A stretch of 64,000 nucleotides of DNA from Arthrobacter luteolus NBRC 107841. Its GTDB lineage: Bacteria; Actinomycetota; Actinomycetes; Actinomycetales; Micrococcaceae. The stretch's first letter is position 1; every line of letters starts with the position of its first letter. Both the position numbers and the translations under genes were made by a program. A model generated the notes under the pieces. It was not told the origin of the DNA and ran no database searches. It saw only the letters and a list, made by a program, of their open reading frames with translations. Positions 1 to 64,000 of this stretch are shown here, in pieces. The stretch covers positions 62,001 to 126,000 of the forward strand of contig NZ_BCQM01000004.1 in NCBI RefSeq assembly GCF_001552075.1, read 5' to 3'.

Positions 1-345
1 AACGCCGTCGGGAAGCAGGACTGCCCGGTCGGCGGGGACAACGGTGAATTCCTGGGCGGTTCCCGTTGGCCGGCCGTGGGCAGCGAGGTACAGCCACACC
101 CGGTCGCCCGGCTCCAGGTCCGTGACACCCTCGCCAACGGCGTCGACCACTCCGGCGCCGTCCTGGTTCGGCACCACCTCGGAAAAGGCCAGATTGCTTC
201 CGGCGCGGGCCTTCCAATCGGTGGGGTTCATCCCGGAGGTGACGACGCGCACCCGTACTTCGCCCGGACCGGGCACTGCAGCCTCCCGCTCAGCGAGCGA
301 GAGGACGGAGGAGGGACCGGTGGCCGAGTAAACGATTGCTTTCAT
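1..345 (-). CDS. Quinone oxidoreductase-like zinc-less alcohol dehydrogenase, N-terminal part
   Basis: The N-terminal 115 residues of a medium-chain reductase of the zeta-crystallin/NADPH:quinone reductase group; the gene runs off the left edge of the window. The protein opens MKAIVYSATGPSSVLSL and shows the GroES-like fold signature, with PGPGEVRVRV and MNPTDWKARAG in place of the CGIC zinc motif, then a Gly/Asp-rich stretch (QDGAGVVDAVGEGVTDLEPGDRV). The absence of zinc ligands places it with NAD(P)H-dependent quinone or enone reductases. The Rossmann half is outside the window, so the cofactor and substrate cannot be read. Family assignment is solid; the substrate is unknown. Confidence 0.85.
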   Translation of the reverse strand, partial: MKAIVYSATGPSSVLSLAEREAAVPGPGEVRVRVVTSGMNPTDWKARAGSNLAFSEVVPNQDGAGVVDAVGEGVTDLEPGDRVWLYLAAHGRPTGTAQEFTVVPADRAVLLPDGV

Positions 346-423
346 GAGCGGTAAAAGACGCTCACCCTGCTTTCTATTCCCGGCGGCCGGTCCTCCACGG
401 TCAGGCCGCGGTCCGGGGCACCG

Positions 424-1584
424 TCAGGAAGACAGTGCAGGGTGCGGGTAGCTGGCCGCCCGCTGCTGGAACTGCAGTACGTCCTGGTTCTGGATGACGC
501 CGCCGCGGATTTCGATGGCCTTCCGGATGGTTTCGTTCTGCTCCCAGGCCTCGGGCCCGCTGAGAACGGTCTCCAGGAAGGGCAGCAGTGCCTCGCTGAT
601 TTCCCAGCTGGAGGAGTTCCAGAGGTAGGACGGGCTGTGGTCCACGGCGTAATAGTTGATGTGATCGCCGACCTCGAACATGGGGTCGGCGAAGGTGGTG
701 GTTTTCGCCCACTCGAAGCCCATGCCTTCGTCGCAGGAAACATCCACGATCAGGCTGCCGGGCCGGAAAGCCGCCAGGTCTGCGGTGCGCAGGTAGGTCA
801 GCGGGGCGTTGGGATCCTGCAGGGTGCAGTTGACCACGATGTCCGCCTCCGCCAGGAAGGGTGCAAGCGGCACCCGCCCGCGTTCGGTGATGACCTCGCT
901 GAGGAACGGCGCCTTGTCCTCATGGTCGAACTGCACAATCCGCACCGAATGGATCGGAGACCCGACCGCCGCGACCCCGCGGTGGGTCAGGACCTGGACG
1001 TCGTGGACGCCGTGGGCGTTCAGGGCAGTCACCGCGCCCCGGGCCGTGGCACCAAAGCCAATAACGACGGCGCGCAGCCGCCGGCCGTAGTCACCCGTCG
1101 TTCCGGTCAGGGCGAGGGAATGCAGGACGGAGCAGTATCCGGCCAGCTCGTTGTTCTTGTGGAAAACGTGCAGCCCGAACCCGCCGTCGCTGGCCCAGTG
1201 GTTCATCGCTTCGAAGGCGATCAGGGTGAGTTTCTTGTCGATGGCGAGCTGGGTGATGGCGCGGTCCTGCACGCAGTGCGGCCAGCCCCAGAGGGTCTGC
1301 CCGTCCCGGAGATCGGCGAGGTCCGCCGGCTGCGGCTTGGGCAGGAGGACGACGTCGGCCTCCGCCAGCAGCTGCGTCCGCGGAAGCATGGCTCCCACCA
1401 GCGGTTTCAGGACGTCGTCCGCAACTCCGAACTTCTCCCCGTAGCCCTCTTCGAGGATCAGCTGCCGCCGCACCTCGGGCGCGATGCGTTCGAAGTGCAG
1501 CGGATGGATGGGCAGGCGCCGCTCATCGGGCTTCCGGGTGCTGGACACAACACCCAGGGTGAGGCCGTTCGAAGGGCCGTTCAC
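424..1584 (-). CDS. Alanine dehydrogenase/PNT-family enzyme, N5-(carboxyethyl)ornithine synthase-like
   Basis: A 386-residue protein of the alanine dehydrogenase/pyridine nucleotide transhydrogenase superfamily. The N-terminus has the family pattern (LGVVSSTRKPDERRLPIHP) followed by an EEGYGEKFG motif, and a Rossmann segment lies near residue 175 (VVIGFGATARGAVTAL). The region before it (FEAMNHW, NELAGYCSVLHSLAL) resembles N5-(carboxyethyl)ornithine synthases more than classical Ald proteins. Such enzymes catalyse NAD(P)H-dependent reductive or oxidative chemistry at a 2-oxo acid/amino group. The start is a GTG whose bases overlap the TGA of the upstream 48-residue gene, so translation is probably coupled. 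The exact substrate is not determinable. Confidence 0.7.
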   Translation of the reverse strand: MNGPSNGLTLGVVSSTRKPDERRLPIHPLHFERIAPEVRRQLILEEGYGEKFGVADDVLKPLVGAMLPRTQLLAEADVVLLPKPQPADLADLRDGQTLWGWPHCVQDRAITQLAIDKKLTLIAFEAMNHWASDGGFGLHVFHKNNELAGYCSVLHSLALTGTTGDYGRRLRAVVIGFGATARGAVTALNAHGVHDVQVLTHRGVAAVGSPIHSVRIVQFDHEDKAPFLSEVITERGRVPLAPFLAEADIVVNCTLQDPNAPLTYLRTADLAAFRPGSLIVDVSCDEGMGFEWAKTTTFADPMFEVGDHINYYAVDHSPSYLWNSSSWEISEALLPFLETVLSGPEAWEQNETIRKAIEIRGGVIQNQDVLQFQQRAASYPHPALSS

Positions 1585-1727
1585 TTTTTACGGCTTGCAG
1601 GCTGGGCGCCGGGGGCCTTGTCGCTGGAAGCGGATGGAGCTGCCGCAGCCTTCTTATCGGCGCGCTTTTCCTTGATGGACTTGCCGGACTTTTTGGATGC
1701 TGATTGGCGCGGGGACTTGTCTGACAT
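1581..1727 (-). CDS. Small lysine-rich conserved protein (48 aa)
   Basis: A short basic protein that begins MSDKSPRQSASKKSGKSIKE and then reads KRADKKAAAAP, with an Ala/Ser/Pro tail ending SRKK. About a quarter of the residues are Lys or Arg and no hydrophobic segment is present, so it is likely cytosolic and disordered. Support for a real gene: a good Shine-Dalgarno (AGGAG, about 6 bases before ATG) and a 4-base GTGA overlap with the downstream dehydrogenase. Small Lys-rich proteins of this look are common in Arthrobacter relatives, but I know of no demonstrated function. Confidence 0.7.
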   Translation of the reverse strand: MSDKSPRQSASKKSGKSIKEKRADKKAAAAPSASSDKAPGAQPASRKK

Positions 1728-1795
1728 GTTCGCTCCTGTAGCGGAACCGAAGAGGTTCCTGACTCCGAACCCTACAGGTACGCGCCCAACCAGAC

Positions 1796-2872
1796 TTACA
1801 GGCCCCTTCCCGAAGGGGAGACCAGGATCTTCACCGCGGTCTCATTGCGGTTGATGAGGGTGTCGAAACCCTCATCAACCAGGCCGTCCAAGCCGATCCG
1901 GCCGGTGATGAAGGGGGAGAGATCGATCTTTCCGGACTCCACGAGCTTGATGGTCGCCGGGTGGGAGTTGACGTAGGCGATGGTGCCGCGCATATCGATT
2001 TCCTTCATCACCAGCTTGTGCATATCGAAATCCGCCCGCTTGCCCCAGATGGACACCACCACCAGCACCCCGGTGGGGCGCAGCGCATCCATGAGCGTAT
2101 CCAGGACCACCTGGACACTGGTGCATTCGAAGGCGATATCGGCACCCTTCCCGTCCGTAAGCCGGTGCACCTCTTCCGCCACGTTGACCTCCGACGGGTC
2201 CAGGGCATGGTCGGCAACCCCGGATTCGACGGCTTTCTGCCGGCGCAGCGGGCTCAGCTCCGACATGGCCACCGTGACGCCCTGTGCCTTGAGGACGGCA
2301 GCTGTCAGGAGCCCGATCGGCCCTGCCCCGCCGACCAGGGCAAAGTCCCCGGCCTTGGCTCCGGAACGCTCCACCGCGTGATAGCCAACGGACAGCGGCT
2401 CAATCAGGGCAGCCTGGTCCAGGGGCACGGACGGGTCAATGGGATGGACCCAGCGGCGCTGCACCACAACCTTTTCTCCCAGTCCGCCGCCCCGGCCGGC
2501 GAGCCCAATGAAGTTCATGTCCGGCGACAGATGGTAGTCCCTGCTGTCCGGGCCGGTGTCGACGTCGTCCCGGATGATGTAGGGCTCGACGACGACGTGC
2601 TGGCCGACCTGCAGATCATCCACTCCCTCACCCACGGCATAAACCACCCCGGAAAACTCGTGCCCCAGGGTGACGGGCAGGGATTCGCCGGAGATGGGAT
2701 GCGACTGGCCGTGCGCGGGAGCGAAGATGGGCCCCTCAAGATATTCGTGCAGGTCGGTGCCGCAGATGCCGCACCAGGCGACGTCGATCCCCACGGTGCC
2801 CGGAGCCACCTCCGGCTCGGGAAGATCGTCAATCCGGATGTCCCCACGGTCGTAATAACGGGCGGCTTTCAT
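1796..2872 (-). CDS. Zinc-dependent alcohol dehydrogenase, (R,R)-butanediol dehydrogenase-like
   Basis: A 358-residue medium-chain dehydrogenase. The catalytic zinc site is visible as CGICGTDLHEYLEGP (Cys-Gly-Ile-Cys-Gly-Thr-Asp) and GHEFSGVV, and the Rossmann motif is VGGAGPIGLLTA near residue 180. The insertion between Asp and the GHE motif (FAPAHGQSHPISGESLPVTL) is typical of 2,3-butanediol dehydrogenases, which interconvert acetoin and 2,3-butanediol with NAD(H). The usual structural-zinc cysteine cluster (CxxCxxCx7C) is not evident, as in the BDH subgroup. GAGGAG lies 5 bases before the ATG. It stands alone, about 90 bp from the regulator gene. The substrate is inferred from the subgroup. 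Confidence 0.82.
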   Translation of the reverse strand: MKAARYYDRGDIRIDDLPEPEVAPGTVGIDVAWCGICGTDLHEYLEGPIFAPAHGQSHPISGESLPVTLGHEFSGVVYAVGEGVDDLQVGQHVVVEPYIIRDDVDTGPDSRDYHLSPDMNFIGLAGRGGGLGEKVVVQRRWVHPIDPSVPLDQAALIEPLSVGYHAVERSGAKAGDFALVGGAGPIGLLTAAVLKAQGVTVAMSELSPLRRQKAVESGVADHALDPSEVNVAEEVHRLTDGKGADIAFECTSVQVVLDTLMDALRPTGVLVVVSIWGKRADFDMHKLVMKEIDMRGTIAYVNSHPATIKLVESGKIDLSPFITGRIGLDGLVDEGFDTLINRNETAVKILVSPSGRGL

Positions 2873-2965
2873 GGTTGCTCCTCACGCTTGATGGATCGCG
2901 GATAACCTCCCACGCTCCTTCAATACTCACCGGTTCGGGCGGTGTAAGGAAGAACAAGCGCCGGT

Positions 2966-3880
2966 CTATGCGTTGCTCTGCGCGCCCCGGTCGTGCACCA
3001 CACGGTAGGTATTGCGCAGGGCTTCCATGGAGGAGTCGTAAGATGCCTGCGCGACGGCGGTGAAGAGACAGTCGACAACCATCAGTTGGGCGATCCGGCT
3101 GCCCAGGGCACCGGACCGGAACCGGGTTTCCCGGGCGGCGGTCCGCAGCACTACGTCAGCGGCGGAGGCCACAGGGGAGTCCTGGAAATTCGTGATCGCG
3201 ATGGTCGCAGCGCCGGATTCCCTGGCCGCGGTCAGGAACTCCAGCGTGTCCTTCGTGCTTCCCGAATGGGAAATGGCGATGGCGACGCAGGTGCTGTCCA
3301 GCGTGGCCGCAGCGGTCCAAGCGGAGTGTGAGTCGGCCCAATTCAGTACCGTCCGGCCGATCCGGGACAGTTTCTGCTGGAGGTCCAGGCCTACAAAGGA
3401 ACTTGCGCCCATGCCGAAGGTATCGATCCGCCGTGCCTGGGACAGCAGGCTAACAGCCTCGCCAAGAGCTTTGGTGTCCAGCGTCCGGGCAGTATCGGCA
3501 ATGGACAGGGTTTCGTTGGTCGCAACTTTCGCCACGATGTCCTCGAGTGAATCGGTGCGGCCGATGTCGCCGGACACCGGGGGCAGGCTCGAAATGGCGA
3601 GTTCCTGGCGCATGGACTCCCGGGTGATATCCATCAGGAGGTCTTTGTAGTGGGAGTACCCCATCCGCTTGTAAAAGCGCACTACCGAGGTGGTCGACGT
3701 TTTGCACAGTTCAGCCAGGTCGGCCACTGAAAGCGAGGCCCCCGCAGCGGGATCGTCAACAAACACCTGGGCGATCCGCCGCTCTGACGGACGCAGGGAG
3801 GGAAGGGCAGCCCGAATCCGAATCAGCACGGTTTCAGACTCCGGTGCTTCCAACACGTGGTTCACGTTCCGCTCCCTCAT
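2966..3880 (-). CDS. MurR/RpiR-family transcriptional regulator
   Basis: A 304-residue regulator with an N-terminal HTH_6 domain (about residues 20-95, including LSVADLAELCKTSTTSVVRF) and a C-terminal SIS sugar-phosphate-binding domain (about 125-250, with GMGASSFVGLDLQQKL and AISHSGSTKDTLEF). In E. coli MurR and relatives the SIS domain senses MurNAc-6-P and controls murQ. Here the gene is divergent from an operon carrying murQ and anmK, so the same role and ligand are inferred. I chose the second in-frame ATG (3880) because GGGGAG is about 10 bases upstream; an ATG at 3889 is also possible. Confidence 0.88.
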   Translation of the reverse strand: MRERNVNHVLEAPESETVLIRIRAALPSLRPSERRIAQVFVDDPAAGASLSVADLAELCKTSTTSVVRFYKRMGYSHYKDLLMDITRESMRQELAISSLPPVSGDIGRTDSLEDIVAKVATNETLSIADTARTLDTKALGEAVSLLSQARRIDTFGMGASSFVGLDLQQKLSRIGRTVLNWADSHSAWTAAATLDSTCVAIAISHSGSTKDTLEFLTAARESGAATIAITNFQDSPVASAADVVLRTAARETRFRSGALGSRIAQLMVVDCLFTAVAQASYDSSMEALRNTYRVVHDRGAQSNA

Positions 3881-3902
3881 CCGGATCATTCTCCCCGGCC
3901 AG

Positions 3903-3965
3903 CCGCCGAAACGGCGGAAAGCAAGCCGGAAAATCTCTTTAGGGAATATCTTTACATGAATCAGT
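3903..3965. promoter_or_regulatory. Divergent promoter/operator region of the muropeptide operon
   Basis: An AT-rich patch in otherwise GC-rich DNA between the divergent RpiR gene and the transporter operon. It contains a 6-3-6 inverted repeat (CCGCCG-AAA-CGGCGG, 3903-3917) and two near-identical 9-mers, ATCTCTTTA (3933-3941) and ATATCTTTA (3946-3954), offset by 13 bp. This is where an RpiR-type repressor would be expected to bind. No clean -35/-10 pair was seen, so the assignment rests mainly on position. Confidence 0.4.
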
Positions 3966-4074
3966 CGGTGAAGGTACGTTAATGACCAACCCGGACTTCC
4001 GATGCTCTACCGGGGGACCTGCGGGGGCCGACGCGGCATGCAGGATGCATCACATGTCACCGAGGAGATCAACC

Positions 4075-5628
4075 ATGCAAAGCGGTTCCCGATTCATCCG
4101 TGGCACGCTTTCGGCGTTCGCTGTAGCCGCTACTGCGTCCCTTGCCCTATCCGGCTGTGGTGCTCCGGCAGCACAACCGGACCAGGATCCGGCCGCCGAC
4201 GGCGGAAGCCTCGTCATTGGGGTGACCACTGACCCGGACACGCTCTTCCCTTGGAAGGCCACCCAGTTCCAGGCCGTTTCCGTGCTCCAGAACCTTTACG
4301 GCACCCTGACTGAGTTCGATCAGGACCTGGCAGTAGTTCCCGGGCTGGCCGAGTCCTGGGAAGCCTCCGAGGACGGACTGGCGGTCACCTTCAAGCTCCG
4401 GGAGGGGGTGACCTTCAGTGACGGCAGCGCCCTGGATTCCGAGGACGTCAAGTTCTCCCTGGACAAGATCAACGAGGAAGCGACCGGCGCCGTCGCCCGC
4501 ACCTCCCTGGCAGCCGTGACCTCGGTCGAGGCTCCGGACCCGGCCACCGTCGTCGTAAACCTGTCTGCTCCGGACGCGGCCCTGCCCGCCAACCTGGCCG
4601 TGATTAACATGGCGATCCTCTCATCTGAGGACACGGAGACCGCACTCATGACCGAGCCGAACGGCTCCGGGCCCTTCGTCCTGGAGGGCCGTGTCCCGAG
4701 CCAGTCGCTGACACTCGCGCGAAGTGATTCGTACTGGGGCGAAAAGGCCAAACTGGACAGCGTGGAACTGCGGGTCATCCCGGATGAATCCTCGATTGTC
4801 TCGGCAATGCAGTCCGGGAATGTGGATTTCGCAGTGTTCAACAGCCCGCTGGTCGCCAAGACCGCTGAAGGTCCCAACCTCACGGTCGCGAAAACGCCGC
4901 AGCTGAGCTATCACGCGCTGCAGCTGAACGCCGGGCGGGAGGTCCTCGCCGATGCAAATGTCCGGCTGGCCATCCAGTGCGCCGTGGACCGCCAGGAAGT
5001 GCTGGACACCGCTGCCTTGGGCGAAGGTGAAGTCACCGGGCCCATCACCTCACCGGCCTACAAGTCCGATCCTGCGGACCGCCCCTGCCCCGAGAAGGAC
5101 CTCGGCAAAGCGGCCGAGTACCTGAAGAAGGCCGGGAAGGCAGACGGGGTCACCATCTCCACGATTGTTTCCCAGGGGGAGTACGCCACATCCGTTGACG
5201 AGGCCCAGAACCTGAAGGCCCAGCTCGCCGAAGCCAACATCACGCTCGACATTGAGGTGCTGGAGTCCGGTGCTTTCGTCAGCCGCTGGAAGGAAGGCGA
5301 TTTTGACGCCGCAGTCGCCCTCAACGGCGGCCGCCCCGACCCGGACGGTATGTACGGACGCTACTTCACCAGCACCGGAAACCTGAATGCGGTTGCCGGC
5401 TACAGCTCACCGGAGCTCGATGCCCTCTTCGCCGCCGGCAAGTCGGCCTCGGACCCGGGGGAACGCACGGACATCTACACCCAGGTTTCCCAGGAACTGG
5501 AGAACAACGCGGCTTGGGTCTGGCTGTTCACCAGCTACACCTACACCACGACGAGTACCTCCGTCGACGGGTTCATCCCGATGGCGAACGGCTCGCTCCA
5601 GTACCTGCGCACCACAACGAACAACTAA
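4075..5628 (+). CDS. ABC transporter substrate-binding lipoprotein, oligopeptide type (SBP_bac_5)
   Basis: A 517-residue extracytoplasmic solute receptor of the OppA/DppA family. The N-terminus carries a basic stretch, a hydrophobic core and a lipobox LSGC with Cys28 as the lipid anchor. The mature part shows family blocks: GGSLVIGVTTDPDTLFPW, LAESWEASEDGLAVTFKLREGV, FSDGSALDSEDVKFSL and NGSGPFVLE. The ATG at 4075 was chosen because GAGGAG precedes it by 7 bases and the signal peptide begins there; upstream in-frame starts would add an unlikely leader. First gene of an operon with murQ and anmK, so the ligand is probably a muropeptide or a MurNAc-containing sugar rather than a nutritional peptide. 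The ligand is inference. Confidence 0.9.
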   Translation: MQSGSRFIRGTLSAFAVAATASLALSGCGAPAAQPDQDPAADGGSLVIGVTTDPDTLFPWKATQFQAVSVLQNLYGTLTEFDQDLAVVPGLAESWEASEDGLAVTFKLREGVTFSDGSALDSEDVKFSLDKINEEATGAVARTSLAAVTSVEAPDPATVVVNLSAPDAALPANLAVINMAILSSEDTETALMTEPNGSGPFVLEGRVPSQSLTLARSDSYWGEKAKLDSVELRVIPDESSIVSAMQSGNVDFAVFNSPLVAKTAEGPNLTVAKTPQLSYHALQLNAGREVLADANVRLAIQCAVDRQEVLDTAALGEGEVTGPITSPAYKSDPADRPCPEKDLGKAAEYLKKAGKADGVTISTIVSQGEYATSVDEAQNLKAQLAEANITLDIEVLESGAFVSRWKEGDFDAAVALNGGRPDPDGMYGRYFTSTGNLNAVAGYSSPELDALFAAGKSASDPGERTDIYTQVSQELENNAAWVWLFTSYTYTTTSTSVDGFIPMANGSLQYLRTTTNN

Positions 5629-5638
5629 CCGCCCCGAA

Positions 5639-5664
5639 GGCAGGCCCCGGCGACGGGGCCTGCC
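5639..5664 (+). promoter_or_regulatory. Intergenic stem-loop between receptor and permease genes
   Basis: A perfect 11-bp stem (GGCAGGCCCCG / CGGGGCCTGCC) with a GCGA loop lies just after the receptor stop codon. It has no following T-run, so it is more likely a 3' mRNA stabiliser or processing barrier than a terminator. Such elements commonly give the receptor higher expression than the membrane parts. A related hairpin lies at the same place in the sialic-acid operon (39917-39949). Confidence 0.6.
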
Positions 5665-5685
5665 CCAGGCGAGAAAACCAGGCAC

Positions 5686-6657
5686 ATGCGCCAGACACTT
5701 ACCCACAACCCCCTGCTGCGCCGCATCGCCGCTGCTGCAGGCACCCTGCTGGGAGTGGCAGTCTTCGTTTTCATCATGCTCCGTGCAATACCCGGCGATC
5801 AGATCACTGCCGGCCTCGGAACCGAAGCTGCCGCACTCACCCCGGCCCAACAGGCCGCGCTGGAGAGCTACTACGGGCTGGACCAGCCGCTCTTTATCCA
5901 GTTCTTCTCCTGGCTGGGAAACCTCTTTACTGGAAACCTCGGTTTCTCCTCCCGTGCCCAGGAAAGCGTCCTGGACCTCACGTTGCGGTCCCTCCCGGTG
6001 ACCTTCGAACTGGCAATTTTCGCGATTGTCCTGGCCTTGCTGATCGGTGTGCCGCTCGGCATGCTGGCCGCTTCCCGCCCCGATTCACCGCGCGACGGCC
6101 TGGCCCAAGTGGTTAGCCTGGCAGGGCTCTCGGTACCGGCCTTCCTGCTCGCCACCACGCTGCTCTCGGTTTTCGCCGCCTCCTGGGGCTTCAACCCGAA
6201 CGGCGAGGGCTTCGCCGCGTTTACCGACAATCCGCTGCTAAACCTGCAGCAGATGCTCCTGCCCGCGGTCGTGCTCGGATTCGGCATTGCTGCGCCGATC
6301 ATCCGGACAACGCGCACTGCGGTCCTGGAAATCCGTTCCAATGACTTCATCCGCACCGCCCGCGCCAAAGGCGTTCCGGAAGGCCGGCTGCAGGCCAGGC
6401 ACGTGCTGCGCAACGCCCTCGTTCCGATCGTCACGATGACGGGACTCCAATTCGGCTACCTGCTGGGCGGCGCCGTCGTAGTGGAGCAGATCTTCTCGAT
6501 TCCCGGGATCGGCCGGCAGGTCCTGCTCGGAATACAGCAGAAAGAGTACGCACTCGTGCAGAGCACCGTCCTTGTTATCGCCCTGACCTTCGTGATCGTG
6601 AACCTCCTGACCGATCTCCTCTACCGGGTCATCGACCCCCGGGTGCGTGCCGCATGA
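5686..6657 (+). CDS. ABC transporter permease (DppB/OppB type)
   Basis: A 323-residue integral membrane protein with about six hydrophobic helices. The N-terminal helix (LLRRIAAAAGTLLGVAVFVF) and the following LRAIPGD motif are typical of DppB. The EAA loop is visible in the C-terminal half (NDFIRTARAKGVPEGRLQARHVLRNAL), followed by GAVVVEQIFSIPGIGRQ. It forms the inner-membrane channel with the next gene, whose ATG overlaps its stop codon (ATGA at 6654). Confidence 0.92.
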   Translation: MRQTLTHNPLLRRIAAAAGTLLGVAVFVFIMLRAIPGDQITAGLGTEAAALTPAQQAALESYYGLDQPLFIQFFSWLGNLFTGNLGFSSRAQESVLDLTLRSLPVTFELAIFAIVLALLIGVPLGMLAASRPDSPRDGLAQVVSLAGLSVPAFLLATTLLSVFAASWGFNPNGEGFAAFTDNPLLNLQQMLLPAVVLGFGIAAPIIRTTRTAVLEIRSNDFIRTARAKGVPEGRLQARHVLRNALVPIVTMTGLQFGYLLGGAVVVEQIFSIPGIGRQVLLGIQQKEYALVQSTVLVIALTFVIVNLLTDLLYRVIDPRVRAA

Positions 6658-7541
6658 CCGGCGTGCCCCTGACCACCGACACCAGCCCGGTTCCTGCCGC
6701 GGCTGGCCGCCGGGTTCCCGCTCTCCTGAAGAGCCCCACGGGTCTGTCCGGGCTGATCCTCATCTGCCTGCTGGCGGTCCTTTCCCTCCTGTCCTTCAGC
6801 AACTCCCTGCCCTACGACCCGCTCACGCAGGACGCTCCGTCCAGCCTTCTGGCGCCGTCGGCACAGCACTGGTTCGGCACCGACCAGTTCGGCCGCGACG
6901 TCTTCTCCCGCGTCGCTGCAGGCGTGGCAAATTCGGCTCTCATCGCTGTCGTTGCCGTGGCCTTTGCCGCAGTCATCGGCACGCTGGGCGGTCTGGTCGC
7001 CGGGTTCTACCGCGGCGCTGCTGACAGCGTTATCGGCGGGATCACGAACGTTCTGTTCGCCTTCCCTCCGCTGCTGCTGGCCCTGGCCCTGGCCTCCGTC
7101 TTCAACCGCAACTGGTTCACGATAGCCGTGGCAATCGCCGTCGTGTATGTCCCGATCTTCATCCGGGTTACCCGCGGTCCTGTCCTGTCGCTGCGTGAAA
7201 TCGACTACGTGCGGGCCGCCACCAGCACCGGCCAGAGCCGGGTGATGATCATGCTGCGGCACGTGCTGCCCAACATCACCTCCATCATCATCGTCCAGGT
7301 GGCACTCTCGCTGTCCTGGGCAGTGCTGACCGAAGCATCCCTGAGCTTCCTTGGCCTCGGCACTCCGCCGCCAGCGCCCTCACTGGGGTCGATGATCTTT
7401 GAAGCCCGCACGCTGGTCTACGTCGCGCCGTGGACCATGATTGCCCCCGGCGTGGTGGTGGTCCTCCTCGTCGTTGGCCTGAACCTGTTGGGGGACGGGC
7501 TGCGCGACGGCTTCGACCCCCGGAACCGAGGAAAGCGATGA
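6654..7541 (+). CDS. ABC transporter permease (DppC/OppC type)
   Basis: A 295-residue second permease. It has the DppC hallmarks: an extracytoplasmic HWFGTDQFGRDVFSRV segment after the first helix, an EAA loop (EIDYVRAATSTGQSRVMIMLRHVLPN) and the C-terminal LTEASLSFLGLGTPPPAPSLGSMI block. Stop and start codons overlap with both neighbours (ATGA with the upstream permease and with murQ), so the transporter and the MurNAc-6-P etherase are translationally coupled. This is the strongest contextual evidence that the importer brings in a MurNAc-containing ligand. Confidence 0.92.
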   Translation: MTGVPLTTDTSPVPAAAGRRVPALLKSPTGLSGLILICLLAVLSLLSFSNSLPYDPLTQDAPSSLLAPSAQHWFGTDQFGRDVFSRVAAGVANSALIAVVAVAFAAVIGTLGGLVAGFYRGAADSVIGGITNVLFAFPPLLLALALASVFNRNWFTIAVAIAVVYVPIFIRVTRGPVLSLREIDYVRAATSTGQSRVMIMLRHVLPNITSIIIVQVALSLSWAVLTEASLSFLGLGTPPPAPSLGSMIFEARTLVYVAPWTMIAPGVVVVLLVVGLNLLGDGLRDGFDPRNRGKR

Positions 7542-8461
7542 CTTTGACTCCCGGTGAGATTGCCGGACTGATCGGACTGGAAACGGAAACCGCTGACCCC
7601 CGTTTTGCGTCCATTGACACGATGCCGGTCAGCGAACTGGCCCGCACCATGAACAACGCGGACGCCGCCGTTCCGGGAGCGGTCCAGCAGGCCCTGCCGC
7701 AAATTTCACCCGCCATCGAAGCCACCGCGGAGAGGATGAAGGCGGGCGGACGCATGATTTACGTGGGCGCGGGCACCCCCGGGCGGATCGGTGTGCTCGA
7801 CGCCTCGGAGTGCCCGCCCACCTTCGGGACACCGCCGGATCAGATCTTCGCGGTCATTGCCGGCGGCCCTAAAGCGGTTGTGGCGCCCTGCGAAGGGGCG
7901 GAGGACGACGTTGACGCCGGTGCGCTGGCGATGGACACGGCAGGCATCGGGCCGCTGGACACGGTGATCGGCATCGCTTCCAGCGGCCGGACTCCCTTCG
8001 TGATCGCCGCCGTCACCCGGGCCCGGGCCAGGGGCGCGCTGACCGTGGCACTGACCTGCAACACCGGAACCCCGCTGGCCGCTGCCGCGGCATACCCGAT
8101 CGAAGTCATCGTCGGCCCGGAGGTTGTGGCCGGATCGACCCGGCTGAAAGCAGGAACCGCCCAGAAGCTCGTGCTCAACATGTTCTCCACCATTGTGATG
8201 GTCCAGCTGGGCAAGACCTACGGCAATCTCATGGTCGATGTAAAACCCACGAACGTGAAACTGCGCGAGCGGGCCCTGCGGATGGTGCAGGAGATTACCG
8301 GGGTAGCCCGGGCTGAAGCCCAGGACGCCCTGGCGGCGAACAACAATTCCGTCAAACAGACCATCACCGCGCTCCGGCTGGGACTGGATCCGGTGGCTGC
8401 TGCGGCCCAATTGACCAAGCACGGCGGCCTGCTGCGCGCGGCGCTAGGAGAGCAAGCATGA
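7538..8461 (+). CDS. murQ: N-acetylmuramic acid 6-phosphate etherase
   Basis: A 307-residue SIS-domain lyase. It cleaves the D-lactyl ether of MurNAc-6-P to give GlcNAc-6-P and D-lactate in the cytoplasm. Family blocks: ASIDTMPVSELARTMN, GVLDASECPPTFG with the catalytic Glu, IGIASSGRTPFV, and LMVDVKPTNVKLRERALRM. Length matches typical MurQ (about 300 aa). One oddity: the glycine-rich loop normally written GAGTSGR reads GAGTPGR here, replacing the Ser expected near the phosphate. RBS GAGG before ATG 7538. Product GlcNAc-6-P would feed NagA/NagB, encoded at 42.5-44.7 kb. Confidence 0.95.
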   Translation: MTLTPGEIAGLIGLETETADPRFASIDTMPVSELARTMNNADAAVPGAVQQALPQISPAIEATAERMKAGGRMIYVGAGTPGRIGVLDASECPPTFGTPPDQIFAVIAGGPKAVVAPCEGAEDDVDAGALAMDTAGIGPLDTVIGIASSGRTPFVIAAVTRARARGALTVALTCNTGTPLAAAAAYPIEVIVGPEVVAGSTRLKAGTAQKLVLNMFSTIVMVQLGKTYGNLMVDVKPTNVKLRERALRMVQEITGVARAEAQDALAANNNSVKQTITALRLGLDPVAAAAQLTKHGGLLRAALGEQA

Positions 8462-9627
8462 GAATTCTGGGAATGATCTCAGGCACCTCCCATGACGGGA
8501 TCGATGCCGCCGTCGTGGAGTTTGAGGAGAAGGACGGGCACCTGACCGGGATTCTCCAGCACTCCGGCAGCACCCCGTATCCCCAGGCTCTCCGGAGCCG
8601 GATCATTAACGCGCTTCCGCCCGCCTCGACCACGCTGGCAGAAATGTGCGAGCTGGATACCCTGGTTGGCCAGCAGTTCGCCCAGGTGGCAACGGAGACC
8701 ATCCGGCAAAGCGGTCCCGTGGACCTGGTGGTCTCCCACGGGCAGACCGTATTCCACTGGGTGGACGGAGGGCAGGCCCTGGGCACCCTGCAGATTGGTC
8801 AGCCGGCGTGGATTGCAGAGGCGACCGGAACGCCCGTGCTCTCCGACGTCCGCGCCAGGGACATTACCGCCGGTGGCCACGGCGCGCCGCTGGTTTCCTA
8901 CCTGGACGCCCTGCTGCTGGCCGGTCATCCCGGCACCGCCGCTGCCCTTAACCTCGGCGGGATCGCCAATATGACGGTTGTTCCGTCGGCCGGGGAATTG
9001 TTCGCGTACGACATCGGGCCTGCCAACGCCCTGATCGACGCCGTGGTGGTGACCCGGGAACTTGGCGCGGAAGGGTACGACGCCGACGGCAGGATCGCCG
9101 CCAGCGGCACCGTCGACGAGGACCTGCTCGACGTCTTCCTCAAGGATGCCTACTTCCAGCTGCCTGCTCCCAAATCCACCGGCAAGGAACACTTCCACCT
9201 GCCCTATGTCGAAGGCATCCTCCGGGACGCCGGCGCCGAGCCCGGTGACGCTGACCTGGTGGCAACCCTCACCGAACTGACGGTCCGGACCGTGGCGCAG
9301 GAGATCCGGGCGCACGGGATCGACCTGGTGGTGGCTTCGGGTGGAGGCTGCCGGAACGGCGTCCTGATGGAGGGACTCCGAAAGGCTCTGCCCGGCGTCG
9401 TCATCACTCAATCCGATGACTATGGTGCTCCCGCGGATGACAAGGAAGCGATTGCCTTCGCCCTTATCGGCTGGTGCACCGCCCATGGGCTGCCCGGCAC
9501 CGTCCCGGGAGGAACCGGAGCCCGGGACGCACGCATTCTGGGCAGCATCACCCCCGGCAGCGGACCCCTCGTCCTGCCGCCGCCCGCCGGGTCAGCGCCC
9601 CGCACCCTGACCCTTTCCCGGGCTTAG
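8458..9627 (+). CDS. anmK: Anhydro-N-acetylmuramic acid kinase
   Basis: A 389-residue ASKHA-fold kinase that opens the 1,6-anhydro ring and phosphorylates anhMurNAc to MurNAc-6-P, the MurQ substrate. Visible motifs: GMISGTSHDGIDAAVV (usual GTSMDG, with Met replaced by His), SHGQTVFHW, GQPAWIAEATGTPVLSDVRARDITAGGHGAPL, LNLGGIANMTVV, YDIGPANALID and VASGGGCRNGVLM. The ATG overlaps the murQ stop and has AGGAG inside the murQ 3' end. Its presence implies that the imported compounds come at least partly from lytic transglycosylase action on peptidoglycan. Confidence 0.94.
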   Translation: MRILGMISGTSHDGIDAAVVEFEEKDGHLTGILQHSGSTPYPQALRSRIINALPPASTTLAEMCELDTLVGQQFAQVATETIRQSGPVDLVVSHGQTVFHWVDGGQALGTLQIGQPAWIAEATGTPVLSDVRARDITAGGHGAPLVSYLDALLLAGHPGTAAALNLGGIANMTVVPSAGELFAYDIGPANALIDAVVVTRELGAEGYDADGRIAASGTVDEDLLDVFLKDAYFQLPAPKSTGKEHFHLPYVEGILRDAGAEPGDADLVATLTELTVRTVAQEIRAHGIDLVVASGGGCRNGVLMEGLRKALPGVVITQSDDYGAPADDKEAIAFALIGWCTAHGLPGTVPGGTGARDARILGSITPGSGPLVLPPPAGSAPRTLTLSRA

Positions 9628-9693
9628 GGCAGTGTCCATGCGTTCGGTGCTGCGGCGGGCAGCCTCCCGTATGGTTCCAGCGGCGTGGTCCGG

Positions 9694-10839
9694 ATGAGCA
9701 CACTGGAATCCGCGGCCAGCCTCCTGCTCTCCACCCGCCTGTCCGGAGCCGCTGCCCAGGAGCCGCCGCCCGGGGTGACGCTGGGGCTCCGGACGCCGGA
9801 AACCACGGCCGTGGTGAGTGCGGGGTTCCGCACCGTCAGCTGGTCCGGAGGTGGGCGCCGGGGCATCGACGCCATGCATCCGGACACCCACCATGACCTT
9901 GCCTCCGTCACCAAGGTGCTCGGCACCACCGCATGCCTTCTCCGGCTCGTCTCGGACGGACTGGTGGACCTCGACGCCGAAGTCCGCCGGTACCTGCCGC
10001 GGTTCCGCGGCGCCGGTAGGGAAACCGTCACGGTCCGGGACCTGCTGCTGCACCGGGGCGGGCTTCAGCAGTGGTATCCCCTGTATCTGGCGGCCGACGG
10101 CGAAGCGGACGCCCACCGCGTCATCGAAACACTTCCGTTGGCCTGCCCGCCCGGAACGGAACGCCGCTATTCGGACCTCGGATTCATTCTCCTGGGCCGG
10201 GTGGTCGGCGCAGCGGCAGGGCTGGACCTTGCCGCAGCGACCGCGCAGCTGGTCACCGGACCGCTCGGCCTCGAAGCAACCCGGTATGCAGCCCCCGCCG
10301 GTGCCAACGTGGCAACCGGTGCCCGCGATGACCGGATCGAAGCGGCCATGCTAGACACCCAGCGGCCCTATCCCGTTCCCTTCCGAAGCAGCGACTTCGC
10401 CCGCTGGCGGCGCTCGCCCGTGCACGGCCAGGTCGCGGACGGGAACGCCTACCACGCTTTCGGCGGCGTCTCCGGGCATGCTGGCCTGTTTTCCACGGTC
10501 CCCGACCTGCTGCGGTTCGCCGGGGCGCTGGCCGATTACCGAAACCACGATTCCCTCTGGAGCCCGGAGACCGCCGAAGAGTTCTTCGCGGCCGGGCCTG
10601 ATGCAGGGCAATCGCTGGGCTTCCGCCGGTACCGGCTGACCGTGGCCGGTGAGGCCTTGACCATCCTGGGACACCCCGGCTACGTCGGGTGCGCGGTGGG
10701 GTTCGTACCCGGCCGGCACCTGGCTTTTGCGCTGGCCAGCAACCGGCTGCTCGTGGACGGGGAACCGGTCCCGACCGAGACCCTGTGGGCGGAGTTCCTC
10801 GGGGCAGCCGGAACCCACCTCACCGGCGGTGCACCATGA
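9694..10839 (+). CDS. Beta-lactamase-fold serine hydrolase, AmiE-like candidate muropeptide amidase
   Basis: About 381 residues, class C beta-lactamase/esterase fold. The nucleophile motif is SVTK (Ser71-Lys74 from the ATG at 9694), the Tyr motif is YSDLGF (equivalent to YxN) and the third motif is HPGYVG (equivalent to KTG). No signal peptide is visible, so it is probably cytoplasmic. In Bacillus subtilis the murQ cluster encodes AmiE (YbbE), an N-acetylmuramyl-L-alanine amidase of this same fold; position in a murQ-anmK operon suggests the same job, removing stem peptide from imported muropeptide. A GTG at 9685 is an alternative start. Function is inference from context. Confidence 0.8.
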   Translation: MSTLESAASLLLSTRLSGAAAQEPPPGVTLGLRTPETTAVVSAGFRTVSWSGGGRRGIDAMHPDTHHDLASVTKVLGTTACLLRLVSDGLVDLDAEVRRYLPRFRGAGRETVTVRDLLLHRGGLQQWYPLYLAADGEADAHRVIETLPLACPPGTERRYSDLGFILLGRVVGAAAGLDLAAATAQLVTGPLGLEATRYAAPAGANVATGARDDRIEAAMLDTQRPYPVPFRSSDFARWRRSPVHGQVADGNAYHAFGGVSGHAGLFSTVPDLLRFAGALADYRNHDSLWSPETAEEFFAAGPDAGQSLGFRRYRLTVAGEALTILGHPGYVGCAVGFVPGRHLAFALASNRLLVDGEPVPTETLWAEFLGAAGTHLTGGAP

Positions 10840-10907
10840 ACGCACAGATCCCGAGGCCAGGCACCCACGTTTTCCCGCAGCTGCAGCACCCAAGAGAGGC
10901 ACCAGCC

Positions 10908-12563
10908 ATGACCCCCCAATCACCGCTCCTTTCCATCCAGGACCTCTCCATTGCCTTCGGAACCGGGAAACGCCGGCAGGCCGTGGTCCACCACTTCTCC
11001 CTGGATGTGTTCCCCGGGCAGACAGTGGCCCTCGTGGGCGAATCCGGTTCGGGCAAGTCCACTACGGCTGCGGCAGTGAACCGGCTCCTACCCGGGACGG
11101 GCCAGATCACCGGGGGCGAGATTTTCTTTGCGGGACGCAACCTGGCCGAGGCCACCGAGCGGGAAATGCTTGCCATCCGCGGTGCCAGGATCGGCTTCGT
11201 TCCGCAGGACCCCATGTCCAACCTGAACCCGCTGATGCGTGTCGGCGACCAGATTGCCGAAGCGCTGGAGGTTCACGGGAAGTCCCGGGGCAAGGGCAGC
11301 CGGGAACAGGTGGTCGAGCTGCTGGAGATGGTGGGGATCCCGGACCCGGAACGCCGGCTCAGCCAGTATCCGCACGAATTCTCCGGCGGTATGCGGCAGC
11401 GTGTCCTGATTGCCATGGGCCTGGCCTGCCGTCCGAGCCTGCTGATCGCCGACGAGCCCACCTCGGCACTGGACGTGACGGTCCAGCGCCGCATCCTGGA
11501 CAAGCTCGGTGAACTCACCGGGCAGATGGACACCGCGGTGCTGCTGATTACGCACGACCTTGCGCTCGCCGCGGAGCGTGCGGACTCCATTGTGGTGATG
11601 CGGCAGGGCGAGATCGTTGAGTCCGGGCCGGCAGCCCAGATCATGACTGATCCCCAGCATGACTACACCCAACGGCTGCTGACGGCAGCACCCAGCCTGG
11701 CCTCCCGGTCCATCCTCACCGCCGAACGCCCGGCCGCTGCTGCGGGACCCGGCATGGAAGCGCCGCCGGAGAACATTGTTGAAGTGCGCAACCTGAGCAA
11801 GGTGTTCACCATCCGTGGCCCCGGCAGCCGGGGCGGGACCGCTTTCACTGCCGTCGATGACATCAGCTTCACCATTCCCCGCGGCCAGACGGTTTCCATT
11901 GTCGGGGAATCCGGGTCCGGCAAGTCGACGACGGCGAACCTGATGCTGGCGCTCGAGGACATCACTTCGGGAGAGATCTTGTTCGAGGGGACGGGTATTT
12001 CCTCGCTGAGCCGCCGCGGGCTCTTCGAGTTCCGCCGCCGGGTGCAGCCGGTGTTCCAGAACCCGTATGCCTCCCTGGATCCTCGCTACACCGTCGCGGA
12101 GTCCGTGACGGAACCGCTGCGGGTGCACCGGTTGGGCACCAAGGGTGAACGGCACAAGCGCTGTGTGGAACTGCTGGACAAGGTCGCCTTGCCGGCGGCG
12201 CTGGCTGGCCGGCTGCCCCATGAGCTCTCCGGCGGCCAGCGGCAGCGCGTGGCCATCGCCCGTGCGCTCGCCCTTTCGCCTGATCTGGTGGTGCTGGACG
12301 AGGCCGTCTCCGCCCTGGATGTCCTGGTCCAGGCACAGACCCTGGAACTGCTCGCGGACCTGCAACGGGAACTGGGCCTGAGTTACCTCTTCATCAGCCA
12401 TGACCTGGCCGTGGTCCGGATGATCTCCCATGCTGTCCATGTGATGCAGCGCGGCCGCATCGTGGAGAGCGGCACTCCCGCCGAGATTTTCGATGCCCCG
12501 CAGGCTGACTACACCCGCGAACTTCTGGCAGCCGTCCCTGCCGCCCGGGCAGTAGGCGGATAA
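10908..12563 (+). CDS. Dual-ATPase subunit of peptide-type ABC transporter (DppD-DppF fusion)
   Basis: A 551-residue protein with two complete nucleotide-binding domains. Domain 1 (about 5-255): [29 protein letters not shown]. Domain 2 (about 290-540): [33 protein letters not shown]. The two halves correspond to separate OppD and OppF proteins in many bacteria; single-chain versions are common in actinobacteria. It powers the importer whose receptor and permeases are encoded at 4.1-7.5 kb. Start chosen at 10908 because AGAGAGG lies about 8 bases upstream; the ATG at 10836 overlaps the preceding stop and would add 24 residues. Confidence 0.92.
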   Translation: MTPQSPLLSIQDLSIAFGTGKRRQAVVHHFSLDVFPGQTVALVGESGSGKSTTAAAVNRLLPGTGQITGGEIFFAGRNLAEATEREMLAIRGARIGFVPQDPMSNLNPLMRVGDQIAEALEVHGKSRGKGSREQVVELLEMVGIPDPERRLSQYPHEFSGGMRQRVLIAMGLACRPSLLIADEPTSALDVTVQRRILDKLGELTGQMDTAVLLITHDLALAAERADSIVVMRQGEIVESGPAAQIMTDPQHDYTQRLLTAAPSLASRSILTAERPAAAAGPGMEAPPENIVEVRNLSKVFTIRGPGSRGGTAFTAVDDISFTIPRGQTVSIVGESGSGKSTTANLMLALEDITSGEILFEGTGISSLSRRGLFEFRRRVQPVFQNPYASLDPRYTVAESVTEPLRVHRLGTKGERHKRCVELLDKVALPAALAGRLPHELSGGQRQRVAIARALALSPDLVVLDEAVSALDVLVQAQTLELLADLQRELGLSYLFISHDLAVVRMISHAVHVMQRGRIVESGTPAEIFDAPQADYTRELLAAVPAARAVGG

Positions 12564-12565
12564 CG

Positions 12566-13765
12566 TTGCTCCGCAGCGGGAGACACCTTCTGAGCCTGCG
12601 GGCGCAGAAGGCCGGACTGTTCGCCGCCTTTGCCGGGATGGGCGGCACCGCGTCGATCATCCCCGCGTTGATCCCGCTCGCAGCACACAACGCCGACAGG
12701 CCGGTTGCCGGCTACCTCAGCGCTGTGCCGGCACTCTTCTTCGGGCTGATGGCCGGGGTGCTGCTGGCTTCGGTCCTGCTGCGGGTAATCACGCCTGCGG
12801 CCACCCTGGCTGCGGGATCAGCGCTGCAGGCTGCGGCGCTCCTTGCAGTGGCCGCCGCCCCGGATGGTGGCACTTTCACCGCCGCAGCAGCAGCGGCTGG
12901 CCTGGGCTTTGGCCTCTGCGAAGCCAGCGGCAGCATCCTGGCCCGGGTTCTGGCCGGGGAAGGAACCACCGGTCTGCTGTCAGCGCTGACGGGAACGGTG
13001 GCCCTGGTTGCAGCCCTGGGCCCGCTGCTGATTGCCGCGGGGCCCACGGGCGGCAGCCCGGCTCCCTTGCTGCTCGGCGTGTCACTGCTGCACCTCGCCA
13101 CCGCTGGCTTGTTCTCCTTCCCGCGGTCCTCCCCGTCTCGCCCGGATGCTTCGGATGCTTCGGATGGCGCCGGAACCGCCAGGCCTGCTCTGTTCCTCCT
13201 GCTGGCGCCCATCTCCGCTGCCCTCTTCCTTTATGTGGGCATCGAAACAATCTTCGCCGGGTGGTCTGCGGTCATCCCCGCGGAAGTACTTGCCCTCGAC
13301 GCCGCTTCCGCCGCAGCCGGAACTTCAATCTTCTGGGTCCTGATGGCCGTGGGCCGCTACAGCACCTGGTTCATCCTGAAGTCCAGGGTGACGCCGGCGG
13401 CGGTCCTCATCGTCACCTGCACACTCGCGGCAGCGTGTCTGGCTGCTGCGGGATTCCTCCGGGGACCGCAACCGGAAGCGGCGCTGGGGGCCACCGGCGT
13501 GGCAGTGGCCTGCCTTGGACCGATGTACTCACTGGTTCTCGGCATCGGGCTCACACGAGTGAGAGTGCAGGACGCCAAAAAAGCGGTCGGTCTGCTGGTT
13601 GTCAGCGGTGCAGCGGGTGGCGCCTGCCTTCCTGCGGTGATTCTCGCCTTCACGCCAAATCCGGGAAACGCGGGAGTTTTCCTGGCGACGGCGGCGCTGG
13701 CCGCCGCCGTCGTCGTATTAATCGTTGGTTCTGGTCCAGGAGCCTCCCGGTCCTCGGCGCCGTAG
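12566..13765 (+). CDS. MFS-type membrane transporter
   Basis: A 399-residue polytopic protein with about 11-12 hydrophobic helices, strongly Ala/Leu/Gly-rich, and a polar loop in the middle (PSRPDASDASDGAGTARPA) separating two bundles, as in the major facilitator superfamily. Start is a TTG three bases after the preceding stop. Its position as the last gene of the muropeptide operon suggests transport of a salvage product or of the free sugar, but the direction and substrate cannot be read from sequence. The next gene is convergent, 20 bp away. Confidence 0.7.
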   Translation: MLRSGRHLLSLRAQKAGLFAAFAGMGGTASIIPALIPLAAHNADRPVAGYLSAVPALFFGLMAGVLLASVLLRVITPAATLAAGSALQAAALLAVAAAPDGGTFTAAAAAAGLGFGLCEASGSILARVLAGEGTTGLLSALTGTVALVAALGPLLIAAGPTGGSPAPLLLGVSLLHLATAGLFSFPRSSPSRPDASDASDGAGTARPALFLLLAPISAALFLYVGIETIFAGWSAVIPAEVLALDAASAAAGTSIFWVLMAVGRYSTWFILKSRVTPAAVLIVTCTLAAACLAAAGFLRGPQPEAALGATGVAVACLGPMYSLVLGIGLTRVRVQDAKKAVGLLVVSGAAGGACLPAVILAFTPNPGNAGVFLATAALAAAVVVLIVGSGPGASRSSAP

Positions 13766-13785
13766 GTCCAGCGGCACTGCCGGAA

Positions 13786-15144
13786 TCACACATTCCCTGA
13801 GCGGCCCTGGTCGGCGTAACGCCGCAGGAAAAGGACCTCGGTCAGGGCCATGTGCTCGATCTCGCCCGGGTCCACGCTTTCGTTGGGAGCGTGGATGAGG
13901 GCCTGCGGTTCCTCGACACCGATCAGGATGATCTCCGCACCGGGGTACGTCTGCTCGAACACGTTGCACAGCGGGATGGACCCGCCCTGCCCCAGCTTCG
14001 CCAGCGGCCGCCCGTAGGCCTCCTGCGCGGCGGCTGCCATGGCCTGGTAAGCCGGCCCGTCGGTGGAAGCCTCGAACGGAGAACCGGTTGCCTCGACATC
14101 CACCGTGACGTGGACACCCCAGGGAGCAGCGTCCTGCAGATGCGCTATGAGGGACGGCTCCGCGGCGTCGGGCGCAGTGCCCGGCGGAATCCGGAGGTTC
14201 AGCCGGGCGGCCGCCCGCGGAACGATGGCCGCAGCCGAGCCGAGGACCGGCGGGCAGTCGATGCCAAGAATTGTCAGCGCCGGACGCGCCCACAGCATGT
14301 CGGCGACGCTGCCGTCGCCGAGCAGGGAGACCCCGTCCAGCACGCCGGCATCGGTGCGGAACTGATCAGCCGCGTAGGGCGCACCCGACCAGGACCGGCT
14401 GTTGTCCAGCCCTTTGACCGTGGTGTTCCCGCGCTCGTCACGGAGGGTGGAGAGGATGGCCACGAGCGCGGCGAGGGCATCAGGTGCGGGCCCGCCGAAC
14501 ATCCCGGAATGGATCTCGGTGGCCAGGGCTTCCACTGTGACGACGACGTTGACCATGCCGCGCAGGCTGACGGTGGCGGCCGGATAGCCCACTGCGGCGT
14601 TGCCGGTGTCGCAGACGAGAATCGCGTCGGCACGCAGGAGATCGGGGTGGGCTTCAACGAAGGCCTCGAGCCCGCCGGTGCCCTGCTCCTCCGAGCCTTC
14701 GACCACCAGTTTGAGGTTGACGGGGACGTCCTGGCCCAGGGCACGCAGGGCGGCCAGGTGCATCACGATGTTCCCCTTGCAGTCGGCGGCGCCTCGCCCG
14801 TACCAGCGGCCGTCCACCTCGGTCAGTTCGAAGGGCGGCGTCCGCCAGGCACCGTCGTCGAGGGGCGGCTGGACGTCATAGTGGGCGTAGAGCAGCACGG
14901 TGGGAGCCTGCGGATCGGCGCAGGGCCGGGACCCAACCACCACCTTGCTGCCGTCCGAAGTCTGTTCCAGGCGGGCATCGGCGAAACCGAGGTCCGCGAA
15001 CCTTTCCCTGACCCACTCCGCGGCGCGTTCGCATTCTTCGGCGGGGAACTGGCGGGGATCCGCCACGGACCGCAGGGCCACAAGTTCGGTCAGTTCCTCA
15101 TGGGCCTGCGGCATCAGCTGCGCCACGTTCTCCCGTGCGTCCAT
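13786..15144 (-). CDS. M20 family metallopeptidase (CNDP-type dipeptidase)
   Basis: A 452-residue M20 peptidase. Metal and catalytic motifs: LLYAHYDVQPP (His-x-Asp), GRGAADCKGN (bridging Asp), VVEGSEEQGTGG (catalytic Glu pair), EIHSGMFGGPAPDAL in the dimerisation lid domain, and GGSIPLCNVFEQ. The C-terminal HAPNESVDPGEIEHM block supplies the last ligand. These enzymes hydrolyse dipeptides or small N-blocked peptides in the cytoplasm. Start at 15144 is supported by GGGAGG 6 bases upstream. It is downstream of an amino-acid permease and faces the muropeptide operon, so a role in degrading stem peptides is possible but unproven. Confidence 0.9.
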   Translation of the reverse strand: MDARENVAQLMPQAHEELTELVALRSVADPRQFPAEECERAAEWVRERFADLGFADARLEQTSDGSKVVVGSRPCADPQAPTVLLYAHYDVQPPLDDGAWRTPPFELTEVDGRWYGRGAADCKGNIVMHLAALRALGQDVPVNLKLVVEGSEEQGTGGLEAFVEAHPDLLRADAILVCDTGNAAVGYPAATVSLRGMVNVVVTVEALATEIHSGMFGGPAPDALAALVAILSTLRDERGNTTVKGLDNSRSWSGAPYAADQFRTDAGVLDGVSLLGDGSVADMLWARPALTILGIDCPPVLGSAAAIVPRAAARLNLRIPPGTAPDAAEPSLIAHLQDAAPWGVHVTVDVEATGSPFEASTDGPAYQAMAAAAQEAYGRPLAKLGQGGSIPLCNVFEQTYPGAEIILIGVEEPQALIHAPNESVDPGEIEHMALTEVLFLRRYADQGRSGNV

Positions 15145-15146
15145 GC

Positions 15147-15590
15147 TCAGCCTCCCGTGTTTTCGGTCTTGAGTTCCTCGATGGAGGCTTTGAAATCGTC
15201 CAGATGCTCGGGGCAATAGACCTCGATGATGAGCAGCTGCCCCTTGACCGCGCGGCTTTCGGAAATGATCGGCCGCGCGCCGGGCCCGGTTGCCCCGTTG
15301 GCCAGCATCGAGTTCAGGGTTGCCCGGCTGAGCGCGGCGTTCGGATTGGCGCAGGCCGCACCGCCGTCGTCGCCCAGCACACGGGCCACCTGATCCTGGT
15401 CGGGGGCACTGATGCCGGAAGCCTCGACCAGGGTAATAAACCGCTCCGCTTTCTCTTGGGCCTGCCGGTTGTTCCTGGCCGTGTTGAACGCCAGCAGCGC
15501 CCACACTGCCAGGCCGGCGAGGAGCACGCAGGCCACGATGTAGATCCAGGTGCGCTGGCGTTTGGGCTCATGCTCCGCTGGCGTGCTCAT
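15147..15590 (-). CDS. Single-pass membrane protein of unknown function
   Basis: 147 residues with one membrane helix near residues 15-34 (TWIYIVACVLLAGLAVWALL) after a short charged cytoplasmic start, then a soluble domain of about 110 residues containing two Cys (GAACANPNAALSRATLN, IIEVYCPEHLDDFKASIEEL). The cysteines could pair outside the membrane. It lies between a permease (4-base ATGA overlap) and an M20 peptidase (2-bp gap), so it probably belongs to their operon. I do not recognise the family. RBS GGAGGT precedes the ATG by 6 bases. Confidence 0.75.
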   Translation of the reverse strand: MSTPAEHEPKRQRTWIYIVACVLLAGLAVWALLAFNTARNNRQAQEKAERFITLVEASGISAPDQDQVARVLGDDGGAACANPNAALSRATLNSMLANGATGPGARPIISESRAVKGQLLIIEVYCPEHLDDFKASIEELKTENTGG

Positions 15591-17044
15591 GAGTCCACCT
15601 CCGCGGCTGGGCCCTGCTTCCAGGACGGCTTACGGAACCGGTAGAAGAGGAACGGCACCAGCAGGCCCAGGCCGAGGGCACCGCCGCCCACGACCAGGAC
15701 GTAGATTCCCGGGTTGCCGGAGGCGAACTGCGACGGCGGGACGAACCCGACCAGCAGGGCGGCCAAGGATGCAGCGAAGCCCACCCCGCACAGGCCCAGC
15801 AGCATGGGAGCCCGGAAACCGCGCGGGTGGTCGGGTTGCTTCCGGCGCAGCCGGACCGCGGCAACGAACATCAGCAGGTACATAATCAGGTACACCTGCG
15901 TCGTGATCACGGAGAAGATCCAGTACGCACTCGACACGTTCGGAAGCAGCGCGTACGCGAGCCCGATGATCGTGGTGACGATTCCCTGGACCACCAGGAT
16001 GTTCTGCTGGACCCCGTTCTTGTTCAGTTTCTGCAGGAACGGGGGAAGATACCCTTCCTGCCGGGAGATGAGCAGCAGCCCCTTGGACGGACCGGCCAGC
16101 CAGGTGAGCATCCCGCCAAGGGACGCGGTGACCAGCATGATGCCAACGATCGGAGTCAGCCATTGCCACCCAAAATTGGCAAAGACGGCGTCGAAGGCCT
16201 GCATCACCCCTGCGGTGAGGGACAGCTGCTCGGCGGGGACGATCCAGCTGATTGCCAGGGCGGGCAGGATGAAGATGGCGAGCACCAGGCCCATGGCCAG
16301 GAACATGGACTTGGGGTATTCCTTGTCCGGGTTCTTCAGCGAAGACACGTGGACAGCGTTCATTTCCATCCCTGAATAGGACAGGAAATTGTTGACGATG
16401 AGGACGAGGCTGGAGAGCCCGGCCCAGGCCGGAAGGAGATTCTCAGCGGTCATGGGGGCAGCCGAAACGTTGCCCTGGCCGAGGAAGACGATGCCGAGGG
16501 TGACGAGGACGACGCCGGGGACCAGCGTCCCGATGATCAGCCCGCCGCTGGCGAGCCCGGCCACGCCCTTGGTGCCGCGGGAGGACACCCAGACCCCGGA
16601 CCAATAGACGACGATGATAACGCAGGCGGTCCACACCCCGCTGCTCGCGAGCTGGGGATTGATGACGTAGGCCAGTGTGCTGGCGACGAACCCCAGGAGG
16701 CTGGGGTAGTAGAAAATGGTCATCGCGAACTGGCACCACACCGCGAGGAATCCCATCGGTTTGGAGATGCCCTCCGAGACCCACTTGTAGACGCCGCCGG
16801 TCCAGCCCGAAGCCAGCTCGGCGGAAACCAGCGAGGTGGGGAGCAGGAAAACGATCGCCGGGACCACGTAGAGGAAGACGCAGGCCAAACCGTAGACGGC
16901 CATCGTGGGGGCGGCCCGGAGACTGGCCACGGAGCTGGTGGTCATCATCGCCAGTGCGATCCAGGAGATCCACTGCGTGTTGGTGGGGCGGGTGCGGGCC
17001 GGCGGCGGCGGTGCGGTTCCGTCCGGCGGGGCGTCGGCACTCAC
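15587..17044 (-). CDS. APC-family amino acid permease
   Basis: A 485-residue transporter of the amino acid-polyamine-organocation family with about 12 membrane helices. The first helix region reads TQWISWIALAMMTTSSVASLR, and helix 6 contains the SYSGMEMNAVHVSSLKNPDKEYPKSM segment that resembles glutamate:GABA antiporter-type APC proteins. A Pro-rich N-terminal tail of about 20 residues precedes helix 1. It leads a three-gene minus-strand operon with the 147-residue membrane protein and the M20 peptidase, suggesting uptake and hydrolysis of peptides or amino acids. The substrate is unknown. Confidence 0.88.
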   Translation of the reverse strand: MSADAPPDGTAPPPPARTRPTNTQWISWIALAMMTTSSVASLRAAPTMAVYGLACVFLYVVPAIVFLLPTSLVSAELASGWTGGVYKWVSEGISKPMGFLAVWCQFAMTIFYYPSLLGFVASTLAYVINPQLASSGVWTACVIIVVYWSGVWVSSRGTKGVAGLASGGLIIGTLVPGVVLVTLGIVFLGQGNVSAAPMTAENLLPAWAGLSSLVLIVNNFLSYSGMEMNAVHVSSLKNPDKEYPKSMFLAMGLVLAIFILPALAISWIVPAEQLSLTAGVMQAFDAVFANFGWQWLTPIVGIMLVTASLGGMLTWLAGPSKGLLLISRQEGYLPPFLQKLNKNGVQQNILVVQGIVTTIIGLAYALLPNVSSAYWIFSVITTQVYLIMYLLMFVAAVRLRRKQPDHPRGFRAPMLLGLCGVGFAASLAALLVGFVPPSQFASGNPGIYVLVVGGGALGLGLLVPFLFYRFRKPSWKQGPAAEVDS

Positions 17045-17199
17045 GGTGCTTCCTGAAAAATCGCTCGCTTACTCATGAGTGCCTCCGTGTGACGATGGCA
17101 AATCAGGGATGTGGCTCAAGTATGAAACCCGGCCCCCCGGGGCACCAGCTATGTGCGCCGGAATGGCTCAGTGCACCCGTTGTTGGATCCGGTCTGTGC

Positions 17200-18702
17200 T
17201 TAGCGGTTCCGGTCGGTGGGTTCGGGCGTCGCCGAGGTTGGCAGTGTGAAGGACGTGGCTGCAGCAGCGGCCGCGGCGTCGTTCAGCGTGCCCTTCGGCG
17301 CACGGTGGCGTGCGATGACAAACGCCATCAGGACCCCGAGGAAGCTGAAAACTGCCATCGCCCACGAGGCCGCGGCCAACCCGGCGGCCAGGGCGTCGCT
17401 GATTGGTGCGCCGGCAGTGGACCGGGCGCCGATCACGTTGCCGTAAATGGTGGCGGCCAGCGCGGTGGCGACCGCAGCGCCGACATACCGTGCCATGTTG
17501 GATACTCCGGATGCCCCTCCAACCTGGTTCTCCGGCACTGCCGCGGTTGCTGCCGACGACGCCGGGCCGTTGGATAAACCCATGCCGACCGCAATGGCAA
17601 TCAACGGTGTCAGGAACAGGGAATAGGTCCACGAGGGGTGGACGAACCCAACGATGATGAATCCCGCTGTGGTCAGGGCGAATCCCAGTCCGATGGTTTG
17701 CCGGCCACCGAACTTCGCCGCCAGCCGCGGTACGAAGGGCGCCACGACCACAAGCCCGACAGTCGCGGGAAGGGTGGCGAGCCCGGCTTGAAGCGGGCTG
17801 AGGCCCAGGGTTGCGGGGTCCTGGAAGTACAGGCTCAAGAGGTACATCAGGGCGTTGATGGTGCCCGCTCCGATGAGGATGGCGATGGTCGAACCGACCA
17901 GGACGCGGTTGCGCAGCAGGGCGAGGTCCAGGAGCGGAACGGCCACCCGCCCTTCGACGACGATGAAGGCGTAGCCGGCGGCGATTGTGACCGCGAAGCA
18001 GCCGAGGGTGCCGATCGAAAGCCATCCCCACTCACCGCTCTGGGTGACGCCGAGGATGAGCGGCGTCAGGGTCAGCGCAATCAAGAGGGTGCCCGCGTAG
18101 TCGATGGTCCGTGGCCGGTCCGGGTCCCGCGACTCGGCAACGGTTGCCGCGGTCAGGGCCATGCACAGGACAGCTACGCCGGCGTCGATCCAGAACAGTC
18201 CCTGCCAGCCTGTGGCATCAACCAGCAGCCCCCCGGCCAACGGCCCGGCGGCAGCCCCGACAGCCGCGGCCGCACCCCACAGGGAGACAGCCCGCAGCTG
18301 AGCGTCACCGGAATTCGCGACTGACAGCAGGCTCAGCCCGCAGGCCAGAATGGTTGCTCCGGCAGCTCCCTGAATAACGCGGCCGGCTATGACCATCCCG
18401 CCGGACCCGGCAAGGGCAATCATCACGCAGGACAGCACGAACAGCAGCAGCCCGAGCTGGAAGACCCGCCGGCGTCCAAAAACATCGCCCAGTGAGCCCG
18501 AGGTGACGATCACTGCAGCACCGACCAGGGAGTAGCCGGTGACTGCCCACTGCAGGGTTGTCACCGACGTTCCGGTGTCCGCGGAGATCGCCGGAAGCAG
18601 GATGCTGACTGCGGACGTGTTCGCGTTAACCACCAGGGTGGAGATGCATGTGGCTGCCAGCACCCCGCCCGTCCGGCTGCCGGTCTTTGCGGCGTCACTC
18701 AT
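17200..18702 (-). CDS. MFS transporter, DHA2 (14-helix) drug exporter family
   Basis: A 500-residue transporter with about 14 hydrophobic helices. Motif A is GSLGDVFGRRRVF, and the motif C-like region is GAAAAVGAAAGPLAGGLL, characteristic of drug:H+ antiporters of the EmrB/QacA type. Start: of two adjacent ATGs, the first (18707) meets a stop at once, so 18702 is the start, with AGGAAGGA upstream. There is no neighbouring TetR or MarR gene. It exports an unknown compound, presumably toxic. Confidence 0.88.
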   Translation of the reverse strand: MSDAAKTGSRTGGVLAATCISTLVVNANTSAVSILLPAISADTGTSVTTLQWAVTGYSLVGAAVIVTSGSLGDVFGRRRVFQLGLLLFVLSCVMIALAGSGGMVIAGRVIQGAAGATILACGLSLLSVANSGDAQLRAVSLWGAAAAVGAAAGPLAGGLLVDATGWQGLFWIDAGVAVLCMALTAATVAESRDPDRPRTIDYAGTLLIALTLTPLILGVTQSGEWGWLSIGTLGCFAVTIAAGYAFIVVEGRVAVPLLDLALLRNRVLVGSTIAILIGAGTINALMYLLSLYFQDPATLGLSPLQAGLATLPATVGLVVVAPFVPRLAAKFGGRQTIGLGFALTTAGFIIVGFVHPSWTYSLFLTPLIAIAVGMGLSNGPASSAATAAVPENQVGGASGVSNMARYVGAAVATALAATIYGNVIGARSTAGAPISDALAAGLAAASWAMAVFSFLGVLMAFVIARHRAPKGTLNDAAAAAAATSFTLPTSATPEPTDRNR

Positions 18703-18757
18703 CGCATGGTCCTTCCTGCAACCGGCCCGGCACCGTGCGCCTCCCACCTACGGTAAA

Positions 18758-19573
18758 TCAGGTGTCGGCGGTGAGCGAGACTGTCAGCGCAGACTGCACC
18801 GCCGAAGCGGCAGACCGGATCGCTTCCAGTGCCTGCTCCTGTCCGTAGCCCTGGGTGCAGACGGCAAGCACATAGGAGCCGGCAGTGCCCGGGGTGCCAA
18901 CGAACGCCACGTCGTGGTGGATGCCGTCCACCCAGCCGGACTTGCTGCCCCAGTCGACGGCGCGGGGCAGGATGCTGCCAATCACGGGATATTCCTGGCG
19001 GCGCAGCTGCTCGAGCATAAAACGGGTGCTGGCCGATCCGGCCGCTGCACCGGAAACGATGGTGCGCATGATCCGGACCAGGTCGGCCGCCGTCGTTTCA
19101 TGCGTGAACCCGGCGTCCCGGGCGGGATGATCGCTGATGAGACGCTCCAGGCGCGACGACGCCGCCCCGCAGAGCTCAAGGGCTTCGGCCGCTGCTTCCA
19201 TGCCGGTCAGTTCCAGGACCATGTTGGTTCCGGAGTTGGAGGAGGCGTAAACCATCCGGCCCAGGGCATCGGCCAGGGAAATGGTGCTGCCGGCCGGCGG
19301 CATGCCCTGGTCTGCCTCTGCGGGTTCGAAGACGAAGTCCCCGGCTCCGGGGACGCGGCTGGGGAACCGGTCCTTCACCGTGACCGGCTGCTGCAGGCTG
19401 AGCCGGCCAGCATCGACCTGCCGCACGGCGGCGATCAGGACAGCAAGTTTGATGGTGCTGGCGGAGTAGAAAACGGTATCGGCACCGCGGGAGGCCAGCA
19501 CCCGGCCGGCCGCGTCGACGGCCTGGTAGGCGAGCTTTGGAACGCCGTCGCTGCAGGCGGAACTCACGGGCAT
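18758..19573 (-). CDS. Class A beta-lactamase-like serine hydrolase
   Basis: 271 residues of the beta-lactamase class A/PBP fold. The active-site motif is Ser39-Thr-Ile-Lys42 (SASTIKLAVL), the SDN-equivalent is SSN within YASSNSGTNMVLEL, and the KTG-equivalent is KSG (WGSKSGWVDG). No clear signal peptide is present with this start, unlike secreted beta-lactamases. It is divergent from a LysR gene 38 bp away, an arrangement that resembles ampR-ampC. It could be a beta-lactamase or a peptidoglycan- or peptide-processing hydrolase; resistance is not demonstrated. Confidence 0.75.
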   Translation of the reverse strand: MPVSSACSDGVPKLAYQAVDAAGRVLASRGADTVFYSASTIKLAVLIAAVRQVDAGRLSLQQPVTVKDRFPSRVPGAGDFVFEPAEADQGMPPAGSTISLADALGRMVYASSNSGTNMVLELTGMEAAAEALELCGAASSRLERLISDHPARDAGFTHETTAADLVRIMRTIVSGAAAGSASTRFMLEQLRRQEYPVIGSILPRAVDWGSKSGWVDGIHHDVAFVGTPGTAGSYVLAVCTQGYGQEQALEAIRSAASAVQSALTVSLTADT

Positions 19574-19611
19574 GGCGAAATGCTCTCATATGGCCGGGAC
19601 AAGGCGGAATA

Positions 19612-20589
19612 ATGGCGGGCATGCTGTCCTTCGCCCGCTTGGTAGCCCTGCTCGAAGTCTCCCGGACGGGCAGCATCTCCGCTGCCGCCAAAAAGCTGCA
19701 GCTGACGCCCTCCGCGGTGTCGCACCAGATCTCGACGCTTGAGCGGGAGCTGGAGACCCGGCTCATCGAGCGGGGCCCCCGGGGTGTGTGGCTCACCGCC
19801 GCGGGCAGCCGGCTGGCGGAGCACAGCGAGTCCGTCGCGGAGCTGATGCAGCGGGCGGAGCAGGAAATCCGGGAGCTCGGCGGGGGTGAGCGCGGCCGCC
19901 TGAGCCTGGGGTTCTTCGCCTCGGCCGGACTTGAACTGGTGCCCACTGCCCTGTCCGCGTTTATGGCCGGTCGTCCCCACGTTGAACTGAACCTCATTCC
20001 CGGCCAGCCCCATGAGCTGGTCCCGCGGCTGCTCAGCACGGAACTCGACGTCGCCGTCGTTTTCGACTATTCGGCGGGACCGCCCAAGACCAGCCCGGGC
20101 AGGACGCCGAAGGTCACCTATGAACCGCTGCTGGTGGATCCGCATTTCATTGCCGTCCCGCCGGGTTACCGGCCCCGGGCCCGGGGACTGATCAGCATCG
20201 CGGACCTCTCCGGCGAGCAGTGGATCGCCACCGAGGGAATGGATAACGAGGTGGCCCTCGTGGACCGGATCTGCGCCGCAGCCGGTTACACCCCCAACGT
20301 GCGCTGCCGGACGGACCACTACGACGTCACCCTGGGCATGGTCTCGGCAGGCATCGGTTTTGCCCTGGTGCCCGCGCTCAGCCTGGGACCGGTCGCGGAA
20401 CGCAGCCGGGTGCCGCTGCGCACACTGTCCACCCCGCATCCATCGGCACGGCACATCCGGGCCGCCACCCGGGCGGACAATCCCAATCCGCTGGTGCCCG
20501 CCTTTATGGAGCACCTCCGGGACACCGCGCAGCGGCTGGACGCGGAGATGCGGCAGCTTGCGGCGGCCGTCGACGCCGCCTCCTCCTGA
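19612..20589 (+). CDS. LysR-family transcriptional regulator
   Basis: A 325-residue LysR regulator. The N-terminal winged helix-turn-helix is clear (GSISAAAKKLQLTPSAVSHQISTLERELE), and the C-terminal part is a periplasmic-binding-like effector domain (about 95-300, with VSAGIGFALVPAL). It is divergent from the class A beta-lactamase-like gene with only 38 bp between starts, so any operator must overlap one of the coding starts or both promoters. Starting at the next Met (19621) would enlarge the gap slightly. It is convergent with the D-aminoacylase gene. Likely target: the divergent hydrolase gene. Confidence 0.88.
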   Translation: MAGMLSFARLVALLEVSRTGSISAAAKKLQLTPSAVSHQISTLERELETRLIERGPRGVWLTAAGSRLAEHSESVAELMQRAEQEIRELGGGERGRLSLGFFASAGLELVPTALSAFMAGRPHVELNLIPGQPHELVPRLLSTELDVAVVFDYSAGPPKTSPGRTPKVTYEPLLVDPHFIAVPPGYRPRARGLISIADLSGEQWIATEGMDNEVALVDRICAAAGYTPNVRCRTDHYDVTLGMVSAGIGFALVPALSLGPVAERSRVPLRTLSTPHPSARHIRAATRADNPNPLVPAFMEHLRDTAQRLDAEMRQLAAAVDAASS

Positions 20590-20612
20590 CACGGTTTCCC
20601 GGTTCTGCACCG

Positions 20613-22213
20613 CTAAGCCCGGCGCCGCACGGTGACGCCCGGAGCTGCGCCGGTCAGCTGCTGGCCGCGGAGCACCTCCTGCCCGGCGACGAAGACGTGC
20701 TCGATGCCCAGCGGCAGCTGCAGCGGGTCGGTGAACGTTGCCTGGTCCGCTACGGCCGCCGGATCAAAAACGACGACGTCGGCCACGGCTCCGGGGGCAA
20801 GCAGGCCCCTGCCGGCCAGCCCGAACCGCTCGGCCGGCAGTGCTGTCATCCGCCGGACGGCATCCTCGAGGCAGAGCAGGCCGAGTTCTCGCACATACCG
20901 GCCCAGGATCCGCGCGAAGGTACCGGCCCAGCGGGGGTGCGGTTTGCCGTCCCGCGGCACACCGTCCGAGCCGATCATGGTGCCGGGGTGGGCCAGCACG
21001 CGCTGCATGTCCGCCTCATCCATGGAGTGGGAAATGATGGTGACGGCTCCGGATTCGGCCAGCAGCAGGTCCGCCACGAAGTCCACCGGGTCCTGCCCGG
21101 CCTGCGCCGCGAGCTTGGCGATGCTCTGCCCTTCGGCTGCCGGATGCCGCGGTGCGCCGGCAACGTCGATGCGGTCCCAGCCGCCGTTGCCGATGGTGTT
21201 CTCCCAGCCGGGTTCACCGTGTTCGATGGAGGCCCGCATCCGCTCCCGCTGCACCGGTTCTGCCAGCCGGGCCAGCAGGGCCTGGAACCCGCCGGCTGAC
21301 GCCCAGGGCGGCAGCATCGCGTGCAGGGAGGTGCTGCCCGCCACGTAGGGATACACGTCGCAGGTGACGTCCAGGCCTTCCGCCCGTGCGGCGTCCATCA
21401 TGGCCAGCGTCGCTGCGGACTTTCCGACGGCGTACTTGCCGGCGGTTTTGTGGTGCGAAACGTGCAGGGCCGTGCCGGACTGCCGGGCGATTTCCAGCGC
21501 TTCGTCCAGGGCTGCTTCCACACCGCTCATCTCGTCCCGCAGATGCGTCACGTAGGGCGCCCGGTGCCTGGCTGATATCCGGCCCAGGGCGATGAGCTCC
21601 GCGGTGTCAGCGTAGGTTCCCGGCGGGTAGATCAGCCCGGAGGACCATCCCGCTGCCCCGGCGGCCAGGGCCTCATCGAGCAGCGTGCACAGCCGGCCGG
21701 TTTCCTCCGGCGCTGCGCTGCGCTGCGCGAAGCCCATAACCGCCGCGCGGAGGGTCGAATGCCCCAGCAGCGACGCGATGTTGTTGACGCGTTCGGCACT
21801 GTTGTGACGCTCGGCGAAGCCGTCCATGCCGGGAACCGGATCGCCGGCCGGGCCGAGCAGTGCGGTGCAGAAGTCCCGCAGGCCCGCGGCATGCGCGCCG
21901 TCCTGCGCGGCGGGGAACAGGGAGTAGCCGCAGTTGCCGGCAATTTCCGTGGTGACGCCCTGCCGTGCCGCGGCCCAGGCCAGGTCCGGGGGAGTGGGAT
22001 GGGGATCCAGGGCGGTCGCATCGGAGTGGGTATGCACGTCGATGAATCCCGGGCTGACCACCAGGCCGGTCACGTCGAGAACGGCCGCGTCCTGCGGATT
22101 CACGGTTCCCGGCGGCACCACGCGCCCGTGGGACAGGGCGACGTCGGCAGGCACGGCAGGGGCCCCGCTGCCGTCGACCACCAGTCCACCGCGCAGCAGG
22201 TAAACGCCCGGCA

Positions 22214-22214
<1 letters not shown>
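20613..22214 (-). CDS. N-acyl-D-amino-acid deacylase (D-aminoacylase), amidohydrolase family
   Basis: 533 residues of the D-aminoacylase/urease-related amidohydrolase superfamily. Metal motifs: DVHTHSD near residue 59, VTHLRDEM, LHVSHHKTAGK and IGSDGVPRDGKPHPR with the catalytic Asp. These zinc enzymes release free D-amino acids from N-acyl-D-amino acids in the cytoplasm. The GTG start overlaps the stop of the ABC ATPase by one base, tying the enzyme to a polar amino acid importer that presumably supplies its substrate. Length is normal for the family (about 480-540). Confidence 0.88.
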
Positions 22215-22973
<759 letters not shown>

Positions 22974-22981
<8 letters not shown>

Positions 22982-23924
22982 GGCGCCCTGGCTTTCTAAG
23001 GGATGACGGGGAGAGATTTGCCAGTACTTTGCTCCGCACGGGAGTTCTGCCGTCAAAGCCTTTGGAGTACTTCTTCTCCAGGAAGTGCTGGCCGACGGTG
23101 GCCACCGTGGTCAGGACCAGATACCAGATGGACGCGACAATCAGCATCGAGATCACCTCGAAATTGCCCAGATAGATCCGCTGCACCACCGTCATCAGGT
23201 CGGAGCCGGCGATGATCGAAACCAGCGAGGAGGTTTTGAGCATTGAAATGAACTGGTTGCCGGTGGGCGGCAGGATGATGCGCATGGCCTGGGGCAGGAT
23301 GATCCGGCTCATGATGCGGCCCCGGGACATACCCATGGCCTCGGCAGCTTCACGCTGCCCGCTGTCCACCGAGAGGATGCCGGCCCGGATGATCTGGGAC
23401 ATGTAGGCCCCCTCGTTGATCGCCAGGCCCAGCAGTCCGGCCACGAAGGGCGTGATGATGGACGCCTCCACACCGAAGAGCTTGGGCCCGCCGAACGGGA
23501 TGCCGAACTCCAGCCGGGGGAAGATCACGCCGAGGTTGAACCAGAAAAGCAGCTGTACCAGCAGGGGCGTGCCGCGGAAGAACCAGGAGAAGGCACCGGC
23601 GACGAGCCGCAGCACCGGGTTTTTGGACAACTGCATAACCGCAGCCACCAGGCCGATGACGATCCCGATGACCATGGAGATGGTGCTCAGGGCGATGGTC
23701 ACCCACAGGCCCTCCAGGACCGGCCCGGCGGTGAGGGAGCCGGCCACCACGTCCCAGTGGATATTCGGAGTCACCACCAGGACGTAGAGGACCCACAGCC
23801 CGAAAACCGCGGCGGCCGCCCCGCCGATCCAGCGCCCCCACGCGGGAGCACGCCGGGCATTGAGCGGAAGCTCCGCGGCGTCCGTGCGCGCTGAATCCGA
23901 GGTGTCGGTATTACTGGCCGGCAT
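22974..23924 (-). CDS. Amino acid ABC transporter permease (HisM/GlnP type)
   Basis: A 316-residue permease with a polar N-terminal tail (about 35 residues), then about five helices. The EAA loop reads [25 protein letters not shown], and [15 protein letters not shown] is the usual GTPxxxQ motif of polar amino acid permeases. Only one permease gene is present, so it probably acts as a homodimer. It overlaps both the receptor gene (14 bp at the Met start chosen) and the ATPase gene. An in-frame start 27 bp upstream also exists. Confidence 0.92.
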
Positions 23925-24816
23925 TGATTTCAGCGGTCTCGACGGCGGCACTGGACACTCCGTACTTCTCCAGCAGGGCCTGGTACCGGCCGTCGTCGAT
24001 CAGTTCCTGCAGGGCGGCCTTCACCGCGTTGGTCAGCTCCCGGTCGGCTTTGTCCACGGCGATGCCCCAGGGGCCTGCCTCGTACTGCTCTTCCAGCACC
24101 TCGTACTTGCCGGACTTGGCCGCCAGCTCGGCGGCGACCGGGTAGTCGACCACGGTGGCGATGGCCCGGCCGGTGTCCAGCTGCAGCAGCCCGGTGGGAG
24201 CGTCCTCCGACTCCGAAATGGTCATCGGAGTGCTGCACTCGGTCTCCGAGTAGTCCTGCAGGATGGCGAGGTTCGAAGATCCCTTGGCTCCGACCACATT
24301 CGTTCCGCACAGGTCGGCGATGCCGGTGATGCCTTCCGGGTTGCCCTTGTTGACCATGATGGCGCCGCCGGCAACGAAGTAGTCGACAAAGTCGACTGCC
24401 TGCCGGCGTTCCTCGGTGTCGCTCATGGAGGAGATAGCCAGGTCCCACTGGTTGGACTGCAGGCCGGGAATCAGCCCGGGAAAGGAGGCATTGGTGATCT
24501 CGAACTTCAGCCCCAGCTGCCCGGCAATCAGCTCTGCCAGTTCCGGATCCACACCGATCAGTTCGGTGGTGCCGTCCTTGTACATCTCCATCGGGGGATA
24601 CCCCTCGGCGGTCGCGGCCTTCAGGACTCCCTTCTCGCGGAGGTCCGCCGGAACCAGGCTCTCGGCTGCTGCGCCTGCGTCCACGGAGGCGGAAGCCGAG
24701 CTGCCGCCGTCGGCTGCCGGGGCCGCGGACCTGCCGCATCCGGTTGCCGTGACCAGCAGAGCGATCATGCCGATGCTGGCTGCTGCCCGTCCGAATCCTC
24801 TGGATTTCGCCTTCAT
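23911..24816 (-). CDS. Amino acid ABC transporter substrate-binding lipoprotein
   Basis: A 301-residue family 3 solute-binding protein. A signal peptide with lipobox TGC (SIGMIALLVTATGCG) anchors it outside the membrane. The mature domain includes LREKGVLKAATAEGYPPMEMY, VDPELAELIAGQLGLKFEI and YFVAGGAIMVNKGN. It likely binds an amino acid or N-acyl amino acid, given the D-aminoacylase at the end of the operon. AGGA about 14 bases upstream supports the ATG at 24816; upstream in-frame starts lack a signal-peptide context. Confidence 0.92.
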   Translation of the reverse strand: MKAKSRGFGRAAASIGMIALLVTATGCGRSAAPAADGGSSASASVDAGAAAESLVPADLREKGVLKAATAEGYPPMEMYKDGTTELIGVDPELAELIAGQLGLKFEITNASFPGLIPGLQSNQWDLAISSMSDTEERRQAVDFVDYFVAGGAIMVNKGNPEGITGIADLCGTNVVGAKGSSNLAILQDYSETECSTPMTISESEDAPTGLLQLDTGRAIATVVDYPVAAELAAKSGKYEVLEEQYEAGPWGIAVDKADRELTNAVKAALQELIDDGRYQALLEKYGVSSAAVETAEINAGQ

Positions 24817-24927
24817 GACTCTGCCTGCTTTCCTAGGTCTTCCTGTCCGGCCCGGCCCAATGCAGCGCGGTGCGTTGCAAGGATGCTTCCAGCCAAACCG
24901 GTGGACCACAATAATTTTCATGAATTA

Positions 24928-24940
24928 GATGCCTGGCATC
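24928..24940. promoter_or_regulatory. Perfect palindrome upstream of the amino acid ABC operon
   Basis: GATGCC-T-GGCATC is a perfect 6-1-6 inverted repeat within an AT-rich patch (24909-24955) between the LysR gene end and the receptor gene start. The surroundings (ATAATTTTCATGAATTAGATG, ATCGATTTATGTCATAT) are the only clearly AT-rich DNA nearby, so this is the likely promoter of the operon and the palindrome a candidate operator. The adjacent LysR protein is the obvious candidate binder; no test is possible here. Confidence 0.4.
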
Positions 24941-24989
24941 GATTTATGTCATATCGGAGGACAGATCATTCAGGCCGCGGACCGCAGGT

Positions 24990-25865
24990 TCAGGAATTTG
25001 CCAGCGCTGTTGCCAGACCAATGAATTGATCCAGCGCCGGTGAGGTCTTGCCTGACCGGAGGAACAGTGTGGTGGTGGCCGGCGGCGCGTCTTCGATCGG
25101 GATAAAGCGAAGTCCCGGGCGGTCATACGTGTCTGCTGCGGCACTTCCGGCGATATTGACGCCCAGGCCGGCGCTGCACAGTTCCAGGACCTCTTCGAAG
25201 TTTCGTGCAGCGGCCAGCATCCGCGGTGCACCGCCGACGGCGTCCAGTGCGCCGAACCAGCGGGTGGATGCTTCCGCGTCCCGGACGGTAATAAAGGTTT
25301 CCTCAGTCAGATCGGCCAGCTTCACGGTTTCCCTGCCGGCCAGCGGGTGCTGTTCGGAGGCTACGAGCACGCAGGGCTCCTGCCAGAGCGGGACAGACCG
25401 AAAATGGGGAGGCAGTTCGAGGCCGAGATCGATGATGAAAGCACAATCCACCTCGTTCTTTTCCAGCGCATCAAAACAATGCAGGAATCCCAGCTGCCGG
25501 ATGTCCCACTGCACCCGGGGCATGTGCTGAGCCGCCGCGGACATGATGGTGCGGAAGCCCGTGCTGGAGACCATAAGGCCCACCCGGAGGTGGGCTTCTT
25601 CTGCTGCCTTCTCACCCCATTCCAGGACTTTGTCCATGGCTGCGGCCGCTTCCTGCGCCAGGGGAAGCAGCCGCTGACCGTAGTCGGTTAGCTCCACAGT
25701 GCGTGAGGAGCGGTGGAACAGCGGGTGGTTCAACCGGCCCTCCAGGTTTGAGATCTGCTCGCTGAGCGCCGACGGGCTCAGATGCAGCTGCGAGGCCGCC
25801 CGGCCAAAGTGCAGTTCCCGGGCCACGGCTAAGAAACACCGGAGGTGATGAATGGTGAGGTCCAT
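24990..25865 (-). CDS. LysR-family transcriptional regulator
   Basis: A 291-residue LysR protein. The HTH reads FGRAASQLHLSPSALSEQISNLEGRL after MDLTIHHLRCFLAVARELH. The effector domain spans about residues 90-290 (LRVGLMVSSTGFRTIMSAAAQHMP, FDALEKNEVDCAFIIDLGLEL). It is co-oriented with and upstream of the amino acid ABC/D-aminoacylase operon, 173 bp from the receptor start, so regulation of that operon is plausible. The start at MDLTIHH was preferred because LysR proteins normally begin about 5-10 residues before this helix. Confidence 0.9.
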   Translation of the reverse strand: MDLTIHHLRCFLAVARELHFGRAASQLHLSPSALSEQISNLEGRLNHPLFHRSSRTVELTDYGQRLLPLAQEAAAAMDKVLEWGEKAAEEAHLRVGLMVSSTGFRTIMSAAAQHMPRVQWDIRQLGFLHCFDALEKNEVDCAFIIDLGLELPPHFRSVPLWQEPCVLVASEQHPLAGRETVKLADLTEETFITVRDAEASTRWFGALDAVGGAPRMLAAARNFEEVLELCSAGLGVNIAGSAAADTYDRPGLRFIPIEDAPPATTTLFLRSGKTSPALDQFIGLATALANS

Positions 25866-25981
25866 AGTGCTGCTCGTCTGTTTGGTGTGGTCCTGCCACA
25901 AGTGGCGGGTTTGGACCTATCCTGCCAGCAGGGCCCGGGGCGGCACGGCAGGCATCACAGCAGCGTGGACCAGCCAGACCG

Positions 25982-27028
25982 CTACAGTCCGGCAGCCCGG
26001 ACACGTTCCGGCGGACCGCCCACGACCACCAGGTCCAGATCCGGGGTGCTCTGGATCCCGCGCATAACCACGGACGGGTCGATCAAGCCTTCGGTGTGCA
26101 CGAACTCATCAGTGGGTACACCCGTGACATCGAAGAACGGCTCGAAAACGTCCGACGTGAGCAGTCCGAGCATCTGGGTGTTGTGGGCAGCGATCGCAAA
26201 GCTGTGCACCGTTCCGGCAGGAGCATGCAGGAAGTCCCCAGCCGTGAGGAGAAGCTCCTGGCCGTTGACCCAAAGCCAGATGCGTCCGGTGAGGCAGAGG
26301 AAATTTTCGGTGTGCTGCTGGTGGAAGTGCCGGATGATGTAGGGCTGCGGGGCGGCTAGGGTGTTGACCGCGAAATACCGGCCACCCGTGGTGCGGCCCC
26401 GGGCCGCGTAGGCGTTAAGGGAGTCGGGCCACCCGCGCCGGTCACCTCCGCGGGAGCGGACGAAGTACCCCTCCTCCGCTGCTGGAAGGGTTTCGTCCCA
26501 GATCTCCTGTGCGGCGGCGCGCGGCAGATCATGCAGTTGGGCGGTGCCGGGCAGATACAGTTCGCCTGTTCCTTCCGTGGAATAGACGTGGCGGTCCACG
26601 GTCCGGCGCGTTCCGGTGAGCGCGTCAAGCGCCCCGGAGGGGGCGGAGAAGAACAGGAGTCTGGTCATGTGGGACAGCATCCGGTAGGCCACCGGAGCCC
26701 CTTCGGGGACGTGGATGGAGTCCCCCGGCACCAGGATCCGGGATTGCCCCGAGAGCCAGAACTGTACGCTTCCCTCGACAACGAAATAGGAGCGCTGATG
26801 TGACGGAAGGCTGTGGAAGGGCGACTCCGCCCCGCGCGGACCGAGGATGTAGGCGGCATCGAACAGCCCGCCGGTGTCGGTTCCTCTGGCAATGACTGTC
26901 CATAGCTGGCCATCGCATTCGTAACGCAGCCCCTCGCCCGAAGCGAGGTAGTAGGGGACGGGCTCACCGGGCAGGGCATTCACAACGGGCGCGAGCCCCT
27001 GCATGGTCTCAAGATTGGTACTGGTCAA
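25982..27028 (-). CDS. Bicupin dioxygenase, quercetin 2,3-dioxygenase-like
   Basis: A 348-residue protein with two cupin domains (about 35-150 and 210-320). The C-terminal cupin keeps a full metal site: HFHQQHTENFLCL (His-x-His...Glu) and PAGTVHSF (third His). The N-terminal cupin has FHSLPSHQRSYFVVEG with the Glu position lost, so probably only one metal is bound. Quercetinases cleave flavonols with release of CO. The start overlaps the end of an esterase gene by 20 bp, so the pair is likely co-expressed for breakdown of an esterified or plant-derived aromatic. Substrate is inferred. Confidence 0.75.
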   Translation of the reverse strand: MTSTNLETMQGLAPVVNALPGEPVPYYLASGEGLRYECDGQLWTVIARGTDTGGLFDAAYILGPRGAESPFHSLPSHQRSYFVVEGSVQFWLSGQSRILVPGDSIHVPEGAPVAYRMLSHMTRLLFFSAPSGALDALTGTRRTVDRHVYSTEGTGELYLPGTAQLHDLPRAAAQEIWDETLPAAEEGYFVRSRGGDRRGWPDSLNAYAARGRTTGGRYFAVNTLAAPQPYIIRHFHQQHTENFLCLTGRIWLWVNGQELLLTAGDFLHAPAGTVHSFAIAAHNTQMLGLLTSDVFEPFFDVTGVPTDEFVHTEGLIDPSVVMRGIQSTPDLDLVVVGGPPERVRAAGL

Positions 27029-28019
27029 GGGGTTTTCCTTCCGTAGATTCTGCTGTTTCAGCGAAGAGATGGCGGCGGAAGAAAACCTCGATGTCTTCGA
27101 AGCCGAACACCGTCTCCTTCAGGTCAGGTTGAGCCGAGGTGCGGCGCAGGGAGGGGGTTGGTTCCTCGGCCAACAGCCGCCCGTCGTCCATGACCCCGCT
27201 GAGCTGCACGTCCAGCAAGCCGGGCGGATTGAGGAATCCGTGCCGGTAGCCATCGAGAAGGTGAAGCTCGCTGGAAGCGCCGGCTGCGGTGAGGGCCTCA
27301 TGCAGCAGCTCACTCTGCCGGTGGGAAACCAGGACGTCACCGGTGCCGTGGGAGATCTGGAACGGAGGAGCGGCCGCACTGATCCAGCTGAGCGGGCTGG
27401 CATACCGTGCGAGGTCCGGTAGTCCGGCCGGGTGGCCTCCCAGAAGCCGGGCCTCGGGCGACGATGCTCCGTTCATTCTCGGGATAGCGGCCTCAGCTTC
27501 GGCGACCACGGCGGCCAGGTCAACCGGACCGTAGGATTCAGCCACAGCCTGCACGGAGGCATCAGCCTCGCCCTCTGGTACAGGTTCGCCGGGGAGCTGG
27601 GCAAGGTGACCGGTGAGTCCGGCCAGAGCAGCTAAGTGTCCGCCCGCCGAGGCACCCCACACCCCGACTGCGCGCGGATCCAGGCCGAACCGTTCAGCAC
27701 CGGCACGCAGGAAGCGGATGGCCTCGCGCACATCGAAAAGCTGGGCGGGGAAGAGTGCTTGCCCGGACAACCGGTATTCGATGCTGGCCACGGCGCACCC
27801 GGTGGCTGCGGCATGCCGGGCCAGGTCCGGTGCCAAGGCACGGTCGCCGGTGAACCAGCCGCCGCCGTGCAGCCAGAGCACCACGGGTACAGGGCCCTCA
27901 GCCCGCGGCGGATGGTAGAGGTCCAGTAACAGGTCACCGGAAGGCCGGGAGGCAAAGACGATGTCCGCCTCTACGCGGGCTCCTCCGTCATTGGAGGTCT
28001 CTGGAGCGGACAGGTTCAT
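27009..28019 (-). CDS. Alpha/beta hydrolase, esterase/lipase of the HGGG family
   Basis: A 336-residue hydrolase. Oxyanion-hole motif HGGGWFTGD (about residue 65), nucleophile elbow GASAGG, an Asp in HGTGDVLVSHRQ and the catalytic His in YRHGFLNPPG form a complete triad. No signal peptide, so cytoplasmic. The ATG at 28019 follows AGGATGG by a few bases. It is followed by the quercetinase-like gene with a 20-bp overlap and is divergent from an AraC-family gene, forming a small catabolic unit. Confidence 0.85.
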   Translation of the reverse strand: MNLSAPETSNDGGARVEADIVFASRPSGDLLLDLYHPPRAEGPVPVVLWLHGGGWFTGDRALAPDLARHAAATGCAVASIEYRLSGQALFPAQLFDVREAIRFLRAGAERFGLDPRAVGVWGASAGGHLAALAGLTGHLAQLPGEPVPEGEADASVQAVAESYGPVDLAAVVAEAEAAIPRMNGASSPEARLLGGHPAGLPDLARYASPLSWISAAAPPFQISHGTGDVLVSHRQSELLHEALTAAGASSELHLLDGYRHGFLNPPGLLDVQLSGVMDDGRLLAEEPTPSLRRTSAQPDLKETVFGFEDIEVFFRRHLFAETAESTEGKPLDQYQS

Positions 28020-28160
28020 AAGTCCATCCTGTGGGGAGGGGACGGCGGAGGCCAGCGGGTTCTTCCGCAGACCCGTTCGGTGGTTCCGAACGATGAGCGG
28101 ACGGTCAGTGCCTGCCGTACCCCCTACCGCTGTCCCCTCCCGCGGGCCTAAAGTAGCCGC

Positions 28161-28601
28161 ATGCCCACCCGTGCACCCCATGAACAGCGCCTGCGCGATC
28201 TCGTGGTGCTGCGGAGGGTCAGGGATCGGATCGACCGGGAATACGCGCAGCCGCTGAATGTGGAGGCGCTCGCACGCGACGCACACCTTTCCCCCGGGCA
28301 CCTCAGCCGGGAGTTCAAGCGGGCCTTCGGCGAAGCACCGTATTCCTACCTGATGACCCGGCGGATCGAACGGGCCATGGCACTGCTCCGCCGCGGCGAC
28401 CTCTCCGTCACCGAGGTGTGCTTCGCCGTCGGCTGTTCCTCCCTGGGCACGTTCAGCACCCGGTTCACCGAACTGGTGGGTGTGCCGCCGAGTATCTACC
28501 GGCGCGAGCACGCTGAGTCGGTGAACGGGATTCCCGCCTGCATGGCCAAGAGGGTCCTCAAACCGGTCAGGAATCGAGAAGCGCAGCCCGCAGCCCGGTA
28601 A
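28161..28601 (+). CDS. AraC-family regulator, DNA-binding domain only
   Basis: 146 residues made almost entirely of an AraC-type double HTH domain (about 15-115): QPLNVEALARDAHLSPGHLSREFKRAFGEAPYSYL and VTEVCFAVGCSSLGTFSTRFTELVGVPPSIYR. There is no ligand-binding domain, as in MarA/SoxS-size regulators. It is divergent from the esterase-cupin pair (141 bp) and 14 bp ahead of a VOC gene in the same direction; small AraC-VOC pairs are frequent in actinobacteria. Confidence 0.9.
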   Translation: MPTRAPHEQRLRDLVVLRRVRDRIDREYAQPLNVEALARDAHLSPGHLSREFKRAFGEAPYSYLMTRRIERAMALLRRGDLSVTEVCFAVGCSSLGTFSTRFTELVGVPPSIYRREHAESVNGIPACMAKRVLKPVRNREAQPAAR

Positions 28602-28615
28602 CTATCGTTACCGGC

Positions 28616-29023
28616 ATGAACCTCAACATACACAACAGTTTCCTGCCCCAGACCGACCCCGATGAGTCCCTGGCCTTCTACCGCGACGCCCTGGGCTTCG
28701 AAGTACGGAATGACGTCGGCTATGAGGGAATGCGGTGGATCACCGTAGGCCCCGCCGACCAGCCGGAAGTCTCCGTGGTCCTCTACCCGCCGGCGGCGGA
28801 TCCCGGCATCACGGAGGAGGAGAACCGGATGATCGCCGAGATGATGGCGAAGGGAACCTTCGCCACGATCGTCCTGGCCTCGCCCGATGTTGACGCTGCC
28901 TTCGACAGGGTGCAGGCCGCCGGCGCCGAAGTCATCCAGGAACCGACCGACCAGCCCTACGGCATCCGCGACTGCGCATTCCGCGATCCGGCCGGCAACC
29001 AGATCCGCATCAACGGGGTCTAG
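28616..29023 (+). CDS. VOC-family protein (glyoxalase/bleomycin-resistance fold)
   Basis: A 135-residue two-module VOC protein. It starts NIHNSFLPQTDPDESLAFYRDALGFEVR and ends EPTDQPYGIRDCAFRDPAGNQIRI, with Glu-type ligand positions typical of the fold. Co-transcribed with the AraC-type gene 14 bp upstream. Such proteins are metal-dependent isomerases, dioxygenases or antibiotic binders; the exact role is unknown. Confidence 0.88.
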   Translation: MNLNIHNSFLPQTDPDESLAFYRDALGFEVRNDVGYEGMRWITVGPADQPEVSVVLYPPAADPGITEEENRMIAEMMAKGTFATIVLASPDVDAAFDRVQAAGAEVIQEPTDQPYGIRDCAFRDPAGNQIRINGV

Positions 29024-29070
29024 GCCTGGCCCCAGGACTTCTATCACTGCTGGACGCGTAGGCTTGAGGG

Positions 29071-29676
29071 GTGCGCAAAGAAACCCTGTGGGAAGCCAAA
29101 AAACGCCAGAACCCGGAGCATTCAGCCTGGTACATCGAACGCTTCGAGAAGATGCGGGAGCAGGGCGCCGACCTGGCCGGTGAAGCCCGGCTGATCGATG
29201 CCATGCTGCCGCGCGGAGCCCGGATTCTCGACGCCGGCAGCGGCCCGGGCCGGGTGGGTGGGGAGCTCGCCCGCCGCGGACACGACGTCGTCGGTGTGGA
29301 CGTTGACCCGGACCTGATCGCAGCCGCGAAGAAGGACTTCCCGGACGTCCCCTGGTTCACCATGGATTTGGCCGAACTGGACCTGCCCGCTGCCGGGATC
29401 GACGAGCCGTTCGACCTGATCGTCAGCGCCGGCAATGTGATGACCTTCCTCGCGCCGGGAACCGCCCCCGAGGTCCTGGCACGCATGCGCGGGCACCTCG
29501 CCCCCAACGGGCGCATCGTGGTGGGCTTCGGAGCCGGCCGCGGTTATGACTTCGGGACGTTCTTCGAGGACGCCTCGGCGGCCGGGCTGGTTCTGCAGCA
29601 GAAGTTCTCCACCTGGGACCTGCGCCCGTTCGACGTCGAATCGGACTTCCTGGTCGCGGTGCTGGGACGCCGCTAG
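29071..29676 (+). CDS. Class I SAM-dependent methyltransferase
   Basis: A 201-residue methyltransferase. Motif I is ILDAGSGPGRVGGELARRGHDVVGVDVDPDLI (acidic loop end Asp), followed by FDLIVSAGNVMTFLAPGT and the PNGRIVVGFG strand. GTG start at 29071. It lies between the VOC gene and the sialidase regulatory region. Substrate unknown. Confidence 0.85.
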   Translation: MRKETLWEAKKRQNPEHSAWYIERFEKMREQGADLAGEARLIDAMLPRGARILDAGSGPGRVGGELARRGHDVVGVDVDPDLIAAAKKDFPDVPWFTMDLAELDLPAAGIDEPFDLIVSAGNVMTFLAPGTAPEVLARMRGHLAPNGRIVVGFGAGRGYDFGTFFEDASAAGLVLQQKFSTWDLRPFDVESDFLVAVLGRR

Positions 29677-29977
29677 AAACACCGGCCGTTCGGGGCCGGG
29701 GAGCCAGCGGGAGCCGGGGAGTCCGCGGAGGCGTCCCGGCCCGCCCAGGCCACTTCGATCGGCAGTCAGAACAACTTTCGGTTTACCGACCCCAAAAACC
29801 ACGGACTCCATTGCTCCTAGTGAGACGCATCACTACGGTTGTAGGATGTCCAACGTTGGATTTCGTCAGGCTGTGCGGCACTGCAGCTTTGACTGTCCGG
29901 GGAGGGCTGGCTCTGCCGCCGGTTTGGCGGCAGAAGCCCCAAGCCGGTATCCGTGCCGGCCCACTGAAAGGACCGGA
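29677..29977. other. Intergenic region upstream of the sialidase gene
   Basis: This 301-bp gap holds no convincing gene. It contains a short GC hairpin (29682-29699, CCGGCC/GGCCGG) just after the methyltransferase gene, an AT-richer patch (29768-29800) and the TAGGATGTCC operator-like site at 29842-29853. The Shine-Dalgarno of the sialidase (GAAAGGA) is at its end. I found no clean -35/-10 pair. Confidence 0.6.
29842..29853. promoter_or_regulatory. Candidate GntR operator upstream of sialidase
   Basis: TAGGATGTCCAA matches the dyad TAGGA-NN-TCC(T/G/A)A found twice in the divergent region next to the GntR/FadR-type gene at 41.6-41.7 kb. It lies 136 bases before the sialidase start. The shared 10-mer TAGGATGTCC is identical to the site at 41605. 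The motif is short, so the main support is that all three copies lie in promoter regions of sialic-acid genes. Confidence 0.6.
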
Positions 29978-32005
29978 ATGTCCCGAACATATCGCCGAAG
30001 GCCCTTCAAACGCCTGAGCGCTGCTGCCCTGGCCGGCGTTGTAGCCCTCTCCGGAATGCTGGTGGCGGCAGTCCCCGCCGCGGCGGCTCCCACCGATCCG
30101 CCGGGGACGTTCAGCGAGCAGAACCTTGGCTCAACTGTGGTCAGTCCATTTGCCGCCTACCGCATCCCCGCGCTCAGCTACCTCGGCGACGGCGTGGTGG
30201 TCGCAGCCTGGGACGGACGGCCCACCAACGCCGCGGACTCACCTAACCCCAACTCGATCGTGATGCGCCGCAGCACCGACGGCGGCGCCACCTGGGACAC
30301 CCAGCGGACCATCCTGGCGGGCTTCGCGGACGCGGCCAACAACGGCGCGGGCAAGTACGGCTACAGCGATCCCAGCTTCGTTTACGACGCCGAGACCGGA
30401 AAGCTGTTCCTGTTCTCGGTTTATTCCAAGAACACCGGATTCGGCAGCGGTTCGTTCGGCAACGATGACGCCAACCGCAACGTTCTCAGCGCCCAGGTCA
30501 CCGAGTCCAGCGACGGCGGCCTCACCTGGGGGAAGCCCCGGCTGATCACCAACGTGGTCAAGCCCGGCGCCAGCACCACCAACCCGCAGCCCGGGGACGT
30601 GCGCGCCATGTTCGCCAGCTCCGGCGAAGGGATCCAGCTGCGCTACGGTGCCAACGCCGGCCGGCTGGTCCAGCAGTTTGCCGGTGACATCCGGCAGGCT
30701 GACGGCACCAACGCGATCCAGGCCTACAGCGTGTACTCGGATGATCACGGTGCCACCTGGGTCAAGGGTGCCAACGTGGGCACCCGGATGGATGAAAACA
30801 AGACCGTGGAGCTGTCCGACGGCCGGGTCATGCTTAACTCCCGCTCCAACAACGCCGCGGACAATGCCCGCAAGGTGGCCATCTCCACCGACGGCGGCGC
30901 CACCTATGGGCCCGTCACCCTGGACACGGCCCTGACCGATCCCGCGAACAACGCGGCTATTGCCCGGCTCTTCCCGGATGCTCCCGCCGGCAGCGAGGAC
31001 GCGAAGAAGCTGATCTTCACCAATGCCGACCATCCGGACAACCGGCAGAATGTTTCCGCCCGGGTCTCCTGCGACGACGGCGCCACCTGGGGAGTTCCCC
31101 GCACCATCCGCTCCGGATTCTCCGCCTATTCCACCGTGACCCGGCTGGAAAGCGGGCAGGTCGGTGTGCTCTATGAATCGAACTACAGCAACGGGATTGT
31201 TTTCGCCAAGTTCAGCGACAGCTGGCTCAACAGCTGCACCCCGGCCCCGGCGCCCAGCACCACCACCATCGCCGGGGTGGAGATCTCCGGGACCCGCATC
31301 GATACCTCCCGCGACCTCGCGGCCAACCCGTACACCGCGGGCCAGTCAGTCAGCTACAGCTTTACCGTGACCAACAAAAACACCGGCACCGTCGCCGTCG
31401 CCCCCACCGCAGGCAACTTCGCGCCGCTGACCGCTCCGGGCGCGGGCAACTGCCGCTACCTCTCGCTGGCTGCGGGGGCGTCCTACACCTGCAGCACACC
31501 GGCCCATACGGTGACGGCGGAAGAAGCCGCCGATGGCTACTTTGTGCCGGATACCACCTGGTCCGTTTCCGGTGCAGCCACCGGCACCGACAAGGTGCTC
31601 GGCTACCCGGTTGCGCTCAAGTCCGGAATCCAGGCTCCGACGGCGGCGGTCACCGGGGTAACCGTCACCGGCAGCCGCACGGATACCGGGCGGAATGTCG
31701 CTGCCAACCCCTACACCGCGGGTGAAGCGGTTCCGTACCGGTTCGCGGTCAGTAACACCGGGACTGCGACGGCGTCCGTAACCCCCACGGCCGGCAACTT
31801 CAGTCCGTTCCTGCCGCCGGGCGCGGGCAACTGCCGGTATCTGGGCCTGGGAGCCGGTGCCAGCTACACCTGTTCCACCCCGCAGCACACGGTGACCGCC
31901 GCGGATGTAACGCGCGGCTATTTTGTCCCGGACACCACCTGGAGCGTTGCCGGTGCGGGCAACGCAGCAGGGCGGCTTCTGGGTGAGCCGGTGCGGCTGA
32001 AGTAG
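29978..32005 (+). CDS. nanH: Secreted exo-alpha-sialidase with two C-terminal tandem domains
   Basis: A 675-residue secreted sialidase. A signal peptide with a basic start (SRTYRRRPFKRLSAAALAG) ends near an AAAAPTD cleavage region. The catalytic six-blade propeller (about 40-420) has the Arg motif AYRIPAL and Asp-boxes STDGGATW, SSDGGLTW, SDDHGATW, STDGGATY and a degenerate DDGATW. After it come two similar domains of about 125 residues (about 427-550 and 557-675) sharing NPYTAG, PTAGNF, GAGNCRYL, GASYTCSTP and YFVPDTTWSV. It hydrolyses terminal sialic acids outside the cell and supplies the nan operon. No sortase or membrane anchor. RBS GAAAGGA. Confidence 0.93.
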   Translation: MSRTYRRRPFKRLSAAALAGVVALSGMLVAAVPAAAAPTDPPGTFSEQNLGSTVVSPFAAYRIPALSYLGDGVVVAAWDGRPTNAADSPNPNSIVMRRSTDGGATWDTQRTILAGFADAANNGAGKYGYSDPSFVYDAETGKLFLFSVYSKNTGFGSGSFGNDDANRNVLSAQVTESSDGGLTWGKPRLITNVVKPGASTTNPQPGDVRAMFASSGEGIQLRYGANAGRLVQQFAGDIRQADGTNAIQAYSVYSDDHGATWVKGANVGTRMDENKTVELSDGRVMLNSRSNNAADNARKVAISTDGGATYGPVTLDTALTDPANNAAIARLFPDAPAGSEDAKKLIFTNADHPDNRQNVSARVSCDDGATWGVPRTIRSGFSAYSTVTRLESGQVGVLYESNYSNGIVFAKFSDSWLNSCTPAPAPSTTTIAGVEISGTRIDTSRDLAANPYTAGQSVSYSFTVTNKNTGTVAVAPTAGNFAPLTAPGAGNCRYLSLAAGASYTCSTPAHTVTAEEAADGYFVPDTTWSVSGAATGTDKVLGYPVALKSGIQAPTAAVTGVTVTGSRTDTGRNVAANPYTAGEAVPYRFAVSNTGTATASVTPTAGNFSPFLPPGAGNCRYLGLGAGASYTCSTPQHTVTAADVTRGYFVPDTTWSVAGAGNAAGRLLGEPVRLK

Positions 32006-32040
32006 AGCGCTCTGGCTGAACCCAAAGAAACAGAAAAAGA

Positions 32041-32083
32041 CTCCGGGGCTGCCGGTCACCAGTGGTGACCGGCAGCCCCGGAG
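32041..32083. terminator. Strong bidirectional terminator
   Basis: A perfect 20-bp stem (CTCCGGGGCTGCCGGTCACC and its complement) with a 3-base AGT loop lies between convergent genes. It is followed by TTTTTG on the plus strand and preceded by AAAAAGA, which gives a U-run on the minus strand. It therefore terminates both the sialidase transcript and the nine-gene minus-strand nan operon that ends with the TatA-like gene. Confidence 0.92.
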
Positions 32084-32108
32084 TTTTTGTTGCTGGGTTT
32101 GCCGGGGG

Positions 32109-32381
32109 CTAAGCCCTGGGGTGCGGCACTCCGGCGGGCGGCACCGGAGCGCTGGCCTGGGGTGTGCCGGCCGCAGGAACCACCGGCGGAATGACGGCGC
32201 CGGTCACGGGGTCCGTGGCTGGTGCCGACGGGCCGTCCTCGTCCTTCAGCTGCCGCACCTCGGACTTGAAGATCCGCAGGGACTGGCCGACGCTGCGCGC
32301 CAGGCCGGGGAGCTTCGGTGCACCAAAAAGCAGGATCGCCAGAACGACGATGATGACAATGTGCCAGCCTTCGAGCCTCAT
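32109..32381 (-). CDS. TatA/E-like twin-arginine translocase component
   Basis: 90 residues with the TatA plan: an N-terminal membrane helix (WHIVIIVVLAILLFG), the hinge FGAPKLPGLARSVGQSL, an amphipathic helix (RIFKSEVRQLKDED) and a Pro/Ala-rich cytoplasmic tail ending PHPRA. TatA oligomers form the pore of the Tat export system. It is the last gene of the sialic-acid operon: its ATG overlaps the esterase stop (ATGA). The operon's own binding lipoprotein has a Tat signal (Ser-Arg-Arg-Asn-Phe-Leu-Lys), which makes an accessory export role attractive. Whether a housekeeping tatA exists elsewhere is not visible. Confidence 0.85.
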   Translation of the reverse strand: MRLEGWHIVIIVVLAILLFGAPKLPGLARSVGQSLRIFKSEVRQLKDEDGPSAPATDPVTGAVIPPVVPAAGTPQASAPVPPAGVPHPRA

Positions 32382-33391
32382 AACAGTGAACCTTCCGCGG
32401 GGGTATTGGGGGTGGGGGTGGAAATCGTTGGGGAATCCGGCTTTGGCAGCGCAGCGGGCAAAGCCGCACCGTGCAGTGCCCGGACCAGCGCCTGGTCCCG
32501 GTCCCGCAGGCTCTGGCGGCCCACGGAGGATTCAGGGCAGTTCAGTTCAAAGCCGTGATACACGCCCGGATAAACGTGCAGCTCGGCCGCAACGCCGGCC
32601 TGGAGCAGCCGCAGCGCAAAGCTGATGTCCTCGTCCCGGAACAGATCCAGCTCTCCGGTCTGGATCAGGGTGGGCGGCAGTCCGGACAGGTCCTGTGCCA
32701 GTGCCGGCGCAGCGTACGGCGAGGCACTCCCGGCACCGGCACCCAGATAGCAGTTCCAGGCGAACTGGCTGTGGCCCCGGTTCCAGGTGGGAATCCCGGT
32801 GAACTCGCGGGCTGAGCCGGAGCTGTGTGTGGGGTCGAGCATGGGGTACATCAGATACAGGTACGCGGGGGAGGGACCCTGCTGGTCCCGGTTCAGCAGC
32901 GCCAGCCCTGCCGCCAGGCCGCCGCCGGCACTGGAACCGGCCAGGGCTACGCGCTGCGGATCCACGCGGAGCTCCTCTGCGGAGGCGAACAGCCACTGCA
33001 GTCCCGCCAGCGCGTCCTCCAGGGCGGCCGGATACGGATGCTCCGGTGCCAGCCGGTAGTCCACTGCCACCACTACGGTGTCCGTCCGGGAGCACAGGGC
33101 AGAGCAGTACGCCGTATCCAGCTCCACACTGCCGGCAATCATTCCGCCGCCGTGGAGCCAGTACACCGCCGGGTGCGGTCCCGGGCCAGGCGGAGTGAAA
33201 ACCCGCAGGGCAAGGCCGTCCGCCGAGATGTCCCGGACCTCCACGCCCGCAGCGGCCACCGCAGCTGACGGCGCGGCGGCCCGGGCGCGGAACTCCGCCA
33301 GCTCACCGGGCGTCACCGGCGGCGGAAACGCCTCCGAATACGCCAGGCCCGGCAGCAGCTCCGGGTCCACCCGGTCCCGAAAAGAGATCAC
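32378..33391 (-). CDS. Alpha/beta hydrolase (HSL family), candidate sialic-acid O-acetylesterase
   Basis: 337 residues of the hormone-sensitive-lipase family. HGGGMIAGSVELD forms the oxyanion hole, GSSAGGGLAAG the nucleophile elbow, GELDLFRDED carries the acid and VYHGFELN the His. No signal peptide, so it acts in the cytoplasm. It is coupled to nanE (ATGA overlap at 33388) and to the tatA-like gene. O-acetylated sialic acids are common in hosts and must be deacetylated before or after lyase action; NanS, the known bacterial enzyme, is of another fold, so this would be an analogue. The function is inferred from operon position. Confidence 0.8.
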   Translation of the reverse strand: MISFRDRVDPELLPGLAYSEAFPPPVTPGELAEFRARAAAPSAAVAAAGVEVRDISADGLALRVFTPPGPGPHPAVYWLHGGGMIAGSVELDTAYCSALCSRTDTVVVAVDYRLAPEHPYPAALEDALAGLQWLFASAEELRVDPQRVALAGSSAGGGLAAGLALLNRDQQGPSPAYLYLMYPMLDPTHSSGSAREFTGIPTWNRGHSQFAWNCYLGAGAGSASPYAAPALAQDLSGLPPTLIQTGELDLFRDEDISFALRLLQAGVAAELHVYPGVYHGFELNCPESSVGRQSLRDRDQALVRALHGAALPAALPKPDSPTISTPTPNTPAEGSLL

Positions 33392-34062
33392 GGCACCAGG
33401 GCGTCCGCGAACCAGCTGGTGATGGTGGCCGGATGGGTGATGGCGGTGCCCACGACGACGGCGAACGCGCCCGCCTGCAGCGCGGCCGCACCCTGGGCCG
33501 GGGTGTGGATCCGGCCCTCGGCAATAACGGGCAGGCCCAGATCCAGTGCCGTGAGCTCCTGCAGGAGTTCCAGGTCCGGTCCGGAGGTTTTCTCCCGCTC
33601 ACCGGTATATCCGGCGAGGGTGGTGCCGATAATGTCAGCGCCTGCCTCGGCGGCTGCCACGGCGTCGGCCGCTGACCCGCAGTCGGCCATCACCAGGGCG
33701 GGGGAGTGCTCGTGGACACCGGCGATGGTCTGCGCCAGGGACAGTCCGTCCGGACGTCCGCGGCGGGTCCCGTCCAGCGCCACGATGTGCGCGCCGGCGC
33801 TCGCACAGGCCAGGGCGTGGTGCAGCGTGGGAGTGATGAAAACGCCGTCGTGCCCGTCTTTCCAGAGTCCGATCACAGGAACTTCGACGGCGGAGCGCAC
33901 CGCCTGGATGTCACTGATGCCCTGCACCCGCACGGCCGCGGCACCGCCGGTGACCGCGGACTGTGCCACCTGGGCCATGGTGCGCGGATCACGCATTGGC
34001 TCGCCGGGGTAGGCCTGGCAGGACACGATCAGGGAGGAGCGGAGGGCTTCGAGCTTAAACAT
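33388..34062 (-). CDS. nanE: N-acylmannosamine-6-phosphate 2-epimerase
   Basis: A 224-residue TIM-barrel epimerase converting ManNAc-6-P to GlcNAc-6-P. Family blocks: LIVSCQAYPGEPMRDPRTMAQVA, AVRVQGISDIQAVR, VPVIGLWKDG, HIVALDGTRRGRP, DIIGTTLAGYT and LPVIAEGRIHTPAQGAAAL, with the catalytic Lys in LWKDG and Glu in AEGRI. Length is typical. Overlaps nanK by 8 bp and the esterase by 4 bp in one operon. Confidence 0.95.
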   Translation of the reverse strand: MFKLEALRSSLIVSCQAYPGEPMRDPRTMAQVAQSAVTGGAAAVRVQGISDIQAVRSAVEVPVIGLWKDGHDGVFITPTLHHALACASAGAHIVALDGTRRGRPDGLSLAQTIAGVHEHSPALVMADCGSAADAVAAAEAGADIIGTTLAGYTGEREKTSGPDLELLQELTALDLGLPVIAEGRIHTPAQGAAALQAGAFAVVVGTAITHPATITSWFADALVP

Positions 34063-35026
34063 GGGTGCCTTCGGTAACAGGGAAGAGAATCAGGGCCCGG
34101 CGGGCGGCACCGCGGATCGCTGCCGTCTCGCCCAGCTGTGCGGGAACTATCCGCAGGTTCGCCAGCGGGGGGAGCAGTTCCCGGCGGGCTTCGGTTTCCA
34201 TCCGGTCCCACCAGAGCGGGCCCGCGAAGGCCAGTCCGCCGCCAACCACAACGACGGCGGGATCGAGGATGTTGGCCAGCCCGCCGATCGCGGATCCGGC
34301 AGCAGCCGCACCGCGGCGCAGGGCCTCGGAAGCGGTTGGATCGCCGTCGGCCGCGAGACGGTAGACAGCGCGGGTGTCCTCCGCCCCTCCGTCCTCTGCA
34401 GCGCGTCCGCCCAGGCGCCGGTAGAGCGCGTGGATTCCCGGCCCGGAGGCCACGGCTTCCACATGCCCGGCACCGGCACAGCTGCAGGGCAGCGGCTGGC
34501 CCGCCTCATAGGCGAACGGGGACGCAAAGTGGCCCACATGCCCGGCCGTGAAACTGGCGCCTTCGATGCATTCGCCGTGCAGTACATAGCCGCCGCCCAC
34601 GCCGGTGCCCATCCCGATGAACAGGACGCTGGGCACCCCGGCCCCGGCACCGAGCCAGCTCTCGCCGAGCGCATGGGCGTGGACGTCGTTCAGGGCGGTG
34701 GCGGGCAGGCCGGTCAGCGCGGAGAGTTCAGCCGTCAGCGCTGTTCCGGCCCACCCGAGGATGGCGTCGGTGGCGGATACCACCACGCCGCGCCCGGAGT
34801 CGATCACACCGGCCGAGCCGATGCCCAGCGCGTCGACGTCCAGGCCGCGCCGGGCCGCCTCGCGCTGGAGGGACCGGACCAGGACGGCGGTATTCTCCAG
34901 CACCGCTGCAGCGCCGGACTGCGCGGGGGTGGCGGCGGTGGAGGAGAACACAACGTTCCCTCCGCCGTCGACAATTCCGCCCGCGGTCTTGGTGCCGCCC
35001 AGATCGATCCCGATGACGTGGCGCAT
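34055..35026 (-). CDS. nanK: N-acetylmannosamine kinase, ROK family
   Basis: A 323-residue ROK sugar kinase that phosphorylates ManNAc. The ATP-binding start is GIDLGGTKTAGGIVD, the sugar site includes NDVHAHALGE, then FIGMGTGVGGGYV, and the zinc region reads GHVGHF...CSCAGAGHVEAVASG. ROK proteins usually have CxCGxxGCxE; here the third Cys is replaced by His, which may still bind zinc. Located between nanA (5 bp) and nanE (8-bp overlap), which fixes the substrate better than sequence alone does. Confidence 0.9.
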   Translation of the reverse strand: MRHVIGIDLGGTKTAGGIVDGGGNVVFSSTAATPAQSGAAAVLENTAVLVRSLQREAARRGLDVDALGIGSAGVIDSGRGVVVSATDAILGWAGTALTAELSALTGLPATALNDVHAHALGESWLGAGAGVPSVLFIGMGTGVGGGYVLHGECIEGASFTAGHVGHFASPFAYEAGQPLPCSCAGAGHVEAVASGPGIHALYRRLGGRAAEDGGAEDTRAVYRLAADGDPTASEALRRGAAAAGSAIGGLANILDPAVVVVGGGLAFAGPLWWDRMETEARRELLPPLANLRIVPAQLGETAAIRGAARRALILFPVTEGTHV

Positions 35027-35031
35027 GGAAC

Positions 35032-35964
35032 TTAGAGGAGCCCGTTGTGCTCGAGGACCGTGCGGATCACGGCGGTCTCAGCTTCATTGAGTGCCGTCAT
35101 CGGAGCCGACATAACGTTGGTTTCGATGACGCCCAGCAGCACCAGCGCGGTCTTGAAGGCGCCCAGTCCTGCGGCACCGGGGGAGACGCGGCCGGGGGTG
35201 GGCGCGTAGACAATGTTGAACAGGTTGGCCAGGCGGTCCTGGATCCGGGCTGCTTCGGCGTAGTTGCCTGCCTGGGACGCGGCATAGAGTGCCGCGTAGC
35301 CGGCCGGATCCACGTTGCCCAGGCCGGGCACCACGCCGTGGGCGCCGCCCAGCAGGGCGCCGTCCACCACTACCTCGTGACCGGTGAACACGGCGAAGTC
35401 CGGCAGGTCCTTGGTGGCCAGCAGCAGCTGGCGGAAGGAAACGTCGTCGCCGGAGGAGTCCTTGACACCGGCCAGGACGCCGTCCTGGGCCAGCTGGACC
35501 AGCACGGGCAGCGGCAGCTTGAAGTGGGTGCGGACCGGAACGTCGTAGGCGAACAGGGGCACATCGAGGGCCGCGTGCAGGGAGCGGAAGTGGGTTTCGG
35601 TTTCGGCGGCATCAGAGATGGCGTAGAACTGCGAGGTCGCCACGATGGCGTCGGCGCCCAGGTCGATCAGGCGGCGGCCCTCCTCGATGACACGCGGGGT
35701 GGTCTGCTCGCAGGCCCCGGCGATCAGGGGCACAGCGCCGGCGTTAACGCCGGCGACGGTGCGCATGATGACGTCCCGCTCGTCATTGGTGAGGTAGGGA
35801 ACCTCGCCGGAAGAACCCAGGACGAACAGTCCGGAAACGCCGCCTTCGAGCAGGTGTTTGGTCAGCTTTTCCAGCGACGCCGTATCAACGGCCCCGTCTG
35901 CGGTGCGGGGTGTGACAACCGGCGGGACTACGCCGTGGAAGCGGGATGTGGGTGTGTGTGACAA
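35032..35964 (-). CDS. nanA: N-acetylneuraminate lyase (DapA/NanA superfamily)
   Basis: A 310-residue class I aldolase. GSSGEVPYL is the 2-oxo-acid-binding loop (GxxGE), YDVPVRTHF carries the catalytic Tyr, and GVKDSSGDD the Schiff-base Lys. The family includes DHDPS, NanA and KDG aldolases; the operon with NanK and NanE and a nearby sialidase makes sialic-acid cleavage to ManNAc and pyruvate by far the most likely reaction. Sequence alone would not separate it from other lyases of the family. It is 27 bp downstream of the transporter ATPase gene. Confidence 0.88.
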   Translation of the reverse strand: MSHTPTSRFHGVVPPVVTPRTADGAVDTASLEKLTKHLLEGGVSGLFVLGSSGEVPYLTNDERDVIMRTVAGVNAGAVPLIAGACEQTTPRVIEEGRRLIDLGADAIVATSQFYAISDAAETETHFRSLHAALDVPLFAYDVPVRTHFKLPLPVLVQLAQDGVLAGVKDSSGDDVSFRQLLLATKDLPDFAVFTGHEVVVDGALLGGAHGVVPGLGNVDPAGYAALYAASQAGNYAEAARIQDRLANLFNIVYAPTPGRVSPGAAGLGAFKTALVLLGVIETNVMSAPMTALNEAETAVIRTVLEHNGLL

Positions 35965-35991
35965 GTGGTTCTCCAGTGCTTGGTTCTAGTT

Positions 35992-36804
35992 CTAGACGTG
36001 CAAAAGGCTGGGCGCTGCTCCGAGCAGGCTCTTGGTGTAATCATTGGTGGGCCGGTCGAAGACCTCGCGGGCGGGGCCTTCCTCGACGATCCGCCCGAAA
36101 TACATCACGCAGATCCGGTCCGAGACATAGCGGACGGTCTGGATATCGTGCGAAATAAAGACCATGCCGAGGTTCAGTTCCCGCTTCAGGTCGGAGAGCA
36201 GGTTCAGGACCTGCGCCCGCACCGAAACATCCAGGGCCGACGTCGGTTCGTCCGCCACGATCACCGACGGATCCAGGCACAGCGCCCGGGCGATGGCGAC
36301 GCGCTGGCGCTGCCCGCCGGAGACCTGGTGCGGGGTTACCTCGGCGGCGGACTGCGGCAGCCCCACCAGGCTCAGGAGTTCCCGGACCTTGGCCAGCCGG
36401 GTCTGCTGGTTGCCGATGCCGTGTACCTGGAGCGGGTCGGTCAGGATGTCCTGGATGGTCATGCGCGGGTTCAGGGCGGTGGCCGGATCCTGGAACACCA
36501 CGCCGACGGCGCGGCCGAAGGTCTTCTTCGAGGAGGAGGCCCGGGTGCTGACCTTGGTTCCCTGGAAGAGGACTTCCCCTGCCGTGGGCTCCTGCAGCCC
36601 CACCAGGACGGAAGCCAGCGTGGACTTGCCGCAGCCGGATTCGCCGACGATGCCCACGGTTTCACCGCGACGCACCGTGAAGTCCACGCCGTCCACGGCC
36701 TTGACGATGTTGGGCCGGAACAGGGACCCGGTGCGGGCCCGGTGATGGACCTTGATGCCCTTCAGTTCCAGGACGGGGCTGTTGCTGCTGTCCGTGCTGC
36801 TCAT
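35992..36804 (-). CDS. Sialic-acid-linked ABC transporter ATP-binding protein (OppF/DppF type)
   Basis: A 270-residue ATPase. [41 protein letters not shown] and [11 protein letters not shown] are complete. The N-terminal [31 protein letters not shown] segment is typical of OppF-type subunits. It pairs with the ATPase half of the fused protein encoded next upstream (ATGA overlap at 36801), giving the heterodimeric motor of a peptide-type importer recruited for sialic acid. Confidence 0.93.
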
Positions 36805-38927
36805 GCTTCCTGCCTTGCGCTTGTGCCGGTTTCCACGAGGTCCTGGCGGTTGGACGTCTCATGGCTGGCCCAGTAGTGGTTGGTTTCGCCCACCTGGACA
36901 AATTCCAGGACCTGGTTCGGATCGGCGTCGGGCCGCAGCGACCGTTCGGCGAAGCGGTCGCCCGGGGCGAAGTCCCGCGGGGAGGGGACGGTGCCCTGGA
37001 TCTGGTGCAGGCGTTCTGCGCCGGCCTCGATGGACAGCACCGCTCCCAGCAGGCCGCGGGTGTATTCGTGCCGGGGGTCGCCCAGCAGGTCCGGAACGTC
37101 TCCGGACTCCACTACCTGTCCGGCGTACATCACCGTGACCCGGTGGGCCAGCGAGGCCACCAGGGCCAGGTCGTGGCTGACGAAGACCATTGCGAAGCCG
37201 AGCTGCTCGCGCAGTTCGTTGAGCAGGTCCACCACCTGCTTCTGCACGGTGACGTCCAGTGCGGTGGTCGGTTCGTCGGCGACCACGATCTTCGGGGAAC
37301 GGGAGAGTGCCATGGCGATCAGCACGCGCTGGCGCTGGCCGCCGGAGAGCTCATGCGGGTAGCTCTTCAGCGTGCGGTCCGGATCCAGCTTCACCAGCTC
37401 GAGCAGTTCGCGGGGGCTCTTGCGGCCGCCCCGCCGGGTGAGCTGCTGCATCTGGTCCTTGATGAGCATGGACGGGTTCAGGGAGCTCAGCGCGTCCTGG
37501 TAGACCATGGCGATCTGCTCGCCGCGCAGCCCCTTGTAGAGCTGGTCGCGTTCCTTCGGATCATTGGTAAGCAGTTCCTTGCCGTTGAACCGGATGGACC
37601 CGGTCAGCTGCGCGGTGCGGGGGAGCAGGCCCATGATCGCCAGGGAGGTGATGGACTTGCCGCAGCCGGATTCGCCGACCAGGCCCATGGTCTCGCCCTC
37701 GCGGACGGTGAAGCTGACCCGGTCCACGATGGCGGTGTCGCCGTAGCGCTCCGGGAAGCGGATGGAGAGGTCCTTTACTTCCAGGATCACCGGGGCGTCC
37801 GCTGCCACGGCGGGCAGCCGGTCGGTGCGGGTCGCCTCGACGGCGGCGAGCATCTCCAGCTCGGCGGCAAGGGCTTCCAGCGAGCCAGGTTTGTGAACAT
37901 TGGCTCCCGTGGAGGTGGCGGCTTCCTCTGCGGGAGGCCGGCCGCTGCCGGATTCCGTCAGGGAGGTGCCCGCTGCATCCAGGGCGGACGGCTGGGCGGC
38001 GGTGGCAACGGCGTCGACGGCGGCAGGTGCCTGCGTACCCTTCCGCGGCTTGCGGATCCGCGGGTTGACCATGGCATCGGTCAGGCCCTCGGCGAGGATG
38101 TTCAGCGCCAGCACGGTCAGCAGGATGGTGATGCCGCCGAACGTGGTCGGCCACCAGGAACCGCTGAAGACCACGTTGCGGCCGTCTGCCATCACGTTGC
38201 CCCAGGACGCGGCGGGCTGCTGCACACCGGCGCCCAGGAAGGACAGGGACGCTTCGAGGATGATCGCGTCGGCGACCATCACGGTGGCGAACACCAGCAC
38301 GGGTGCGGCGCAGTTACGGGCAATGTGCTTGAGCAGGATGTAGGTGCGGCTGGCGCCGATCACGCGTTCGGCCCGGACATAGTCCTCGCCGTACTGGGCC
38401 AGCACATTGGCCCGGACCACGCGGGCGAGCTGCGGGGTGTAGACAATGGCGATCGCGAGGATGATCACCGGAACGGTGGAACCGAAGAGGTTCAGTGAGT
38501 GGTCGCGCAGGGCGAACAGCAGGGCGGCGGCCAGTGCGATGCCGGGGAAGGCCATCATGATGTCGAGGATACGCATCACGGTCTCGCTGACGGCCTTGCG
38601 CGACGTGGCTGCGACGGCACCGAGGATGGAGCCCAGGATCAGTGCCAGTGCGACGGCGCCGAGGCCGATCGCGATGGACACCCGTGCTCCGTAGAGCATG
38701 CGGGAGAACACGTCGTAGCTGGAACCGTCCGTGCCGAAAATGTGTTCGCCGCCGGGCGGCAGCACGGGTGCACTGGATTCGTTTTCTTCGAACGGGGCGA
38801 AGAGCGGCCCGAAGATCGCGACCAGGACGATGAAGGTCAGGAATCCGAGGGCGAGTTTGGAGCTGAGGTTCAGAGCGGTGAAGCGGGCTCCGGTGTTGCT
38901 GAGCCGTTCGGCCAGTGAGTTGCGCAT
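36801..38927 (-). CDS. Fused ABC transporter permease-ATPase (DppC-DppD fusion)
   Basis: A 708-residue chain with two proteins' worth of sequence. Residues about 1-300 are a DppC permease (HIFGTDGSSYDVFSRMLYGARVS, EAA loop EDYVRAERVIGASRTYILLKHIARN, ILEASLSFLGAGVQQPAASWG). Residues about 300-385 are an Ala/Thr-rich linker. Residues about 385-690 are a DppD ATPase ([34 protein letters not shown]) with the C-terminal extension ending in the usual DppD-type region. The reading frame is continuous with no stop at the junction, so this is a true fusion. It covers both membrane and motor roles of the importer. Confidence 0.92.
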   Translation of the reverse strand: MRNSLAERLSNTGARFTALNLSSKLALGFLTFIVLVAIFGPLFAPFEENESSAPVLPPGGEHIFGTDGSSYDVFSRMLYGARVSIAIGLGAVALALILGSILGAVAATSRKAVSETVMRILDIMMAFPGIALAAALLFALRDHSLNLFGSTVPVIILAIAIVYTPQLARVVRANVLAQYGEDYVRAERVIGASRTYILLKHIARNCAAPVLVFATVMVADAIILEASLSFLGAGVQQPAASWGNVMADGRNVVFSGSWWPTTFGGITILLTVLALNILAEGLTDAMVNPRIRKPRKGTQAPAAVDAVATAAQPSALDAAGTSLTESGSGRPPAEEAATSTGANVHKPGSLEALAAELEMLAAVEATRTDRLPAVAADAPVILEVKDLSIRFPERYGDTAIVDRVSFTVREGETMGLVGESGCGKSITSLAIMGLLPRTAQLTGSIRFNGKELLTNDPKERDQLYKGLRGEQIAMVYQDALSSLNPSMLIKDQMQQLTRRGGRKSPRELLELVKLDPDRTLKSYPHELSGGQRQRVLIAMALSRSPKIVVADEPTTALDVTVQKQVVDLLNELREQLGFAMVFVSHDLALVASLAHRVTVMYAGQVVESGDVPDLLGDPRHEYTRGLLGAVLSIEAGAERLHQIQGTVPSPRDFAPGDRFAERSLRPDADPNQVLEFVQVGETNHYWASHETSNRQDLVETGTSARQEA

Positions 38928-38929
38928 GG

Positions 38930-39889
38930 TTACACCGTCCGGATTCGGGGGTTGATGAGCAGGTAGAGAAGGTCCACCACGATGTTGACCAGGACAAAGG
39001 CGACGGCGATGGTGAGCACCGCGCCCTGGACCAGGTTGGTGTCCGACGTCGTCAGGCCCACCACAATCAGGTCGCCCATGCCGTTGAGGCTGAAGATTTT
39101 CTCGATGACGACGGCACCGCCGAGCAGGTAGCCGACGCGCAGGCCCAGTACGGTGACCGGGGTGACGAGGGCATTGCGCAGGACGTTGCGGGCCACCACT
39201 GTGCGGTAGGGGACACCGTTGCCGATCGCGGTGCGGACGTAGTCGCGGTCCAGCTCCTCCACCATGGAGGTGCGCACCACGCGGATGAGCGAGGCCGAGA
39301 CGGGAATGCCCAGGGCCAGCGCCGGCAGCGTCATGGAGTAGAGCCACCCCACGAATCCGTACTGCTCTGCCCAGGCCAGCCCGCCGGTGGGGAAGATGGA
39401 TCCCTCGGGAAGGGCGAACCACTGGATCAGCAGGATCGCCAGCCAGAAGGACGGGGTGGCGATAGCTGCGATGGAGAAGATGCGGATGGCCTGGTCCGGC
39501 CAGCGGTCCCGGTACAGGGCGGCGGTGATGCCGAGCGTGAGGGCCAGGACGATGGCCAGCAGGATGCCCAGGAAGGTCAGCTGCAGGGTGACCGGGAAGG
39601 CCGCGGCGATCTTGGTGGCCACGGATTCTTCGGGCGGGTTGGTGACGCCGAAATCCAGCCGGATAACGCCGCCCAGGTAGCGCAGGAACTGGACAACCAG
39701 CGGAGCGTTGAGGCCGCGTTCTTCACGCCAGGCCTCCTTGGCTTCCTCGCTGGCGTTTTCACCCAGGACGGCGGTGGCGCGGTCTGCTGGGACCACGGAC
39801 AGCACGATGAACACCATGACCGTCACGCCCAGCAGCATGATCGGCAGGGCAGCAAGCCGGCGCCCAAGCAGGCGGATAAACATTGTCAC
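38930..39889 (-). CDS. ABC transporter permease (DppB type)
   Basis: A 319-residue membrane protein with six helices. The N-terminal RLLGRRLAALPIMLLGVTVMVF and the EAA loop DRDYVRTAIGNGVPYRTVVARNVLRNALVT, followed by GAVVIEKIFSLNGMGDL, are DppB hallmarks. GTG at 39889 is preferred: GGAG is 8 bases upstream, whereas the ATG two codons later is too far. Two bases separate it from the fusion gene. Confidence 0.92.
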   Translation of the reverse strand: MTMFIRLLGRRLAALPIMLLGVTVMVFIVLSVVPADRATAVLGENASEEAKEAWREERGLNAPLVVQFLRYLGGVIRLDFGVTNPPEESVATKIAAAFPVTLQLTFLGILLAIVLALTLGITAALYRDRWPDQAIRIFSIAAIATPSFWLAILLIQWFALPEGSIFPTGGLAWAEQYGFVGWLYSMTLPALALGIPVSASLIRVVRTSMVEELDRDYVRTAIGNGVPYRTVVARNVLRNALVTPVTVLGLRVGYLLGGAVVIEKIFSLNGMGDLIVVGLTTSDTNLVQGAVLTIAVAFVLVNIVVDLLYLLINPRIRTV

Positions 39890-39916
39890 TCAATAACTCC
39901 AATGCGCAGGAAAAAT

Positions 39917-39949
39917 CCGGCGGGACGCCGCAGGTGGGCGCCCCGCCGG
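39917..39949 (-). terminator. Attenuator-like terminator between receptor and permease genes
   Basis: On the minus strand an 11-bp stem (CCGGCGGGGCG / CGTCCCGCCGG, one G-U pair in RNA) is followed directly by ATTTTT, the form of an intrinsic terminator. It lies in the 70-bp gap between the receptor stop and the dppB-like gene. Partial termination here would yield more receptor than membrane proteins. Confidence 0.7.
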
Positions 39950-39959
39950 GGATGTGCCG

Positions 39960-41570
39960 TTACTTGCGGCCGACTCCAATGAAGGAGACGCCGGTCGTGG
40001 GCAGCGGCTGGAAGCCGTCCAGTGCGTTGCTGTCCCAGGCGGTGGGCAGCTTGCGGTGGAACAGCGGGTACAGCGGGACTTCCTCGGAAACAATGTCCAC
40101 CACGTCGCCGTGGATGGCCTTGGCCTTGTCGGCGTCGAGCTTCACGGCCTCGTCCAGCTTGGTCTGCACGGACGCGTACTCCGGGGTGGTGTTCCACCCG
40201 GCGCGGTTTTCCATCCAGGTGGCGCCGCGGTAGAACCAGCTGAGCAGGATGTCGCCGTCGTTGCCGAAGACCGAGGGATCACCCGGTGCGCACAGCACGT
40301 CGAAGTTCTTTCCGCCCACCTTTTCCGGTGCGTAAACCGCAGCGGACTGGAGGATTTCCAGGGTGGTGGTGACGCCGATGGCGTCCCAGTACTCCTTGAT
40401 CAGCGGCACTACGCGGGTCACCCAGCCGGTGTCCGTGGAGGTCAGGGTGATGGTGATGTTCTCCATCCCGGCCTCCTTGAGCAGCGACTTCGCCTTCTCG
40501 GCGTCGTAGCCGTAGGAGCCGGCGGCCTTGGTGTAGGAAGGGTGTCCCTCCTGGAAGTAGGACGTCGCCGCGGTGGCGTTGCCGAGCAGGGCCTTGGTGA
40601 TCACCGCGTCCGTGTCGATGGCGTAGTGCAGTGCCTGGCGGACGCGCTTGTCGGCGAACTTCTGGCAGTTGAACATCAGGAAGAGCAGGCCGAAGGACTG
40701 CACGGACTCCACATCAACCTTGCTGGCGAGCTGGTCCACGTCCAGGTAGGGGACGTCCTCGATCGCCTGGGTCCGGGACGGAACGGCGGCCACGCGTGCG
40801 GCGGGATCAGCCAGCAGCAGCCAGGTCATGTCTGCGACGCGGGCCGGGTATTTGCCGTTGTAGTCATCGAACTTCTTGAAGACGATCCGGTCTTCCTTGA
40901 CTGCGGAAACCAGGCTGTACGGTCCGGAGCCGACCGGCTTGAGGTCGAAGCCCGCGGGATCTGCGGTCACAACGGCCTTCGGCACGATCTTGATGACGGA
41001 AATACGGGGGCTGAAGCCCGGGAACGGGTACTTGAGCTTGAACTGGACGGTGGAGTCGTCCTTAGCCGTCACGGTGTCGATGAAGGGGATAAACCCTGCA
41101 AACAGGGACTTGTTCGCCGGATCGAGGACCCGCTCATAGGAGAACACAACGTCCTCGGTGGTCACCGGGTCGCCGTTGTGGAACTTCGCGCCGCTGCGGA
41201 GCTTCACCTCGTAGGTGGTGTCGTCGACCTTGACGGGCTCTGCGGCGGCCAGGGCCAGGTAGGGCTCGCGGGTTGCGGGGTGAAGTTCGGTCAGGCCCTC
41301 AAACACATGCAGGTTTGCGGCCTGGGGTGTTGCTCCCGTGGAGAGCATCGGGTCAAACCCGGTTGAGAGCTGGTAGGAAATGCCGGCCTCGATCGATCCC
41401 GTGCCTTCTGCGGCGGCAGCACTGCCGCCCGTGGCCGGGCTTCCTCCGGGGCTGCAGGCCGAAATGGAGCCTGCAAAAGCTGCGGCGGCACCCATGACGC
41501 CCGCCAGCTTGAGGAAGTTGCGGCGGCTTGAGTCGTTCAGCAGCGCGCTGGTTTCAAAAGAATTGCTCAT
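39960..41570 (-). CDS. Tat-exported substrate-binding lipoprotein (SBP_bac_5), sialic-acid importer
   Basis: A 536-residue receptor. The N-terminus has a twin-arginine motif Ser15-Arg-Arg-Asn-Phe-Leu-Lys21, a hydrophobic core and a lipobox-like ISAC with Cys39. Mature blocks typical of peptide receptors: [48 protein letters not shown] and [16 protein letters not shown]. First gene of the nan operon, so the ligand is probably free sialic acid or a sialyl-oligosaccharide; using an OppA-type receptor for sialic acid is known in some actinobacteria and satABCD systems. GAGG before ATG 41570. Confidence 0.9.
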
Positions 41571-41604
41571 CTGTTGCCTCGCCATCCATGTCACTTATCG
41601 GACG

Positions 41605-41616
41605 TAGGATGTCCGA
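41605..41616. promoter_or_regulatory. Candidate GntR operator in front of the nan operon
   Basis: TAGGATGTCCGA, 34 bases upstream of the receptor gene start. Identical 10-mer core (TAGGATGTCC) to the site before the sialidase gene. It is just downstream of the predicted transcription start of the minus-strand promoter, a position suited to repression. Confidence 0.65.
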
Positions 41617-41628
41617 TGCTTGTTCAGA

Positions 41629-41658
41629 ACTGTAAGGTTCCTCACAACAGCACGTCAA
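41629..41658 (-). promoter_or_regulatory. Predicted promoter of the nan operon
   Basis: On the minus strand TTGACG (-35, 41658-41653) is followed after 18 bp by TACAGT (-10, 41634-41629), matching five and four of six consensus positions. The predicted start is near 41622, so the operator-like site at 41605-41616 would lie at about +6 to +17. Predicted from sequence only. Confidence 0.5.
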
Positions 41659-41696
41659 GCGAATCACAATTAAGAATAAGCAACCCTGTCGTAAAG

Positions 41697-41710
41697 ATAG
41701 GACATCCTAT
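41697..41710. promoter_or_regulatory. Perfect operator-like dyad upstream of the GntR gene
   Basis: ATAGGA-CA-TCCTAT is a perfect 6-2-6 inverted repeat, the best copy of the motif. It lies 66 bases upstream of the GntR/FadR-type gene start and overlaps a TATAAC -10-like element (41708-41713), consistent with autoregulation of the regulator-nagB-nagA operon. Confidence 0.7.
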
Positions 41711-41775
41711 AACCTGTTGAGCATGCGGGTACCGTTACGCCGCGTGCCCACCTTTTCGTTGTCCCAGGAGGACCT

Positions 41776-42513
41776 ATGAGTCTGCCCTACGCCTCACCGC
41801 CGGCGGCCCGGTTCAGCGCCCAAAACCGCTCGCGGGCGCTGCAGGCCGACATTATGGAGCTGATTCTCGAGCGTGACCTGAAGGCCGGCGACGCCCTTCC
41901 CACCGAGGCAGAGCTCGTTGCCGCGCTCGGGATCGGCCGGAACACGCTGCGCGAGGCCCTCAAGGTTCTTCAGGCGCTGGGTGTTGTGGAAATCCGGCAC
42001 GGCTACGGCATGTTTGTGGCCCCGGCGAATTTCGATGCCCTGGCGGACGGCCTGACCTTCCGCGGCAGGCTCTCCCTGCGTCATGAAGGCAAAGAGGCGC
42101 TGCAGCTGGTGGATGTCCGGCAGGCGCTGGAGGCCGGGCTCATTGGTGAGGCCATGGACCTGTGGACGCCGGAGCACCTGGCCGAGATCGAGAAGACGGT
42201 CGGCGCCATGGAAGCCGCGGCAGCCAGCGGCAGGACTTTCACCGAGGTGGACGAAAAGTTCCACTACCAGCTCTTTGAACCCCTCGGTAATGAGCTGCTC
42301 TCCAATCTGATGTCCGTTTTCTGGAAGGTCTACCGCCAGATCCACCAGGAGCTGGGCGGGGATCCGCTGGTCAACCTCGTGGAAAACGCTGCCGTTCACC
42401 GCGGCATTGTTGAGGCCGTCAAGGCCGGAGACAAGGAACTGGCGTCGGAGCGGCTGCGGCGGCACTTCGACGGAATCCGGGCCCAGCTGGCGAAGCTGCG
42501 TGATGCCCCGTGA
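41776..42513 (+). CDS. nanR: GntR/FadR-family regulator, likely sialic-acid regulator
   Basis: A 245-residue regulator. The winged HTH (about 20-85) reads LKAGDALPTEAELVAALGIGRNTLREALKVLQALGVVEIRHGYGMFV. The FCD ligand domain (about 95-235) is all-helical with metal-type His/Asp positions (DEKFHYQL, AVHRGIVEAVKAGD). AGGAGG precedes the ATG by 4 bases. Divergent from the nan operon and first in an operon with nagB and nagA. By analogy with NanR proteins, its effector would be sialic acid or an amino-sugar phosphate. The name is by context. Confidence 0.85.
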   Translation: MSLPYASPPAARFSAQNRSRALQADIMELILERDLKAGDALPTEAELVAALGIGRNTLREALKVLQALGVVEIRHGYGMFVAPANFDALADGLTFRGRLSLRHEGKEALQLVDVRQALEAGLIGEAMDLWTPEHLAEIEKTVGAMEAAAASGRTFTEVDEKFHYQLFEPLGNELLSNLMSVFWKVYRQIHQELGGDPLVNLVENAAVHRGIVEAVKAGDKELASERLRRHFDGIRAQLAKLRDAP

Positions 42514-43253
42514 ACACCGGAATGCTGCGCGGCACCGCCGCTGTCCAGGTGAGGTGCCTGGAACCTGAGGATCTCGGTCCGGCGGCCGCTGATTGTGTCT
42601 TTGAAGCGCTTGCGTCGCGGCCGGAACCGGTGATCGGAGTTGCCACCGGCTCCTCGCCGTCGCCGCTGTACGCGGCGCTGGCCGCGAACCCCCGGGACTT
42701 CGGGGGCGTCACCTGGTTTGCGCTCGACGAGTATGTGGGGCTGCCTCCGGGCCATCCCGAAAGTTATGTCGAGGTGCTGCGCCGCGAAATCGTAGAACCG
42801 CTGGGGCTGGATCCGCGGACCGTCCACGTGCCCAATCCGCACACCGGAGACCACCAGGCCGCCTGTGCCCGGTACGAACAGCAGATTGCGGCAGCCGGCG
42901 GGATCGACCTGCAGATCCTGGGCATCGGACGCAACGGGCACCTGGCCTTCAACGAACCCGGCGGAGAGCTGGATTCCCGCACCCGGCTGGAAACCCTCAC
43001 CGAGGACACCCGCAGCGCCAACCAGCGGTTCTTCGACTCTCCCGAAGACGTTCCGACACACTGCCTCACCCAGGGGCTGGGCACCATCCTGGCGGCCCGG
43101 CACCTGCTGCTCATCGCCCAGGGCGCCGGCAAGGCGGAGGCGCTCCGTGCGGCGTTGAAGGGACCGGTTAGCCGGGACTGCCCGGCATCGGTCCTGCAGC
43201 TGCACGGCCGGGTCACTGTCCTGGCCGACGCCGCTGCGGCGTCGCTGCTCTGA
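42510..43253 (+). CDS. nagB: Glucosamine-6-phosphate deaminase
   Basis: A 247-residue isomerase-deaminase converting GlcN-6-P to fructose-6-P and ammonia. Blocks: GVATGSSPSPLYAAL, TWFALDEYVGLPPGHPESY with the catalytic Asp, and LGIGRNGHLAFNEPG with the active-site His. The GTG start overlaps the regulator stop (GTGA), so expression is coupled to nanR. Length fits the family (about 240-265). It completes both the sialic-acid and MurNAc routes. Confidence 0.94.
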   Translation: MNTGMLRGTAAVQVRCLEPEDLGPAAADCVFEALASRPEPVIGVATGSSPSPLYAALAANPRDFGGVTWFALDEYVGLPPGHPESYVEVLRREIVEPLGLDPRTVHVPNPHTGDHQAACARYEQQIAAAGGIDLQILGIGRNGHLAFNEPGGELDSRTRLETLTEDTRSANQRFFDSPEDVPTHCLTQGLGTILAARHLLLIAQGAGKAEALRAALKGPVSRDCPASVLQLHGRVTVLADAAAASLL

Positions 43254-43320
43254 CCGGCCACCCGTCCTTTCCTAGCCACCCGTCCTTCCCGAGTCGCCTC
43301 CGCATCGAAAGGCCAACCGC

Positions 43321-44700
43321 ATGACCGCCAACCAGGCGAAGCCTCCGTTTACCCCGGCGCAGCATTCCACGACTACCCCGGCGCAGCATTCCACGACGCC
43401 GGCACCCGGCCGTACTTCCGTGCAGACCGGGTCCGCATCCGGTGACCGCACCCGCACTGTGCTGCGTGGACGTGTGCTGCGTGGAACTGCGCTGGGCGGA
43501 ACTGAGTTGAGGGAGGACGCGCTCACCGGGGCCCAGATCCTGGTGGATGCCGCAGTTGTGGTGGACGGCGAGGAGCTCAGCTACGTGGGACCCGGCAGCG
43601 GCTTGGTGCCGCGCCCGGGCGACGTCGTCGTCGAGCTGGCGGCCGGCGAGGTGCTGGTTCCCGGACTGGTTGATCTGCACTGCCACGGCGGCTACGGCGT
43701 CGACTTTTCCGGTGCGGACGCGCAGGAAGCGCGCCGGGCCGTTGAGGCGCTGCATTCCACCGGGGCCACCACCGTCATGGCCAGCCTGGTGACGTCTGCT
43801 CCGGCGACGCTGCTGCGGCAGCTTGCCCTGCTTGCGGATCTGGCGGAGGAGGGCCTGATCGCCGGCCTGCACCTGGAAGGCCCGTTCCTCGCGGAGGCGC
43901 GCTGCGGTGCCCAGGATCCACAGTGGCTTCGCGCTCCGGACCTCGGGCTGGCCCGGGAATTCATCAGTGCCGCCCGCGGCCAGCTCCGCACCATGACCTA
44001 CGCGCCGGAACTGCCCGGAGCCGCTGCCCTGGTGGAGCTCCTGGCGGAGAACGGAGTGGTGCCGTCGCTCGGCCACACCGCCTGCTCACCGGAGGAAGCC
44101 GCGCAGTCCCTGGCACTGGCCCGGCAGCACCTCACGGCATCCGGTGTTCCCCAGGAGGCCGCCCGGCCCACGGTCACCCACCTGTTCAACGGGATGGACC
44201 CCATCCACCACCGGGCCCCCGGGGCCTTGTCCGCCTGCCTGCGCGCAGCGAAGGCAGGCGGCGCGGCGGTAGAGCTCATCACTGACAACACCCATCTGGA
44301 TCCCTACCTCGTGGCCACCATGTTTGAGCTGCTGGGCGCGGAGAACATTGCCCTGGTCACCGATTCCATGTCGGCGGCCGGCCTGGCCGACGGACAGTAC
44401 CAGCTAGGGCCCTCCGAAGTGACAGTGCGGGAGGGTGTTGCCCGGCTCGCCTCAACCGGCTCCATTGCCGGCGGAACGGCCACCATGCTGGACCTGGTCC
44501 GCAATTCCGTCAGGGCCGGAGCCAGCCTCAACGATGCGGTCACCTCGGCTGCAGCCGTGCCGGCCGGGGTTCTGGGCCGCGGGCAGGAGATTGGCGTTCT
44601 TGCCGCCGGCGCCGCCGCCGACCTTCTGGTGCTGGGGCCGGCGCTTGAGCTGGCCCGGGTGATGCGCCGGGGCCAGTGGCTTGCCCCGCAGCCGGCCTGA
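43321..44700 (+). CDS. nagA: N-acetylglucosamine-6-phosphate deacetylase
   Basis: A 459-residue amidohydrolase that removes acetate from GlcNAc-6-P. Metal and catalytic motifs: DLHCHGGYGVDF, LHLEGPFL, SLGHTAC, VTHLFNGMDPIHHR and ALVTDSMSAAG with the catalytic Asp. The first about 45 residues (Ala/Thr/His/Pro-rich, with TPAQHSTT twice) precede the usual start of the fold and are encoded by a 24-bp tandem duplication. No better internal start with a Shine-Dalgarno was seen, so the extension may be genuine. Confidence 0.92.
   Translation: MTANQAKPPFTPAQHSTTTPAQHSTTPAPGRTSVQTGSASGDRTRTVLRGRVLRGTALGGTELREDALTGAQILVDAAVVVDGEELSYVGPGSGLVPRPGDVVVELAAGEVLVPGLVDLHCHGGYGVDFSGADAQEARRAVEALHSTGATTVMASLVTSAPATLLRQLALLADLAEEGLIAGLHLEGPFLAEARCGAQDPQWLRAPDLGLAREFISAARGQLRTMTYAPELPGAAALVELLAENGVVPSLGHTACSPEEAAQSLALARQHLTASGVPQEAARPTVTHLFNGMDPIHHRAPGALSACLRAAKAGGAAVELITDNTHLDPYLVATMFELLGAENIALVTDSMSAAGLADGQYQLGPSEVTVREGVARLASTGSIAGGTATMLDLVRNSVRAGASLNDAVTSAAAVPAGVLGRGQEIGVLAAGAAADLLVLGPALELARVMRRGQWLAPQPA
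43351..43398 (+). repeat. Tandem 24-bp duplication inside the nagA 5' end
   Basis: Two adjacent 24-bp copies (43351-43374 and 43375-43398) starting ACCCCGGCGCAG and differing only in the last base. Each encodes TPAQHSTT in frame. The 24-bp unit keeps the reading frame, so copy number could vary without breaking the gene. Short similar repeats occur just upstream (GCCACCCGTCCTT twice, 43257-43289). Confidence 0.85.
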
Positions 44701-44782
44701 CGGACGTCCGGGCCCAGGGGGTCAACGCGGCCCGTTCCGGTCGGTTCCGGTGCAGCCCCCCCCGGTGCTTAGGCCAGGACGC

Positions 44783-45070
44783 TTAGGTCAGGCGCTCGGT
44801 CAGGTGGACGGTGACGGTGTCTCCGATTTCCTTGCCCAGTTTCTTCCGCAGCTGGGCACTGATGGAGAGCATATGGCCGCCCGTTCCAGTGGGCATCAGA
44901 CCTCCCCTGACCGGTTCGTCATCCACTGTGGCGACAACCTTCACGGTCTTTCCGGTGCCAAAGAACCCGGCGGATCCGGGCATCTCCACGCAGGACCAGA
45001 TATCACCCTTGACGTTCACCCCGATGGGAGCGGTAAACGTGTGATCGAGGGGACCCGGAACTTCAGCCAT
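44783..45070 (-). CDS. DUF1905-domain protein
   Basis: 95 residues matching the compact beta-rich DUF1905 type: HTFTAPIGVNVKGDIWSCVEMP, FGTGKTVKVVATVDDEPV, MLSISAQLRKKLGKEIGDTVTVHL. Usually 80-100 residues, so it is complete. AGGAG precedes ATG 45070. Function of the family is unknown; it is found alone or fused to YdeI-type domains. Confidence 0.8.
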   Translation of the reverse strand: MAEVPGPLDHTFTAPIGVNVKGDIWSCVEMPGSAGFFGTGKTVKVVATVDDEPVRGGLMPTGTGGHMLSISAQLRKKLGKEIGDTVTVHLTERLT

Positions 45071-45242
45071 CGTGTTCTCCTGTTTCTGCCCGGCAACTTT
45101 GCCGGGGCTGCAAACCCTACCGGTTTCGGGTGTGCGGAGGAACCGAGGGTCAGCGGCCGAGCGGGGACGGGCCGGGGAAGGATGCGCCCTTGCTAGGATC
45201 GGCGCGTTGTCCCGTCCGCGAAAGCCCGCCTGAAGGGAAGCC

Positions 45243-45490
45243 ATGGAGCCTGACCACTACGACGCTTTTGCCGAGAGTTACTCGGCAGAGAACGAAGCCA
45301 GCCTCCTGAACGCCTGGTATGAACGCCCGGCGATGCTCGGCCTGGCCGGTGATGTGGCGGGCCGCCGGATCCTGGACGCCGGATGCGGCTCCGGGCCGCT
45401 GGCTGCAGCGCTCGCGGCGAAGACGAACGCCGTCCGGCCCGTAGCTTCATCTTTTTCGTCCTCGAACCAGGCCTGCCGGCTGAGTCCTAG
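45243..45490 (+). pseudogene. Methyltransferase remnant with internal deletion
   Basis: The 5' part encodes a SAM methyltransferase start (HYDAFAESYSAENEASLLNAWYERPAM) and motif I (RILDAGCGSGPLAAAL, to about 45420). Immediately afterwards a different frame (45431-45490) encodes ARSFIFFVLEPGLPAES and a TAG stop, which looks like the normal C-terminus of such enzymes. The middle about 130-170 codons are gone and the two ends are joined out of frame. The in-frame reading instead ends at 45506 after 87 residues. It cannot be an active methyltransferase. Confidence 0.75.
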
Positions 45491-45583
45491 AGACCGCCAG
45501 CCTTAACGCCGGCGGCCCGGCTCCAGATGCTCAAGGCACCTGCTGCCGGACCGCCGTCGTACTTCAAAGCTGCGTGCTGACTG

Positions 45584-46615
45584 TTATTTCGCGGAGACCA
45601 GCTCCGGGTGGTGGATCGCGGCGACCTGCGGGTGGGCGCGGAGCCAGCCCTTCAGGACGTTCGCGCCGTAGGAGGCGAGCATCGGGTTCTGCGGATCGTC
45701 CGAGATACCGCGGGACTGGGCGGCCAGTGCCGGCGGAAGCTGGACCGGGTCGATCACCGAGTCCAGGCGCGGGGACCAGAAGAACGGAATGGCGTAGCGG
45801 TCCACGCCGGGCGGCGGAGCCTGCACGCGGTGGATCGTCGCGGAGAGGTAACCCTGCGTGGCGACTTCGAGCATCTCGCCCAGGTTCACCACCAGGGCGC
45901 CGGGGATCGGTTCCACCGGCAGCCATTCATCGGATTCGTGCGGCTTCACTTCAAGGCCGCCTACCTCGTCCTGCAGCAGCAGCGTGACAAAACCATAGTC
46001 GGCGTGGGCGCCGACGCCCTGGGTGCCGGCTTCCTTCACAACACCGCCCACGTAGTGGATGAGCTTGGACATCCAGGCGGGGGTGCCTTCGAACGGCTCG
46101 GTGAAATGGTCTTCGGGCAGTTCCAGCGAAACGGCGATGGCGGAAAGCAGCTCGGCACCGACCTCCGACATCAGTTCGGCCCACTCCATCGAGGTTTTGC
46201 GCAGTTCCGGCAGAACGGTGTCCGGGAAGAGGTTGGGGCCCTGCACCAGCCAGAACGGCTGGTCAGCGGGGTAGTTTTCGACGGCGTCGCGCTCCGGACC
46301 GAAATCCACCTGCTCGCGGGCATCGGGCCGGCCCTGGGTCAGTTCGGTGCCGAGCCGGGTGTAGCCGCGGAAATTCGGGGACTTCCGGTTATCCAGCTCC
46401 AGCCGGTCATCCAGAGGCAGGTCGAAGAAGCGCTTCGTGACATCGAAAAGGTCCTTGACGCGTTCCTCACCGGCTCCGTAGCCCACCAGCTGGAAGAACC
46501 CGATTTTGTGGGTCGCTTCGCGCAGCTGGTCGATGAATTCGGCGTTGAAGGTCCCGTCCGCGCTGCGGGCGGTGCTGAGGTCCAGGACGGGGATCGATGT
46601 GGGGTTATCGCTCAT
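45584..46615 (-). CDS. 2-oxoglutarate/Fe(II) oxygenase, isopenicillin-N-synthase family
   Basis: A 343-residue non-haem iron oxygenase. The iron triad is visible as HAD in GVGAHADYGFVTLLLQDEVGGLEV and the distal His in SATIHRVQAPP. The 2-oxoglutarate-binding motif normally RxS reads RYA (DRYAIPFFWSP), a Ser to Ala change that may affect co-substrate binding. An N-terminal DIOX_N region (IPVLDLSTARSADGTF...KIGFFQLVGYG) is present. It stands alone; substrate unknown. Confidence 0.88.
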   Translation of the reverse strand: MSDNPTSIPVLDLSTARSADGTFNAEFIDQLREATHKIGFFQLVGYGAGEERVKDLFDVTKRFFDLPLDDRLELDNRKSPNFRGYTRLGTELTQGRPDAREQVDFGPERDAVENYPADQPFWLVQGPNLFPDTVLPELRKTSMEWAELMSEVGAELLSAIAVSLELPEDHFTEPFEGTPAWMSKLIHYVGGVVKEAGTQGVGAHADYGFVTLLLQDEVGGLEVKPHESDEWLPVEPIPGALVVNLGEMLEVATQGYLSATIHRVQAPPPGVDRYAIPFFWSPRLDSVIDPVQLPPALAAQSRGISDDPQNPMLASYGANVLKGWLRAHPQVAAIHHPELVSAK

Positions 46616-46767
46616 TCCGGCAAGTTAGCACCGGGGGCTGTCAACTGGGAACCAAATGTTACGCAACATAGCGTCATGGGGCTGTGACCTGGGGCTTTAC
46701 AGCAGTCATAAGTTTGCTGCGCGTCATATTTGGAGTCAAGCAGCCTCGAAAACCAGCCGCTCGGGAC

Positions 46768-47667
46768 CTATGCCGGGCCGGTGTCGTCCGCCGCCAGTCC
46801 GGCAGCCATCGCAGCCCACCGGGAGAGGAAGGCCGCACCGGCGTCGTCGTGGATCAGTCCGGGCACCGTGAGCACCGGGTACGGTGTGGCCGGCACCCCG
46901 TCGGCCGGACGGACGTCCACATGTGCGACGTCGAAGCCCAGGGCATGCAGCTCATCGGCCATCGCGTAATCCGTCCGGGAATCCCCGACGGTCCGCCAGG
47001 TCCGCGGAACCGGCGTTCCGGCGGCTTCCAGCAGGGACAGCGCCCGCCGGGCACCGAGGTCCTTGCCCACGCCGAGCGCTTCGATGTCCGTTGAAATGAT
47101 GGTGGGATCGATCCGGTAGTCCACGGAATCGTCCGAGTCCGGAGCATGGTGGTCCAGCCGGCACACACCCATGTCGAAGCGGGACATCAGTGCCAGCGCA
47201 TCGGCGTCGAACGCTTCCTGCTCCGCGAGGTAATCGGCATTCGGGACGCCGATGTTCTGTTCCACCGAAACCATGGCCAGCTTGGTTTCGTCGAAGAACA
47301 TGTGACCGGTGTATTTCCCGGTGACCAGCTCCCGGACAGCGTCGGCGTAGTCGGCAGGCAGCGCCAGCGCCTCATCAACCTGGACGTCGCCCGGGCCGGA
47401 GCCGGTGAACGAAAACCAGACCGCGCCCTTCTCGCAGACCGCATGCACCTGAACGTCATCCGGAAGTCCGGCGGCGATCATGGGCTCCATCACCTGGGTG
47501 CGGATGAACTCGTCCGAGCGTCCGGTGTTGAAGACCACCGGCCAGCCGGCGGTGGCAAGCGCCACCAGATGGCCGACCACGGCAGGTGAAACGGTGCGGG
47601 TAACCGGGGAAGCGATGGGGCCGTCGACGTCGAGGAGCAGGCCAAAGCGGGAAGCAGATGGATTCAC
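46768..47667 (-). CDS. HAD-superfamily hydrolase
   Basis: About 299 residues, HAD phosphatase fold. The nucleophile motif is LLLDVDGPIASP (DxDG), motif II is VVFNTGRS, and the distal Asp pair is TVGDSRTDYAM. The Cof-type cap lies between. A GTG at 47667 is taken as start, but its Shine-Dalgarno (GGAGGG) is very close; a TTG at 47709 is an alternative with a Gly-rich leader. Likely acts on a sugar phosphate or nucleotide; not resolvable further. Confidence 0.8.
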   Translation of the reverse strand: MNPSASRFGLLLDVDGPIASPVTRTVSPAVVGHLVALATAGWPVVFNTGRSDEFIRTQVMEPMIAAGLPDDVQVHAVCEKGAVWFSFTGSGPGDVQVDEALALPADYADAVRELVTGKYTGHMFFDETKLAMVSVEQNIGVPNADYLAEQEAFDADALALMSRFDMGVCRLDHHAPDSDDSVDYRIDPTIISTDIEALGVGKDLGARRALSLLEAAGTPVPRTWRTVGDSRTDYAMADELHALGFDVAHVDVRPADGVPATPYPVLTVPGLIHDDAGAAFLSRWAAMAAGLAADDTGPA

Positions 47668-47790
47668 CCCTCCAGTATTCCCGTTCCCAGCGCTCCCGCC
47701 GGCATCCAATCAGCCCGGAACCGCGTAATGCTGGGCCTGCCGCCGGGGAGTCCTGTTTCCTTGGGTGCTTAACTTCTCTAGTCTGGGTTA

Positions 47791-48090
47791 GTGATCTTCA
47801 AAGCTGTTGGCGATGTACGCCCCTACCCCGACCACGGATACGTAACACCCAAGGACTGGGCAGCGGTACCTCCCCGGCAGGTTCGGTTGGATGAACTGGT
47901 GACTACAAAAGCCACGCTGGATCTCGGTGCCCTGCTGGCCGAGGATTCCACCTTCTTTGGAGACCTGTTCCCGCACGTCGTGCAATGGAGGGGCACTATG
48001 TATCTGGAAGACGGACTACACCGGGCAGTACGGACCGCGCTGCACCAGCGCACAATCCTGCACGCCCGCGTGCTCGTGATCGATGACTAA
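47791..48090 (+). CDS. Conserved actinobacterial protein (99 aa)
   Basis: 99 residues, GTG start. Conserved-looking blocks VRPYPDHGYVTPKDW, VRLDELVTTKATLDLGALLAEDSTFFGDLFPHVV and YLEDGLHRAVRTALHQRTILHARVL. The pattern His-Arg-Ala-Val after DG resembles ParB-type nuclease folds, and related proteins in Micrococcales are sometimes labelled antitoxin-like, but I would not assign a function. It overlaps the next gene by 8 bp, so the two form a unit. Confidence 0.75.
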   Translation: MIFKAVGDVRPYPDHGYVTPKDWAAVPPRQVRLDELVTTKATLDLGALLAEDSTFFGDLFPHVVQWRGTMYLEDGLHRAVRTALHQRTILHARVLVIDD

Positions 48091-48763
48091 CCAGCCCCCT
48101 CGCGGGCAACATGACGGCGCTCAAGCAAAGGGCGCCCCTGAACAGTGGCACGGTCACAGGATCGTCACCGAAGAGGACCTCGGCACTGTCTTCAATGACG
48201 GCGGGGACGACACAGCGGCTCGCCGCGCGAAACGCCGCCGCGCCTTTCACGGCGTTGTGCTCGGGCTTCTCATCGCTGTGCTGATTGCAGCCGCAATCGT
48301 GGTGCAGGGAATTGCCGCGGGGTGGATCAACCTGCCCCGGCCGGATATCCGGCCCGGGGCCCAGGCCGACTGCCCCGCCGGCCCCTACCTCTACCAGGCG
48401 CCGGATACCGTGACGGTGAACGTCTACAATTCGACGCCGACTCCCGGGCTCGCCACCGAGGTGGCGGAAGCGCTGAAATCCCGCGGCTTCAACGTGGACC
48501 AGACCGGGAACAGCACGGTAAACCGGGCGGGAATGACAGCCATCATCCTTTCCGGACCGGGCGGTGAAGCGGCTGCCTTTACGGTGCAGCAACAGATTCC
48601 GTCCACCCATTACATCCAGGATGACCGGAAAGACTCCTCCGTGGATGTGGTGCTGGGGTCCACGTATGAGGGCCTGGTCCCGGTGGAAAAGGCGCAGGCA
48701 GCGATTCCCGGACCCATCAGCTGCCCCTGGTCGTCAAGCTCTCCGTCAGCGGACGCAGGCTAG
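48083..48763 (+). CDS. LytR C-terminal-domain membrane protein
   Basis: A 226-residue protein with a charged cytoplasmic N-terminus, one membrane helix (about 55-78, VVLGLLIAVLIAAAIVVQG), and an extracytoplasmic LytR_C domain (about 100-200; VTVNVYNSTPTPGLATEVAEALKSRGFNV, VDVVLGSTYEGL). The domain accompanies LytR-CpsA-Psr phosphotransferases that attach glycopolymers to peptidoglycan; here it stands without the catalytic domain. Likely a cell-envelope accessory. Confidence 0.85.
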   Translation: MTNQPPRGQHDGAQAKGAPEQWHGHRIVTEEDLGTVFNDGGDDTAARRAKRRRAFHGVVLGLLIAVLIAAAIVVQGIAAGWINLPRPDIRPGAQADCPAGPYLYQAPDTVTVNVYNSTPTPGLATEVAEALKSRGFNVDQTGNSTVNRAGMTAIILSGPGGEAAAFTVQQQIPSTHYIQDDRKDSSVDVVLGSTYEGLVPVEKAQAAIPGPISCPWSSSSPSADAG

Positions 48764-48812
48764 CTGCAGCTGCAGCGGAGCGCCATGACTCCGGGTGCAG
48801 GCTAGCTGCAGC
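48755..48812. repeat. 16-bp direct repeat spanning two convergent gene ends
   Basis: GCAGGCTAGCTGCAGC occurs exactly at 48755-48770 and 48797-48812. The first copy carries the TAG stop of the LytR_C gene, the second the stop of the DsbA-like gene on the other strand. Each copy contains GCTAGC and CTGCAG palindromes. It may mark a local duplication; it is not a clear terminator (no T-run). Confidence 0.6.
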
Positions 48813-49536
48813 CCTCCGGCGAGCAGCTGGCTCCGTCCGGCGATGCATCTGCCGCTGCAGCGGCCGGCAGCAGCGGCTGGTGCCCGGCCTCCCATGCCTG
48901 GGCGAGTGCCTGCTCAAAGAGCTCGGCCGGCTGCGCCCCGGAAATGCCGTATTTGCGGTCCAGCACGAAGAACGGGACGCCGCTGACTCCCAGGGCCCGG
49001 GCTTCGGCCACGTCCTGCTCCACGGCCTCGGCGTAGTCAGTGCCGGAGAGGGTGGTGCGCACGGTTGCCGGATTCAGCCCGGCCCGGGAGCCGATCTCTG
49101 CCAGGACCCCATGGTCCGCGATATCCAGGCCCTGCTCGAAGTGCGCCGACAGCAGCGCTTCCTTGACGGCCGCCGCGGCTTCCTCGCCGCCGGACTCCCG
49201 GGCCAGGTGAATGAGCCGGTGCGCGGTGAAGCTGTTGGCCACCACCAGGTCCGCGAACCGGTAATTCAGGCCCTCGCCGGCGGCCTGGGCAGTGACATGC
49301 TCCAGCATGCCCGCAACCTGGGCCGGGTCCATGCCCTTGACCTTGCTGAGGTAGTCGATTTCCGTGCCGTCGAAGTGCTCGGGGACCGTGGGATCCAGCT
49401 GGTAGCTGCGCCAGCGGACCTCCACCTCTCCGGCGTGCTCGAAGCGGGACAGAGCGGTTTCAAAACGCCGCTTGCCAATGAAACACCAGGGACATCCGAT
49501 ATCGGACCAAATTTCTACCAACACAAAAACCCGCAA
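48802..49536 (-). CDS. DsbA-family (FrnE-like) thiol oxidoreductase
   Basis: A 244-residue cytoplasmic DsbA-fold protein. The CPWC active site is near residue 15 (VEIWSDIGCPWCFIGKRR), the helical insert contains NSFTAHRLIHLA, and the cis-Pro region is GVSGVPFFVLDRKYGISGAQP. A C-terminal CSPEGC adds a second Cys pair, as in some FrnE proteins. TTG start at 49536 with GGAAGG upstream; a GTG four codons in is an alternative. Confidence 0.88.
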   Translation of the reverse strand: MRVFVLVEIWSDIGCPWCFIGKRRFETALSRFEHAGEVEVRWRSYQLDPTVPEHFDGTEIDYLSKVKGMDPAQVAGMLEHVTAQAAGEGLNYRFADLVVANSFTAHRLIHLARESGGEEAAAAVKEALLSAHFEQGLDIADHGVLAEIGSRAGLNPATVRTTLSGTDYAEAVEQDVAEARALGVSGVPFFVLDRKYGISGAQPAELFEQALAQAWEAGHQPLLPAAAAADASPDGASCSPEGCS

Positions 49537-49648
49537 CGTCCGGGGCCCTTCCGCTTATTCCCGGGCCGTCATTTCCGGCCCGCCCGCCGCGGGACAGCAG
49601 CAGCCGGGGGATTCCCCGAACCGCCGCCAGCCGGTAGGGTGCGGCAGG

Positions 49649-50437
49649 ATGAAAACCTGGACTGGGACAAAGACTGAGACGGGGATCGAGCCAGGCGACG
49701 GCGCCGGCGACGGGGCCGACTCGGCCGCCGTCCTGGCACTCGCCGCACTGCAGCTGGCGGAACCTGACCCGGCTGAAGCTCCGCTGACCCGGGCCGAACT
49801 GCTTCGGGCCGGGGCCTTTGCCGTGCCGGCCCTGCAGCGCCGCTTCCTCGCTGCCCGGCGGGCCGCGCGGCGTTTCGTGGCTGGGCTGGCGGGTGTTGAT
49901 CCTGCCGTGGTCACCGCCGATTACCAGTGCCCGGAGTGTGGTGCCGCTGCCACGCAGAGCCACGGAGTTCCGCGCTACCAGGTGCGGGGGAGGGCGGTGC
50001 CGTTCCAGGTCAGCTTCAGCCGCAGCGGGCAATGGCTGCTGGCCGGGGCCACCGCTGCCGGACCGCTGGGTGTGGACCTGGCGGACCTCGCCGGATTCGG
50101 CGATCCACGGCTGGATGCGGTGATCGCCACGGACGCTGAACAGGCAAAGTACGACGTCGTTGCACCGGCAAGCCGGGCACTGCGGCAGGCGCGGTTGTGG
50201 ACCCGGAAGGAAGCAGTCCTTAAAGCCTCTGGAGACGGACTGCGCACCGCCCCGCACCTGATTGAGGTCGGTGTGGAGGCAGGCACGGACTCCACCGTGG
50301 CCGTGGGCCCTGCCGGGGACCGCGTGTTAATCATCGATCTGGACACCCGAAGGCTCGGCCTGCCAACCGGGCTGCTCGCAGCCGCGGCCGTTCCGGCGGC
50401 CGGCGGCCTCCGGATCGAGCAGCGCCGCTGGAACTAA
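49649..50437 (+). CDS. 4'-phosphopantetheinyl transferase
   Basis: A 262-residue Sfp-type PPTase. Both core motifs are present: GVDLADLAGF (Mg-binding Asp) and WTRKEAVLKASGDGL. PPTases transfer phosphopantetheine to the conserved Ser of carrier domains. The Pls-like synthetase 1.7 kb downstream has a carrier domain with such a Ser, so this enzyme probably activates it. ATG at 49649; longer upstream extensions are unlikely. Confidence 0.85.
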   Translation: MKTWTGTKTETGIEPGDGAGDGADSAAVLALAALQLAEPDPAEAPLTRAELLRAGAFAVPALQRRFLAARRAARRFVAGLAGVDPAVVTADYQCPECGAAATQSHGVPRYQVRGRAVPFQVSFSRSGQWLLAGATAAGPLGVDLADLAGFGDPRLDAVIATDAEQAKYDVVAPASRALRQARLWTRKEAVLKASGDGLRTAPHLIEVGVEAGTDSTVAVGPAGDRVLIIDLDTRRLGLPTGLLAAAAVPAAGGLRIEQRRWN

Positions 50438-50458
50438 GCTCCGGCGCAGGCCTGTCCC

Positions 50459-51658
50459 TCAGCCCGCCCCCGGTCCGCCGTCGGCCGTTGGCAGTTCCCT
50501 GCCGCGCGCCAGTACCCGCCGGCGGGCCGCGCCTGCGGCTTTCGCGACCAGGTTTTCCAGCGGCCCCTGGCTGTGGAACTTACGCCAGATCAGTGCGAAT
50601 GCGAGCACGGCTGCGACCTGCAGCACCAAGGAGACTTCGGGCTGGTCCTCATAGAAGCCGCTGCCCAGGACCAGAAGGTGGGCGGTGTAAAGCGTCAGGG
50701 TCATGCTCCCCGCGGCAGCCAGCGGGAGGAGATAGCGTCCGGCCACGCTGCCGAGGAGCAGCATGGCACCGAGCACGGCCGCGGCAACTCCGATGGTGTA
50801 CACGAGGTCCAGCGGCGTAGTGGAGTGCGGGGCGAGGATGGCAAACCACCAGAACGTCGACGTGGACAGGTATCCCTCCGGCCCCCAGATGAGGACATCC
50901 TGGACCGCTTCGGTGTCCATGCCCGGCGTGGCAGCCACAATCTGGCCAAGGCCGCCCAGCGGCCCCAGCAGCAGGGCCGAGGCCATCGCAGCGGCAAGGG
51001 CAGTGCCAACTCCCGCAGCAAGGACGGCCGTCTGGGTTTTCCATTCCCCGAGCCGCAGCCGTCCGATGGCGAGTCCGGCGCAGATGTACGCCATCCAGGG
51101 GATTGCTGGATAGGTCCCGGTCAGCAGCAGCTGGGTCACGATCTGCCACGGATCCGTAAAGAGGTCCGTAAGAGTTGGGTCGTAACCGGGTTCCGGAAGG
51201 TAATCGCGCAGGACCATCATCAGGGTTGGGCCCAGGACCGCGAAGCCCGCCGCCGCGGCAAACAACACCCGGGCGGAGAGGCCCAGCAGGGGAACCGCCA
51301 GCAGGAACATCACACCGTAGTAGGCCAGGATGATGAAGGCCGGCATATCGATGTAGGCAATGGTCAGGCCGATTGCGCCGACCAGCAGCGCACGGACCGC
51401 GGTTCCCCGGCGTACGGCCGCCAGTTCCAGCCCCCGCTTCGGACGTACTCCGCCAGAGGAGAGTGCCAGGGTCACCCCGGCGAGGAGAGCGAAGAGTGCG
51501 GCCGACTTTCCGGCGAAAAGGGACCAGGACCAGGTGGGGGAGAAATCGTCTGTTGCCGCCGGGAGCACGTGGATGGCCATCATGCCGATCAGTGCGATTC
51601 CACGGGCGGCGTCTATTCCCGTAAACCTGGTTTTCGGCATCGTGCCGGAAGTGCTCAT
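50459..51658 (-). CDS. HGSNAT_cat/DUF418 membrane protein, putative acyltransferase (copy A)
   Basis: A 399-residue protein with about ten helices. The start (TGIDAARGIALIGMMAIHVLP) matches the heparan-alpha-glucosaminide N-acetyltransferase-like domain and the C-terminal half (PLAAAGSMTLTLYTAHLLVLG) matches DUF418. Such proteins are thought to move acyl groups across the membrane. It is divergent from the Pls-type gene and is a paralogue of the protein at 57212-58567 over nearly its whole length (shared motifs AIHxLPA, LFAGxxxALFALLAG, ILAYYGVMFLLA, YPxxPWMAxICAGLAIGR). RBS GAAGGGG. Confidence 0.85.
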   Translation of the reverse strand: MSTSGTMPKTRFTGIDAARGIALIGMMAIHVLPAATDDFSPTWSWSLFAGKSAALFALLAGVTLALSSGGVRPKRGLELAAVRRGTAVRALLVGAIGLTIAYIDMPAFIILAYYGVMFLLAVPLLGLSARVLFAAAAGFAVLGPTLMMVLRDYLPEPGYDPTLTDLFTDPWQIVTQLLLTGTYPAIPWMAYICAGLAIGRLRLGEWKTQTAVLAAGVGTALAAAMASALLLGPLGGLGQIVAATPGMDTEAVQDVLIWGPEGYLSTSTFWWFAILAPHSTTPLDLVYTIGVAAAVLGAMLLLGSVAGRYLLPLAAAGSMTLTLYTAHLLVLGSGFYEDQPEVSLVLQVAAVLAFALIWRKFHSQGPLENLVAKAAGAARRRVLARGRELPTADGGPGAG

Positions 51659-51678
51659 GGAACCCCTTCAAATGCTGC

Positions 51679-51708
51679 CTGGTGCTGGTGCTGGTGCTGG
51701 TGCTGGTG
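51679..51708 (+). repeat. CTGGTG hexamer microsatellite, five copies
   Basis: Five exact tandem copies of CTGGTG, 21 bp upstream of the DUF418 copy A start. The complementary transcript would read (CACCAG)n. Such an array can slip in length and so alter leader structure or spacing. Confidence 0.9.
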
Positions 51709-51863
51709 TCTGCCCTGTTGCCGGTATTGCCCGTGGTGCTGGCCGTGCCCGTGGTGCTGTTCATTTTCGTGGTGCCGGAAGTTCCAGTGTTGTCCGTGTG
51801 ACGGGTGCTTAGTGGTATTGCCGGTGGTTCCGGTGGTTCCCGTGTTTTAGGTGGCACCCGTCA

Positions 51864-51892
51864 TTTGCTTCGGACCGCTGGTCCGAGGCAAA
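51864..51892. promoter_or_regulatory. 13-bp inverted repeat upstream of the Pls-type synthetase
   Basis: TTTGCTTCGGACC, a GCT spacer, then GGTCCGAGGCAAA: 12 of 13 positions complementary and the 13th a G-U pair in RNA. No T-run follows on either side. It is either a protein-binding operator or an RNA hairpin in the leader of the synthetase mRNA, about 275 bases before its start. Confidence 0.6.
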
Positions 51893-52165
51893 CAATGCGG
51901 ACTGTGCCACGGCTATGCGCAAACTGGGAGTTTCCTGTGAGCCATGAGTATCACGAGGTCAGCAGCACTGGAACGAGTAGAGCGCCAGTAATTGCCCGGT
52001 GGGGGCCTGCGTACCGGGCAGCAGACGGCAAGCCACGGTACTCATGTTCAGGGCAGAAGGCCGTCCTTAGGCTACCTTTGGCCGCTGGTTCGAGTGTCTT
52101 GCTGGGAGACAGAGCGATGCGGCGAACAGCCCTGCCATACCGTGCCACCAAGGAAGAAAAGCCCG

Positions 52166-55100
52166 ATGACTCTGTCCGAAGACCGGTCCGAACCACTGAG
52201 CTCAACGAAGGGAATCCGTCAGAGCACCTGCACAGGCAACGCAGCAGAACTATCCCGTGCGGAAGCAGACCGGATGCGGGTATTCAGCCGCACCACGCTG
52301 GCGCCCGACCACGCCGTTTTCTACGGCGGACCCGCGCCGGAGCAGCGCACCCTCGTAGACATCTTCAACGAGACGACAGCGGCTTATCCGTCGGCACCGG
52401 CCCTGGACGACGGAACGGATCCGCTCACCTATGCCGAACTCTCCACCCGGGTCCACGCCCTGGCCCGGAAACTCTGGTCAGCCAGCATCGGTGCCGGAGA
52501 CCGGGTCGGGATTCTGGTCCCCTCCGGATCCGCGGACCTGTACATCGCCATTCTCGGGGTCCTTTTCTCCGGTGCTGCCTATGTGCCGGTCGACGCGGAC
52601 GAGCCCTCCGGACGCGCGGACATTGTCTGGGCCGAGGGCGGAGTCTGCGCCGTGATCGGCGAAGGACTCCAGCTGACCATCCGGCAGGGGGTTCCCATCC
52701 ATGGCAGCGGCCCGGAACCGCACCCCGAGGACGACGCCTGGATCATTTTTACGTCCGGTTCCACCGGTAAGCCCAAGGGCGTTGCCGTGACCCACCGTTC
52801 CGCTGCCGCGCTGGTTGACGCCGAATCGCGGCTCTACTGCGTTGACCAGCCGCTGCGCCCGGGAGACCGGGTCCTCGCCGGGCTCTCCGTGACTTTCGAT
52901 GCTTCCTGCGAGGAAATGTGGCTGGCCTGGGCTCACGGTGCCTGCCTGGTCCCGGCTCCCCGTTCGGTGGTCCGCTCGATCATCGACCTGGGGCCCTGGC
53001 TCCAGGAGCGCAAAATCACGGCGGTCTCCACCGTGCCCACCCTGGCCTCCGTCTGGCCGGCAGAGACCGTCAGCCGGATCCGGCTGCTGATCTTCGGCGG
53101 CGAAGCCTGCCCGGTGGAACTCGGTGCCCGCCTCTCCGGACCCGGCCGGGAAGTCTGGAATACCTATGGGCCCACCGAAGCCACGGTCATCGCCTGTGGC
53201 GCCAGACTGGACGGCACCGACCCCGTCCGGATCGGCCTTCCGCTGGAAGGCTGGAACCTCGCCGTCGTGGATCCGGACGGTAACCCGGTGGCCTGGGGTG
53301 AAGAGGGAGAACTGGTCATTGGAGGAGTGGGCCTGGCCCGCTACCTGGATTCCCGGATCAGCGCCGAGAAGTACGCGCCGCTGCCGTCACTGGGCTGGAA
53401 CCGGGCCTACCGCAGCGGAGATAAGGTGCGGGCCGAGCGCGAAGGACTCATTTTCGCCGGACGCCTGGACGAACAGGTGAAACTCGCCGGCAGGCGCGTG
53501 GAACTGGGGGAAATCGACCATGCCCTGGCCGCGCTGCCGGGGGTCACCAGCGCTGCGGCGGCGGTGCAGGTCACCGCCAGCGGCAACGAGATCCTGGTGG
53601 GCTACCTGATCGAGTCCGCCCCCGGGGGCGTGGACCTGGCGGCTGCCCGGACCGAACTCAGCACCCGGCTTCCGGCCACGCTGGTGCCCACCCTGCGGAT
53701 CATTGATGAGCTGCCCATGAAGTCCTCCGGCAAGGTGGACCGCAACGCGCTCAGCGCCCCCGAAACAGCGGTGGAGCAGCAGCTTGACGTCGAAGTGGAG
53801 CTCAATGCTGACCTGCGCTGGCTCGCCAAGCGCTGGACGGACCTGCTGGGGCCGCAGCCGCTGACCAAGGACAGCGACTTCTTTGCCCTGGGCGGCGCCA
53901 GCCTCGCGGCCGCGCAGCTCGTCTCCGCGCTGCGGGAACGCTATCCGAAGGTCTCGATCGCCGATATCTACGCCCATCCCTCCCTTCTGGCGATGGCCGG
54001 CCGGCTCCGGGAAACCACTGACGACGGCGCCGCGAAGCGCGAGGTCCCCAATACGCCCTGGTGGACGGGCTTGTTTCAGGCCCCGCTGATCGCCGGCCTC
54101 TACGCCATCACAGGCCTGCGGTACGTCACCGGGATTGCCATTGTCTGCTGGGTGATGAGCAACGTGCTGGCCACGCCCTGGACACCGGATCCGCCGCTGC
54201 TGCCGCTGCTGGCCGCCTGGCTTGTGCTCTACAGCCTGCCGGCCCGGATGCTCGCAGCGGTCCTGGCCTGCCGGGCACTGCTGTTCCGGATCCGGCCCGG
54301 AGTTTATGCACGCGGCGGGGGAACGCACCTGCGGCTCTGGGCCGCCGAACGGATTGTCACGTACGGCAAGCTGGAACCCATCATGGGGACCCCGCTGGGA
54401 CTCTGGTATGCGCGGGCTCTAGGCTGCGGCGTCGGGCCTAATGTGCATCTGGAGGCTATGCCTCCGGTGACCGGGCTGGCGCAGATCGGCGCCGGTGCCG
54501 CCGTCGAATATGAAGTGGACCTGGCCGGACACTGGCTCGACGGGCATCTCCTGCACATTGGGCACATCCGGATCGGAGCGCACAGCCGGGTAGGGGCGCG
54601 GTCCACGGTGACCGGGAACGCCCAGGTCGGCGAGGGAAGCGAGATTGAACCCGGGACGTTCGTTTCGGGCCAGGTGCCCCCGGGCGAAAAATGGTCCGGG
54701 TCCCCGATGGAGTACCTTGGCTCAGCCGGCGAGGGCTGGCCCAGGAATCCCGGAACCAAGGGGCCGGCAGGTATGAACCTGCTGTACACAGCGGGCCTGT
54801 CCTGGCTCACCATTATGACGCTGCTGGCCGTCCTTCCCGGCTCCATGCTGGTGCTCCTGCTGCTGCAGGACGCCCAGGACCTTGGGCCGGCGCTGTTAGA
54901 ACTGGCCCTGTGGGCTCCCGTCTTCGTGGTGCTGACCATGGGCACGTACCTGGCGCTGACGGTGTTTTCCGTCCGCATGCTCCAATCGCTGCTGCCCGCC
55001 GGGATGCATCCCCTGGATGGTCCGACGGGCTGGGCCGCGTGGCTGACGAACCAGCTGCTGGCGAAAAACCTGATCTCCATGTACCCGCTGTACGCGGGGC

Positions 55101-56254
55101 TGCTCACTCCGGTGTGGATGGAATGGCTCGGTGCCAAGGTGGGCCGGAACGCTGAAATTTCCACTGTGGAGACCCTTCCGCACCTCACCGACGTAGGCGA
55201 CCGCGCCTTCCTGGCGGACCATTCCATGGTCTCCGTGGCGAAGGTCCGGCAGGGTTGGCTCTCGCTTGGTTTTTCGCGGGTGGGAGAGAAGTCCTTTGTC
55301 GGGAACTCCGCAGTTGTGGGCGGCGGTGTCAGCGTGCCGGACCACTCGCTGATCGCTGTGCTGTCCTCTGCACCCGCGGACATGCCGGAGAACTCCTCCT
55401 GGTTTGGGCGGCCTCCGGTGGAGCTTCCCCGCCCGGTCGAAGAGCGGGACGCCTCCCGGACCTATGATCCGCCGCTCCGGCTGAAATTCGCCCGGGCCGC
55501 CGTCGAGGCGTGCCGCATCATTCCGGCCATCATCACGGTCTGGCTGGCGCTGGCCACCGTCTTTGTGCTGGCGTTCATCTCCGACGAAGCCGGTCTGCTG
55601 GCCGCAGTGCTGTGGTCCGGTCCGGTTCTGCTGGCGAGCGGGACCGCAGCCTGCCTGACGGCGATCGCCGCGAAGTGGCTGCTGCTGGGGCAGTTCCGGG
55701 TTTCGGAACATCCGCTCTGGAGTTCCTTCGTCTGGCGCAACGAGCTGGCGGATGTCTTCTCCGAATCGCTGGCGGTCCCCGGCCTGGTCCGGATGTCCCT
55801 GGGCACGCCCATGCTCAACGCCTGGCTGCGCTGGATGGGTGCGAACGTGGGGCGTGGCGTGTGGTGCGAGACCTGGTGGCTGCCTGAATTCGACCTCATT
55901 GAAATCGGCAAGGGCGCCAGCATCAACCGTGGCACCGTGCTGCAGACCCACCTGTTCCACGAACGCATCATGCGGATGGATTCCGTGTGGATCGGGGCGG
56001 GAGCAACGCTCGGCCCCAACAGCATCGTGCTTCCGGGCAGCACCATCGAGGACGGGGCCACGGTTGGCAGCTGTTCACTGGTCATGCGCGAAGAAAGCGT
56101 ACCGGCCCACAGCACGTGGTACGGGAATCCGCTGACCCATTGGGACGCCGTTGCCGGATCGGCTACCGCCCCGGAGCACCGGGACGCGCTGAGCCCCCGC
56201 ATTGATTCGCTTCCCCCGCACGGGCGCAGGCGCGCCCTGACCCAGTCACGATAG
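52166..56254 (+). CDS. Pls-type membrane peptide synthetase (epsilon-poly-lysine synthetase-like)
   Basis: A 1362-residue chain with the Pls layout. Adenylation domain about 40-525: A3 TSGSTGKPKG (about 196), A4 TFDASCEEMWLAW, A5 NTYGPTEATV, A8 YRSGDKV, A10 SGKVDRNAL. Carrier domain about 540-625 with LGGASL; Ser579 receives phosphopantetheine. Then six membrane helices in three pairs (about 640-735, 870-940, 1110-1175), each followed by a left-handed-helix-like domain (about 773-840, 991-1070, 1227-1330). No condensation or thioesterase domain. Streptomyces albulus Pls (about 1320 aa) has this plan and joins amino acids into a homopolymer. ATG 52166 with AGGA upstream. The monomer is not determinable; a dapA gene follows. 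Confidence 0.88.
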   Translation: MTLSEDRSEPLSSTKGIRQSTCTGNAAELSRAEADRMRVFSRTTLAPDHAVFYGGPAPEQRTLVDIFNETTAAYPSAPALDDGTDPLTYAELSTRVHALARKLWSASIGAGDRVGILVPSGSADLYIAILGVLFSGAAYVPVDADEPSGRADIVWAEGGVCAVIGEGLQLTIRQGVPIHGSGPEPHPEDDAWIIFTSGSTGKPKGVAVTHRSAAALVDAESRLYCVDQPLRPGDRVLAGLSVTFDASCEEMWLAWAHGACLVPAPRSVVRSIIDLGPWLQERKITAVSTVPTLASVWPAETVSRIRLLIFGGEACPVELGARLSGPGREVWNTYGPTEATVIACGARLDGTDPVRIGLPLEGWNLAVVDPDGNPVAWGEEGELVIGGVGLARYLDSRISAEKYAPLPSLGWNRAYRSGDKVRAEREGLIFAGRLDEQVKLAGRRVELGEIDHALAALPGVTSAAAAVQVTASGNEILVGYLIESAPGGVDLAAARTELSTRLPATLVPTLRIIDELPMKSSGKVDRNALSAPETAVEQQLDVEVELNADLRWLAKRWTDLLGPQPLTKDSDFFALGGASLAAAQLVSALRERYPKVSIADIYAHPSLLAMAGRLRETTDDGAAKREVPNTPWWTGLFQAPLIAGLYAITGLRYVTGIAIVCWVMSNVLATPWTPDPPLLPLLAAWLVLYSLPARMLAAVLACRALLFRIRPGVYARGGGTHLRLWAAERIVTYGKLEPIMGTPLGLWYARALGCGVGPNVHLEAMPPVTGLAQIGAGAAVEYEVDLAGHWLDGHLLHIGHIRIGAHSRVGARSTVTGNAQVGEGSEIEPGTFVSGQVPPGEKWSGSPMEYLGSAGEGWPRNPGTKGPAGMNLLYTAGLSWLTIMTLLAVLPGSMLVLLLLQDAQDLGPALLELALWAPVFVVLTMGTYLALTVFSVRMLQSLLPAGMHPLDGPTGWAAWLTNQLLAKNLISMYPLYAGLLTPVWMEWLGAKVGRNAEISTVETLPHLTDVGDRAFLADHSMVSVAKVRQGWLSLGFSRVGEKSFVGNSAVVGGGVSVPDHSLIAVLSSAPADMPENSSWFGRPPVELPRPVEERDASRTYDPPLRLKFARAAVEACRIIPAIITVWLALATVFVLAFISDEAGLLAAVLWSGPVLLASGTAACLTAIAAKWLLLGQFRVSEHPLWSSFVWRNELADVFSESLAVPGLVRMSLGTPMLNAWLRWMGANVGRGVWCETWWLPEFDLIEIGKGASINRGTVLQTHLFHERIMRMDSVWIGAGATLGPNSIVLPGSTIEDGATVGSCSLVMREESVPAHSTWYGNPLTHWDAVAGSATAPEHRDALSPRIDSLPPHGRRRALTQSR

Positions 56255-56267
56255 AGCAGGAGAGACC

Positions 56268-57215
56268 ATGTTCAGCGAAGCAGCATCCTCGAAATCTTCG
56301 GTGGCTGAGGCTGCCTTCGGCCGCGTCCTCACGGCCATGGTGACGCCTTTCGACGCCGCCGGCAAGCTCGACCAGCCGGGCGCGGCAGACCTGGTCCGGT
56401 GGTTGTGCCGGGACGGCTGGAATGACGGAGTGGTGGTCAACGGGACCACGGGCGAGTCCTTCGCCACCTCCAACTGGGAGAAGGCCTCCATGGTCCACGC
56501 CGCCTCCAGCGTCCTGCAGGGGACCGGGAAAAAAGTGGTTGCGGGGGTGGGCTCAGGAGACACGGCCCACAGCATTGCGCTGGCCGAGGAAGCGGCGGCC
56601 CAGTATGCCGACGGCCTGCTGGTCGTGGCGCCGTACTATTCCCGTCCGTCGCAGGCCGGGCTGCTGCGCCACTTCCTTGCCGTTGCTGACAGCACGGACC
56701 TCCCCGTGATGCTCTATGACATTCCGAAACGGACCGGGGTGGCGATCAGCCCGGAAACCCTGGCAGCGGCGTCCCTGCACCCCCGGATCGTGGCGGTGAA
56801 GGATGCGAAGGGTGACCTGGAGTCCACTTCCAAGGTGATTGCGGACACCGGGCTCGCCTACTATTCCGGGGACGATGCGCTCAATCTGCCGCTCCTGTCC
56901 GTGGGCGCGGCCGGATTCGTCTCCGTGGTCGGCCACGTGGCAGCCCACCGCCTTTCCGCGCTCCTGGCAGCCTACGGCGAGGGACGCGTCCGTGATGCAC
57001 TGGAGATCCACCGCAGCCTGCTGCCCGTTTACACCGGAGCCTTCCGGGCACCGGCAGCTGCCTCCATCAAGGCCCTGCTGAACCGGATTGGCCTTCCCGC
57101 CGGGCCGGTGCGGCTGCCCCTGGTGGACCTCACGGCGGAGGAAACGGCTTTGTTCGTGCAGGACGCGGAGACCGCCGGGCTCTCCGGCGCCCTCCTGACC
57201 GCAGCGGTCCAATGA
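56268..57215 (+). CDS. dapA: 4-hydroxy-tetrahydrodipicolinate synthase paralogue
   Basis: A 315-residue aldolase of the DapA family, condensing pyruvate with aspartate semialdehyde toward diaminopimelate and lysine. GTTGESFATSNWE is the oxo-acid loop, VVAPYYSRPS includes the Tyr motif, MLYDIPKRTGV the second Tyr, and IVAVKDAKGD the Schiff-base Lys. It is 13 bp after the synthetase stop with a good RBS (AGGAGAG), and its ATGA overlaps the next gene. A dedicated copy here suggests precursor supply for a lysine- or DAP-type monomer. Confidence 0.88.
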   Translation: MFSEAASSKSSVAEAAFGRVLTAMVTPFDAAGKLDQPGAADLVRWLCRDGWNDGVVVNGTTGESFATSNWEKASMVHAASSVLQGTGKKVVAGVGSGDTAHSIALAEEAAAQYADGLLVVAPYYSRPSQAGLLRHFLAVADSTDLPVMLYDIPKRTGVAISPETLAAASLHPRIVAVKDAKGDLESTSKVIADTGLAYYSGDDALNLPLLSVGAAGFVSVVGHVAAHRLSALLAAYGEGRVRDALEIHRSLLPVYTGAFRAPAAASIKALLNRIGLPAGPVRLPLVDLTAEETALFVQDAETAGLSGALLTAAVQ

Positions 57216-58567
57216 CACCAGAGCCGGACTCCTTCTCCGCCGGGAAAGCGGGTCAACATGTGGCCGGGACCCGGTCTGACGCCGCCCGGGATGCGGTCCC
57301 CGCCAAGTCCCGGCTGATGGGAGTGGACGCCGCCCGCGGACTTGCGCTGCTGGCCATGATGGCCATCCACATCCTGCCTGCCGTAAATGATGACCTGGAA
57401 CCAACGCTGGCCTGGTCCCTGTTCGCGGGGCGCGGCGTCGCACTTTTTGCCCTGCTCGCCGGGCTGTCCCTGGCGCTCTCCTCCGGCGGAACCCGCCGCC
57501 TGGACGGCCGCTCGCTGACCGCTGCCCGAACCGGGATCGCGGTCCGCGCAGGCATCATCATGGTCATTGGGCTGCTGCTGGGATACCTGGCGATTCAGGC
57601 GCAGGTGATCCTCGCGTACTACGGCGTGATGTTCCTGCTGGCACTGCCCCTGCTGAAGCTCTCGGTCCGGGCATTGACCTGGCTGGCCGGATCGACCGCG
57701 CTGCTGATGCCGTTCCTGATGCAGGGCCTGCGCGATTACCTGCCGGACCCCGGGGAGGAGCAGCCCACCTTCACCGGCCTGTTCACGCATTTTGATGTCA
57801 CCGCGGCCCAGCTTCTCCTCACCGGGGTGTACCCGGTCCTGCCCTGGATGGCATTTATCTGCGCAGGACTGGCGATCGGCAGGCTGGACCTGCGCAGCCG
57901 CCGGGTGCAGACGGGCCTGCTTGCGGGCGGCTGCGGCCTGGCGCTCCTGACCACCCTGGCCTCCGCTTTCCTGCTCGGCCCCGGCGGTGGACTGGAGAAC
58001 CTGGAAGAGGTCAGGGGCGGTGAGGAAACGGTCAATGACATTCTGGTGTGGGGACCGGATCCCACCCTGCCCACAGATTCGTGGTGGTGGCTGGCCGGGA
58101 TGGCACCCTACTCCAGCACCCCGCTGGCCATCCTGAACACCATCGGCATCTCCGTTGCCGTGCTGGCGGCGCTGCTCCTGCTCGGTCAGCGGGCGCGGCC
58201 GGTTATCTCTCCCCTGGCCGCCATGGGGTCAATGACCCTGACGCTTTACACCGCGCACCTGCTCCTGCTGGCCACCGGCCTGCTGGCAGACTCCCCGGAA
58301 ATCTCCCTGATTGTGCAGGTCCTCCTGCTCAGCGTCTTTGCCGTCATCTGGGGACGAAAGCGGGGCCAGGGACCGCTGGAACGGCTGGTATCGGCGGCAG
58401 TCAAGCGCACACGCACGGCGGTGCTGGCCCGTGGCAGCAGCGGTCCGGGCAGCGGTCCCGGCCGGCCCGCCCACGGCAAGCACGGGGCCCGGGCAGAGAA
58501 CCACCCCGAACACGGCCACCACCGGGCCGATGCGCGGGACCCGGATCCACCCCCTTCGGGCCCGTGA
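57212..58567 (+). CDS. HGSNAT_cat/DUF418 membrane protein, putative acyltransferase (copy B)
   Basis: 451 residues, paralogous to the protein at 50459-51658. Core blocks: MGVDAARGLALLAMMAIHILPA, LILAYYGVMFLLALPLL-type helix, YPVLPWMAFICAGLAIGR and PLAAMGSMTLTLYTAHLLLL. An extra N-terminal tail of about 35 residues and a His/Pro-rich C-terminal tail (GKHGARAENHPEHGHHRAD) distinguish it from copy A. ATGA overlap with dapA and GTGA overlap with the next gene place it firmly in the synthetase operon. Confidence 0.85.
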   Translation: MTPEPDSFSAGKAGQHVAGTRSDAARDAVPAKSRLMGVDAARGLALLAMMAIHILPAVNDDLEPTLAWSLFAGRGVALFALLAGLSLALSSGGTRRLDGRSLTAARTGIAVRAGIIMVIGLLLGYLAIQAQVILAYYGVMFLLALPLLKLSVRALTWLAGSTALLMPFLMQGLRDYLPDPGEEQPTFTGLFTHFDVTAAQLLLTGVYPVLPWMAFICAGLAIGRLDLRSRRVQTGLLAGGCGLALLTTLASAFLLGPGGGLENLEEVRGGEETVNDILVWGPDPTLPTDSWWWLAGMAPYSSTPLAILNTIGISVAVLAALLLLGQRARPVISPLAAMGSMTLTLYTAHLLLLATGLLADSPEISLIVQVLLLSVFAVIWGRKRGQGPLERLVSAAVKRTRTAVLARGSSGPGSGPGRPAHGKHGARAENHPEHGHHRADARDPDPPPSGP

Positions 58568-59610
58568 ACGCGGGGCTGCGCGGGATCCCGCGCATCAGTG
58601 CGGCGCTCGGCGCCGCAGCGGCGCTGCTCCTCATGGGGGCAGCGCCGGTTCATGCACTGCCCCCGGAAGCACCGAGACCGCAGGACACCGCTGCGGCAGC
58701 GTCAGCGGCTGCTGCGGCGGCCGCGCGAAGCGGAGTCTCGCCCAATCCCTGTGCACGGCTGACGGCGGGTGAAGTGAAGTTCGACGTCGGTGCCGCGGAC
58801 CGCGTCACGTTTGCCACGGCCCATGCCTACGGCGAATCTGAGGTGCTCATCACCGGGTGCGTGGCCGACGGGGAAGGCGGCTATGAGCAGGAATGGCAGG
58901 CCACCGGTTTCGCCGGGCGCAACGGTTTCGCCCCCGCAGGCCGGATGTGGGAGAACACCTTGTTTTCGCCCACCGGTACCTTCACCGTCACCGAGGCGCT
59001 CGGCAGAAAGAATCCCGGGACTGAACTGGAGTACTACACGCTGAACGAGGCATCACGCTGGGGCGGGGAAAAAGGGCCGACCTACAACCAGTACTTCGAG
59101 GGGACCGGCGGTCCGGCAGATGAAAACCTCTGGCGGTACATGAACAGTGGACTCTATGAGCAGGCAGCGGTGATCAACTGGAACCGTCCGCCGGATATGC
59201 CTGTCACCCAGGGCGCCTCGTTCGCCATCTTCCTGCATGCCGGCAACGCGAGGACCTGGGGATGCATCTCCACGGACCTGCCGACCGTGGAGAGGTTCCT
59301 GCGCACCGCGGTCCCTGGCGACAGAATGGTCATGGGAATCCAGCCGGACGTGTTTATCCCGTCCACCGCCCGCTCCGACGCTGCCGCAGCGGCCCGGGAA
59401 GCGGAAGGACTGGCCGCCGAAGCACGCGCCGCCGAAGCACGCGCATCGGCTAAAGCCGCTGCCGGACGGGAGGGCGGGGAAGGGGAACCGCACTGGGAAC
59501 CGTACGCCGTGGTGGGGTTTTCCGTTGCCCTCTTCGCTGCCTATCTGGCGGCCAAGCTGCGCTCCTCCCGTGCGGAGCGGGCGCAGCGGGAAACGCAGGT
59601 GCCTCAATAG
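58564..59610 (+). CDS. Secreted L,D-transpeptidase-like protein with C-terminal membrane helix
   Basis: A 348-residue protein starting at GTG with a signal peptide (ISAALGAAAALLLMGAAPVHA). An Ala-rich stretch leads to a domain whose key motif FAIFLHAGNARTWGCISTD has the His and Cys of the YkuD/L,D-transpeptidase active site. A second Ala/Glu-rich helix (about 270-300) and a C-terminal membrane segment (VVGFSVALFAAYLAAKL) follow, ending in a basic tail. It may crosslink or modify peptidoglycan, or attach the polymer made by the cluster; the latter is speculation. Confidence 0.75.
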   Translation: MNAGLRGIPRISAALGAAAALLLMGAAPVHALPPEAPRPQDTAAAASAAAAAAARSGVSPNPCARLTAGEVKFDVGAADRVTFATAHAYGESEVLITGCVADGEGGYEQEWQATGFAGRNGFAPAGRMWENTLFSPTGTFTVTEALGRKNPGTELEYYTLNEASRWGGEKGPTYNQYFEGTGGPADENLWRYMNSGLYEQAAVINWNRPPDMPVTQGASFAIFLHAGNARTWGCISTDLPTVERFLRTAVPGDRMVMGIQPDVFIPSTARSDAAAAAREAEGLAAEARAAEARASAKAAAGREGGEGEPHWEPYAVVGFSVALFAAYLAAKLRSSRAERAQRETQVPQ

Positions 59611-59680
59611 CTACCTTCTGTGACCGGTCCCGGCGCCGGACGTTCGGCCTCCGGGCGCGCCGCCGCTAGACTTTCACATC

Positions 59681-59899
59681 ATGGGAAACAGCTTCGGAGA
59701 CCGCCCGGGAACGGGCGAGAGTGGCTCCAGGGTGGGTTACCCGGAGGGGAAAGCCCTGTACGAGGAACGGATGAAGCTGCTTCCGGGCCTCTGGATGTCA
59801 CCGGCTCCACCGTGGGACGAGCTCCCGGAAGACACCCGCGCCCGCTGGCAGCGCACGGCCGAAGAGGCCGACCGCCGGACCGGACAGCGGGATAACTAA
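59681..59899 (+). CDS. Small hypothetical protein (72 aa)
   Basis: 72 hydrophilic residues (GYPEGKALYEERMKLLPGLWM, WDELPEDTRARWQRTAEEADRR). No signal or membrane segment. Not recognised. It lies between the L,D-transpeptidase-like gene and the aminopeptidase gene in the same direction. Confidence 0.6.
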   Translation: MGNSFGDRPGTGESGSRVGYPEGKALYEERMKLLPGLWMSPAPPWDELPEDTRARWQRTAEEADRRTGQRDN

Positions 59900-59950
59900 G
59901 GCCGCTCCTACGGCTGACAAAACCGGGACGTGATGGCAGGATCAGGCCGC

Positions 59951-61312
59951 ATGCACGCCGCCGATCCGTCCTTCGCAAACTTCCAGCTGGCGCAGTCCCC
60001 TTCCGGCAGCTATTCCGCCGGCCATGGCCACCGCGAATATGCGGTCTCCCGGTACGGACTCACCCTGGACTATTCAGTGACCGCCAACCTCCTCACCGGA
60101 ACAGCTGAATTGGAGCTGGTGGCGCGGGAGCCCCTGGCCGGCATCGTCCTGGACCTCCAATCTGAGCTGGCGGTCAGTCAGGTGGAAGCCGGCGGGCAGC
60201 AGCTCCCGTTCACCCAGGGACGGCAGCATCTGCGGATTACCCTTCCGGGGCAGCTGCCGGCGGGCGCCGCCTTTTCCCTGCGGATCCGCTACGCCGGGTT
60301 TCCCCAGCCACTGGACGGACCGTGGGGGAGCATCGGGTGGGAGGAACTGACCGACGGCGCGCTGGCGGCCGGCCAGCCGGCCGGCGCACCCACCTGGTTT
60401 CCCTGCAACGATCATCCAGCGGACAAGGCCTCCTACCGGTTCGTGGTGACGGTGGAGGAAGAGTACCGGGTGGTCGCCAACGGTGCGTGCAGCGGCCAAA
60501 CAGCGGAAGCAGGCCGGCGCACCTGGGTCTTCGAGCAGCCTGAGCCCATGGCGGCGTACCTCGCCACGGTGCAGATCGGCAGATATGAACAGGTGCGGCT
60601 GGGGGCACCGGGTTCGGAACAGGCACCGGGCGCACCGGTGCAGCTGTTGGCCGCGCCGGAGCGGCTGCTGCCCAAGGCACGGGCGGCCTTGATGGAGCAG
60701 GACCGGATCTTCGCGGCCTTTGAAAACTGGTTCGGTCCGTACCCGTTTGGCAGCTACACGGTGGTGGTGACGGAGGACAAACTGGAGATCCCCCTCGAAG
60801 CACAGACCATCACCGTCCTCGGCCGGAATCAACTGGGCAGGAAATCCCGCCGGCTGCTGGCCCACGAACTGGCCCACCAATGGTTTGGCAACTCGGTCAC
60901 CGCTTCGGGCTGGCAGGACATCTGGCTGCACGAAGGATTCGCCACCTACGCGGAATGGCTGTGGTCTGAAGCCGCCGGACGGGAAACAGCCCACGAGCTG
61001 GGACAGGAAGCCTGGCACTGGCTCTCGCGCCGGCCGGAGAATCTCTGCCTGGTATCACCGGGACCGGAGCGGATGTTCGATGACCGCTTGTACGTCCGCG
61101 GCGGCCTGGCCCTGCACGCGCTGCGGCGGGTGGCTCCGGACAGCCTGTTCTTCGGCCTGCTGCGGACCTGGACCGCTGAGTTCCGGCACAGCAATGCCTC
61201 CACCACCGACTTTCTGGAACTGGCAGGCCGGATCTATGCCGGCACCGGAATTGATCCCGCTGCGGTGCTGGAACCGTGGCTGGTGGACACGGCGCTGCCG
61301 CCCTGTCCCTGA
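59951..61312 (+). CDS. M1-family zinc aminopeptidase-like protein
   Basis: About 453 residues. A beta-rich N-terminal domain precedes the catalytic region, where HELAHQWFGN (about residue 305) and the Glu ligand in WLHEGFATYAEWLW form the M1 zinc site (HExxH-x18-E). The exopeptidase motif GxMEN is altered (EDKLEIPLEAQTIT). Shorter than full-length PepN, lacking the C-terminal arch. Known epsilon-poly-lysine-degrading enzymes are zinc aminopeptidases, so a link to the adjacent synthetase is possible. Alternative starts 59930 and 59933. Confidence 0.85.
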   Translation: MHAADPSFANFQLAQSPSGSYSAGHGHREYAVSRYGLTLDYSVTANLLTGTAELELVAREPLAGIVLDLQSELAVSQVEAGGQQLPFTQGRQHLRITLPGQLPAGAAFSLRIRYAGFPQPLDGPWGSIGWEELTDGALAAGQPAGAPTWFPCNDHPADKASYRFVVTVEEEYRVVANGACSGQTAEAGRRTWVFEQPEPMAAYLATVQIGRYEQVRLGAPGSEQAPGAPVQLLAAPERLLPKARAALMEQDRIFAAFENWFGPYPFGSYTVVVTEDKLEIPLEAQTITVLGRNQLGRKSRRLLAHELAHQWFGNSVTASGWQDIWLHEGFATYAEWLWSEAAGRETAHELGQEAWHWLSRRPENLCLVSPGPERMFDDRLYVRGGLALHALRRVAPDSLFFGLLRTWTAEFRHSNASTTDFLELAGRIYAGTGIDPAAVLEPWLVDTALPPCP

Positions 61313-61321
61313 AGGACGGCT

Positions 61322-61346
61322 GGCCTGCCTGCCGGCAGGCCCGTTT
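61322..61346 (+). terminator. Weak terminator-like hairpin after the aminopeptidase gene
   Basis: GGCCTGCC-TGCC-GGCAGGCC, an 8-bp stem with a 4-base loop, followed by CGTTTA. It lies 10 bases after the stop codon. The short T-run makes it a weak terminator. Confidence 0.5.
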
Positions 61347-61378
61347 ACCCCGCAGGGGAACCATGGCATGATCCGGGA

Positions 61379-61747
61379 ATGAAAATCACCAGGCAGGTAG
61401 TAGTTTTTGATGCCCCGGACCTCGACGCGGAGAGTACGTTCTGGGCGGCCCTGCTCGGCGGGACCGTCGAGACGGAGGAGGACTGGCACACGATCCGGGT
61501 TGAGGGCGAGGAGGTCCTGGGGATACAGCTGGCGCCGGGGCATGTGCCGCCGCAGTGGCCCGACGGCGAGCCGCAGCAGCTGCATCTTGACCTGATGATT
61601 GAGGAAGACCTGGCTTCCGCCCACGCCGAAGCCATGTCCCTCGGTGCCCGTCTGCTGCAGGCGGCGCCGCATCCGGAGGCGCCGCGGGGGTTCCAGGTCT
61701 ACGCGGATCCCGCCGGGCATCCGTTCTGTCTCTGCTGGGGCGGCTAG
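61379..61747 (+). CDS. VOC-family (glyoxalase-like) protein
   Basis: 122 residues with one VOC module plus: [21 protein letters not shown] at the start, [28 protein letters not shown] and [18 protein letters not shown] at the end, which is typical of the actinobacterial glyoxalase-like (VOC, DUF) group. Function unknown. Its 3' end overlaps the convergent permease gene by 4 bp. Confidence 0.85.
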
Positions 61748-63207
61748 GAGCGCACGTCCGCCGTCTGGGTACCGGCGTCCTCCCCGCCCGTACGGGAAGC
61801 TCCGGTGGGGTCCAAGCCGGTCTCATCGTCCAGGACGGCAGGTTCCCGCCCTGCTCCGCGGACCCACATCCGGTACGCGGCAAAGAGCAGGATAATCCAG
61901 GCCACGCCCACAATCAGGGCGATCCTGGTCTCCGGCATGATGCCAAGCAGCACCACGATGAAGCCCATAAAGGCCAGGGCCGCGTAGGACGCCACCGGCC
62001 AGAACGGCACCCCGAACTCCGACGCCGGCAGGCCGCGCCGCTTGATCTCGCGTTTCATACTGATGTGGGAGAGCAGGATCATCAGCCAGACCCAGACGGT
62101 CGCGAAGGTGGCGATCGAGGCGATCACCAGGAACAGCGACTCGGGCAGCACGGCATTAAGCACCACGCCAACGAGCAGGACGGCTGCCATCACCAGGACG
62201 GTCATCCAGGGCACGCCGTGCCGGGAGATCCGCGCGAATCCCGCTGGTGCCTGGCCCTGCCTCGCCAGGGCAAACATCATCCGGCCTGCACCGAAAGTAT
62301 CTGAGTTGATGGCCGAGAGTGCCGCGGTGATCACTACCGCGTTGAGGATGTGCGCGGCCGCCGGAATGCCCAGGGCATCAAAAATCTGCACGAAGGGGCT
62401 GGTCTCGCCGTTGATCTGCTCCCACGGGAAGATCATCATCAGGACGGACAGGGCACCGACGTAGAAGAGCAGGATGCGCACCGGCACGGTGTTGACGGCG
62501 GCCGGAATGGCTTTCTTCGGGTCATCCGCCTCTCCGGCGGTAATCCCGATGGTCTCAATGCCGCCGAAGGCGAACATCACCACGGAGAAGGAGGCCAGCA
62601 CGCCCCAGAATCCGTTGGCGAAGAAGCCTCCGGATCCCAGCAGGGTGTCCAGTCCCGGATCCGCGGCGTCCGGCAGCCCGAAGCCGAAGATGATGATCGC
62701 GGCGCCGCCGGCGATCATGGCGATGATCGCCGCGACCTTGATGATCGAGAGCCAGAACTCCGTCTCGCCGAACACCTTCACCCGCATCAGGTTCAGGGCA
62801 GCGATTAACAGAACGACGGCGAGGATCCAGATCCAGCGTGGAACGTCCGGGAACCAGAAGCCCATGTAGATGCCGAAGGCCGTGACGTCGGCGATGGCGA
62901 CGATGGCCATTTCGAAAGCGAACGTCCACCCGGTGATGAATCCGGCAAACGGGCCGAGGTAGCGGTTGGCGTACTGGCTGAAGGACCCGGAAACCGGATG
63001 CCGCACGGCCATCTCTCCGAGCGCCCGCATCACCAGGAAAACTGCTGCTCCGCCGATGATGTAGGCGAGCAGCACAGCGGGGCCGGCCGCCTGGATGGCT
63101 GCGGCGGAACCGTAAAAGAGGCCCGTGCCGATGGCCGAGCCAAGTGCCATAAAACGGATGTGCCGGACGTTCAGCCCGCGGGCCAAAGCCTGGGCGAAGG
63201 AAGACAT
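61744..63207 (-). CDS. Amino acid permease (APC family, AAT group)
   Basis: A 487-residue permease with 12 helices. The N-terminal [25 protein letters not shown] is the AAT-family signature and the [29 protein letters not shown] segment on helix 6-7 is diagnostic of proton-coupled amino acid permeases (ProY/GabP/AnsP). The C-terminal tail is acidic. Substrate cannot be read; a role in precursor uptake for the neighbouring cluster is only a possibility. Confidence 0.9.
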
Positions 63208-63305
63208 GCAAGAACACCTTGGGAGTGGAGGAGGCGCCGCAATGACGGCGCATCCATTCTACGCCTTGCCCCGCCCCGGCCCTGATGACGCGGGACACAG
63301 CAGCA

Positions 63306-63346
63306 CCCAAAAAGAGGCGGGGCTGGCCGCCTGTGCGTCCAGCCCC
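63306..63346 (-). terminator. Intrinsic terminator of malate synthase
   Basis: On the minus strand GGGGCTGG, a 12-base loop and CCAGCCCC form an 8-bp stem (63319-63346), followed by GCCTCTTTTTGGG. The T-run and position 18 bp after the malate synthase stop make it a convincing terminator. Confidence 0.75.
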
Positions 63347-63363
63347 ACACTCCGCCTGCCTGG

Positions 63364-64000
63364 CTAAGCCGCAGCCGGTTCGCGGGATTCGTGCAGGAAC
63401 CGGGCGTAGGCCGGAACGGTCAGGAAGGTGGGAAAGTGTTCGCCGCAGGCGACTTCCTCGAACAGCTCCAGGGCGTCGTCGAACCGGTCGCCGTCGAAGC
63501 GCTCCAGGCGGCCGAATTCTTCCTCCAGCAGTTCCTGCACCCAGCCCGGGGTGACGATTTCTCCGTCGCTGGTGACGGCGGAGGAATGGATCCACTGCCA
63601 GATCTGGGAGCGGGAGATTTCGGCCGTGGCGGCGTCCTCCATCAGGTTGTTGATCGCCGCTGCGCCGTTGCCGCGCAGCCAGGACTCGATGTAGCGGACG
63701 CCGACCTCGATGTTGCTGCGGATGCCCGCTTCGGTGATCATGCCCGGGGTGGCCGCGATGTTCAGCAGTTCCTTGTCGTTCGGGATCACGTCCTCACGCA
63801 GCCGCTCCAGCTGGTTCGGGCGCTCGCCGAGGACTCCGTCGAACACCTCCAGGGCCACCGGCACCAGGTCCGGGTGCGCCACCCAGGAGCCGTCGAAACC
63901 GTCGCCGGCTTCGCGGGTCTTGTCTGCGCGCACCCGCTCCAGCGCGACGTCGTTCGCTGCCTTGTCTTTGCGGTTGGGAATGAAGGCGGCCATGCCGCCG
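63364..64000 (-). CDS. aceB: Malate synthase A, C-terminal part
   Basis: The last about 211 residues of malate synthase A; the gene continues beyond the right edge. Diagnostic blocks: AAFIPNRKDKAAND, DGSWVAHPDLVPVALEVFD, GIRSNIEVGVRYIESWLRGNGAAAINNLMEDAATAEISRSQIWQW and the C-terminal ...LTVPAYARFL. It catalyses glyoxylate plus acetyl-CoA to malate in the glyoxylate shunt. Bounded downstream by a terminator hairpin. Confidence 0.95.
   Translation of the reverse strand, partial: GGMAAFIPNRKDKAANDVALERVRADKTREAGDGFDGSWVAHPDLVPVALEVFDGVLGERPNQLERLREDVIPNDKELLNIAATPGMITEAGIRSNIEVGVRYIESWLRGNGAAAINNLMEDAATAEISRSQIWQWIHSSAVTSDGEIVTPGWVQELLEEEFGRLERFDGDRFDDALELFEEVACGEHFPTFLTVPAYARFLHESREPAAA

Follow-up and report, generated by a model that had tools for sequence, protein, structure and literature searches.

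The window, which is the whole stretch of 64,000 nucleotides that was analysed, carries the following features around a gene for a Pls-type synthetase.

49649..50437, plus strand: PPTase, a 4'-phosphopantetheinyl transferase (PF01648, E 5.5e-9)
50459..51658, minus strand: AT1, an HGSNAT/TmAT-type transmembrane acyltransferase with DxxRx10H, divergent from pls (PF07786, E 1.3e-13)
51659..52165, no strand: divergent AT1/pls intergenic region with GGTGCT-type low-complexity repeats
52166..56254, plus strand: Pls-type synthetase with A, T and tandem C domains (TIGR02353, 600.5 bits)
56268..57215, plus strand: DapA2, a second 4-hydroxy-tetrahydrodipicolinate synthase (TIGR00674, 243.6 bits)
57212..58567, plus strand: AT2, a transmembrane acyltransferase (PF07786, E 3e-13; PF01757, E 1e-10)
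about 58564..59610, plus strand: secreted L,D-transpeptidase-like (LDT-like) protein, YkuD match below cut-off
59681..59899, plus strand: conserved 72-aa protein, kept near pls in relatives, without a family match
59930..61312, plus strand: M1 metallopeptidase (PF01433, E 1e-22; HELAH...E)

AT2 starts within the DapA2 stop and the LDT-like gene within the AT2 stop, each with a 4-base overlap. The original prediction had placed a phosphopantetheinyl transferase, a DapA paralogue, two paralogous acyltransferase-like membrane proteins and a zinc aminopeptidase beside pls. The family matches above confirmed all of them, with PF07786 found in both membrane proteins. Every gene it named was present, but it had overlooked the conserved 72-aa gene.

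Pls matched TIGR02353 over its full length, well above the cut-off of 423.1 bits. The A domain gave an AMP-binding match (E 7.8e-60) and the T domain a PP-binding match (E 1.7e-9), and none of the four Pfam matches of Pls at E 0.001 was to a condensation or thioesterase family, as had been predicted. The PPTase presumably loads this carrier domain. In the C-terminal half, hydropathy alone placed six hydrophobic stretches in three pairs (about 641–672/678–713, 871–904/905–939, and 1111–1152/1142–1174), in agreement with the six paired membrane helices proposed earlier. The three proposed left-handed-helix-like domains were recovered unevenly: PF00132 repeats scored above cut-off, best in the last C domain, PF14602 fell slightly below cut-off in the first, and the middle domain was covered by TIGR02353 only.

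In the Pls tree, a quick tree without a mixture model and rooted on one long branch (L034), clade A held 24 rows and clade B 71; L035 and L027 are one genome. The window Pls sits in clade A. An acyltransferase was present at the pls locus in 23/24 clade A rows and an M1 peptidase in 66/71 clade B rows, where either gene was scored anywhere in the fetched locus. The much more divergent synthetase L034, with the pocket DFEYNGTVTK, also lies next to genes for a TmAT-type protein and an M1 protein. By sequence, the block marks a synthetase branch of its own, found in Micrococcaceae and in some Corynebacterium and linked to transmembrane acyltransferases.

The closest PDB sequence to Pls was 7wew, the epsilon-poly-L-lysine synthase A domain (E 2e-179). 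With positions set from the 7wew alignment and the quoted PosA numbering, the comparison of adenylation specificity residues suggested earlier gave a lysine-type pocket, DAESIGTVIK. It agrees at 9/10 positions with the commonest homologue pocket, DAESIGTVVK (72/96), the single change being Ile for Val. The excerpt of PMC10522769 reports Ala at the chain-length position in lysine enzymes, Met in ornithine enzymes, and Phe in Dap/Dab enzymes. The window Pls has Ala, as in the reported lysine enzymes; ornithine, Dab, and Dap were rejected as monomers, as the reported Met and Phe are absent from the pocket. The predicted homopolymer of lysine, ornithine, diaminobutyrate, or diaminopropionate thus stood as the probable product of a Pls-type cluster and was narrowed to lysine, which is favoured because of the Ala pocket and the DapA paralogue. 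Lysine is very probably the monomer, and the polymer is in all likelihood made by Pls.

It is improbable that the clade makes a different polymer, such as one of another diamino acid, a short lysine oligomer, or a conjugate. Such a product would suit the pockets with Ile at the ninth position (21/96; Ile-Ile in 2/96 homologues), and also the two kinds of pls, 62–67% and 49–52% identical to the window's, that occur together in 7 or more of the 295 family genomes (G072, G124, G134, G140, G172, G186, and G248, among the matches listed; two candidates were scored per genome). However, the clade A Nesterenkonia L040 retains the Val pocket, the window pocket agrees with the commonest form at all other positions, and DapA2 indicates lysine or diaminopimelate.

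DapA2 exceeded its family cut-off (206.15 bits) and carries GTTGE, YxxPxRTG, and the lysine of KDAKG, which we take to be motifs with catalytic meaning. The genome holds one other dapA above cut-off, on G000:C12. A third HGSNAT-type gene lay close to the housekeeping dapA in 6/6 genomes inspected, four of them without pls, so this family serves more than poly-lysine. We considered dapA2-AT2 as a recent copy of the G000:C12 dapA-AT pair. This was supported neither by the identity between DapA2 and the housekeeping DapA (about 42%) nor by the acyltransferase tree, in which a 100/99 branch separates the six dapA-linked acyltransferases from 37 others; the tree was drawn rooted on those six and leaves the split undated.

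Human HGSNAT is a transmembrane amine acetyltransferase. The predicted structure of AT2 (pLDDT 92.4) was compared with the PDB by Foldseek, and ranks 1–8 were all HGSNAT entries, one of which carries just the label 'membrane proteins'. These entries were the sole matches below E 0.01 (1e-4 to 9e-3), and the match is distant (14–16% identity, rmsd 7.5–8.4, query TM 0.52–0.58). AT2 is therefore predicted to have an HGSNAT-like TmAT fold. His20, Phe46, Gly51, Arg79, and Tyr313 of AT2 were invariant in 17/17 rows. DxxRx10H, a likeness to AT3 proteins that is common to the window acyltransferases, was found in 41/43 acyltransferase rows; the two exceptions are rows with a late-set start. Compared with HGSNAT and TmAT enzymes as described in the excerpt of PMC12423673, the likeness lies in the predicted fold of AT2 and in the DxxR, FxxxxG, TMH3-Arg, and TMH9-Tyr motifs, all of which are present. 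The differences are a His in place of the HGSNAT TMH1 Asn, the lack of a luminal domain, and the distant sequence.

The earlier proposal that the region modifies its polymer gained support because AT1 and AT2 are both of HGSNAT/TmAT type. That the polymer itself is their acyl acceptor is a tentative assignment, somewhat short of evenly balanced. According to the same excerpt, TmAT enzymes can acylate extracytosolic sugars besides amines (PMC12423673), and a wall polymer could therefore be the acceptor here. The cluster would then be an ordinary epsilon-poly-lysine cluster with an unmodified product, and AT1 and AT2 would acylate the envelope (wall polysaccharide, teichoic acid, or peptidoglycan) and protect the producer. 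The antimicrobial nature of epsilon-poly-lysine and the similar gene near dapA in pls-less genomes are in line with this. We consider it rather unlikely, as the AT2 model matched only an amine acetyltransferase below E 0.01 and an acyltransferase gene directly follows pls, or pls-dapA, in several genera.

The LDT-like protein had been described as secreted and L,D-transpeptidase-like. Hydrophobic stretches at 8–33 and at the C-terminal 314–332, together with His225 and Cys234, which were invariant across the aligned orthologues, agree with this description, but the YkuD match (PF03734) reached 17.2 bits against a cut-off of 23.4. A weak YkuD match was seen in 11/14 orthologues (best E 8e-4). 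An AlphaFold model of the domain from six rows had a mean pLDDT of 56.3, the profile matched only chitinases among PDB sequences (E 0.59), and hhalign against the genome's single clear YkuD protein gave a probability of 1.5%, aligned at the GC motif. The protein shares with YkuD L,D-transpeptidases the His, the GC motif, and a following PGD stretch; it differs in falling under the family cut-off, and its YkuD fold is putative. This sub-threshold similarity is the sole footing of the predicted display of the polymer, and its attachment to the wall is doubtful.

The 72-aa gene lay at most 3.7 kb downstream of pls in 26/26 family genomes with a pls at least 60% identical (among the matches listed), where its distance, like that of the LDT-like gene, was judged by eye from coordinates. 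The protein has the core LYEERxxLLPGLWMPPAPxWExLPExxRxRW. The window protein matched zero Pfam families at E up to 5, and its 13 orthologues gave one weak Emfourin match and one weak HMG_box match. A role as an MbtH-like NRPS partner is no more than an idea, as none of these proteins had a Pfam match to the MbtH family.

Between the pls stop and the start of the M1 gene lie 3.7 kb. EAQ replaces GAMEN in 70/79 M1 proteins of pls loci, including the window's, while the genome's two other M1 proteins retain GAMEN; this comparison covered the M1 proteins encoded at pls loci and those two. By this motif the window M1 groups with its counterparts from other pls loci, and the earlier suggestion of polymer degradation fits for that reason.

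Among congeneric genomes, pls was present in 12/29. The order PPTase-AT1-pls-dapA2-AT2-LDT-small gene-M1 was intact in 10/10 loci inspected (the window and nine further), and the nine all had a PPTase homologue at the equivalent position. The expected conservation of the gene set in relatives was thus observed. Block genes were found at the corresponding locus in 0/17 pls-less congeners, with both flanks in view in 15, and the two extra acyltransferases were present in 12/12 pls-positive compared with 0/17 pls-negative congeners, a difference beyond chance; the Fisher tests on the counts take no account of common descent. The contig scan covered the best 80 of 588 relatives and is therefore biased to close relatives; models A3 and A5 were derived partly from genomes subsequently searched, so their matches are not independent.

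The patchy presence of pls in the genus would suit a decaying or silent block without a product. In the excerpt of PMC8117764, polymer was undetected in C. variabile under the tested conditions, and also in C. glutamicum carrying the C. variabile pls; S. coelicolor with the same gene made the polymer. Silence is nevertheless very improbable here, as all frames of the block are open in the window and the nine further loci keep the gene order with a Pls 68–94% identical to the window's and at least 1359 open codons.

The Pls-PldII systems of Streptomyces albulus and Corynebacterium variabile, as given in the excerpt of PMC8117764, share with the window the A-T-C1-C2-C3 layout, six membrane stretches, a lysine-type pocket, and a nearby M1 peptidase. 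Their peptidase lies directly behind pls; in the window, dapA2, AT2, the LDT-like gene, and the small gene separate the two, which bears out the earlier remark that the locus is unlike the simple type. The window also adds AT1, and its Pls is of clade A. PosA, the delta-poly-L-ornithine synthetase of Acinetobacter baumannii, belongs to the same enzyme family (TIGR02353, Pls/PosA) but its chain-length residue is Met and, in the excerpt of PMC10522769, it is encoded by a single-gene operon instead of a multigene block. Pls homologues in Arthrobacter have already been published (PMC8117764, excerpt); the new part is the pls-associated package. In the open literature (titles and abstract openings among the matches listed), no acyltransferase, DapA, transpeptidase, or small protein was tied to pls in Micrococcaceae.

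We favour, with moderate confidence, a clade A-type epsilon-poly-L-lysine cluster that has its own lysine supply and whose polymer is probably N-acylated outside the membrane. The PPTase would activate the carrier domain of Pls, which would adenylate L-lysine and load it, and the membrane-embedded tandem C domains would link the lysines into an exported epsilon-homopolymer. DapA2 would increase the flow through the lysine branch. With cytosolic CoA as the donor, AT1 and AT2 may pass acyl groups, acetyl being the simplest choice, across the membrane to amines of the emerging polymer, which could lower its charge, cap it, or protect the producer. The M1 peptidase may trim or degrade the polymer, and the LDT-like protein could link it to peptidoglycan.

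Epsilon-poly-lysine serves to preserve food; how it is regulated and what it does in nature are understood less well (PMC8117764, excerpt). A further reading, which we regard as unlikely, is that the clade A polymer is N-acylated and possibly wall-anchored, that the synthetase has a dedicated partner in the 72-aa protein, and that the polymer serves as a surface polycation, not a secreted antibiotic. If true, a two-acyltransferase membrane station would modify the polymer at the Pls exit, and a diverged L,D-transpeptidase would couple it to peptidoglycan. A synthetase branch tied to acyltransferases predicts a modified polymer, which might escape screens for the free polycation, and the block supplies named genes for deletion and a mass shift to seek.

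All genes named in the original prediction were present in the window by gene and family checks. The synthetase is as follows:

52166-56254, Pls, 1362 aa, member of the Pls/PosA family

The pls gene, dapA2 (a second 4-hydroxy-tetrahydrodipicolinate synthase), AT2 (a transmembrane acyltransferase) and the L,D-transpeptidase-like (LDT-like) gene are co-directional, with a gap of 13 bases and then two four-base overlaps by coordinates. Given this close spacing and common direction, they look like a single operon. The PPTase gene lies 5' of pls, AT1 (the other acyltransferase) is divergent, and a small gene and an M1 metallopeptidase gene follow the LDT-like gene. The AT1/pls interval (51680-51860) holds low-complexity GGTGCT/CCGTGGT-type repeats. 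An additional DapA-superfamily protein is encoded at 35047-35931 on the minus strand; its score of 151.5 bits is below the dapA cut-off.

The pls gene was present in 12 of 29 congeneric genomes. PPTase, AT1, Pls, DapA2, AT2, LDT and M1 kept their order and relative strand in all nine further congeneric pls loci, and the small gene was also found there. The survey of related genomes proposed with the original prediction thus found the block kept in 10/10 pls loci examined, namely the window and these nine; the remaining two pls genomes, G039 and G041, lie outside the comparison. In the 17 pls-less genomes, a search of the corresponding locus at E 1e-8 gave no block gene; both flanks were seen in 15 of the 17 (the L129 stretch is without the right flank, and L133 stops at the contig end). 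The neighbouring genes LytR_C and FrnE are about 0.1 kb or less apart in seven pls-less loci (L127, L128, L134, L135, L139, L140, and L141). As the block is kept whole with pls and was not found at pls-less loci, it comes and goes as one unit. HGSNAT_cat genes numbered three or four in each of the 12 pls genomes and one in 16 of the 17 pls-less genomes, G042 having a weak second. The position of the block relative to FrnE differs: in the window, L026 and L027 it lies beyond FrnE, and in L028-L033 it is on the opposite side. At the interval of window 48083-49536, several pls-less congeners (matching stretches L125, L126, L131, and L136) carry other DNA of ~4.7-8.6 kb between LytR_C and FrnE. 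The LytR_C-FrnE interval is a possible insertion hot spot.

The solved A domain of epsilon-poly-L-lysine synthase (7wew) matched the window Pls A domain with an E-value of 2e-180, and FDASCEEMW was identical. Ten specificity positions were set by the 7wew alignment and the PosA residue numbers in excerpts of PMC10522769, giving DAESIGTVIK for the window Pls. Among 96 Pls proteins, DAESIGTVVK occurred in 72, DAESIGTVIK in 21 (including the window), DAESIGTIIK in two, and DFEYNGTVTK in one. According to the same excerpts, the second position is Ala in lysine enzymes, Met in ornithine enzymes, and Phe in Dap/Dab enzymes; the proposed comparison of specificity residues therefore placed the window Pls, with Ala, beside the lysine enzymes (PMC10522769). 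The second DapA encoded behind pls is a separate line of support for lysine as the monomer. The synthetase is a known kind of enzyme, already known in the genus. The divergent synthetase with the DFEYNGTVTK pocket (L034:932-8080) has as neighbours one TmAT-type and one M1 gene, helper types as in the block beside a different pocket type.

The Pls tree was built from 80 named loci (the best 80 of 588 relatives) and 14 further loci. In this set, clade A, which contains the window Pls, comprised 24 rows with a support of 96 (Arthrobacter, Zafaria, Paeniglutamicibacter, Citricoccus, Nesterenkonia, Kocuria, and Corynebacterium), and clade B comprised 71 rows with a support of 99, L034 being the outgroup. 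Within the same best 80 of 588 plus 14, every clade A row except L045, a MAG contig, had an acyltransferase gene next to pls (23 of 24). Of the 71 clade B rows, 66 carried M1 in the locus, in most cases as the gene right behind pls (L046, L055, L057, L085, and L101 had none), and one clade B locus, L021, had an acyltransferase-type gene ~2 kb upstream. In Paeniglutamicibacter (L038:4509-13870), a clade B pls with M1 stands next to a clade A pls that runs divergently and has dapA-AT, with an LDT gene between the two pls genes; G248 is similar, judged from coordinates.

The window M1 has HELAH, and EAQ replaces GAMEN. Of the 79 M1 proteins from pls loci, 70 had EAQ; the nine others comprised eight with EAH, ESQ or ENQ and that of L034, which differed. 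The two other M1 proteins of the window's genome have GAMEN. PldII, the peptidase of known pls-pldII loci, is translationally coupled to pls according to excerpts of PMC9223678; the M1 genes of clade B, for instance the one in L102, are consistent with this.

The AT2 model from 17 rows had a pLDDT of 92.4. In the Foldseek search against the PDB, ranks 1-8 were human HGSNAT (E 1e-4 to 9e-3, query TM 0.52-0.58, rmsd 7.5-8.4), with 8jl4, labelled only 'membrane proteins', counted as HGSNAT via the adjacent PDB entries 8JKV and 8JL1, to which excerpts of PMC12423673 refer; the next match was at E 0.037. The conserved TmAT residues given in those excerpts were all kept where mapped in AT2, and the AT3-type DxxRx10H was present in 41 of 43 acyltransferases. 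Enzymes of the TmAT class take acyl groups from CoA in the cytosol and hand them to an extracytosolic acceptor (PMC12423673, excerpts). Beside a membrane enzyme extruding an amine chain, the chain would be the natural acceptor, and we infer that the amine chain extruded by Pls may be acylated by these enzymes. On another contig of this genome, a third HGSNAT-type gene lies divergent near housekeeping dapA (L122:4215-5384 and 5515-6399), as in 5/5 other congeners examined, four of them pls-less; the gap was ~0.1 kb in five genomes and 1.8 kb in L144.

LDT-like matches were obtained in 67 of 295 family genomes by profile search. The strong group (at least 295 bits) held 27 matches, of which 21 lay no more than 2.7 kb from a pls with an identity of 61% or more; for the two in G208 and G158, no pls position was among the matches listed. 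Strong matches away from pls were seen in G187, G123, and G171 (pls elsewhere) and G109 (no pls match). Among the weaker matches that could be compared with a listed pls, none lay near it, and five genomes of genus g27 (G083, G128, G145, G220, and G304; pls 60-61% identical) gave no LDT-like match. Citricoccus (L039) has its LDT gene upstream of the clade A pls and divergent from it. The LDT gene of L038 and of G248 sits between the two pls types, divergent from the first (clade A type) and co-directional with the second (clade B type), so there it could serve either synthetase. His225 and Cys234 were invariant in the 14 aligned LDT-like rows, and the score for YkuD membership was under the cut-off; the protein is an unproven candidate for a YkuD-like fold.

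Inspection of the LDT-M1 gap turned up the small gene, a conserved 72-aa ORF at 59681-59899. Matches were found in 32 of 295 family genomes; in all 26 with a pls at least 60% identical, the small gene lay 3' of pls on the same strand within 3.7 kb, some of them having a second copy elsewhere. Six genomes had matches, some weak, without such a pls (G064, G121, G159, G183, G197, and G308). The loci of Kocuria and Corynebacterium and L045 yielded no homologue, the matching stretch of L036 had no open frame, and Pfam gave no match. In the window, TAGACT stands shortly before the ATG, which suggests a leaderless transcript.

In titles and abstract openings of the papers listed from the open literature, nothing tied an acyltransferase, DapA, transpeptidase or small protein to pls in Micrococcaceae. 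As far as these literature searches show, three elements are new: the gene package of clade A, its link to acyltransferases, and the small gene.
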